Position numbers and translations under genes: made by a program
Notes under the pieces: model-generated
Databases searched by the model: none
What the model was told of the DNA's origin: nothing
Seen by the model: only the letters and a program-made list of their open reading frames with translations
Origin: a virus
Direction: 5' to 3' (one strand)
DNA: 35,889 nt
IMG/VR virus record: IMGVR_UViG_3300034418_013486
Span: 1-35,889 of that record
Shown: positions 1 to 35,889 of the stretch, one piece after another
How the letters are laid out: every line of letters starts with the position of its first letter
How positions within the stretch are numbered: the first letter of the stretch is position 1

Positions 1-1389
1 AATTGGTACATTGATAATCCTCAAAGAGCAAGAAGTAATAATTCAGCTCTATTATTAAAAGACGAAACCACTTTAGAACAATTCGAAAAACTAATGGAAA
101 GCGTAAAGGAATTTGGAGAGCCAGGATTTATTTGGAGCGATTCAACAGAAATGACCTTTAATCCTTGTGTAGAAGTTGGTATGTGGCCTGTTGATGAAGA
201 AACGAACGAGAGTGGATGGCAAGGTTGTAATTTGTCCACGATTAATTGCTCTTCTATTGAAGATGAAAACGATTTTTATGAAAGATGCAAAGCTGCTGCT
301 ATAATCGGCACACTACAAGCTGGTTTTACTAAGTTAGATTATCTTGGGGAAATTAGTTGCAAAATTTTTGCTAGAGAAGCCTTATTGGGTGTTTCATTAA
401 CTGGTATTATGGAAAAGCATGATTTAGTTTTATCAGAAAAAGTACTCAAATCTGGAGCTAAAATTGCTGTGGATACTAACAAGCAATTAGCCAAAAAGAT
501 CGGCATTAATCAAGCTGCTAGAGTAACTTGTTTAAAGCCAGAAGGCACAAGTAGTAGTATGCTTGGTACTAGTTCTGGTATCCATCCACATCACGCTAAA
601 CGATATATCAGACACGTACAGGCCAATGTTTTAGAAGCACCATATCAACACTTTAGAGGTTATAACCCGCAAGCCTGTGAAAAATCTAGTTGGTCAGCAA
701 ATAATACCGACGAAGTAATTAAGTTTCCAATTGAAGTACCAGATGGTGCAAAAACTAAAAATCAATTACCAGCAGTCGATATGCTAGCAGTAGTTAAAGA
801 TGCTCAAAAGAATTGGGTAAATGCTGGAAAAAATAAAAACTTATGTACTCAAGATTATTTAAGCCATAATGTTAGCAACACCGTTACTGTTAAACCAGAT
901 GAATGGGGTGATGTTACCAAATATATCTATGATAATCGCAAATATTTTGCTGGTATTAGTCTAATTCCACAAAGCGGAGACAAAGATTATCCCCAAGCTC
1001 CATTTACTACTGTTTACACAAGCAGAGAAATTGTCAAAGAATACGGCGATGCTGCTTTATGGTGTTCTGGATTAATAGAATTAGCACTAAATGCTTTTGA
1101 TAGAAATCTCTGGGCCGCTTGTGATTATGTCGCTTTCGATCAAGCAAAACCAGAAGACGACGAATCAAAACTTAAATTCATCATGAAAATGAAAAATTTT
1201 GCTGGTAAATATTTTGACGGAGATATTAGGCGTCTAACATATTGCATGAAAGATGTATATAATTGGAAAGTTTATTGTGATTTATTCAATAGTTATAAAA
1301 AAGTTGACTATACACAACTAGTAGAAACAGAGGATAATACAGCAGGAATAGAGGAAGTTAGTTGTGCTGGTGGTGCATGTCTAATTTGA
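1..1389 (+). CDS. nrdJ: Class II (adenosylcobalamin-dependent) ribonucleotide reductase, 3' part
   Basis: Reduces ribonucleotides to deoxyribonucleotides using coenzyme B12, supplying dNTPs for phage replication. The frame is open from base 1, so the 5' part lies outside the window; the first internal ATG is at 94 but homologous-looking sequence begins before it. Visible signatures: NPCVE (Cys codon 166-168, Glu codon 172-174), the active-site Cys/Glu pair of RNRs; GCNLS (Cys codon 226-228), the partner redox Cys; PEGTSS and GTSSGIHPHHAKRYIRHVQ, typical of monomeric RTPR-like class II enzymes; and a C-terminal CAGGAC pair that shuttles electrons from thioredoxin/glutaredoxin. No intein or frameshift is seen. 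It leads directly into the phoH-like gene. The symbol follows common phage usage; rtpR would be the alternative. Class assignment is by motif recognition and is strong. Confidence 0.93.
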   Translation, partial: NWYIDNPQRARSNNSALLLKDETTLEQFEKLMESVKEFGEPGFIWSDSTEMTFNPCVEVGMWPVDEETNESGWQGCNLSTINCSSIEDENDFYERCKAAAIIGTLQAGFTKLDYLGEISCKIFAREALLGVSLTGIMEKHDLVLSEKVLKSGAKIAVDTNKQLAKKIGINQAARVTCLKPEGTSSSMLGTSSGIHPHHAKRYIRHVQANVLEAPYQHFRGYNPQACEKSSWSANNTDEVIKFPIEVPDGAKTKNQLPAVDMLAVVKDAQKNWVNAGKNKNLCTQDYLSHNVSNTVTVKPDEWGDVTKYIYDNRKYFAGISLIPQSGDKDYPQAPFTTVYTSREIVKEYGDAALWCSGLIELALNAFDRNLWAACDYVAFDQAKPEDDESKLKFIMKMKNFAGKYFDGDIRRLTYCMKDVYNWKVYCDLFNSYKKVDYTQLVETEDNTAGIEEVSCAGGACLI

Positions 1390-1411
1390 CTTTATTTCGA
1401 AAGGTATAAAT

Positions 1412-2119
1412 TTGAGAAAAAATAAAAAGAAAAAAATAATAGATGCTACTAATTCAATCGTTCTTCATCCTGCATATAAAAATAGATTAAAACCCAGAAC
1501 ACCTAATCAACATGATTTTATACGCACAATAGCTGAAAACACTATCACATTTTGCCAGGGTGTTGCCGGTAGTGGTAAAACTCATATTGCGGTAGGTATG
1601 GCGTTGGAATATTTATTAGAAGATAAAGTTGAAAAAATTATTATAACCAGACCTGTGGTAGAGTCTGGAGAAAGATTGGGTTTTCTACCAGGAACAGCAG
1701 AAGAAAAACTTCACCCGTATTTATTACCAATATTAGATGAAATAGCCTATTTTATACCTATGAGCCAATATGGCATGCTAAAAACTCAACATAAAATAGA
1801 AGTGATTCCTTTAGGGCTTATGAGAGGTAGAAATTTCCATAATTCTTTTGTTGTGGCTGATGAGTGTCAAAATGCCTCATATGATCAATTAAAAATGCTA
1901 TTGACTCGTATTGGAAATGAGAGTAAAATGGTTCTAACGGGAGATACAAGCCAATCAGATCTATATAAAAATATGAGAGGTGGTTTTACTAAATTAATCA
2001 ATGGATTATCTAATTTAGAAGATGTAGGCATTGCTCATTTGCTCAATTCTGACATTGTTAGAAATCCTATTATTGGCAAAATATTATTACGTTTAGAACA
2101 AGTAGAACATGAACAATAA
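1412..2119 (+). CDS. phoH: PhoH-like P-loop ATPase
   Basis: A 235-residue PhoH-family ATPase, very common in large phages; the family has a helicase-like RecA fold, and its role in phages is not settled (RNA/DNA metabolism during infection is usually suggested). Walker A GVAGSGKTH is at residues 50-58, Walker B VVADECQ with D150/E151, and the family motif LTGDTSQSD around 175-183. The start is TTG at 1412, preceded by AAAGG about 7 bases upstream; no ATG gives a full-length domain. It lies 22 bases after the ribonucleotide reductase gene and overlaps the next gene by 11 bases, indicating an operon. The length is that of a single PhoH ATPase domain, without the N-terminal PIN domain found in some bacterial homologues. 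Confidence 0.92.
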   Translation: MRKNKKKKIIDATNSIVLHPAYKNRLKPRTPNQHDFIRTIAENTITFCQGVAGSGKTHIAVGMALEYLLEDKVEKIIITRPVVESGERLGFLPGTAEEKLHPYLLPILDEIAYFIPMSQYGMLKTQHKIEVIPLGLMRGRNFHNSFVVADECQNASYDQLKMLLTRIGNESKMVLTGDTSQSDLYKNMRGGFTKLINGLSNLEDVGIAHLLNSDIVRNPIIGKILLRLEQVEHEQ

Positions 2120-2687
2120 AAATTATAAATGCTTATTGTTAAATGCTGATTTCACTCCTTTATCCGTCATACCTTGGAAAAGGGCAATCGTATGGCAAAT
2201 TAAGTATAAAAACGATAAAAATTATGCTATAGATATTATCGACTTTTATAAAAATGATTATATTATTGGAACAAAAAATAAAAAATATCCAATACCAGCA
2301 GTAGCAATAACTAAAAAATTTTTCCGTAGTAATAAACAAAACTTAACATTTTCTCGTAAAAATATTTTTATTAGAGATAACTACACTTGTCAATATTGTG
2401 GTATTAAATTCGACTATAATAGCCTCACATATGATCACGTTATACCAAAGTCAATATGGGATTATAATTATTCTCCAACGTGCTGGACAAATATAGTAAC
2501 TGCTTGTATGGCATGCAACAGAAAAAAAGGAAATAAAACACCTAAAGAAGCTAAAATGCCTCTTAAAAATTTGCCAATAGTTCCATCTAAGAGTTATAAA
2601 TACTTGGCTGTCTCTCAACATTTATCTACTATGAAAGATAGAATGCCCCAAGAATGGAAAATATACTTGCCCAAATCATATTTATAA
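2109..2687 (+). CDS. HNH endonuclease
   Basis: A 192-residue HNH nuclease. The nuclease core occupies about residues 85-145: CQYC (C94, C97) and CMAC (C133, C136) form a structural zinc site, DH (D109, H110) is the first HNH strand, and N128 and the NRKKGNKTP segment complete the beta-beta-alpha metal fold. The N-terminal part beginning with LLNADFTPLSV and W23 is the conserved lead-in of a widespread bacterial/phage HNH family, so this is not obviously a classic intron-borne homing enzyme. It could be a free-standing homing endonuclease, a processing nuclease or a host-DNA nuclease; sequence alone does not decide. The start overlaps the phoH end by 11 bases. Confidence 0.88.
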   Translation: MNNKNYKCLLLNADFTPLSVIPWKRAIVWQIKYKNDKNYAIDIIDFYKNDYIIGTKNKKYPIPAVAITKKFFRSNKQNLTFSRKNIFIRDNYTCQYCGIKFDYNSLTYDHVIPKSIWDYNYSPTCWTNIVTACMACNRKKGNKTPKEAKMPLKNLPIVPSKSYKYLAVSQHLSTMKDRMPQEWKIYLPKSYL

Positions 2688-2693
2688 TCAATA

Positions 2694-3044
2694 ATGCCAA
2701 CATACACATACTATTGTTTTGAATGCGATAAACCATTTGAAATTTTTTCTAGCATATCAGAATATAAAGAAGTAGTAGAATGTCCTAATTGCAAAAAGAC
2801 TGAATACGTTAATAGATTATATTGTGCTGACGTCCAAACTCAGTTTATGTCGGTCAAAAAATCAGACAACGAATTAAAAACATTAGGTGATCTAGCTATG
2901 AGAAATACAGAAAGAATGAGCGAAGACGAAAAGACCAGTTTGTATATGAAACATAATTCATATAAAGAAAATAAAGAAGAAAGCAAGCCATTGCCAAAAG
3001 GTATGAGTAGATTAAAAAAGCCGCCTAAAATAAAATGGAGATAA
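2694..3044 (+). CDS. FmdB-type zinc-ribbon protein
   Basis: A 116-residue protein starting MPTYTYYCFECDKPFE and continuing to CPNC around residues 32-35; this CxxC...CxxC zinc ribbon with a Tyr-rich first strand is the signature of the FmdB regulatory domain family (small putative regulators or nucleic-acid binders). After about residue 50 the protein is charged and probably disordered, ending in a basic, Pro-containing tail (RLKKPPKIKWR), compatible with DNA or RNA binding. It starts 7 bases after the HNH gene and is followed 2 bases later by the next start. Exact role unknown. Confidence 0.8.
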   Translation: MPTYTYYCFECDKPFEIFSSISEYKEVVECPNCKKTEYVNRLYCADVQTQFMSVKKSDNELKTLGDLAMRNTERMSEDEKTSLYMKHNSYKENKEESKPLPKGMSRLKKPPKIKWR

Positions 3045-3045
3045 T

Positions 3046-3438
3046 ATGAACATTAGCGATCAACATATATTTAACATTGACCGAGAAAAGGCTAAAATAG
3101 AGCCTATAACAGAATACTACACTATTATTGGAGATCAAGATTATATAGACGAAGATAATAATCCAAGATTAGAAAAAGATACTGAAAAAACTTTGGCAAA
3201 AAAAATTATTGGAGAAAACAATAAAGCTAAATTTTTGATTAAAATGAACTCTGACGGCAAATTTCACAATCCAACAAATATACATTCAAAACAAAAATTA
3301 ACTAGTGGGTTTTTAGATAAAAAATGTAAAAGTCCAAAATTTAAAAATGTTACATTTAGTGTTTTTAATATGTATATGAAATTTTTAAAAACAAAAAATT
3401 TATCCTGGTTATATAACGCAGATAGGGAGGCAGAATGA
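3046..3438 (+). CDS. Unrecognised phage protein, 130 aa
   Basis: I do not recognise this family. The product is 130 residues, charged, without signal peptide or membrane segment, with acidic N-terminal and lysine-rich C-terminal halves. The C-terminal part (about residues 95-125, KFKNVTFSVFNMYMKFLKTKNLSWLY) looks folded and helical, while the first half looks loop-rich. A GGAG ribosome-binding site at the end of the FmdB-like gene supports the ATG, and the stop overlaps the next start by four bases (ATGA), so it is surely translated within the operon. Its place ahead of the recA-like gene suggests a link to DNA metabolism, but that is only context. Confidence 0.72.
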   Translation: MNISDQHIFNIDREKAKIEPITEYYTIIGDQDYIDEDNNPRLEKDTEKTLAKKIIGENNKAKFLIKMNSDGKFHNPTNIHSKQKLTSGFLDKKCKSPKFKNVTFSVFNMYMKFLKTKNLSWLYNADREAE

Positions 3439-3788
3439 TGAAGAGATTAAATAAAACACATAAATACGCTATACAGTGGTTATATAGTCAAAAGCACTCA
3501 ATAGAAGAAATTGTTACAGAATTAAATATACCTAAAAATTTGGTGGTTTCATGCTTAGAAAAAAACCAAAACGTAGACAACAGCAATAATAATATTAAAG
3601 AAGGCTCTAGTTCTACTAAGGGTAACAGCAGCAAAAATCTAATGATCAATAAAACATCTGTTAAGAAAAACAATAGTGTTATGATCATGACAAAAGAAGC
3701 GTCGATGTTAAACGACGAACAGAAAAAAGATAATATTAAGTCCAAGAAAAAGGCAACTGAAGAATCAATTTTTAGACCAAATAAATGA
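3435..3788 (+). CDS. Small protein with N-terminal helix-turn-helix-like segment
   Basis: A 117-residue protein. Residues 1-45 resemble a sigma-like or resolvase-like helix-turn-helix (KYAIQWLYSQKHSIEEIV followed by LNIPKNLVVSCLEK), a pattern in which phage proteins read short DNA sites. Residues 46-117 are Asn/Ser/Lys-rich low complexity and likely disordered. Strong Shine-Dalgarno GGGAGG sits just upstream (3425-3430); two adjacent ATGs (3435, 3438) are possible. It overlaps both neighbours by four bases, so translation is coupled. The HTH call is a pattern reading, not a proven fold; the protein might equally be an adaptor. Confidence 0.68.
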   Translation: MMKRLNKTHKYAIQWLYSQKHSIEEIVTELNIPKNLVVSCLEKNQNVDNSNNNIKEGSSSTKGNSSKNLMINKTSVKKNNSVMIMTKEASMLNDEQKKDNIKSKKKATEESIFRPNK

Positions 3789-4216
3789 AAAAATATCCAT
3801 CAAAATATTCTAATGGAAAAGATGTAACGGCAGCTCAATATATAACCGAAATGATTTGCGAAAGATTAGCAAAAAAAGAAAAAAAAGATTTACATTATAG
3901 GTTTTGGCTGTCTAAAGAATGGGAAAAACAGTATAAAGGACAAATAGGACAAGCGAATAAATTACTAAAAAAATATGACGCTAAAGACATAATAAATGCA
4001 TTGTTGTCTAAGGCAGGATCAAAAATTTATTCCTTGCGAGCGCCTCATCTTTGTGGTATCATAGATAAATACATATCGTCTAAACCCAAACAAACAACAA
4101 CACAAAAAAAAGAAATCGAAAGACATCTATTTGATGTTGGTATACAGCATAAAAAAGATAAAAAAAATGTACTAGACCTTTTAAAGGATATAGATAATGG
4201 TAGCAATACAAGATAG
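3785..4216 (+). CDS. Unrecognised helical basic protein upstream of recA
   Basis: A 143-residue, Lys-rich, mostly helical protein. The middle (about residues 38-95) has a distinctive pattern, FWLSKEWEKQYKGQIG then LLKKYDAKDIINALL, then IYSLRAPHLCGIID, which I associate with small phage proteins of unknown function next to recombinase genes. No zinc site, P-loop or membrane segment. It overlaps the preceding gene by four bases and the recA-like gene by 20 bases. A role as a loader or accessory for the recombinase or replisome is possible but unproven. Confidence 0.7.
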   Translation: MKKYPSKYSNGKDVTAAQYITEMICERLAKKEKKDLHYRFWLSKEWEKQYKGQIGQANKLLKKYDAKDIINALLSKAGSKIYSLRAPHLCGIIDKYISSKPKQTTTQKKEIERHLFDVGIQHKKDKKNVLDLLKDIDNGSNTR

Positions 4217-5201
4217 TATAAAAAAAGACTTTGGTGCTGGCATCATGTTAAATGCTAATAGTATTATAGACAAAAAAACTATTACCATACCAGTAAGTCC
4301 AGCATTAGATTTAATTTTAAATGGAGGAATTCCAGAAGGAAGTTTTGTTGTCTTGACAGGTCAGCCGAAATGTGGTAAGACTACTACTAGTCTAGACTTT
4401 GCTGCTACTGCACAGAAAGAAGAATATTCAGCAGAACAACCCCGAACTGTATATTATTTAAATATCGAAGGAAGACTTAAAAAAAGGGACCTAGAAGGAA
4501 TACCTGATCTTGATCTTGATAGATTTAATATCATTGGGTCGCAGACAGGGAAAATACTTCATGCCGAAGAATATCTACAAATAGCAGAAAGAATTATTAA
4601 TGAGGATCCAGGATGTGTTATGATCATCGACTCTTATTCTGCTCTATGCACAGAGGCTGAAATTACTAGCGATATGAATAAAATGCAAAGAGCGGACGGA
4701 GCCAAATTATTAGCAAAATTTTGTAGAAAAGTAGCAAATGTGATACCAGTAAATCGCAATATTGTTATTGGTATTACTCATTTGATGGGTAATCCAACAG
4801 GCTATGGTGCAGAATTTAAAGAGAAAAGCGGACAATCTATCGCATACCAAACAGACATTAAGTTAAGAGCCAAATCTTATAAGCCGTGGCTTTTAGGTAC
4901 AGACAACACCCAAATAGGGCAGCAAGTAGAGTGGCAAACTATATGCTCTGCATTAGGGCCGCCAGGAGGCAATATTACGTCTTTTATTAGGTATGGTAAA
5001 GGTATAGACAAAGAAACAGAGCTAATCAATTTATCTGTGGATTTGGGTTTGATAAATAAAGGTGGAGCTTGGTATAGTTTGAGTTTTCTAGATGACAAAA
5101 CTAAATTCCAAGGCACAGAAAAAGTTAGAAATTTTTTGATAGAAGACAAAGAAGCATTTAAACAGCTATATGAATCAGTCAAGCAAACTATGGGTGTATA
5201 A
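4197..5201 (+). CDS. RecA/UvsX-like recombinase
   Basis: A 334-residue RecA-fold strand-exchange ATPase. Walker A GQPKCGKTT is at residues 55-63, the catalytic Glu lies in LNIEGR (E91, matching the E96 position of E. coli RecA), Walker B VMIID ends at D145, and the ITHLMGNPTGYGAEFKEKSG stretch around 193-212 corresponds to the strand before and the DNA-binding loop L2. It would coat ssDNA and catalyse homologous pairing for recombination-dependent replication and repair. It is shorter than bacterial RecA and lacks the acidic C-terminal tail, as in phage UvsX-type proteins. Its Vsr-like and UvsY-positioned neighbours fit a recombination module. Confidence 0.92.
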   Translation: MVAIQDSIKKDFGAGIMLNANSIIDKKTITIPVSPALDLILNGGIPEGSFVVLTGQPKCGKTTTSLDFAATAQKEEYSAEQPRTVYYLNIEGRLKKRDLEGIPDLDLDRFNIIGSQTGKILHAEEYLQIAERIINEDPGCVMIIDSYSALCTEAEITSDMNKMQRADGAKLLAKFCRKVANVIPVNRNIVIGITHLMGNPTGYGAEFKEKSGQSIAYQTDIKLRAKSYKPWLLGTDNTQIGQQVEWQTICSALGPPGGNITSFIRYGKGIDKETELINLSVDLGLINKGGAWYSLSFLDDKTKFQGTEKVRNFLIEDKEAFKQLYESVKQTMGV

Positions 5202-5204
5202 ATA

Positions 5205-5606
5205 ATGCAAGTTCTGGATCTTGATGGCAACAGCTCATATTGGCACATTAAAGGAAATTTAAATAAAACAAATATCAAAAAGTCTAGTTATCATGTTCAG
5301 GCTAGAGAGCTAATTAAAACAATATATCCAACTATGCAAATATTGGAAGAGGTTCCAATACATACTAGGAAATCAGAAATTTTATATTTAGATTTCTATA
5401 TACCTTTAAATAAAAAATGTATAGAAGTTCATGGAGAACAACATTATAAATTTACCCCATTTTATCATGCTAATCAATTGTCTTTCTTAAGATCAAAAAA
5501 AAGAGACAAAGATAAAAAAGAGTGGTGTGAAAACAATGGTATATTATATATCGAATTACCATTTGATCAACAAGAACAATGGGAGCAAATAATTGAAAAC
5601 TACTAG
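5205..5606 (+). CDS. Vsr-like / PD-(D/E)XK-fold endonuclease
   Basis: A 133-residue putative nuclease. Signature residues: E35 in the first helix, D63 in YLDFYIP, E74-V-H76 with GEQHY (Q79, H80, Y81), and RDKDKKEWCENNGI beginning at R100. This E...D...ExHxxQHY...D layout is that of Vsr-type very-short-patch repair nucleases and the related phage endonucleases. It starts three bases after the recA-like gene and overlaps the next gene by 14 bases. A role in processing recombination intermediates is plausible from position; a stand-alone homing nuclease is the alternative, although no NUMOD or HTH DNA-targeting region is present, unlike the enzyme at 20117-20917. Confidence 0.75.
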   Translation: MQVLDLDGNSSYWHIKGNLNKTNIKKSSYHVQARELIKTIYPTMQILEEVPIHTRKSEILYLDFYIPLNKKCIEVHGEQHYKFTPFYHANQLSFLRSKKRDKDKKEWCENNGILYIELPFDQQEQWEQIIENY

Positions 5607-6081
5607 TGAACAAGTTCAACAATGGGACAAAGTTTTAGATGAATACGAAAACTCTATAGGTTTGGGACAATACAATAATCTGCAGGGTTTTAGTGAATCT
5701 GAATTAAATGAATATTTTTCTATGAATCGTGACGCTATCGAAAAATTAACCCCAGAAGATTGCGCACAAATAGCATACAGATTAGCCCAATATGCTTTAT
5801 TTTTACAGAGAACTTTAAATAGAGAAATAGCCAGACATAATTGGGCAGAAGAAACTATTAAGCATACCATAGCTGATGAACTTAACAACTATAAGGGTTA
5901 CGGATTTTTAGAAAAATCATTACAAGCTATTAAATATAATGAGAAGGCCACAGCATTGTACAAAATACAAAAATATGCCAAACAAAGAATGGATAGGCTT
6001 TCATATTTAGCCAATAATATTAAAAACTTATCAGATGTTATCTTAACAGTACAAAAAACCAAGGTGAAACATGGCACTTGA
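5593..6081 (+). CDS. Helical conserved phage protein, UvsY-positioned
   Basis: A 162-residue, almost wholly alpha-helical protein. The start is TTG at 5593, with GGGAG at 5581-5585 seven bases upstream, nested in the end of the preceding gene. Residues 30-60 contain SMNRDAIEKLTPEDCAQIAYRLAQYA, followed by a long helical stretch (LQRTLNREIARHNWAEETI), a NNYKGYGF turn, and a terminal helical pair ending LSYLANNIKNLSDVI. The long-helix/turn/long-helix layout and the position just downstream of a RecA/UvsX gene resemble UvsY recombination mediators, which load UvsX on SSB-coated DNA; identity is not shown by motif and this remains a hypothesis. Confidence 0.68.
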   Translation: MKTTSEQVQQWDKVLDEYENSIGLGQYNNLQGFSESELNEYFSMNRDAIEKLTPEDCAQIAYRLAQYALFLQRTLNREIARHNWAEETIKHTIADELNNYKGYGFLEKSLQAIKYNEKATALYKIQKYAKQRMDRLSYLANNIKNLSDVILTVQKTKVKHGT

Positions 6082-6448
6082 CAAAGACGATATTAAGCAA
6101 TTAATAGCAATACTTCAAAAAGGATTATCTGACGAAGATGAGACAGAAACTCAAGACGAAGTACAAAAAGAGGAAAACGGATTTTCGAATATCAAAACCA
6201 AAACAAGCAAAATTCAACATAATACTACTAATAAATTTTTAGAATTAGGTTTTGACAGATTGCATAAAGAAGATATTGCTATAGATAAAGCTTTACAAAA
6301 AAATCCTCCTACCCCAAGGAGACGAAAACTATCTACAATAAATGTAAGATGCAGGGTGTGCGGCAAGCAAGAATCTATCAGTTCTTCTTTATTATATGAA
6401 TCGTCAGATAGATATAAATGCAATAAATGTTGCGCTTCTCCAGGGTAA
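6071..6448 (+). CDS. Zinc-ribbon protein, 125 aa
   Basis: A small protein of unknown function with three parts: an N-terminal helix, an acidic then Lys/Gln-rich linker, and a C-terminal zinc ribbon, CRVC at about 94-97 and CNKC/C at about 115-119. The segment NPPTPRRRKL before the ribbon is basic. AAGGTG just upstream of ATG 6071 gives a good ribosome-binding site; the start overlaps the preceding gene by 11 bases. The architecture suits a nucleic-acid-binding adaptor in the helicase/recombination module; no enzymatic motif is visible. Confidence 0.72.
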   Translation: MALDKDDIKQLIAILQKGLSDEDETETQDEVQKEENGFSNIKTKTSKIQHNTTNKFLELGFDRLHKEDIAIDKALQKNPPTPRRRKLSTINVRCRVCGKQESISSSLLYESSDRYKCNKCCASPG

Positions 6449-6459
6449 TTAATCAAATT

Positions 6460-7926
6460 ATGATACTATCAGATCCATCAGCGGAAAGAGCATTATTATC
6501 TACTATATGTAAATATGGCGATAAGATTTTCTTAGAAATTTCAGATTTAGTTTCAGAAAATACCTTTACTATAGATAGCAATAAAATAATATTTTCTTGC
6601 TTAAAACATATTTTAGAAAAAAATTCAAATACTACTATTGATATAGGTATAATATATTCAGCGTCTAAAGATCTTGGATTAGATAAGATTCTGCAAAAAA
6701 AAGAAGAAACTCAACACCTAAAAGCTATTCTAGATTTTCCAGCAAACGAATCGAACGCAATAACATTTGCTGCGAAAATCAAAAAATTAGAAATAGCGAG
6801 AAAATTATATTCAAAATTAGAAGATACTAAAGATAAAGTTTTGCAGGTTTGCGGAACAGAAAGTATCACCGAAATACTTAGTATAGCTGAAGATAGTTTA
6901 TTTGATTTTTCTGCTAATTTAACAGATACAGATAATTCGCCTTCTCATGTGTCAAATGGTCTTGATGACTATATAAATAATCTTATAGAAAATCCTATTA
7001 ATCAAGTAGGCATATCTACAGGATTTCCAGCATATGATTCTGCCATTGGAGGAGGACTAAGAAAAAGCACTATTAATGTCATAGCCGCTAGACCAAAAAC
7101 CGGAAAAACTTTATTAGCAGATAATATGGGTTTTCATATAGCTAATAAATTAAAAATACCCGTATTAAATCTAGATACAGAGATGACAAAAGAAGACCAT
7201 CTTAACCGTTTAATAGCTATGATTACAGAAATAGAAATATCTAAAATAGAAACTGGTAAATTTACAGAATCTACAATAAATAATGAAAAAGTCAATAAAG
7301 CAATTCAAGAGCTAAAAGATACACCCTTGTTTTATAAACCAATACCGGGTAAGCCATTTGAAGAACAATTATCTATTATGAAGAGATGGCTGATAAAAGA
7401 GGTGGGTTTAAATACTGATGGCACCGCTAAGCCATGCGTTATATTTTATGATTATCTAAAACTAATGGATACACAAGGCATGTCTCAAGACATGAAAGAA
7501 TATCAGGTTCTAGGTTTTATGATGACAAGTTTACATAATTTTGCATGTAAATATAAAGTGCCGATTGTCGCATTTATACAGTTAAATCGTGATGGAATTA
7601 CTAAAGAAACAACCGATACAGCTTCTGGTTCGGACAGAATTATTTGGCTATGTAGTAATTTCTCTATATTTAAAAGAAAAACAGATGAAGAAGTAGCTGA
7701 AGATGGAGCCAGTTCTGGTAATAGAAAACTTATACCAGTAATTAGTAGGCATGGTCCTGGCATAGAAGACAATGATTATATAAATTGTCATATGAGAGGT
7801 TGGTGTGCTAAAATAACGGAAGGTAAAACTAGGATAGAAGTAGCAAATTCAGGGAGTTTTACACAATCAAATGACGACTCATTTAATGTCGAAACATCCG
7901 AAGATGAAAAAATCGACTTCATTTGA
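6460..7926 (+). CDS. DnaB-type replicative helicase
   Basis: Hexameric 5'-3' fork helicase. The start at ATG 6460 gives 488 residues beginning MILSDPSAERALLSTI, which matches the usual DnaB N-terminus (P-x-s-x-E-x-x-LL); an in-frame ATG at 6427 would add 11 residues but has no ribosome-binding site. The N-terminal domain runs to about residue 155, and a RecA-fold motor follows with Walker A AARPKTGKT at 209-217, the LNLDTEM strand after it, a CVIFYDYLKLM Walker B and VPIVAFIQLNRD (arginine-finger/sensor region). No intein. It overlaps the primase gene by up to 56 bases, consistent with a helicase-primase pair. Confidence 0.9.
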   Translation: MILSDPSAERALLSTICKYGDKIFLEISDLVSENTFTIDSNKIIFSCLKHILEKNSNTTIDIGIIYSASKDLGLDKILQKKEETQHLKAILDFPANESNAITFAAKIKKLEIARKLYSKLEDTKDKVLQVCGTESITEILSIAEDSLFDFSANLTDTDNSPSHVSNGLDDYINNLIENPINQVGISTGFPAYDSAIGGGLRKSTINVIAARPKTGKTLLADNMGFHIANKLKIPVLNLDTEMTKEDHLNRLIAMITEIEISKIETGKFTESTINNEKVNKAIQELKDTPLFYKPIPGKPFEEQLSIMKRWLIKEVGLNTDGTAKPCVIFYDYLKLMDTQGMSQDMKEYQVLGFMMTSLHNFACKYKVPIVAFIQLNRDGITKETTDTASGSDRIIWLCSNFSIFKRKTDEEVAEDGASSGNRKLIPVISRHGPGIEDNDYINCHMRGWCAKITEGKTRIEVANSGSFTQSNDDSFNVETSEDEKIDFI

Positions 7927-9028
7927 TCAAAATAAAATCAAAATTATTTGTGATCAATTGTGTGACGATATAGAAGATCTATTGGATAGTTTAGAATTAG
8001 AATATAAAATGAATCATAGATTTGTTTCTATGAGCTGCCCAATACATGGCGGAGATAATGATAGTGCTGTTAACATATATCATGTAGGAGACACCTATAG
8101 AGGAAATTGGAAATGCCGAACACACAGATGTGAAGAAACATTTAAATCTTCTATCATAGGTTTTATTCGTGGAGTAATCTCTAATAGAAAATATAATTGG
8201 AACAAAACAGGAGACACGACATGCTCTTTTAAAGAGGCTTTAGAATATGCAACAAAATTTTTAGATGTTGAAATAAACAAAATAAAACTTCCCAAACATT
8301 ATAAAGATAAAAATACATTTATTAATAACGCAAAAATATTCACAAAAAGTACTAATAGTCATAAATATTCTATAACTAAAGATTTAATTCGAAAAAGCTT
8401 AAATATACCTAGTAAATATTTTATTGACAGAGGTTTTAGTTGCGATATACTAGATAAATATGATGTGGGAGACTGTCATAATGCATCTAAAGAAATGTAT
8501 AATAGGGCCGTTGTTCCTGTGTATGACATAGAGAACCGTTATATGGTAGGATGTACTGGCAGAAGTTTTTTTGAAAAGTGCTCAGAATGCAAATGCTATC
8601 ATGATGGGAATTGTCCAAAAAAAGAATACTTGTGGAAGTATAGCAAATGGAAACACAGCAATGGATTTAAAACTCAGGAACATCTTTATAATTTTTGGTA
8701 TGCAAAAGATTATATAACAGAAACAGGTTCCGTTATCATAGTTGAAAGTCCTGGTAATGTATGGAAACTAGAAGAATGCGGCATACATAATAGCGTAGCT
8801 ATATTCGGCACCAATCTCACAGACAGACAAAAAACCATATTGGATATGAGTGGAGCTATGAATATTATTGCTATAATGGATAATGACGAAGCTGGAATAA
8901 AAGCAGCAGAAAATATTAAAAACAAATGTAACAAAACCTATAATATTAGAAATATTACTATATCAAAAAACGATGTGGCGGACATGACTATTAACGAAAT
9001 TGAACAAGAAATAAAGGCTTTTATATGA
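7871..9028 (+). CDS. DnaG-type primase
   Basis: Makes RNA primers at the fork, likely with the overlapping helicase. A CHC2-like zinc site is formed by C56, H59 and C82-RTHR-C87. A second cysteine group (C237, C240, C242, C248) lies in the catalytic core. The Toprim domain shows the catalytic Glu in IIVESPGNV (E292) and the DxD in IMDNDEAG (D337, D339). At about 385 residues it is shorter than bacterial DnaG and lacks the C-terminal helicase-binding domain. Start choice is uncertain: ATG 7871 has GGGAG about 14 bases upstream; ATG 7886 and 7904 would shorten it without touching the zinc site. Its stop overlaps the dNMP kinase start by four bases. Confidence 0.88.
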   Translation: MTTHLMSKHPKMKKSTSFDQNKIKIICDQLCDDIEDLLDSLELEYKMNHRFVSMSCPIHGGDNDSAVNIYHVGDTYRGNWKCRTHRCEETFKSSIIGFIRGVISNRKYNWNKTGDTTCSFKEALEYATKFLDVEINKIKLPKHYKDKNTFINNAKIFTKSTNSHKYSITKDLIRKSLNIPSKYFIDRGFSCDILDKYDVGDCHNASKEMYNRAVVPVYDIENRYMVGCTGRSFFEKCSECKCYHDGNCPKKEYLWKYSKWKHSNGFKTQEHLYNFWYAKDYITETGSVIIVESPGNVWKLEECGIHNSVAIFGTNLTDRQKTILDMSGAMNIIAIMDNDEAGIKAAENIKNKCNKTYNIRNITISKNDVADMTINEIEQEIKAFI

Positions 9029-9621
9029 CAAAAATTATAGCATTTGCTGGAAGAAAACAATCTGGCAAAACCACTTCCGCAGAATTATTAGTAGATTACT
9101 ATAAATATGCGCTAAATATAGAAGAAGGCATAAAAATATATAACTTCGCAGATACTCTGAAAAGATTTTGTATAGACACATTAGAATTAACATATGATCA
9201 ATGCTATGGTTCTGATGAGCAAAAAAATGAACTTGTGGATTGTTATTGGGATAATGGTACACAAATGACTGCCAGAGAGGTTATGCAATTTGTTGGTACT
9301 GATGTTTTCCGTAAAATGAAAAATAATATTTGGTCAAATGCCACGATCAATCTGATCAATAAAGAAAAGCCCAAATTGGCCATAATAGCTGACTGTAGAT
9401 TTCCTAATGAAGTTGATGCTATTAAAAAATCTGGGGGATTTGTGATAAAATTAATGAGAAATCTGTTTAATTCTGATCATGATAGTGAAACAGCATTAGA
9501 CCTAAAAAACTATAACCATAAAAATTTTGATTTAGTTATATTCAATCAGAATTTATCTATAGAAGAAAAAAATCATGGCATAATCAATTTTGCCAAAAAG
9601 AAAGGATTACTACAATTATAA
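9025..9621 (+). CDS. Deoxynucleoside monophosphate kinase
   Basis: Phosphorylates dNMPs to dNDPs, complementing the ribonucleotide reductase in dNTP supply. The product has 198 residues; the P-loop GRKQSGKTT is at residues 9-17, and the segments TAREVMQFVGTDVFRKM, NIWSN and LAIIADCRFPNEVDAI are characteristic of phage dNMP kinases of the T4 gp1/T5 dnk type (the last carries the LID/acceptor-side Asp and Arg). Coupled to the primase by an ATGA overlap, with AAAGG upstream. Substrate range (which dNMPs) cannot be told from the sequence. Confidence 0.85.
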   Translation: MTKIIAFAGRKQSGKTTSAELLVDYYKYALNIEEGIKIYNFADTLKRFCIDTLELTYDQCYGSDEQKNELVDCYWDNGTQMTAREVMQFVGTDVFRKMKNNIWSNATINLINKEKPKLAIIADCRFPNEVDAIKKSGGFVIKLMRNLFNSDHDSETALDLKNYNHKNFDLVIFNQNLSIEEKNHGIINFAKKKGLLQL

Positions 9622-10649
9622 TTACATATTTTAGAAGTTCTTCCTACAATTGTCACTCAATGTGTGAGCAACAATATTTCATAGAATATGTTTTGGGATT
9701 GAGAGGACCTTCTAATAAAAAAGCAGATAAAGGTACCATAGTACATAAAGTGCTAGAAATATTGGCTTTTATTAAACAGACACAGCAGAACAATAAAAAA
9801 AGTTTTAATGACGACATAGTAGGTAAAATTAATGTTAATAATTATTCTATAGATTCTATTTTTGAAAAAACATATGCTCACTATATCAAAAATTCTATAC
9901 ATGAATGGACAGACCGAGATAAATCTGATTGTTTAAAATGGACAGAGAAAACTTTGGATTTTAATGATGGTATGTTTAATCCCTTAAAAAGAGAAATAGT
10001 GTGTCCAGAACAAAGGTTTGATTTTGTTATTGATAAGCCTTGGGCTAAATATAAATATGATACGGATGAAGGATTGCTGGAAGGAAAGTTAGCATTAAAG
10101 GGTACTATCGATTTAATAACAAAAATTGATGATAGTTTTTATGAGGTTATAGACTGGAAAACAGGCAAAAGATTAGATTGGGCAACAGGTAAAATAAAAA
10201 CCCAGGCAAGTCTAGAGAACGATCCTCAGCTGAGAATTTATCATTACGCTGTCAGTCATTTGTATCCGGATATAGATAACATCATGATTACTATAAATTT
10301 TATTAATGATGGAGGGCCGTTTTCTATATGTTTTCAAAAAAAAGACCTAATACAAACAGAGGATATGCTGAGGAAAAAATTTGAAAAAATCAAAAGCGTT
10401 AAAAGGCCATACTTGAATAAAAGTTGGAAATGTAGTAAATTATGTCATTTTGGCAAAACAACATTCGAAGACACTCTCATTAATCCGATAGAAGAATACA
10501 GAGATAATCAAACCACTAAGAATGGTGAAATTATGTCAAAATGCGAACAAATATGCCATGACATAGAGTTGCAGGGTATGGATTCTGTGATACAATCATA
10601 TAAGCACCCCGATCACACTTTTGGATTCTATAAACCTCCCGGAGAATAA
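9615..10649 (+). CDS. RecB/Cas4-like PD-(D/E)XK nuclease
   Basis: A nuclease of the RecB/Cas4-like superfamily. Counting from ATG 9660: H29 in GTIVHK, D151 in GTIDLI, D165-W-K167 in the VIDWKTGK strand, and the Q190-LRIY-194 motif of this superfamily; a Cys pair (KCSKLC) lies near the C-terminus. The coding frame is open upstream of ATG 9660 and reads ITYFRSSSYNCHSM, which is exactly the conserved N-terminal motif (S-x-S-...-C...Y-x-x-Y) of such nucleases. No ATG/GTG/TTG exists there, so an ATT start at 9615 (AAAGGA at 9601-9606, 8-base spacing), or ATA 9618/ATT 9621, is proposed. The gene ends directly before the polymerase ATG. Likely acts in recombination or end processing. Confidence 0.82.
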   Translation: MIITYFRSSSYNCHSMCEQQYFIEYVLGLRGPSNKKADKGTIVHKVLEILAFIKQTQQNNKKSFNDDIVGKINVNNYSIDSIFEKTYAHYIKNSIHEWTDRDKSDCLKWTEKTLDFNDGMFNPLKREIVCPEQRFDFVIDKPWAKYKYDTDEGLLEGKLALKGTIDLITKIDDSFYEVIDWKTGKRLDWATGKIKTQASLENDPQLRIYHYAVSHLYPDIDNIMITINFINDGGPFSICFQKKDLIQTEDMLRKKFEKIKSVKRPYLNKSWKCSKLCHFGKTTFEDTLINPIEEYRDNQTTKNGEIMSKCEQICHDIELQGMDSVIQSYKHPDHTFGFYKPPGE

Positions 10650-12536
10650 ATGTACACTCCATTACATGTTCATACCCATTATAGTTTACAGTTAGGACTG
10701 TCTAAACCTAGTGACATTGCCGCAAAATGTAAGCATTTTGGCATAAAGTCGTGTGCCATTACTGATAATGGTAATATTGCCGGAACAATTTCTTTTTATA
10801 AAGAGATGATCAAAAATGACATAAAGCCAATATTAGGATGTGAATTAAATATATGTACAGAAAATGCAGATATTAAAAATATAAACAACGATAAATTATC
10901 ACGCATTACTTTATTACCTAAAAATAATGATGGCTGGATCAATTTAATTGAAATAGTTTCAAAAACTAATTGCAAGGATTTTTTCTATCATAAACCAAGA
11001 ATAGACTTAGACAATCTAAAGAATATGGTTAAAGATCAAAATCTCATATGCATCACAGGATATTATAGATCTTCTTTATATGATATAATTTATCAAGAAA
11101 ATGAATTAATTGCCAATTGGGAAAGTTTAGCTATCAACCATATTGAAAGTATATCTAATATATTTGGCAAAGATAACGTGTTTATAGAGATACAAAGATT
11201 TAATGATTTTTGCTTAAATTTATCCGAACCGATAAGACAATTATCACAACAAAACAACTGGAAAAGAATAGCAGGAATAGATAGCTATTATTGTAATAGC
11301 GAAGATGCGATAGATCATAAAATACTATTATGTAGCGGATTAAAAACCACATTGCCAGAAATATCAAAAAAGATCATAAATAATATAGATACGGGCGTCA
11401 ATCACTTCTTCAACTCTGATCAATATTGCTTACTATCTAACGAAAAAATTTCTGAATTATACGACACAGAAGAGATTGATAATACGCGATTGGTAGATAA
11501 TTTATGTGAAAGCTTTTCGCCTCTTAATAAGCCAAATTTGCCAAGTTTTAAGTATCCTGATAATTATGAAAGCGATGCCGAATACTTAAAGCAGCTATGT
11601 AGAGATGGCTGGCGAAAAAAAATCAGTAACGTTATCGATAAGAATAAACAGCAAGAATATGTAGATAGAGTTAAATATGAACTAGAAATATTACAAGGTG
11701 CTAATTTATCTAGCTATTTTTTAATAGTCAGAGACATATTGGAATTTATTAAAAATAATAATTGGTTACACGGACCCGGTAGAGGAAGTGCCGCAGGATG
11801 TTTGGTGTCTTACCTCATTGGTATTACTAGTATAGACCCTATTAAATATAATTTATTATTTGAACGTTTTTATAATGCTGGTAGAAATACCAAAGACAGG
11901 GTTTCAATGCCAGATATTGATGTGGATGTTCCTATAGACAAGAGAGATATTATTATTAATTATATCAAAGATAAATATGGACATGAGAATGTAGCACAAA
12001 TGATTACTTTTACTACATTAAAGGGTAGAGGAGCATTAAAAGAAGTGCTGCGTGTTCATAACAATATTTCGTTCGAGGAAATGAACAACATTACCAAACA
12101 TATCCCAGACGAGGCCAAAATCGCAGATGAGCTGCAAGAAATAAAAGAAGAGGAAGGCACAGCCTCAATTATTAAATGGGCGCTAGAAAACAACCCAGAG
12201 AAGTTCAAGGAGTGGTGCGAAATAGACAGTTCTGGACAATTAACCGGCCCACTTGCCAAACGCTTTGAACAAGCTATTAGAATTGAAGGAACCAAGTTTC
12301 ATCAGTCCAAACATGCTGCTGGCATAGCGATATCTGCCACAGCGTTATCAAAAATATGTCCTATGATATTTGACACGAAAACAGAACAATTAATTTCTGG
12401 ACTAGAAATGAATGATCTAGAATCTTTAGGGGTAATAAAATTTGATATATTGGGAATCGCTTTATTGGATAAAATTATGTACATAAATGAATTAACCAAA
12501 AAAAATAACGGAGAAACTAAAAATGAAATTTTCTGA
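10650..12536 (+). CDS. dnaE: DNA polymerase III alpha, N-terminal half (PHP + palm)
   Basis: First half of a split family C replicative polymerase, 628 residues. The PHP domain begins at once (HVHTHYSL at 6-13, ITDNGNIAG at 37-45, GCEL at 63-66), with metal ligands apparently intact, unlike E. coli DnaE. The palm follows: GPGRGS at 375-380, PDIDVD with D422 and D424, and IKFDILGI with D599, matching the three catalytic Asp of E. coli (D401, D403, D555). HQSKHAAG is at 551-558. The frame ends 29 residues after D599, in the loop that leads to the fingers, with no intein-like sequence. Ribosome site GGAG at 10641-10644. It needs the product of 13393-14928 to be a complete polymerase. Confidence 0.93.
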   Translation: MYTPLHVHTHYSLQLGLSKPSDIAAKCKHFGIKSCAITDNGNIAGTISFYKEMIKNDIKPILGCELNICTENADIKNINNDKLSRITLLPKNNDGWINLIEIVSKTNCKDFFYHKPRIDLDNLKNMVKDQNLICITGYYRSSLYDIIYQENELIANWESLAINHIESISNIFGKDNVFIEIQRFNDFCLNLSEPIRQLSQQNNWKRIAGIDSYYCNSEDAIDHKILLCSGLKTTLPEISKKIINNIDTGVNHFFNSDQYCLLSNEKISELYDTEEIDNTRLVDNLCESFSPLNKPNLPSFKYPDNYESDAEYLKQLCRDGWRKKISNVIDKNKQQEYVDRVKYELEILQGANLSSYFLIVRDILEFIKNNNWLHGPGRGSAAGCLVSYLIGITSIDPIKYNLLFERFYNAGRNTKDRVSMPDIDVDVPIDKRDIIINYIKDKYGHENVAQMITFTTLKGRGALKEVLRVHNNISFEEMNNITKHIPDEAKIADELQEIKEEEGTASIIKWALENNPEKFKEWCEIDSSGQLTGPLAKRFEQAIRIEGTKFHQSKHAAGIAISATALSKICPMIFDTKTEQLISGLEMNDLESLGVIKFDILGIALLDKIMYINELTKKNNGETKNEIF

Positions 12537-12702
12537 ATTATCTGTTGGCGACCAGTTCAAATATAATGGGAAACTATATACCAAAACAGAACCTAAAAAA
12601 GTATCATGCTGTAAAACTCTTAATTCTGTTGATTTATCTAACAATAAACCAATTATGATAAAACCAACTCACGAAGTAGAAAAGGTGGAAAGTGCTAACT
12701 AA
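12523..12702 (+). CDS. 59-residue phage protein between polymerase halves
   Basis: A small gene starting at ATG 12523 with GGAG at 12510-12513. The product starts MKFSELSVGDQFKYNGKLYT, continues with K-E and a SCC motif (C29, C30), and ends in VEKVESAN. The start with GD-F-x-Y-x-G-x-x-Y-x-K reads like a small beta-barrel or SH3-like fold seen in short phage proteins of unknown function. It overlaps the N-terminal polymerase gene by 14 bases and the exonuclease gene by 11, so it is an integral part of the polymerase operon. Function unknown; whether it binds the polymerase halves or exonuclease is untested. Confidence 0.7.
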   Translation: MKFSELSVGDQFKYNGKLYTKTEPKKVSCCKTLNSVDLSNNKPIMIKPTHEVEKVESAN

Positions 12703-13396
12703 TAATATTTGCGTATTCGATTTTGAAACAGACGGTTCTAATCCGAACGAATGCAGTCCTGTTCAGCTATCAGCCGTTATGGTTGATTCTCAAAGATTGG
12801 AAATAATAGATAATTCAGAGTTTAACGTGTACTTAAAACCTGAAAAAATAGAAGATAATAAAAAAGCTAATATATCCATATATAATGATAGTGATATTTT
12901 AGATTGGCACGGTAAAATAAAACAAATTTCTAAAGAAGAAGTATTTGATAATTGGCTTAATTATCCAGATCAAAAGCATAGTTGGCAACAATTTGTATCC
13001 TATTTAGATAATTATCATAAACATTACAAAAAAGCTAAGACACAGTTTTCTGCCCCAATTGCGTGTGGCTACAATATAGTCAAATTTGATATGAAAATTG
13101 TGAACAGACTTAGTCAAAAATATGGCAATGTTAATAAAGAAAATAATACTAAATTATTTCATCCAAGGGATCAAATAGATTTAATGCTTATAACTTGGTT
13201 GTGGTTTGAAAGTTTATCTGACGTCAAATCTTTAGCTTTAGACAATCTAAGAGATTATTTAGGCATAGATAAGACAAATGCTCATGATGCAGTAAAGGAC
13301 GTTAAAGATTGCGCTAATATGCTTATAAGATTTCTAAAATTACACAGAAATTTGGTATCAAAAATAAAGTTCAGAAAGGCTTTTGCTAATCAGTGA
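12692..13396 (+). CDS. DEDDh 3'-5' proofreading exonuclease (epsilon-like)
   Basis: A 234-residue DnaQ-fold exonuclease, presumably the editing subunit for the split polymerase around it. Exo I motif VFDFETDG (D9, E11) is at the N-terminus, the Exo II Asp lies in YNIVKFDMKIV, and Exo III is NAHDAVKDVKDC with the His-x4-Asp spacing of the DEDDh class. The start is GTG at 12692, preceded by AGGTGGAAA, overlapping the small gene by 11 bases. Its own stop shares GTGA with the start of the second polymerase gene, so the two are translationally coupled. A Pol III epsilon role is inferred from location and family; a general DEDDh nuclease would be the alternative. Confidence 0.88.
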   Translation: MLTNNICVFDFETDGSNPNECSPVQLSAVMVDSQRLEIIDNSEFNVYLKPEKIEDNKKANISIYNDSDILDWHGKIKQISKEEVFDNWLNYPDQKHSWQQFVSYLDNYHKHYKKAKTQFSAPIACGYNIVKFDMKIVNRLSQKYGNVNKENNTKLFHPRDQIDLMLITWLWFESLSDVKSLALDNLRDYLGIDKTNAHDAVKDVKDCANMLIRFLKLHRNLVSKIKFRKAFANQ

Positions 13397-14928
13397 TAAA
13401 TTTCGAAGATATCAATCTTAATTGTCAAAAAACTTGGCATTTAATTGGTGAAGGAAATACCAAAGGAGTGTTTCAATTAGAGTCTAGATTGGGGCAAAGC
13501 ATGTCTAAAAAGCTAAAGCCACAAAACATAGAACAATTGGCTGCCTTAATTAGTATTTTACGTCCAGGATGTTTAGAAGCGGTTAGAGATGGCAAAACAG
13601 TAAGTAATCATTATATAGACAAAAAAAATAATGCAGAATCTGTTGATTATTTCCATATCGCTCTAGAGCCAATATTGTCTGAAACTTTTGGCGAAATGGT
13701 ATACCAAGAACAAGCTATGCAAATATGTCAACGTATTGCTGATTTTGATCTTTCAGAAGCTGACATGTTAAGAAAGGCTATTGGTAAAAAAAATCCAGCA
13801 GAAATGTCTAGAATTAAGTCTATCTTTATCGAAAAAAGCAAAACTTCTGGGATAGTAAATGAAAATGAAGCAGAGCAAATATTCGGATGGATTGAAAAAA
13901 GTCAAAGATACTCCTTTAATAAGAGTCACGCTATCAGCTATGCTTTTAATGCTTATGTGTCAGCCTATGCCAAGGCTCATCATACTATAGAATTTTTTAC
14001 GTCTTATTTAAGATTTGCTAAAGACAAAATAGACCCGATGAAAGAAATTAATGAATTAGTAAATAATGCTATCGAGTCTAATATAAAAATATATAGACCT
14101 GATTTTAGAAAAAACAATGCTGATTTTGAGCTAATAGATGACACAATATATTTTGGTTTAACTAATATCAAAGGGGTTGGTAAATCAGTATATGAAAAAA
14201 TACAAAAAATCATAACAGAAAATCAAATAGACATAAGTACAATAGATCATATTAATATAATCCTATTTATTATATTGGATAAAATAAATTCAACAGGAGC
14301 CAAAAACTTAATATCTGTTGGAGCATTTGATTACATGAAAATATCTAGAAAAAAATTACTCTTTTATTTAGACATTATAAGCAATCTCAGCAGCAGAGAA
14401 AAAAATATAATATTAGAAAATATAGATATCGAAAATAATCTTGATGAAATATTGGAAAAATTGCTACCGAATTTAAATAAAAACCGTAAGACCAAAATTT
14501 CTTCATTAATTAGCGCATTAAAAAATCCAGCATACAACTTGGAAGACGATTATGAATGGATATCTACGACAGAAAAGCGCTTATTGGGTGTGCCAATTAC
14601 TTGTTCGGTTATAGATGGCCGTAATACAGAATCGGCAAATTGTGATTGTCAAAGACTTAATAAAGATAAACTTTTACCAAAACATATCATATTAGCAGCA
14701 GAAATACATACAATAAACATTGTAAAGACAAAAAAGGGTAAGAATCCGGGCAAAGAAATGGCTTTCATCAAAATTAATGACGGTACAGGCTCTAGCGACA
14801 TAATCGCTTTTCCTGCGGAATTTGAGGATTTTAAACATTTACTATACGAAGAAAACACAGTAATGTTTAGCTTAGAGCAATCTAAAAATAAAGACTCAAC
14901 CTTTATTAAGAAGTGCTGGCAGATATAA
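13393..14928 (+). CDS. dnaE: DNA polymerase III alpha, C-terminal half (fingers, HhH, OB)
   Basis: Second half of the split polymerase, 511 residues, GTG start at 13393. Fingers motifs: GVFQLESR at 25-32, RPG at 57-59, VYQEQAMQI at 103-111, RKAIGKK at 127-133 and FNKSHAISYAF at 175-185. A helix-hairpin-helix is at TNIKGVGKS (257-265), and an OB fold ends the protein (IILAAEIHTI then AFIKINDGTGSSDIIAFP). It picks up where the first gene stops, so little or no sequence is missing: 628 + 511 = 1139 residues against 1160 for E. coli alpha. The C-terminal tau-binding domain beyond the OB fold is absent and no clear clamp-binding motif is visible. Confidence 0.92.
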   Translation: MINFEDINLNCQKTWHLIGEGNTKGVFQLESRLGQSMSKKLKPQNIEQLAALISILRPGCLEAVRDGKTVSNHYIDKKNNAESVDYFHIALEPILSETFGEMVYQEQAMQICQRIADFDLSEADMLRKAIGKKNPAEMSRIKSIFIEKSKTSGIVNENEAEQIFGWIEKSQRYSFNKSHAISYAFNAYVSAYAKAHHTIEFFTSYLRFAKDKIDPMKEINELVNNAIESNIKIYRPDFRKNNADFELIDDTIYFGLTNIKGVGKSVYEKIQKIITENQIDISTIDHINIILFIILDKINSTGAKNLISVGAFDYMKISRKKLLFYLDIISNLSSREKNIILENIDIENNLDEILEKLLPNLNKNRKTKISSLISALKNPAYNLEDDYEWISTTEKRLLGVPITCSVIDGRNTESANCDCQRLNKDKLLPKHIILAAEIHTINIVKTKKGKNPGKEMAFIKINDGTGSSDIIAFPAEFEDFKHLLYEENTVMFSLEQSKNKDSTFIKKCWQI

Positions 14929-14936
14929 AGCAAAAG

Positions 14937-14965
14937 TTGACACTCGTGGTGTCATCTGGTATAAT
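14937..14965 (+). promoter_or_regulatory. Consensus sigma70-type promoter of ssb
   Basis: TTGACA (14937-14942), a 17-base spacer, and TATAAT (14960-14965) preceded by TGG, which makes an extended -10 element. Both hexamers match the bacterial sigma70 consensus exactly. It lies in the only sizeable gap in the + strand operon, between the polymerase gene and ssb, so transcription would start about 14972 and run into ssb. Implies expression by host RNA polymerase. Confidence 0.88.
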
Positions 14966-15004
14966 AGATATAGTCAATTTGGTTTTATTTCTAAGGAGAA
15001 ACAT

Positions 15005-15394
15005 ATGAATTTAGTTATTTTGCGTGGAAATTTAGCTAGAGATCCGGAATTAAGGCATGTTAATATTAATTCTAGATCGACTGCTGTTGTAAATTTTACT
15101 GTTGCTACGTCAAGAGAATTTACTAAGCAAAACGGAGAAAAAGACAAAGTAACAACATTCGCTCAATGCGAAGCTTGGGACAGTGGAGCGGAAGCTATCG
15201 CTGAAACTTTGTCAAAGGGCGATTTAGTTATGATAGAAGGATCTTTAAGAAACGACAGTTGGGAAAAGGACGGGGTGAAAAGATCCACAATGAAAGTTAG
15301 AGTTAACAATTTTGCCAAATTAAATAGAGGTAAAAAAAATTCTAAACAAGAAGAAACCGTAGAAGATAAAGAAGAGGCTATAGCCGCTTTTTAA
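15005..15394 (+). CDS. ssb: Single-stranded DNA-binding protein
   Basis: A 129-residue SSB that coats ssDNA at the fork and in recombination. The OB-fold starts MNLVILRGNLARDPELR and shows VNFTVATSREF, a WDS segment, KGDLVMIEGSLR and SWEKDG, all typical of bacterial/phage SSB; the C-terminus is short and acidic, ending EEAIAAF, a plausible protein-interaction tip though not the DDDIPF of bacteria. Start ATG 15005 has AAGGAG at 14993-14998, a perfect ribosome site. It is flanked by its own strong promoter and a terminator, so it is probably expressed as a separate high-level unit. Confidence 0.94.
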   Translation: MNLVILRGNLARDPELRHVNINSRSTAVVNFTVATSREFTKQNGEKDKVTTFAQCEAWDSGAEAIAETLSKGDLVMIEGSLRNDSWEKDGVKRSTMKVRVNNFAKLNRGKKNSKQEETVEDKEEAIAAF

Positions 15395-15402
15395 TTAATT
15401 AT

Positions 15403-15447
15403 TGTAAACACAGAATCCCTGCTTGTCAGGGATTTTTGTGTTTTACA
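15403..15447 (+). terminator. Rho-independent terminator after ssb (long imperfect palindrome)
   Basis: AATCCCTG (15414-15421), a 5-base loop, CAGGGATT (15427-15434), followed by T-rich sequence. The pairing extends outward with small bulges to TGTAAA on the left and TTTACA on the right (15403-15447). It ends ssb transcription and, being nearly symmetrical, may work on both strands. It lies just before the glycosyltransferase ribosome site. Confidence 0.8.
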
Positions 15448-15459
15448 ACAGAGGAAACA

Positions 15460-17097
15460 ATGACAATAAAAAAAAGAATATTGATGTGTTCAGAATCGAG
15501 CCATATAAAGTCTGGCTTTGGTAAATATACTCGAAATATTTTACAAAGATTATATGATACCGGAAAGTACGAAATAGCAGAATTATCATGCTATAGAGAT
15601 ATTTCTGTTAAAAAAACAGAACCATGGAAAGTATATCCAGCATCAGCTAATCCCAATGATCCTAATTATCAAGAATATAAATCAAATGAAGCAAATCAGT
15701 ACGGACAATGGATTTTTGAATTTGCTCTATTAGATTTTAAACCACATATAGTAATAGATATAAGAGATTTTTGGAATTTTACATACCAAGAGACATCTGC
15801 ACTAAGACCTTTTTATCATTGGATGATAGTTCCAACATATGATTCAGCACCGGCCAAAATATCTACAATTAATACTTTTAGGAATTCTGATATTTTATGT
15901 TTTCATACCAACTGGGCAAAAGAAAATTTAGTTCAAAAATATAACTATACAACAAATAATATAAAGGGCGTTCTTAGCGATTCAATAGATCATGATTGTT
16001 TTCAGCCAATTGAATACAATAAAACTGATCATAAATTGAAATATAATATACCAGCAAATTCTATAGTAATTGGATCGGTAATGAGAAATCAAAAAAGAAA
16101 ACTAATACCAGACTTAATAGAAGTATTTGCTAATCTAGTAAAAAACAATAAAGACAAAAACATATTATTATATTTACATACTTCATATCCTGATGGTATG
16201 TCCTGGGATTTGCCCACACTTTTAATAGAACATAATATTGCAAATAAAGTACTATTGACTTATCAATGCAACGAGTGCAATATCTTTTTCCCTAGTTTAT
16301 TTATGGGTCCTACAACATTATGCCCATCTTGTAAAAAACATACAGCGTCTATAAGTAGCGTCAAAGCTGGAATCTCAGAACTATCCTTAAAAGAAATATA
16401 TAACATATTTGACATTTATGTACAATATTCTATTTGTGAAGGCTTTGGTATACCTCCTATAGAAGCAGCCGCTTGTGGCATTCCTGTTATTACTGTTGAC
16501 AATGAAGCGATGAAAGAAGTTGGTATTAATATTGGGGCAAAATTAATAAAAAAATCTAGAATTTTTAGAGAGCAAGATATAGAATCAAATAGAGCTTATC
16601 CTGACAACCAACACTTATTAGAGTCTTTACAAGAATACATTGATATGCCTCTTGAAGAATTAAATATAATAGGAAAAAGATGTCAAAAATTATGCTCTGA
16701 AAATTATAGCTGGGATAAGACAGCTAAAAATTTTGAAACGATTATAGACGAAATAGACATAACCAAAAAAATATCCTGGGAATCAAACAAAAGACCTGTA
16801 AACACAAACCATAAAATTAATTCAAAATGTTCTAATAATAGACAAATTATATATGATATAATAGATAACATAATACAAGAACCTTTTCTAAAAGAAACAA
16901 ATTTTATAGAAGAATTAATTAAAAGCACAGATCAAGGATATGTGCAGAGTGGACAAAAAATACATGCATTTAATATAAAGTCTGCCATACACCTGTTAGA
17001 AAAATATCTAACAAATAAATACTCTTTAGAAGAATTAAGGGTAAATCCGTCATTGAAATTACCAGAACAAATACAGCCATTTATAAATTATAGCTAA
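15460..17097 (+). CDS. GT-B glycosyltransferase with zinc-ribbon insertion
   Basis: A 545-residue GT4-family-like glycosyltransferase that transfers a nucleotide-activated sugar. The N-terminus MCSESSHIKSGFGKYTRNIL is the first strand and glycine-rich loop of the GT-B fold, and CEGFGIPPIEAAACGIPVI carries the E-x7-E nucleotide-sugar signature. Between the two Rossmann domains a ribbon with CNEC and CPSC (about residues 267-294) is inserted. A C-terminal extension of some 130 residues is helical. Start ATG 15460 has GAGG at 15451-15454; an in-frame TTG at 15436 falls inside the terminator and is rejected. Acceptor unknown: virion protein, host surface or DNA. Confidence 0.85.
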   Translation: MTIKKRILMCSESSHIKSGFGKYTRNILQRLYDTGKYEIAELSCYRDISVKKTEPWKVYPASANPNDPNYQEYKSNEANQYGQWIFEFALLDFKPHIVIDIRDFWNFTYQETSALRPFYHWMIVPTYDSAPAKISTINTFRNSDILCFHTNWAKENLVQKYNYTTNNIKGVLSDSIDHDCFQPIEYNKTDHKLKYNIPANSIVIGSVMRNQKRKLIPDLIEVFANLVKNNKDKNILLYLHTSYPDGMSWDLPTLLIEHNIANKVLLTYQCNECNIFFPSLFMGPTTLCPSCKKHTASISSVKAGISELSLKEIYNIFDIYVQYSICEGFGIPPIEAAACGIPVITVDNEAMKEVGINIGAKLIKKSRIFREQDIESNRAYPDNQHLLESLQEYIDMPLEELNIIGKRCQKLCSENYSWDKTAKNFETIIDEIDITKKISWESNKRPVNTNHKINSKCSNNRQIIYDIIDNIIQEPFLKETNFIEELIKSTDQGYVQSGQKIHAFNIKSAIHLLEKYLTNKYSLEELRVNPSLKLPEQIQPFINYS

Positions 17098-17101
17098 TAA
17101 T

Positions 17102-18217
17102 ATGAAACAAAATGTTTTTTATATAGGACATTATTATGATAACAATGGATTGGGGGAATCTTGCAGAAGATATCTTGATTGCTTATCTTCTATAAGAAAA
17201 GTCAATTTAACTAGTAGACCTATATATGTCACTTATAATTCAATTTCTAAATTACATAAAAGTAATCAATACAATGAATATGAAGATAATAAGTTTAAAA
17301 AATATAATATTTTAATACAGCAAACATTTCCAGAATATCTTGAATATCATAAGGAATTCGGTAAAAATATAGCTATACTAGAAATAGAGACTGCGAATAT
17401 AGCTGCTTCTGGCAGAGTAGATAAAATCAATATGATGGATGAGATATGGGTAGGATCAGAATTTTCTGCTAAAAGTTTACAATTGGCTGGAGTATTTAAG
17501 CCTATTAAGGTTATACCGGAACCATATGAAATTTTAGAATATGAAACAGAGAAAAAAGATTTTTTTAAATATGAATCAGAAATTAGGCCTTTTATTTTCT
17601 ATACCATAGGGCAGTATTCTGAAAAGAAAAATATTAAAAGTATGATCATGGCATACCTATTAGAATTTAATAAAAAAGATAACGTGAGACTATTTATCAA
17701 AACAAATGACTATAGGATAGAAAACAATGATCTAGAAAATATCATAAAACATGATATGAATACTATCAAAAATATTATCAGAAAACCTGCTGATATGTAT
17801 CCGGATGTTGACATAGTTTGTGGCTATTTGTCTAAAAAAGATATTATCCGATTACATAAATCTAGTAATTGTTATATTAATTCTGTAAGGGGCGATGGTT
17901 TTGGGTCGTCGGCCATAGAAGCAGCCTTATCAGACAATCAAGTTATTAATACTAAAAATATTGGGTCCGCCACTTATTTTAATAATAATAATGCATTTAT
18001 GGTTAACAGTATAGAGACCAAAACTGTTTGCTCAAATTCTATGATAATAAATGCTTATACTATTAATGAAACATGGTTCGAGCCATCATTAGCAGATATC
18101 AGAAACTGTATGAGAAAAGCATATAATGCTCGACTAGACAAAACTATAGAGTATAAATCAGAAAATTTTGACAAAACAATATTTAGTCACGAATTAATCA
18201 AAACACAAATAATATGA
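17102..18217 (+). CDS. Second GT-B glycosyltransferase
   Basis: A 371-residue glycosyltransferase. The start NVFYIGHYYDNNGLGESCRRYL gives the GT-B first strand and donor loop; the middle has ILEIETANIAAS and DEIWVGSEFSAKSL (linker and acceptor side), and VRGDGFGSSAIEAALS corresponds to the E-x7-E donor site with the first Glu replaced by Asp. It is separated from the first glycosyltransferase by four bases and overlaps the next gene by four. No obvious ribosome-binding site is seen, so reinitiation is likely. Substrates unknown; the pair probably acts in one pathway. Confidence 0.82.
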   Translation: MKQNVFYIGHYYDNNGLGESCRRYLDCLSSIRKVNLTSRPIYVTYNSISKLHKSNQYNEYEDNKFKKYNILIQQTFPEYLEYHKEFGKNIAILEIETANIAASGRVDKINMMDEIWVGSEFSAKSLQLAGVFKPIKVIPEPYEILEYETEKKDFFKYESEIRPFIFYTIGQYSEKKNIKSMIMAYLLEFNKKDNVRLFIKTNDYRIENNDLENIIKHDMNTIKNIIRKPADMYPDVDIVCGYLSKKDIIRLHKSSNCYINSVRGDGFGSSAIEAALSDNQVINTKNIGSATYFNNNNAFMVNSIETKTVCSNSMIINAYTINETWFEPSLADIRNCMRKAYNARLDKTIEYKSENFDKTIFSHELIKTQII

Positions 18218-18678
18218 TTATATCTTCAATATTACAAGCGGCGAAGCTTACAGTAGATGATAAGATCAAGGCGTTATGGACACCTTGTGACGATAATTTT
18301 GAAAAATTTTGTAATGAGCTGGCTATAACAAAAATTGATTTTCATCAAATATATTATGGCAATAGTCTACCAAATATTATTATATGCAATGATAAAGTAC
18401 GATATTACGACTTATGCTATAGCGTATCGCGTAAATTACATTTACCGGTATTACTAATTGATCATCAAAGTAAAAATGCAATGTATGACGCAGAAAAAAT
18501 AAAACGACTAGATTTGTTTCCTTGTCTACATCATATATGTATTAGTAAGCAGATCCGAACTTCTTGGCAATTGCAAGAAAACATACAAATTTTATCTTAT
18601 GACATTAATAATAAGGATAACATCTCCATATGGAACAACACAATATTTCAAACATCACAGAAAACGTTCAAAATATAG
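18214..18678 (+). CDS. Unrecognised protein in the glycosyltransferase cluster
   Basis: A 154-residue protein coupled to the second glycosyltransferase by an ATGA junction. It has alternating beta/alpha segments (LPNIIICNDKVRYYDLCYSVSRKLHLPVLLIDHQS, about 47-83), reminiscent of the N-terminal Rossmann half of GT-B enzymes, but no donor-site signature. It may be a degenerate or half-size relative of the neighbouring enzymes or an accessory protein; I cannot tell. The downstream gene starts inside it (49-base overlap). Confidence 0.65.
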   Translation: MIISSILQAAKLTVDDKIKALWTPCDDNFEKFCNELAITKIDFHQIYYGNSLPNIIICNDKVRYYDLCYSVSRKLHLPVLLIDHQSKNAMYDAEKIKRLDLFPCLHHICISKQIRTSWQLQENIQILSYDINNKDNISIWNNTIFQTSQKTFKI

Positions 18679-19100
18679 AAAATAAAAACCTTTTTGTTCA
18701 TATATTAGAACCAGAATTTTTACCTATTGAAACAGTATATGTATCAATATCTAAATTAAATGAAATACCAAATTCTGATATTGGAAATATTTTTATTGGA
18801 GATACGTTAGATTATATAGATTATAGTGAAGCCGCAAATATATTAGATTTGGTGTCTGAAAAAATGTCCACCAACAACGCATTAATAGTTCAAGGAGCAG
18901 ATTTATTTCAATTAGCAGTAGCAATCTCGTGTCATGAAATAGATGAAGAAACAGCAAAAGAAATATTATATAAACATAAAAAATCCATTTATAATATATA
19001 TGATATAGAGTCAGAATTAGTAAATAGAAAATTTAAGATAGTAGAAAAAAAATATATAAACATATTTGAGTACTATATTAAGGCATTAAAGTATGAATAA
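18630..19100 (+). CDS. Methyltransferase-like protein without SAM loop
   Basis: A 156-residue protein. The stretch NIFIGDTLDYIDYSEAANIL followed by LVSEKMSTNNALIVQGADLFQLAVAI (about residues 52-100) reads like the second half of class I SAM-dependent methyltransferases (the strand ending in a D-x-L-E/DY motif, helix, then a strand with GG-like turn). The N-terminal glycine-rich SAM-binding motif I is absent, so catalytic activity is doubtful. It overlaps the previous gene by 49 bases and the next by 8. Could be a scaffold or a decayed enzyme. Confidence 0.6.
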   Translation: MEQHNISNITENVQNIENKNLFVHILEPEFLPIETVYVSISKLNEIPNSDIGNIFIGDTLDYIDYSEAANILDLVSEKMSTNNALIVQGADLFQLAVAISCHEIDEETAKEILYKHKKSIYNIYDIESELVNRKFKIVEKKYINIFEYYIKALKYE

Positions 19101-19776
19101 ATGTTCAGCAATTTTGCTTAATGCTATACCCGATAAAAAAGTAAAAAGTCTAGGCAATCGTTGTTTATGGCCAATAAAATCTAATAAAACAATACTAGAC
19201 TATCATATCTATATTTTAAAACAAATTTTCACCTCTCCTGAAATAATTTTGATAGATAGTTATGATTGTAAAAAAACTCAAAAATATTTATCAAAATATA
19301 AGAATATAAAATATGTTCAGCATCCAATAACAGATACCACAAACATAGGAACAAGTATAAAAATAGCTATTGAAAATATATCTAATAATAGTTGTTTTTT
19401 TTTAAATACTAATCATATAATACATAAAAAAACTATTGCAAAAATTAAATCATCATTAAATGATTGCTTCGTATTAACTGCAAATGATCAGACTTGTGAA
19501 GTGGGCTACATCACTAACAAAAATAATAACATTATTAATTGTTATTATGATTTACCAAACAGTATATTTGATGTAATGTATTTTCATAAAAAATATTTTA
19601 ATAGACTATCACAACATAGCCAATCTATATCTAAACTTTATATGTTTGAAACTATAAATCATTATATAAATAATGGAATTAATATAAAGCCATTAATTAT
19701 TAATAGTAAAAATATTACACTACTAAATAATAATAAAAATATAAAAAACATAGAGGTAAAATTATGTGTAAAATAG
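19093..19776 (+). CDS. Nucleotidyltransferase-like GT-A-fold protein
   Basis: A 227-residue protein whose start, SAILLNAIPDKKVKSLGNRCLWPI, resembles the sugar-phosphate nucleotidyltransferase/GT-A opening (LA-G-...-K...P) but lacks the GxGTR glycine-rich loop. Later come IILIDSYDC, NIGTSIKIAIENI, SCFFLNTNHIIHKKTI (position of the metal-binding strand, with no clear DxD) and repeated Asn/Ile-rich C-terminal sequence. It probably derives from an NTP-transferase fold but may be inactive. Very AT-rich, even for this genome (many Asn/Lys/Ile codons). Confidence 0.6.
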   Translation: MNKCSAILLNAIPDKKVKSLGNRCLWPIKSNKTILDYHIYILKQIFTSPEIILIDSYDCKKTQKYLSKYKNIKYVQHPITDTTNIGTSIKIAIENISNNSCFFLNTNHIIHKKTIAKIKSSLNDCFVLTANDQTCEVGYITNKNNNIINCYYDLPNSIFDVMYFHKKYFNRLSQHSQSISKLYMFETINHYINNGINIKPLIINSKNITLLNNNKNIKNIEVKLCVK

Positions 19777-20120
19777 TTCTTTTTAACCAGCATTTATTAA
19801 AAATTAACGCTAACAAAAGCTTATTGATATATTTAGAACTACACAAGGAAAAATTGATAGATAGCCCTAAAATTTACACCGATTACTATGACTATGTACC
19901 AAATACTAAAATACCAATTTATCATACTTTTTATTTAAGAGAAATATTTAATAAATTTTATATATTATTAGATTATGATGACTATAAATATATTCCTTCT
20001 TATTTACAAGAATACTGTATAGTGATATCTAAAGAAAATCAAAAACCAGTAAAAAATATTAAATGTTATCTATTAATGAGTTATAATGAGGCCCTTAAAA
20101 AAATAAGAGATATTTTATGA
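19764..20120 (+). CDS. Unrecognised protein, 118 aa
   Basis: I do not recognise this protein. It is 118 residues, Tyr/Lys/Ile-rich, soluble, with beta/alpha character (IVLFNQHLLKINANKSLLIYL, IPIYHTFYLREIFNKFYILL). It may be a small partner in the sugar-modification cluster. GAGG at 19753-19756 supports ATG 19764; it overlaps both neighbours (13 and 4 bases), so it belongs to the same transcript. No active-site motif visible. Confidence 0.6.
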   Translation: MCKIVLFNQHLLKINANKSLLIYLELHKEKLIDSPKIYTDYYDYVPNTKIPIYHTFYLREIFNKFYILLDYDDYKYIPSYLQEYCIVISKENQKPVKNIKCYLLMSYNEALKKIRDIL

Positions 20121-20917
20121 ATAACTATGCTGATTTAAACGAACAACAAAAAATAAATTTAATTAAAAAACTATATGAGGAAGAGAAAAAAAGCTTTATA
20201 GAAATAGCAAAACAGTTAAATACTTATAGCAATAAAGTACGAAGAGATGCTATCAAATATAACATCAAAATAAGAGATAAGAGTGAGGCACAAAAAAACG
20301 CTCTAAAAAACGGAAAACATTGTCACCCTACTAAAGGCAAAACAAGAACAGAAACAGAAAAAATGAAAATAGGTAACGGAGTGATGAAATCTTGGGAAAA
20401 ACTTACCCCAGAACAACTGCAAAATAGAAAAATAACAGCAAAAAATAATTGGGACAATTTAACAGAAGAGGAGAGACAGCATATACAGAAGAAAGCGAAC
20501 GAAGCGGTTAGAAAAACAAGCAAAGTAGGTTCTAAATTAGAAAAATTTATTGCTAATGAATTAATTAAAAATGGACATAAAATACAGTTTCATCAAGAGC
20601 AGTTTTTGTCTAATACCAAGTTGCAAATTGATATTATGATACCTAGTATGAATGTGGCCATTGAAATCGATGGACCTTCGCATTTCGCTCCAGTATGGGG
20701 CTCTGATAGTTTGAAACGAAATGTAAAATATGATCAGAAAAAAACAGGCTTAATACTTGGTAAAGGACTAGTTCTAATTAGAATAAAACAAAATATGGAC
20801 TATTCAACTAGTAGAGCTAGATTGGTATATAATAAACTCCAAGAATTATTAAAATCTATAAATAATAAATTTACATCAATAGACAATAGGAACTTCCAAA
20901 TAGAGGATAATGAATAA
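20117..20917 (+). CDS. Vsr-like (EDxHD-type) homing endonuclease
   Basis: A 266-residue protein laid out like phage homing endonucleases. Residues 1-50 form a helix-turn-helix (SFIEIAKQLNTYSNKVRRDA), about 66-90 is a NUMOD3-like repeat (HPTKGKTRTETEKMKIG), and 135-225 is a Vsr-fold nuclease with E142, D172 in IDIMIP, E183-I-D185 with GPSHF (H189) and D206. This fits the EDxHD class. It would nick or cut a target site and spread its own gene, and it marks the end of the glycosyltransferase cluster. No group I intron is recognised around it. Overlaps the preceding gene by four bases. Confidence 0.82.
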   Translation: MNNYADLNEQQKINLIKKLYEEEKKSFIEIAKQLNTYSNKVRRDAIKYNIKIRDKSEAQKNALKNGKHCHPTKGKTRTETEKMKIGNGVMKSWEKLTPEQLQNRKITAKNNWDNLTEEERQHIQKKANEAVRKTSKVGSKLEKFIANELIKNGHKIQFHQEQFLSNTKLQIDIMIPSMNVAIEIDGPSHFAPVWGSDSLKRNVKYDQKKTGLILGKGLVLIRIKQNMDYSTSRARLVYNKLQELLKSINNKFTSIDNRNFQIEDNE

Positions 20918-21639
20918 TGACAAAAGAAAAAAAAATAGACCCATCAAAAAAGGACATTAGTACTACCAAAAGTAAAAAGGTTGATATCAATAGCTTAGAA
21001 TGGAATGATTATGTTCTGGGTTTATTGTCTGACGAAGAAAAAATAGATGGTAATCCTACAACCGATGGATTACGGCGAATTTTCGAAATCGCATTGGATT
21101 GCGTTATTACTCAGTCGCATTCTGAAGTTGTACAAGCTCCGGATGTAAATAATGAAAAACGGGCTACTGTAGTTCATTCTCTGACCTTTATTTTAAATGG
21201 ACTAGATGACAATCCAACTCTTAAAAACCGCACTGTGAGTGGAGCGGCAGACGTTTATTGGGGTAACTGTGACAAAGTGTACAGAAATCATCCTGTGGCT
21301 GTAGCAGAAACCAGAGCTGAAGGTAGAGCTTTAAGACGAGGACTACGTCTTCGTAAAGTTGTGGCAGCAGAAGAAATTGCTCAAAATATAGAAGATGATA
21401 TCGATGGTAATAGTGTAAATAAAATTAGTGATCAACAAATGAATTTTATGGATGTTATGGGTAAACGTAGTAATATTAATATAAAAGAATTACTGCTTGA
21501 TTTATCTATAGATTCAACTAATATTAAGAATATAAGTCATGATGCTGCTGTTGGCGTCATTAGAGAATTATCAAAATATCAACAAAATTTAAACGAGATA
21601 CCGTCAAAATTAGTTGGTTATGATAGTGAATGGAGATAG
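20917..21639 (+). CDS. Putative ssDNA-annealing recombination protein (Rad52/Sak/ERF-like features)
   Basis: A 240-residue protein. Residues 107-150, VSGAADVYWGNC followed by HPVAVAETRAEGRALRRGL, carry the AETRAxGRALR pattern common in phage single-strand annealing proteins such as the Sak/ERF groups. The C-terminus (ISDQQMNFMDVMGKR and DAAVGVIRELSKYQ, about 170-223) matches the small tail domain such proteins often have. The N-terminal 25 residues are Lys-rich. The start overlaps the homing endonuclease stop by one base, GAGG upstream. It would anneal or recombine SSB-coated DNA. Family assignment is tentative; a different ssDNA-binding role is possible. Confidence 0.6.
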   Translation: MTKEKKIDPSKKDISTTKSKKVDINSLEWNDYVLGLLSDEEKIDGNPTTDGLRRIFEIALDCVITQSHSEVVQAPDVNNEKRATVVHSLTFILNGLDDNPTLKNRTVSGAADVYWGNCDKVYRNHPVAVAETRAEGRALRRGLRLRKVVAAEEIAQNIEDDIDGNSVNKISDQQMNFMDVMGKRSNINIKELLLDLSIDSTNIKNISHDAAVGVIRELSKYQQNLNEIPSKLVGYDSEWR

Positions 21640-21641
21640 TT

Positions 21642-21959
21642 ATGAAATTAAAGTATAAGGTTAGCGAAAAGCTAGAGTTTGAATTAGAAGGTTCTGGACA
21701 AAAAGAAGTCTTTAAAGAATTAGCCACAATTCAAGAAATTTTTGGAGAAGAAAAATGCGGCATGTGTAGTAGTACTAACCTGAAGTTTGTGGTAAGAAAC
21801 GTTGACGGCAACGAATATTACGAATTAAGATGTGCTGATTGTGGAGCCGTATTGGCATTTGGCCAACATAAAAAAGGACAAACATTATTTCCTAAAAGAA
21901 AAAATGAAGAAGGTAATTATTTACCTAATCAAGGTTGGCATAAATGGCAAAAGTCATAG
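21642..21959 (+). CDS. Zinc-ribbon protein next to the annealing-like gene
   Basis: A 105-residue protein beginning MKLKYKVSEKLEFELEGSGQ; start ATG 21642 is chosen because GGAG at 21632-21635 lies six bases upstream, whereas ATG 21630 would place the ribosome site inside the gene. A zinc ribbon of two CxxC pairs (CGMC and CADC) is followed by AFGQHKKGQTLFPKRK. Small ribbon proteins of this kind commonly sit beside phage recombination genes, so a cofactor role is suggested by context. No catalytic motif. Confidence 0.75.
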   Translation: MKLKYKVSEKLEFELEGSGQKEVFKELATIQEIFGEEKCGMCSSTNLKFVVRNVDGNEYYELRCADCGAVLAFGQHKKGQTLFPKRKNEEGNYLPNQGWHKWQKS

Positions 21960-22423
21960 CCTTAGAAGACGGAAAAATCATAACAGAGAATGGAAAAATA
22001 GGATTATATCCATCTTGTTGCTGTGAAAAAGAAACACAACAAACACACGTAGCAATGCGTATATATAATGATCATAGTATCTTTATAAATATATGTTTTG
22101 TCAACACGATAGTTATTACTAATAAAGAAAAGAAGACTAAATATAATTGGTTAAAAAATATTACAGACGATACTTGCGTAACTTTAAAATACCAAGAAAA
22201 TGATGGTAGTTATGCAAACTCTGGTGATGAGTGGTGGATGAGATTGTATCGTGAAATAAATAGCGACAAAATGATACTAGAAGGCAGTAATATTGTTGAT
22301 AATATAAGTTTTAAATTGATAATAATTTTTGATTCTAATTCTGATATTGGAAATGGCCTAATTGTTTGGAAAACAAAAAACACAGATGGCAAAGACAACA
22401 TTACCGCCATAATTAATTTTTAA
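21944..22423 (+). CDS. Unrecognised protein, last gene of the + strand operon
   Basis: A 159-residue protein with AAGG upstream and a 16-base overlap with the preceding gene. The N-terminus holds a CCCE cluster (about residues 25-28) after a short beta-like opening (IALEDGKIITENGKIGLYPS). The rest is beta-rich (HVAMRIYNDHSIFINICF, CVTLKYQENDGSY, WWMRLYREI), which looks more like a structural or binding beta-sandwich than an enzyme. It is the last gene before the convergent tail operon. Its small-CxxC and beta style resembles the tail proteins on the other strand, but there is no direct evidence it is a virion protein. Confidence 0.65.
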   Translation: MAKVIALEDGKIITENGKIGLYPSCCCEKETQQTHVAMRIYNDHSIFINICFVNTIVITNKEKKTKYNWLKNITDDTCVTLKYQENDGSYANSGDEWWMRLYREINSDKMILEGSNIVDNISFKLIIIFDSNSDIGNGLIVWKTKNTDGKDNITAIINF

Positions 22424-22550
22424 AAATCTGAATATCGCTATAATTTAACAACTTTTCGTGTGAGTTGTCATATATAATTTCTAAATCTTCTGTTGTTGAT
22501 GTATTTGCAGAAAAATATTTAGAAGTAAAAATCTTTTTTGGTTTGGTCAT
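22413..22550 (-). CDS. Possible 45-residue protein downstream of the tail-fibre gene
   Basis: An ATG at 22550 opens a frame of 45 residues (MTKPKKIFTSKYFSANTSTT then a segment EDLEIIYDN...KLLNYSDIQIF) that overlaps the end of the + strand operon by 11 bases on the opposite strand. The residue mix looks protein-like, but no convincing ribosome-binding site is seen and the frame is short. A TTG 51 bases farther upstream (22601) is an alternative start. Confidence 0.3.
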   Translation of the reverse strand: MTKPKKIFTSKYFSANTSTTEDLEIIYDNSHEKLLNYSDIQIFKN

Positions 22551-22612
22551 AAAGAAATAAAAAATATAATAATCTATCTTTATGATTATCGTCGCTATCA
22601 ACTACTAGAAGG
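22424..22612. other. Convergent intergenic region between the two operons
   Basis: Lies between the end of the + strand operon and the end of the tail-fibre gene. It contains the short possible reading frame above and a weak inverted repeat (ACAACT / AGTTGT around 22448-22468). No hairpin with a following T-tract is seen on either strand, so the terminators expected at this meeting point are not evident. No promoter recognised. Confidence 0.5.
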
Positions 22613-25600
22613 CTAGGTAGCTGTTGGAGGATCGCTGATAGTAGGAGCATCACTGGTAGTCGGAGGAGCATCACTGGTAGTCGGAGGAGCATCACTGGTA
22701 GTAGGAGGCGAGCTAGTTATTGGGGGCGTAGGTGATGTTGCTATTGTAGTAGTATATATTGGAGGACCGCTACTAATCGGAGGAGTCGAAATTGGTGGTG
22801 TGCATGGTGGTGGTGTGCATGGTGGTGGTGTGCATGGTGGTGGTGTGGGTTGTGTAGGAGGTGTAGAATTACATTCTGTTAAATCAAACCATTTCAAACA
22901 TCCTGCTCCGTCGTGTCCTAATATTTGTTCTACTGAAGGATTATAATTTGATAGAGTTTGTAAACATTCTAAACCGCACCAGCAGTCAGGAGTAGGCGTG
23001 GGCGGCGTAGTTGGAGTAGGCCCAGTAGGAGTGGTTGTTGTTGGTGTGGTTGTTGTTGGTGTGGTTGTTGTTGTTGTGGTTGTGGTTGTGGTTGTGGTTG
23101 TCGTAGTGCAAATAATGTCACATGGTTCATTTGGGTCTTTATAGGCCCTATTGCTTTCTAATACAATATATCTATTATCATCATAATATGCATAAACCAT
23201 ATCGCATTGACATAAATCCACACCCAAAAAGTCATATACAACAATTTCAGTATTTTCCATACTTACTTTTACATTTTCACCATTTGGGCCACTAATACTA
23301 TAATGTTCGTAAAATCTAATACCATCTGCTTCTGGATTAATTAGTTCAGCAGTAGCGCTACCATATGCTGGTAATGTTTCTTTTAGTCTTGCTACTACAA
23401 TCTTATTTGGGGAAGGACAAGTCCATACTCCTCTTTCTCTATCAAATCTTAAATCTATGGGTCCAACAGGCCAGCTTTTTGGATACTGTAACCAATTTTT
23501 CATAAATTTGTCAGTTAAATTTTCTTTCCTAAATTCTCCAATTTGGGCATGGTTATATCCATCAGCACTATTGGGTATTGGTTTTCCGCTAGTATCATAT
23601 CCCCATCCTTGTAAAACTAAAGGTCCTCTAAGAGAGGGAAATCTAAAGTTTTTAAATTGTTGTCTTATAAATTCATCTGTATTTTTATTGTTATAAGCAT
23701 TAGGCTCATTTATTATTTGATTATCTGGTGATGTATGAGTTATTTGATAATCTATATGATCTTGACCAAATGCTATCGAAGATATCACAAAACCTTTTTC
23801 ACTTCCATTTCTGCGATCATCCCAACCTTTAACGATATCATTACTTTCTTCTCCTACCAAATTTTTAACAGAAAGCATAGGGTTTAAATATCGTTGATTT
23901 ATCTGTAACGCATAGCAATTATTATTTTGTGATTTTATGTTTAGTAATTTAAAAGGAGGTATTTCATCTCTGGTCTTTGATGGTATAGGATATCCAGGAT
24001 CATTTGATTTATCTCTATCATAAGACCCTACAGCGTCCCATTCAATAAATTGGCCATTATTTTCACATCTCCTAGCAAACCTTGGAATTCTAGCATCATT
24101 TGTCCAGCCTGTATTACGTATTAATTTGTCTCCATCTAATTTAAAAGAATTTGGTTTATTGTCACTGTCATCATTAGAATATTTTTCATATTCTGTTATT
24201 TTTGGATTTTTGTTTGCTCCTCGTAAAGATACTGGTAAAAAGAACCCATCCAAGCCCATGCCGCTAAGTTGGTGGTATGTATTTTGTATGTATTCTACAC
24301 TATAGGCTTTGTCAGTATCTGCAAAAGTATATAACCTTTTAGGAGGAGGATCAAAAGTCTTTGGAGTAAATTCTATAGGAGGAGGAGTATTGCATACTAC
24401 TTTTTTACAATCAGGTTCAAATGGCGGATAATTTTCAGGAATTGATTCGTACGGTTCTTTTGATTCGTAGTCCTGTACATCTGTGTCTAAAGACTCAGAA
24501 GGATTGACCAATAAATCATAACCAGACCACATTATATTATGCGTGGTAGATTCTTTTTGTACTTTTGGACCTTTATAAATATCTAAAGACGGAAAAACAC
24601 TATTAATTCTCTCGCTATTTAAAAGTTTTAATCTATAATTTTGACTAGTATTTCTTGTGTTAGACTCTAAAGACTTTAAATAACTATTTAAATATTTTCT
24701 GTCTTGTATAGACTGCTTCCAAGCTTCTGTAATATATTTTTCAGGTCTACTGAACCTGGGACTATAAGTAGAAAAATTATAAGTAGTATTAAATCCGCCA
24801 GACCCAAATTCAACACTTATATCTGTTAATAATGTTGGACCAAGCTCATCAGAACTATAACAGTCTTTGTCGTCTACCCAGTGAGCAAGACAATAGCATG
24901 GTAACCCAGCAACAGTTACTCTTCCTTTTTCTAGTTTTTGTAAGTCTTTTGGATATGATTTTGCTATAGATTGGGCAAATTTTTCCATTTCGTCATAGGC
25001 ATAATCCACAGGTAAGCTCGGCTTATTATGTTCTATAAAATTCCAAGGGGCAACATCATCTTCAGACACAACATCAACCCCTCCAGCATCAGAATATCCA
25101 GAATAAGCAGGCCCATATTTGTATAGGTTGCTTTTCATGGGTATGGCTGCGGCTTCAGGAATAATACAAAACGGGTTGGTCTGGCCCAAATTTAGTAAAC
25201 TAGTATTAGATCTAGCACCATGAACATTATTATCAGTAGGCCATGTGCAATATTTTGAGTAAGGAAAAAATATGCTACCAAATTTTCCTAAAACGCCAAC
25301 AAAAGGTTTTATAATATGATCTTTTAACAATGATTTTTTATTGTTTAAGTCATTATAATATCCTCCTATGCTTTTCATTATAGCATCAAAAGTAATAAAT
25401 CCTTGAGCATTACTAGGCCCAAATCTAGTCATGGGAACTTTGTCAGAAAGTGTAACATGTACCCAAGTGCCGTATTTGTCCACATAAAATCTTTCTTCAA
25501 CAGAACACTTCATATACAAATTTTGTATAGGATCTGTGGGCTCATTCTCAAATCTTAAACTCTCAACAGCAAAACTATCTGGACTAAGTTTGGATATATC

Positions 25601-26707
25601 CATTTGCCAGTTTTGACAATTGTCTTCAGAATCAAGAAACTTTGGATATTTAATAGTTTCATATATTCCACTACATGCGCTTAATCCAGATGCATATGGT
25701 CCTATTTTCACAAAGGAACCTATTTTGCCTTCGTCAGTGGACACCCAATCTAAATCTTGAGATCCAATGATAGTTAAATCTTCTTTATTAGGAAATCCTC
25801 CAGCATTGTCTATGACGTCACTAACATAATAACCTTGAGAAGAACCGTCTTCATCAATAAAATAAGGATAATCAAACGATGGATAATCTCCATTCTCATC
25901 TTTGATACATAAAGTATTTAAAGGGTATGATATCGAATCATTTTTTTTAGGTACACTATCTCCTATTCTCACCAAAAATTGTTTACCATAATAAGTATCA
26001 TGAATATTTTTAAGCCATTCATAACAAAATATAATCTTTTCTGACTTTGTCATTCTAGCTAACTGTTGGCAATTAGTTTCATTAATACTTGAAGTATATT
26101 GGCTAGCATCTTCGGTTTTTTGTTGATCTTTACTAGTTCTAGGAGGATTAATTAAAAATTTTTGAGCAAGAGAATATAATCCGGAGACTACACCATTCAG
26201 CATAGAGTCTATGGCTTTAAATCCTTCAGACTGAATATCTTCTAATGATAAATCAAGATCTTTTAAAACCCAATAACCAAAGCTCAAACCCTCTTGGTCG
26301 GTTACTGGGGTGTTCAGTTTAGTTTTATCAATTATTATTAATTCTGTTTGTAAAAAAGCTATCCAAGATTCCCAAGTGGCCGCAGCTAACAACTCATTTT
26401 CTAACAGATCGAAAGTATCTGTAGCATTTCGACCAAATGTTTGAGACAAAATACCGCTGTCTACTAATGCTCGTGCGGAAAAATCTCTTATAATAAAACC
26501 TTTTTTTATATAATCTTCGTTAATTTCAGGGGTGTAATATAGTGATTTTAATTTTCCTGGTAATTTATCGTCAGCAGATAAGATTTCGGTAGGAGAATAG
26601 GTGGAATGACCAAAGAACATCCGAATATTGCTACAACCTGTTGGAGGCGCAATCTCTGTGCAAGGCGTTGGTGTAACATCACTAAAATCGCATCTACAAT
26701 CTGTCAT
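22613..26707 (-). CDS. Large tail tip / fibre protein with mucin-like C-terminus
   Basis: A 1364-residue protein, last in the tail operon and therefore likely a tip, side fibre or receptor-binding protein. ATG 26707 has AGGAA upstream. The N-terminus starts TDCRCDFSDVTPTPC; residues to about 1175 are largely beta-rich, with many Tyr/Trp and Gly, and without signal peptide or membrane segment. The last 190 residues are Thr/Pro/Ser/Cys-rich: 16 consecutive Thr, TTTTP repeats, a 5-residue PPPCT repeat (three copies), and a 7-residue PPTTSDA repeat (three copies), ending ISDPPTAT. A small Cys/Trp domain (CWCGLECLQTL...) sits between the Thr tract and the Pro/Cys repeats. Receptor-binding role is inferred from position. 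Confidence 0.75.
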   Translation of the reverse strand: MTDCRCDFSDVTPTPCTEIAPPTGCSNIRMFFGHSTYSPTEILSADDKLPGKLKSLYYTPEINEDYIKKGFIIRDFSARALVDSGILSQTFGRNATDTFDLLENELLAAATWESWIAFLQTELIIIDKTKLNTPVTDQEGLSFGYWVLKDLDLSLEDIQSEGFKAIDSMLNGVVSGLYSLAQKFLINPPRTSKDQQKTEDASQYTSSINETNCQQLARMTKSEKIIFCYEWLKNIHDTYYGKQFLVRIGDSVPKKNDSISYPLNTLCIKDENGDYPSFDYPYFIDEDGSSQGYYVSDVIDNAGGFPNKEDLTIIGSQDLDWVSTDEGKIGSFVKIGPYASGLSACSGIYETIKYPKFLDSEDNCQNWQMDISKLSPDSFAVESLRFENEPTDPIQNLYMKCSVEERFYVDKYGTWVHVTLSDKVPMTRFGPSNAQGFITFDAIMKSIGGYYNDLNNKKSLLKDHIIKPFVGVLGKFGSIFFPYSKYCTWPTDNNVHGARSNTSLLNLGQTNPFCIIPEAAAIPMKSNLYKYGPAYSGYSDAGGVDVVSEDDVAPWNFIEHNKPSLPVDYAYDEMEKFAQSIAKSYPKDLQKLEKGRVTVAGLPCYCLAHWVDDKDCYSSDELGPTLLTDISVEFGSGGFNTTYNFSTYSPRFSRPEKYITEAWKQSIQDRKYLNSYLKSLESNTRNTSQNYRLKLLNSERINSVFPSLDIYKGPKVQKESTTHNIMWSGYDLLVNPSESLDTDVQDYESKEPYESIPENYPPFEPDCKKVVCNTPPPIEFTPKTFDPPPKRLYTFADTDKAYSVEYIQNTYHQLSGMGLDGFFLPVSLRGANKNPKITEYEKYSNDDSDNKPNSFKLDGDKLIRNTGWTNDARIPRFARRCENNGQFIEWDAVGSYDRDKSNDPGYPIPSKTRDEIPPFKLLNIKSQNNNCYALQINQRYLNPMLSVKNLVGEESNDIVKGWDDRRNGSEKGFVISSIAFGQDHIDYQITHTSPDNQIINEPNAYNNKNTDEFIRQQFKNFRFPSLRGPLVLQGWGYDTSGKPIPNSADGYNHAQIGEFRKENLTDKFMKNWLQYPKSWPVGPIDLRFDRERGVWTCPSPNKIVVARLKETLPAYGSATAELINPEADGIRFYEHYSISGPNGENVKVSMENTEIVVYDFLGVDLCQCDMVYAYYDDNRYIVLESNRAYKDPNEPCDIICTTTTTTTTTTTTTTTTPTTTTPTTTTPTGPTPTTPPTPTPDCWCGLECLQTLSNYNPSVEQILGHDGAGCLKWFDLTECNSTPPTQPTPPPCTPPPCTPPPCTPPISTPPISSGPPIYTTTIATSPTPPITSSPPTTSDAPPTTSDAPPTTSDAPTISDPPTAT
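22644..22706 (-). repeat. 3 x 21-bp tandem repeat in fibre gene (PPTTSDA)
   Basis: Three near-identical 21-base units in register, encoding a seven-residue Pro/Thr/Ser/Asp/Ala motif near the fibre C-terminus. Multiples of three keep the frame, so copy-number change would alter length but not reading frame. Confidence 0.9.
22799..22843 (-). repeat. 3 x 15-bp tandem repeat in fibre gene (PPPCT)
   Basis: Three exact 15-base units (tgtgcatggtggtgg on the + strand) encoding a five-residue Pro-rich, Cys-containing repeat. In frame, so expansion and contraction are tolerated; partial copies flank it. Confidence 0.92.
23018..23107 (-). repeat. Thr/Pro low-complexity tract (16 Thr plus TTTTP units)
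   Basis: On the + strand this is a run of ggttgt/gttgtt-type triplets. On the coding strand it gives ACN codons for 16 Thr in a row, then TTTTP units and a PTP-rich tail before a Cys-Trp-Cys motif. Mixed ACA/ACC codon use suggests slippage is partly interrupted. Confidence 0.9.
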
Positions 26708-26716
26708 AATAAATTC

Positions 26717-28204
26717 CTATGGATTACAATCTGACGGATAAGGAGTAGGTGTAACAAAAAACGCATCATAAGCGCCAATACTACCCGGACTATTTCTTAT
26801 AGAACAATGCGGTTGTAGTCTAGTTTCACACAGACCATCATCTGTTATTCTATCAAGCTCATCTACTGCATATAATGACCAAGTCGCTCCTTCTATAGTT
26901 AAACATTGTTCGTAAGTAACTTGAGCGATACCTCCTTCAGCAAGACAGCATATACCATTATCAAAATTGATTTGCGGCTCACACATAGTTTGATAAGAAT
27001 AATCTCTTACTGTTGTAAGGTAAGATATATTATCTCCAAAAACAACTCTTTTATTTTTAGCAGAAGATCCTGCTATCTCTTCTCCATAATTTTTACTAAT
27101 AACAATATCATCAGCGGTAAGATTTGCTATAAAAGAAAACAAAGACTTTTCTTTTGTTTGAAATTTGTAGTTTATTGGCAAGACTTCGAACTGATTTTGA
27201 TTATTAATATGCATAGTAAAGCCATAACCAGACTCTTCTGCTGCTATTGTTATTAACTCTAATACATTTGACTCGTTATCTTTTATTCGTAGTTCATCAG
27301 ACATAACATTTATCAATTTTGTCAAATTTAACTTTAAACCAGCTCCAGATACCGGAATAGAAACACATTCATAATTAAGGTTTTCTAATATCGTTTTTAG
27401 TTTAGATCCTTTGCGACTCAAACTTCCAGACATCATAAAATCCTCGCATTGTCTACCACTACCACAAGTATTATCAACTACTGACTTTTCAGCTTTAGTA
27501 TTAACGTTAATAGCATTTCCTAAAAACATATTTGGTAAGCGAATATAGTTATCATTAAGAATAACGGATATGCCGCTCAATATATTTCTTCCATCACTCA
27601 TAGATACTCTATATTTGTATCCAGAAGAATCTTCATTATAGCTATGATTATTTAATATTCCCCTGAAGCAAAATGCCCCCATATTAAATGTATATACATA
27701 ACCAATTTTACCTTCATATTTACTTTCTGGTATTGAGCATAAAGATTCGCAATTGCATGGGTCATCATCACATGTTTTGCCAGCCACCCAAGTACCATCC
27801 AGTTGAGAGCATTCCAACTCACTAATTTCTAAACAATCTCCAGCAGTTAAGCAACATACTCCACTTGGATTAGATATGTTTGTCACGGGGGGACAGGTAC
27901 GCTTAGGAACAACTATATCCACTGTTAATGTAGATTCAGAAGCGCCAAAACCTATAGTTGAACTAAAATTAGAAACAAAACCGCCTAAAAATTGAACGTC
28001 TAATTGATCAAAGACTTCTTCACAATCTAAACAAGTGACCGCACCATCTAAACAAGGAGTAGGAGTAGAAGCACACGGCTTGTCAGGATAGCCGCATATA
28101 AAACAATCATCTACAGATGGATTAGGGTCACAAGGCAAACAAAAGCCATCGTCACACAAATCTGGCGTTACAGTAACTTTTAATGGGTCATTAAATTGAG
28201 ACAT
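26717..28204 (-). CDS. Baseplate hub / Tal-like tail protein with two GxCCL Cys modules
   Basis: A 495-residue Cys-rich tail protein. Position (tape measure, Dit-like, this, fibre) and a segment with LINVMSDELRIK followed by VLELITIAAEESGYGFTMHI (about 296-333) resemble the gp27/GpD-type hub that joins tail tube and tip. The N-terminal 60 residues hold several CxxC and TPTPC motifs. Inserted are two modules starting GVCCL (about 115-152) and GICCL (417-459), each with later conserved Cys and a GxTW stretch. The C-terminus ends TPTPYPSDCNP. There is no clear ribosome-binding site; the gene follows the preceding one closely, so coupled translation is likely. Hub identity is inferred. Confidence 0.65.
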   Translation of the reverse strand: MSQFNDPLKVTVTPDLCDDGFCLPCDPNPSVDDCFICGYPDKPCASTPTPCLDGAVTCLDCEEVFDQLDVQFLGGFVSNFSSTIGFGASESTLTVDIVVPKRTCPPVTNISNPSGVCCLTAGDCLEISELECSQLDGTWVAGKTCDDDPCNCESLCSIPESKYEGKIGYVYTFNMGAFCFRGILNNHSYNEDSSGYKYRVSMSDGRNILSGISVILNDNYIRLPNMFLGNAINVNTKAEKSVVDNTCGSGRQCEDFMMSGSLSRKGSKLKTILENLNYECVSIPVSGAGLKLNLTKLINVMSDELRIKDNESNVLELITIAAEESGYGFTMHINNQNQFEVLPINYKFQTKEKSLFSFIANLTADDIVISKNYGEEIAGSSAKNKRVVFGDNISYLTTVRDYSYQTMCEPQINFDNGICCLAEGGIAQVTYEQCLTIEGATWSLYAVDELDRITDDGLCETRLQPHCSIRNSPGSIGAYDAFFVTPTPYPSDCNP

Positions 28205-28209
28205 AATAT

Positions 28210-29301
28210 TTATATATTAGAAAAATAATTGTTGTCGTTTTTTATTACTAAAATTGTATTTATTTTATTTTTATACTTAATCTTATACTCTCCAGCAATA
28301 ATGTTTTTTATAAATTGATATCCACCAATAAATTTTCTCTTCCAATTGTTCGGACCAAAAAGCTCAAATTCTGTATGATAAGGAACAAGATTTATCAATA
28401 AATTACTATATCCTATATCCGGTTTAACCTCATCAAAAAAAGTAGCCATTGTCGATTTTTTATTATTTTCTATAGCCAAAATAGCACTTATTTCCACAGT
28501 AAATGTACTTTTATTCCAAGATTCTTTATTTAGCTGATTTATAGTAATTTCATTTCCTAAATTGTCCAATAAAGATATTGTGTATTTTCCTGCTGGTAAA
28601 TAATCTATATTAGCATTTTTGTTAAAAGAAAATGTTTTATTATTTATTTTTATCCTACTATTAGATACACCAGAATCAGAAATTATGTTGATGCTGCCTA
28701 AAGGATAATTTTTATTATGTAAAGGCTTTATAAAGCTAGTATTGATATTTTGATTTATATCAAACAAAACAGTAGAATTACGAGTATCTAATATATTCAA
28801 TATAGTATTATTTTTATTAGCATCATAATAGTTGTATTTATTTTGTTGTTTAGTAATATATACTAAATTTTGTTTTTTATCATTAAGAGACAATCCATAG
28901 TTTATATGCTTAAAGAAATAAGAAAAATTGTCTTCTAAAATAATTAGTCCATTTATAATTTTTGCAGAGTAAGAAGCGTCAAATTCCGTATTCAATTGTA
29001 TAATATTTTCACCAATAGCAATTTGAATATTTTTAGATAAAATAGAAGATCTAGAAAAACCTGGAGCCAAGTAAAAGAAATAATAAAGATCATCATAAAA
29101 ATTTATTTCACCACTTTCTATCACTACTTTTTGTTTATACTGCTTATTGTCTATGATAATAGAAATTGTGTCAGTGGGCTGTGGCGCTGTAGATATGCTA
29201 TGTTTAGGAATAAGTATAGTATTATACAAATTTTTAATTGGTAAAAATTGAGGAGGATATCCGCCACTATAATCGTCGGTCTTGATATATTCAATATTCA
29301 T
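28210..29301 (-). CDS. Beta-rich tail protein (Ig/PEGA-like)
   Basis: A 363-residue protein with extensive beta character and no signal peptide. Repeated strands such as LPAGKYTISLLDNLGNEI (about 245-262) and IIAGEYKIKYKNKI near the C-terminus recall PEGA or Ig-like carbohydrate-binding/structural modules, which are frequent in tail proteins. It lies between the Dit-like and hub-like genes (3 and 5 bases apart), so it is expected to be a baseplate or tail-tip component. Asn/Ile/Lys-rich. Family not recognised. Confidence 0.62.
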   Translation of the reverse strand: MNIEYIKTDDYSGGYPPQFLPIKNLYNTILIPKHSISTAPQPTDTISIIIDNKQYKQKVVIESGEINFYDDLYYFFYLAPGFSRSSILSKNIQIAIGENIIQLNTEFDASYSAKIINGLIILEDNFSYFFKHINYGLSLNDKKQNLVYITKQQNKYNYYDANKNNTILNILDTRNSTVLFDINQNINTSFIKPLHNKNYPLGSINIISDSGVSNSRIKINNKTFSFNKNANIDYLPAGKYTISLLDNLGNEITINQLNKESWNKSTFTVEISAILAIENNKKSTMATFFDEVKPDIGYSNLLINLVPYHTEFELFGPNNWKRKFIGGYQFIKNIIAGEYKIKYKNKINTILVIKNDNNYFSNI

Positions 29302-29304
29302 GTC

Positions 29305-31059
29305 TTATGGGCAAGAAGGTTTAACATAACTACGAGATAGTTTATACGATGTATTACCTATCGTTTCAGTGTCTAGTACTTTAAACCAACAATTTACATC
29401 TATTCCATCTTCTACTACTAATTCTTTTAATTTTTTTTCTGCACATGCTCTTAATTGATCTATAGTTTGTTTTTTTATGTCAAAATTGCAAGTTTTCTTA
29501 TTTAGTGTAGCATCTATGTTAATATCATATTTTTCTGCAGAATTACAGCATAGGTTTTGTATTAATGGACCCTTACTGCCTCTGCCAGGAATAATAATTT
29601 CTACTATATTATCTCTAGGTTTATTATGCGTAATACTTACGTCAACTTTATTTGTTCCTAGAATATCACAATTTGGAGCATTAGATAACACAAAAGAAAA
29701 ACTAATTTCACCGGCAGCAAAATTTCTACTGATATCAGAACTCACTATTCTCATATCACATATATACGGTGGCTGAGTCGGAGATATTGGAGTGGGAGTA
29801 ATATCACAAACATCATCGCCTCCAGAACTATATTCACAATTATCTTCAATATACCCTTGATCAAATGGTGGTTTTTTAGCATAGCAATTAGCCAATTGGC
29901 TTAATTGATCCGGATCATTAATTTTTGTTAAAAATGCTTCAGCGTTATTTATTTTTGTATTAAATGAACAATTATTAAAATCATCATTGTTTAGTTTGAT
30001 AATTTCATTGTAAGAATGATTAGTTAAGCCAGTAATATTGCCACTAATAGTTATCGTCTCGTCAGAAGTAGTTAATCTATTTGCAACAGTCAAAGACGTA
30101 AAAACTTCTGGATTTAAACATCCGCTAGGACGGTATATTATTTCTCCACTAATATCGATCTTGTTTTCTAGAGGGTCCACATTTATTGTTCTAAAGTCTA
30201 AAAATGATTTTCCTCCAATAAAATATGTATTAAAAACATCTTCGATTTCTGGTGGAGGTAGATTATATTTGCTAATGTCAAATAATGAATATCCAGCTTT
30301 TTGTTCTAATCCTGTTAATCTAGTTGATATATATTGTTCTGCGGCTTGTAGTCCGTACAATCCAGAACCCGGAGAAGTGCCGGCGCAAGCATCTAAGCCT
30401 GTAGCACTAATAGAAAAATTTAATTTAATATGTCTATTGCCGAAACCATCAACTCCTCCAAATGGAGAACTACCACTACACGGAACACCCCAATCAAAAG
30501 CATTTTCATTAACACTCCAAGATAAATTTTCTGATAAATTTTTAAGAGCATAATCATCGGAACCAAGACCTATAATATCATTAATGTCTGGTATTACAAT
30601 CCTAGGATCTGAAATATTAAAATCAGTATTATTTTCATATATTTCTATTTCTATTGTGTAAGGAGCTATTTGTACCCATGTTGGCTGATTCCCTTCATTA
30701 ATAGAACAAGTAGATATTCTACCAGTACCATTTATTAAGACATCTGCACACTTAATCTCTACAGGCACACAGCCTTTTGTTTGAGATAATTTTAATAGTT
30801 TATTTATATTTGTATAATTGTCAGGTGTGGATCCTGCAACAACCTCATTAAAACTACCACCAACAATATTGCCATTAAGAGTTAATTTTAAGACTCCTCC
30901 TATGACTGTGTCTCCAACTCTATATTTTTCTACAGATAAGGTTACAAATGGTGATGGTACTAATTGTACGTTGTTAACCAACACACTAGCTCCAGCATCC
31001 TGAGGTCCGCCATTACTAAAAATTGTAATAGTATCACAAACAGAATTTACAGTTGACAT
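29305..31059 (-). CDS. Dit-like distal tail / baseplate protein
   Basis: A 584-residue protein next after the tape measure, where distal tail (Dit) genes lie in siphophage-type operons. AAGGAG immediately upstream supports the ATG. N-terminal segments such as LKLTLNGNIVGG, then VPVEIKCADVLINGTGRIST and PYTIEIEIYEN (about 57-140) resemble the beta-strand signature of Dit-like proteins. The middle has a Cys/Gly-rich part (ATGLDACAGTSPG), and a Pro/Thr linker with ITPTPISPTQPPYICD appears around 418-433. C-terminal beta and helical parts are not recognised. Dit assignment is by position and pattern, moderately supported. Confidence 0.6.
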   Translation of the reverse strand: MSTVNSVCDTITIFSNGGPQDAGASVLVNNVQLVPSPFVTLSVEKYRVGDTVIGGVLKLTLNGNIVGGSFNEVVAGSTPDNYTNINKLLKLSQTKGCVPVEIKCADVLINGTGRISTCSINEGNQPTWVQIAPYTIEIEIYENNTDFNISDPRIVIPDINDIIGLGSDDYALKNLSENLSWSVNENAFDWGVPCSGSSPFGGVDGFGNRHIKLNFSISATGLDACAGTSPGSGLYGLQAAEQYISTRLTGLEQKAGYSLFDISKYNLPPPEIEDVFNTYFIGGKSFLDFRTINVDPLENKIDISGEIIYRPSGCLNPEVFTSLTVANRLTTSDETITISGNITGLTNHSYNEIIKLNNDDFNNCSFNTKINNAEAFLTKINDPDQLSQLANCYAKKPPFDQGYIEDNCEYSSGGDDVCDITPTPISPTQPPYICDMRIVSSDISRNFAAGEISFSFVLSNAPNCDILGTNKVDVSITHNKPRDNIVEIIIPGRGSKGPLIQNLCCNSAEKYDINIDATLNKKTCNFDIKKQTIDQLRACAEKKLKELVVEDGIDVNCWFKVLDTETIGNTSYKLSRSYVKPSCP

Positions 31060-31070
31060 AAATTAACTCC

Positions 31071-34000
31071 TTATCCTCCGTATAACATCTCATTCATTTT
31101 TTGTCTTATATTATCTCTGACTATGCTGCCTATTTCGCCAATTAAATTATTTTGTAAATTATTAGCATCCACAGATACAGGATTACCAAAATTAACATCT
31201 ACTTGAGCGGTGGAGTTCTGCTCAATTCTCATCTTGCCATCCTTAAATAAGGAGGATAATTTAGATACTGCTTCTTTAAGATCCGCAGTAGCTGGTCCCA
31301 AACTGTTTACAGCTTGTGTAAGATCAGTAATATTTTGACCACTAATAGCTGTTGCAAGTTGCGTAGCAGAATCTGAAAATCTCTGAATAGAAGCTCCGTC
31401 TAAAGTGTTTGTTCGATTATTTTGATTGTTTTGTGGAGCGGTTGGAAAGATTTGTTTTTTCATACTGTCTAGGACCGGTCTTAAACTTTCCCTAACAGCA
31501 TCCGCAACAACTTTTCCTGCTATATCTCGGGATCGTTTATTATAGCTAGGAAAAAGTCCGTCGGTTGAAAATCCTCTATATTTAGAAACATTTTGCTGTG
31601 CTGATTTAGTTAATGTGCTTAGCAAAGTATCAAATACTCCATCTAATGTTTTTTGTGCGGCCTCTGGACTAGTATAATCGCCAACTTTTAGCTGCTTTTG
31701 AGCCTGGACAAAAGCTTCGTCTATAGCTTCTTTACCAATTATTTGCTCTAAGGGCAAGAAATATGCATTTGTTGGCATTTTTCCTCGACCTTCATAGGCT
31801 GTATTTGCCTCTGCTCCTGAAACATATCTATTAGTATCATCTTTACTTCTTAATACTACTCCTATATCTCTTAATCTTTTTAGAGAGGTCTCAAAATCAG
31901 AGGCTGTAGCTCTATTATTTTGACCAGAAAAATTCTGTAACTCTTTTAAAGATACTCCTAGAGTGCTCACATCGATATTATCTGAATTAAATACTCTTAA
32001 ATATCTAGATAACCCTGCAGACACTTGCTGTCCTATTTGATTGTTCACTTGTGGAGTCGCTAATCTTTTGGCATTAAATTCATTAGTAAAATCTTCTACG
32101 GCCTTTACCGCATTACTGCCAGCACCTTTAAACTGTGTTGTAAAATCGGAATAAGCCAAGATGATGCCGTTTTGTCTTTTTTGTAATTCTGATAACCGAT
32201 CCTCTTGTAATTCTGATGCTGCTGCTTTTCTATCTCCAAAAAAACGTTGTAAATACTTTGTTACAATATTTTTTGTTCCTCCTTCAGTTTCAAGATATCG
32301 AGATATATTATCTAATGCAGATTTAAGTTCCGGATTGTTTGTTCCCTGAAGTTGTGAGACAAGGATTTGAGCTATTTGAGCTGGTATTCTTGCCTGAGCT
32401 TCTGGATTTAAAAGACCTATAAAAGGATTTCTTCTGAAACCCAATAAATCTTGTGCGCTTATTTGATTTCGTTGAGCAGGATCTAGGAACCTATTTATAA
32501 CAGAAAATTCTCTCAATAAATCTCCGGCCTTAACAGGATCTCGGAACCCTTCTATAAGATCTAATAGTTTTTCTGTTCTGGTTTTAAATAAGTCTCTTTG
32601 TTTAGCTATGCTATCAAAAACAGCATTAACAGCTTCGCCGCTATCAGCTATTTTCTTTAAAGCTTCAGTTAATGAATCATATTCTCCAATTAAATTCTGT
32701 CTTCTTTCATTTTCTTCAGAAGATAAATCTGCGCTTTTACTTAAACTATCTATTTGTTCTTTGATTACAGATCTAGCCGCAATAATATCTTGAACATTTG
32801 TGGTTCCTTTAGGACCAATAGGAGAAGATGTACTAATCCTCTGTGTGGCTAACTGTGTCATAGCTGCTGTAAAGCCTGTATCAGATTGGAAAAAATCTTG
32901 AGCTAGCGATATTCTTTTTTGTCTTCGTTCAAATATATCATCAAGACCATCAAGACCTTTTGTGAGTTCAAGAATAGATGTATCAAAAACCTTCAATCTA
33001 GTTTCTAACGGAACTTTTATATCAAACGCTTCTTGTAATCTGATATTATCTTGTTGTTCTCTTTGTAATCTATCTATTGTGGATTGTTTTATCTGTAATT
33101 CTAAGTCTAATACTTTTTTTTGTTCTTGAGCCAATGCTTGTAGTGATTTTTGAAATGTTTCGCTACTTTTTATAGCAAATTTTATAGCATCATTAGATGC
33201 TCCTAATAGTTCTGATAAGCCTTTACTATCTTTTCCGAGATCTTCAAGGACTTTCGGTAAATCTCCACCTCCTTTTTCCACAATCTTTTGTAAATTAGCA
33301 GCAACTTCATTTACAACGCTGTTAATAGCTGTTTCAGCACTTGTGCCTTGAGGCAAAGCTGCTCTTAGTTGTGGAGCTAAAAATTCTCTCACGGAACTAC
33401 TAATATCCGTACTCTGTCCCGGTCTACGCAATTGTTCTAGCAGCAAAGGCCCCTGTTGTTGTAATACTTGACCAGCTATAATTCTTTGTCTAAATTCTTG
33501 TGATTGTTCTTCTGGCAGATTAGTTAATGAGGTAACCCTACTAATAGCTTGGGCAGTTTCTGATGCTGATGCTACAGATAAATTTTGAAATGTATTAATA
33601 GTGCGATCCAACAAACCGCTCGTATCTATCACGGGAGGTCCAGCAGATATGTTCAATTCAGCGATGGTAGCATTTAATTTACCTAGAGAAAATTCGTAAG
33701 TTTTTAGTGTTGTATCTAAAATATTATTTAATCTTAAAAATGATACTGAGAGTCTACTTGTAGACTCTGCTAATTCTTTAGCCGAAAGCATTTGTAGATT
33801 TAGTTCTGATCTATATTTTTCTGCTAATCTAATGGAACGAGGACTTTGAGGTCCTCCTAATGCTGTTATTCTTTTGTCTAGATCTTCGCCAGATAACCCT
33901 TCAGTTTCCTTCAAATAAGAACGTAAATCTGCGAGATTTCTATTTTGTTTTAATTCTTGCAATGCTGCAGCAAACTCTGCGGACCGTTTAGTTCCCGAAC

Positions 34001-35889
34001 CCAAATCATCATTAATTCTGTCTATATACTTCTGGACAAGTTCACCATCCTGAATCACAACACCAAACTGTTCACCCAAACTCTTTACTTGTGTTCTATA
34101 TCGAAGATCTAATCTCTCATCTTCTTGTACAGCTTGTCTTATCCTTTCTCCGTATCCTTGTGGACCTGGCGCTCTAGCTCTTGCTTGTAATTCTCTAAAA
34201 ATTTGTAAAGTTTCATTAGTAAATTGTTGATTAGCTAGATTAAAATCATTACTATTTTCTACTGTTTTTTGTAAAGCGTCATTTAATCTGTCTAATTGTT
34301 CAGCGCTGTTTTTACTTTTACTTGTAAATAAACTAAAAGCCTCAACAGCAACTTGTATAACTGTGATAGCAATGCCTATCCATCCAGCAAATTTACCCAC
34401 TACTCCCAAAGCCGCTCCAAATACTCCTATTTCACGAGCCGCTCTAGCAAATCCTCCACTATTGACTAAACGTGTTTGTCTAACTGTTGCTAATCTTAAC
34501 GAGCTCATTGCTGTAACAGTTGCTAATATGCCACTATTAACACTATTTATAGACGTACCTAGCTTTTGATAAAATTCCGCACTCACCATAGCCTCAGCAT
34601 TATTTCTTACTGTTTTATCCAAAGCAAAAAACGATTGTTCTAATCTAGTTGCGGCGGCAATTCTCAGTTCGTCTGTTGCTGCCTCATTAACGTCTTTTAG
34701 ATTTTTGTTAAATTCTCCTAATTGTTTATTACTTTCTAAAAGTATTTTATCCAGAGCTTGTGTGCTGGTTGTTGTAACAAGAGAGCCGGTAGCTGCTCCT
34801 ATACTGCCACCAATCTGAGTAGCAGCTAAAGCTTTTCCACTAACACCTATAGCTTTTAATGCTATGGTAGTACTAGTAAGTTGACTAGTAACAGATTGTA
34901 TAACGTCTCCAACAACAGCGCCAAAATCTTTAAATGTGCCGTCCAAATTTTTAAAAGTATTAGCAACTTTGCCTAGCTCTTGAGTTAAAACGCTTACTAC
35001 AGCTCCAATGGCTATAACTGGATCAATAGAACCTCCCGCAGCGAAACTTCTAACATTACTCCCAACAATTCCACCTTTGTTTAATCCCATAGCTTCCATA
35101 GCATTGGCTCTTATAACATAACTACCTACTGGCAATCCTATTGGACCAATACTATCACTAGTTCCACTACCCGGTCCCTTAAATTTACTAATACCTCCAG
35201 CAGAATATTTACCCATACCGTTTCTATCAGCTTGATTTATTCTATCGAGATTAGCATATCCAATTCGTTGAGCTAGTTGTGGAGGAACAAATCCTTCATC
35301 ATTACTGACCATCGCAGGAACTGTTTGTGCCGATAAACCACCATTTGCAAATTTTTTAATATTCGGAAAATTCTGTTTAAGATAGTCTTCTCCTGGTTTA
35401 CTATTAGTTAACCATCTAATAATTTGACCACGATATGATGCTGCGCTTTTTCCTTCTCCTCCAATTGTTCGTGTTACATCAGTTGGAATATTTTTAAATT
35501 GTGCTCCAAAAATACTTGCTACAGACCCTAATCCGTCTGGAAAATCTATACCTTTTGTGTCTTCTGTTTTTGGAATTATAGGAGCTCCCATTACTCCTAT
35601 AGCAGCTTCTAGTGCCGACCCTATAACATTGTAAAATTCAGCATTATTAACAGCATCTTCTAATAAAGATGGACTAGTATTTGTTTTACCTCCATATATT
35701 TGATCAGCAGCATTGCTAACAGAAAGTTTAAAATCATCTAATATTTTCTTTTGTATATTTTCTGCTGATTTTGGTCCTAATTTTTCACTAATAGTAGCAG
35801 TTTTTATTCTAATAAAAGCGTCAGAATTTTCTCTAGCTTTAGTAATATTATATGTGTCATCTTGCAAGCCTGGAGGTATGCCATAACTA
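31071..35889 (-). CDS. Tape measure protein, 5' end beyond window
   Basis: A very long helical protein, at least 1605 residues within the window; the frame stays open past the right edge, so the true start is missing (the first in-frame TTG, 35867, is not proposed as the start). It sets tail length and sits in the tube. Early residues contain Gly-rich KFANGGLSAQTVPAMVSNDE, GMGKYSAGGISKF and VGSYVIRANAMEAM, which match the typical tape-measure GG-TVPAML-GEFVI pattern. Hydrophobic segments follow (about 470-500, IGVFGAALGVVGKFAGWIGIAI), and then long coiled-coil-rich helix repeats rich in Leu/Gln/Arg. No lytic-transglycosylase or peptidase domain is recognised in the visible part. Confidence 0.92.
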   Translation of the reverse strand, partial: SYGIPPGLQDDTYNITKARENSDAFIRIKTATISEKLGPKSAENIQKKILDDFKLSVSNAADQIYGGKTNTSPSLLEDAVNNAEFYNVIGSALEAAIGVMGAPIIPKTEDTKGIDFPDGLGSVASIFGAQFKNIPTDVTRTIGGEGKSAASYRGQIIRWLTNSKPGEDYLKQNFPNIKKFANGGLSAQTVPAMVSNDEGFVPPQLAQRIGYANLDRINQADRNGMGKYSAGGISKFKGPGSGTSDSIGPIGLPVGSYVIRANAMEAMGLNKGGIVGSNVRSFAAGGSIDPVIAIGAVVSVLTQELGKVANTFKNLDGTFKDFGAVVGDVIQSVTSQLTSTTIALKAIGVSGKALAATQIGGSIGAATGSLVTTTSTQALDKILLESNKQLGEFNKNLKDVNEAATDELRIAAATRLEQSFFALDKTVRNNAEAMVSAEFYQKLGTSINSVNSGILATVTAMSSLRLATVRQTRLVNSGGFARAAREIGVFGAALGVVGKFAGWIGIAITVIQVAVEAFSLFTSKSKNSAEQLDRLNDALQKTVENSNDFNLANQQFTNETLQIFRELQARARAPGPQGYGERIRQAVQEDERLDLRYRTQVKSLGEQFGVVIQDGELVQKYIDRINDDLGSGTKRSAEFAAALQELKQNRNLADLRSYLKETEGLSGEDLDKRITALGGPQSPRSIRLAEKYRSELNLQMLSAKELAESTSRLSVSFLRLNNILDTTLKTYEFSLGKLNATIAELNISAGPPVIDTSGLLDRTINTFQNLSVASASETAQAISRVTSLTNLPEEQSQEFRQRIIAGQVLQQQGPLLLEQLRRPGQSTDISSSVREFLAPQLRAALPQGTSAETAINSVVNEVAANLQKIVEKGGGDLPKVLEDLGKDSKGLSELLGASNDAIKFAIKSSETFQKSLQALAQEQKKVLDLELQIKQSTIDRLQREQQDNIRLQEAFDIKVPLETRLKVFDTSILELTKGLDGLDDIFERRQKRISLAQDFFQSDTGFTAAMTQLATQRISTSSPIGPKGTTNVQDIIAARSVIKEQIDSLSKSADLSSEENERRQNLIGEYDSLTEALKKIADSGEAVNAVFDSIAKQRDLFKTRTEKLLDLIEGFRDPVKAGDLLREFSVINRFLDPAQRNQISAQDLLGFRRNPFIGLLNPEAQARIPAQIAQILVSQLQGTNNPELKSALDNISRYLETEGGTKNIVTKYLQRFFGDRKAAASELQEDRLSELQKRQNGIILAYSDFTTQFKGAGSNAVKAVEDFTNEFNAKRLATPQVNNQIGQQVSAGLSRYLRVFNSDNIDVSTLGVSLKELQNFSGQNNRATASDFETSLKRLRDIGVVLRSKDDTNRYVSGAEANTAYEGRGKMPTNAYFLPLEQIIGKEAIDEAFVQAQKQLKVGDYTSPEAAQKTLDGVFDTLLSTLTKSAQQNVSKYRGFSTDGLFPSYNKRSRDIAGKVVADAVRESLRPVLDSMKKQIFPTAPQNNQNNRTNTLDGASIQRFSDSATQLATAISGQNITDLTQAVNSLGPATADLKEAVSKLSSLFKDGKMRIEQNSTAQVDVNFGNPVSVDANNLQNNLIGEIGSIVRDNIRQKMNEMLYGG

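What the first reader, a model, noticed from the sequence alone, without database searches (positions are those of the whole stretch)
10650..14928. Replicative DNA polymerase III alpha encoded as two separate genes
PHP+palm (three catalytic Asp: D422, D424, D599) and fingers+HhH+OB are on two polypeptides. The break lies in the palm-fingers linker, not at the cyanobacterial split-intein site (that site is intact in the second half, near SFNKSHA). No intein-like sequence is present at either end, and total length (1139) is close to one intact alpha. The catalytic core would therefore be assembled non-covalently from two proteins. I know of no described system with this break point, although I could not search.
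Basis: partly seen in the sequence, partly recalled or inferred. Interest (0 to 1): 0.78.

Follow-up and report, generated by a model that had tools for sequence, protein, structure and literature searches.

The report
Phage replicative polymerase made as two proteins
A large group of uncultured phages makes its only recognisable DNA-copying enzyme as two separate proteins that together match one bacterial replicase, with the gene for a proofreading-type enzyme always lying between them; this suggests that a normally one-piece enzyme core can be a stable two-part assembly, although scattered phage precedents for split versions exist.

Summary
The window encodes a DnaE-type Pol III alpha as two genes: N (10650-12536: PHP, palm, thumb) and C (13393-14928: fingers, HhH, OB). 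The break is in the palm-fingers linker and no core residue is lost: by fold, N covers E. coli alpha 5-583 and C covers 583-1073.

The split is old and fixed, not an assembly error. In all 241 related IMG/VR loci with both halves (151 distinct), N and C are in different ORFs with the exonuclease between; none is fused. Both halves keep their key residues under strong purifying selection. Twenty contigs of 93-233 kb carry one palm gene, one fingers gene, and no PolA or PolB. The window has no intein or intron at the break.

Most likely the halves assemble non-covalently, with the exonuclease, into the phage's replicase; assembly is inferred, not shown. The principle is not wholly new: a minimal split Pol III alpha is described in jumbo phages, Microbacterium EF phages have a two-gene alpha broken elsewhere, and Rossellomorea phage phiT1 has this same break. 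Verdict: new variant of a known kind.

The parts
10650..12536 (+). dnaE-N: PHP, palm (D422, D424, D599) and thumb half of Pol III alpha, 628 aa
   Evidence: Pfam PHP and DNA_pol3_alpha; AlphaFold pLDDT 88.8; superposes on E. coli alpha 5-583, Z 38.4
12523..12702 (+). small ORF S, 59 aa, unknown function; start overlaps the end of dnaE-N by 14 bases
   Evidence: read; conserved at this place in most loci of the window's subclade; no Pfam match
12692..13396 (+). X: DnaQ-like DEDDh 3'-5' exonuclease, probable proofreading subunit, 234 aa
   Evidence: Pfam RNase_T; phrog_192 DNA polymerase exonuclease subunit, E 2e-20; D, E, D, H, D conserved in 102 sequences; between the halves in 241 of 241 loci
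13393..14928 (+). dnaE-C: fingers, HhH and OB half of Pol III alpha, 511 aa; GTG start overlaps the stop of X by 4 bases
   Evidence: Pfam DNA_pol3_finger and HHH_6; AlphaFold pLDDT 90.3; superposes on E. coli alpha 583-1073, Z 22.2
15005..15394 (+). single-strand DNA-binding protein, next gene of the replication block
   Evidence: Pfam SSB; conserved downstream of dnaE-C
9660..10649 (+). PD-(D/E)XK nuclease directly upstream of dnaE-N
   Evidence: Pfam PDDEXK_1; conserved upstream in the clade
6427..9621 (+). DnaB-like helicase (6427-7926), Toprim primase (7871-9028) and dNMP kinase (9025-9621) of the same block
   Evidence: Pfam and PHROG matches

Best explanation
This is a fixed, two-gene DnaE-type DNA polymerase III alpha of a clade of uncultured phages. 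dnaE-N supplies PHP, palm (all three metal-binding Asp) and thumb; dnaE-C supplies fingers, HhH and OB. The chains are made from one cluster of overlapping genes (N, small ORF, exonuclease, C). They most likely assemble non-covalently across the native palm-fingers interface into one active replicase, with the DnaQ-like exonuclease encoded between them as its proofreading subunit, by analogy with epsilon of E. coli. Shown here: gene structure, exact complementarity of the halves, conservation, catalytic residues, purifying selection, and no other recognised replicative polymerase in 20 long contigs. Inferred: physical assembly, polymerase activity, and the exonuclease acting in the same complex. 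Origin, also inferred: fracture of a contiguous dnaE in the clade's ancestor, perhaps by a mobile element such as those that still interrupt dnaE in relatives.
For: N and C tile one alpha without gap or overlap. All 241 loci with both halves (151 distinct) have N and C in different ORFs with X between; none is fused. Catalytic Asp and the fingers core are invariant. dN/dS is 0.02-0.07 for N and C. Both halves fold confidently on their own. One palm gene and one fingers gene, and no PolA or PolB, in 20 contigs of 93-233 kb. Position within a replication block.
Against: No binding, complex or activity was shown; a two-chain model could not be predicted with the tool. The long contigs are not certified complete, so a further polymerase or use of the host's cannot be excluded. 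Some relatives have a much reduced PHP part. Distance correlation between N and C was no better than expected from shared ancestry.
Confidence: 0.85

Rival explanations
1. The split is a sequencing or assembly error, or a decaying pseudogene of a contiguous dnaE.
For: Frameshifted dnaE is seen in one relative (L065/G002) and possibly in some annotated phages.
Against: The same break with an intact exonuclease gene in it in 241 of 241 loci from independent assemblies; strong purifying selection on both halves.
Confidence: 0.01
2. The two halves are joined covalently after all, by trans-splicing of proteins (split intein) or of RNA (split intron).
For: Split inteins join parts of dnaE-C in two relatives (L172, L269) and in cyanobacterial DnaE; inteins are common in this clade's dnaE.
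Against: No intein-like sequence at the end of N or the start of C in the window or in the ends printed for about 100 distinct pairs; gene overlaps of 4 to 23 bases between X and C leave no room; no Rfam intron in the window or in the relatives searched, though Rfam is not exhaustive.
Confidence: 0.03
3. The halves no longer form a polymerase together: one half or both have taken another role (for example PHP nuclease, or DNA binding), and the phage is copied by the host replicase.
For: Assembly is not shown. In two subclades the PHP part of N is much reduced (N of 500-533 aa).
Against: The palm Asp residues and the fingers core are conserved together; both halves are always present, next to the exonuclease; no other phage polymerase was found; the cassette sits among helicase, primase and SSB genes.
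Confidence: 0.08

Closest known systems
Single-chain DnaE-type Pol III alpha (E. coli, Thermus; PDB 2hnh, 2hpi, 5fku)
   Same: Homologous PHP, palm, thumb, fingers, HhH and OB in the same order, same catalytic residues, same folds
   Different: Two chains instead of one, with an exonuclease gene between; the region matching E. coli alpha beyond about 1073 (tau-binding C-terminal domain) is absent
Rossellomorea phage phiT1 (PV767480.1) gp20 + gp18
   Same: Alpha broken at the same palm-fingers linker, in an isolated phage, no intein annotated
   Different: Only a 49-aa ORF lies between, no exonuclease; single record; the tree places it apart from this clade, though a common clade is not rejected (AU p 0.249)
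Minimal split Pol III alpha of group 2.2 jumbo phages (Iyer et al. 2021, PMC7824862)
   Same: Phage Pol III alpha catalytic core in two proteins, proposed there to reconstitute one enzyme
   Different: There a minimal core without other Pol III domains, in distantly located genes, accompanying a family B polymerase; here nearly full length, in one cluster, with no PolB found
Two-gene alpha of Microbacterium cluster EF phages (PMC7302621; records PQ114741.1, ON755183.1)
   Same: Alpha on two neighbouring genes, noted in the literature
   Different: Break is between PHP and palm, leaving palm and fingers on one chain
Cyanobacterial split-intein DnaE
   Same: dnaE encoded in two parts
   Different: There the parts carry intein halves and are spliced into one chain at the FNKSH site; in the window that site is intact and no intein is present

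Membership tests
C-family (DnaE-type) DNA polymerase III alpha | PHP, palm, fingers and HhH domains homologous to DnaE | tested here: met
   Pfam matches over the cut-off; folds; OB by fold and a sub-threshold Pfam hit
C-family (DnaE-type) DNA polymerase III alpha | three catalytic Asp of the palm | tested here: met
   D422, D424, D599 invariant in 87 non-redundant relatives
C-family (DnaE-type) DNA polymerase III alpha | DNA-dependent DNA polymerase activity | not testable with these tools
   needs an assay
Conventional single-chain DnaE | palm and fingers on one polypeptide | tested here: not met
   different ORFs in the window and in 241 of 241 loci
Split-intein DnaE (cyanobacterial type) | intein halves at the junction | tested here: not met
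   no intein-like residues at the ends of N and C in the window or in the ends printed; FNKSHA site intact in the window
Minimal split Pol III alpha of group 2.2 jumbo phages (PMC7824862) | minimal core without other Pol III domains, distant genes, family B polymerase present | tested here: not met
   PHP, HhH and OB present, genes in one cluster, no PolB in 20 long contigs of relatives
DnaQ-like DEDDh proofreading exonuclease (X) | DEDDh active-site residues | tested here: met
   D10, E12, D133, H198, D203 conserved in at least 95% of 102 sequences (numbering of that reference); RNase_T and phrog_192 matches
DnaQ-like DEDDh proofreading exonuclease (X) | binding to alpha and removal of mismatched primer ends | not testable with these tools
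   inferred only from gene position and family

The most novel reading that the evidence does not exclude
The replicase core is an obligate three-subunit N-exonuclease-C complex in which the DnaQ-like protein, always encoded between the halves, helps hold palm and fingers together, so that polymerisation and proofreading are coupled through reversible subunit contacts rather than through a single alpha chain.
Probability: 0.2. Interest if true: 0.75.

Novelty: new variant of a known kind. Interest (0 to 1): 0.55.

Why it matters
Palm and fingers of Pol III alpha are normally parts of one chain. Here evolution has kept them on separate chains through a whole, diverse clade in which no other polymerase was found, so the enzyme apparently tolerates, or exploits, non-covalent assembly across its active-site cleft. 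That makes questions about fingers movement, exchange of halves and coupling to proofreading directly testable, and offers a natural split polymerase for engineering. It also suggests how a gene broken by a mobile element can become fixed as a multi-subunit enzyme.

Tried and rejected
Assembly error, pseudogene and frameshift: rejected by conservation and selection. Intein or intron at the break: none found. Mirror-tree correlation as evidence of interaction: N-C r 0.941 against 0.888-0.935 for other pairs, so uninformative. Host from genome contigs: the N query found nothing, and the C query found only distant contiguous DnaE genes. Cultured relatives through the neighbouring nuclease and the 1598-aa protein: no INPHARED match. 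Independence of the phiT1 split: favoured by the tree but not significant. The PDB fold comparison was a second look at Foldseek's matches only; families not listed there are not excluded. Literature: searches for split DnaE in phages turned up PMC7824862 and PMC7302621; most subscription papers and two reviews of viral replicases I asked for were not held, so an earlier description cannot be excluded. The INPHARED survey looked at the rows listed, not at all of the about 1,360 matching records.

Full report
WHAT IS THERE. The window is an IMG/VR virus record of 35,889 bases, with GC mostly near 30%. On the + strand lies a replication block: UvsX/RecA-like recombinase (4197-5201), DnaB-like helicase, Toprim primase, dNMP kinase, PD-(D/E)XK nuclease, dnaE-N, small ORF S, exonuclease X, dnaE-C, SSB. 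dnaE-N (10650-12536) has PHP and DNA_pol3_alpha; dnaE-C (13393-14928) has DNA_pol3_finger, HHH_6 and an OB fold. What it did not report is that two further genes, S (12523-12702) and a DnaQ-like exonuclease (12692-13396), stand between the halves. Neighbouring genes overlap: N and S by 14 bases, S and X by 11, X and C by 4.

BREAK POINT. Against Taq alpha, N aligns up to 640 and C from 644. Against Salmonella DnaE as annotated, N ends at 570 and C starts at 568. AlphaFold models of the halves, each built from 22 sequences of this clade, are confident (pLDDT 88.8 and 90.3). N superposes on E. coli alpha 5-583 (2hnh, Z 38.4, 569 residues, 3.5 A). C superposes on 583-1073 (5fku, Z 22.2, 450 residues, 8.8 A; the large rmsd would fit domain movement). 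The only part of N under pLDDT 50 is its last seven residues. So the break falls in a flexible linker and no part of the core is missing; only the C-terminal domain of cellular alpha (tau-binding in E. coli) has no counterpart.

CONSERVATION. Five IMG/VR scans gave 260 loci of the clade. Of these, 241 hold both halves. In all 241 (151 distinct sequences) the halves are in different ORFs and X lies between them; the other 19 are cut by contig ends. Identity to the window falls to about 40-45% for aligned representatives. D422, D424, D599 and many fingers residues are invariant. The exonuclease keeps its DEDDh residues. In closely related pairs dN/dS is about 0.02-0.07 for N and C and at most about 0.05 for X. 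Twenty long contigs (93-233 kb) each carry one palm gene and one fingers gene and no family A or B polymerase; the palm is in two pieces where an insertion sits (G016, G018, G019), and broken by frameshifts in G002. No beta clamp was found either. The contigs are not certified complete, so absences are not proof.

MECHANISM. The best reading is a non-covalent two-chain alpha with X as its proofreading subunit. Gene structure, complementarity, selection and the lack of another recognised polymerase are shown; binding and activity are inferred. In 50 of 81 distinct loci X and C overlap or are at most 9 bases apart, with start codons chosen by a simple rule, which suggests coupled translation. 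S is conserved in most of the window's subclade, but in L037 a different 72-aa ORF takes its place, and in L217 and L218 N and X are nearly adjacent. The constant cassette is therefore N-X-C.

ORIGIN. dnaE in these phages is a frequent target of mobile elements. There are cis-inteins at RPGC|LEA in C and at GPGRG|SAAG in N. In L172 and L269 there are split inteins with a free-standing endonuclease-like gene at FNK|SHA. In L276 and relatives an insertion with an endonuclease-like ORF sits at the PDIDVD motif. A plausible, unproven history is that such an element broke the gene at the palm-fingers linker, the two-chain form worked, and the break was fixed.

WHAT IS KNOWN. Split phage Pol III alpha is not new as a principle. 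Iyer et al. (PMC7824862) describe a minimal split version in group 2.2 jumbo phages, in distant genes and beside a family B polymerase. PMC7302621 notes two genes in Microbacterium cluster EF phages; by alignment, annotated two-gene Microbacterium phages break between PHP and palm. Bacillus phage Jayan is broken just before the catalytic DID motif. KLEB27-3 has an HNH gene in its break, and Alicyclobacillus phage KKP_3916 has alpha in four pieces. The nearest match is Rossellomorea phage phiT1, broken at the same linker with a 49-aa ORF between. Trees put it with Bacillus-type phage polymerases, away from this clade, but an AU test does not reject a common clade (p 0.249). What appears new is the clade-wide, fixed split of a nearly full-length DnaE at this linker with the exonuclease gene inside.

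VERDICT. Observation confirmed; interpretation right in the main, with its novelty claim reduced by precedents. New variant of a known kind.

Noticed in passing
L172:11562-13956 and L269:11231-13659: dnaE-C is itself broken at FNK|SHA (the cyanobacterial split-intein site) by what looks like a split intein: an N-part with Hint/intein domain, a free-standing endonuclease-like ORF (DUF559-like in L172, LAGLIDADG in L269), then a C-part. Alpha would come from three genes, two of them joined by protein trans-splicing.
   Followed up: partly
L050:8001-10265; also L024, L026, L032, L034, L051, L272: In-frame intein with HNH-like residues inside dnaE-C at RPGC|LEA.
   Followed up: partly
L098:4950-6420; also L105: Intein-like insertion in dnaE-N at GPGRG|SAAG with a 269-aa ORF in another frame inside it.
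   Followed up: no
L276:9272-10374; also L274, L277, L281, L282: About 1.1-kb insertion with a 298-aa endonuclease-like ORF at the catalytic PDIDVD motif of dnaE-N; may be an intron, but no Rfam match.
   Followed up: partly
L019:11256-12236: DUF1559 prepilin-like gene (PF07596) with an N-methylation motif between X and dnaE-C, next to a ThyX-like ORF. From general knowledge DUF1559 is typical of Planctomycetes, a possible host hint.
   Followed up: partly
L053:7929, L067:7914, L071:7911, L087:7911 and others (start of dnaE-C): Many dnaE-C proteins have a short N-terminal extension with a CGC motif, such as ..FQYSCGCSFDI.., absent from the window; function unknown.
   Followed up: no
L162-L173 and L190-L195 (dnaE-N): The PHP part of dnaE-N is shortened by about 100 aa or more in these subclades (N of 500-533 aa).
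   Followed up: no
L285 (OQ846916.1 56963-65433): Alicyclobacillus phage KKP_3916 carries Pol III alpha in four pieces with other ORFs between, all annotated as hypothetical proteins.
   Followed up: partly
22613-35867 (- strand): Five large ORFs (363-1598 aa) on the minus strand with no PHROG or Pfam match; the largest has no INPHARED match either. Possibly structural genes of an undescribed phage lineage.
   Followed up: partly
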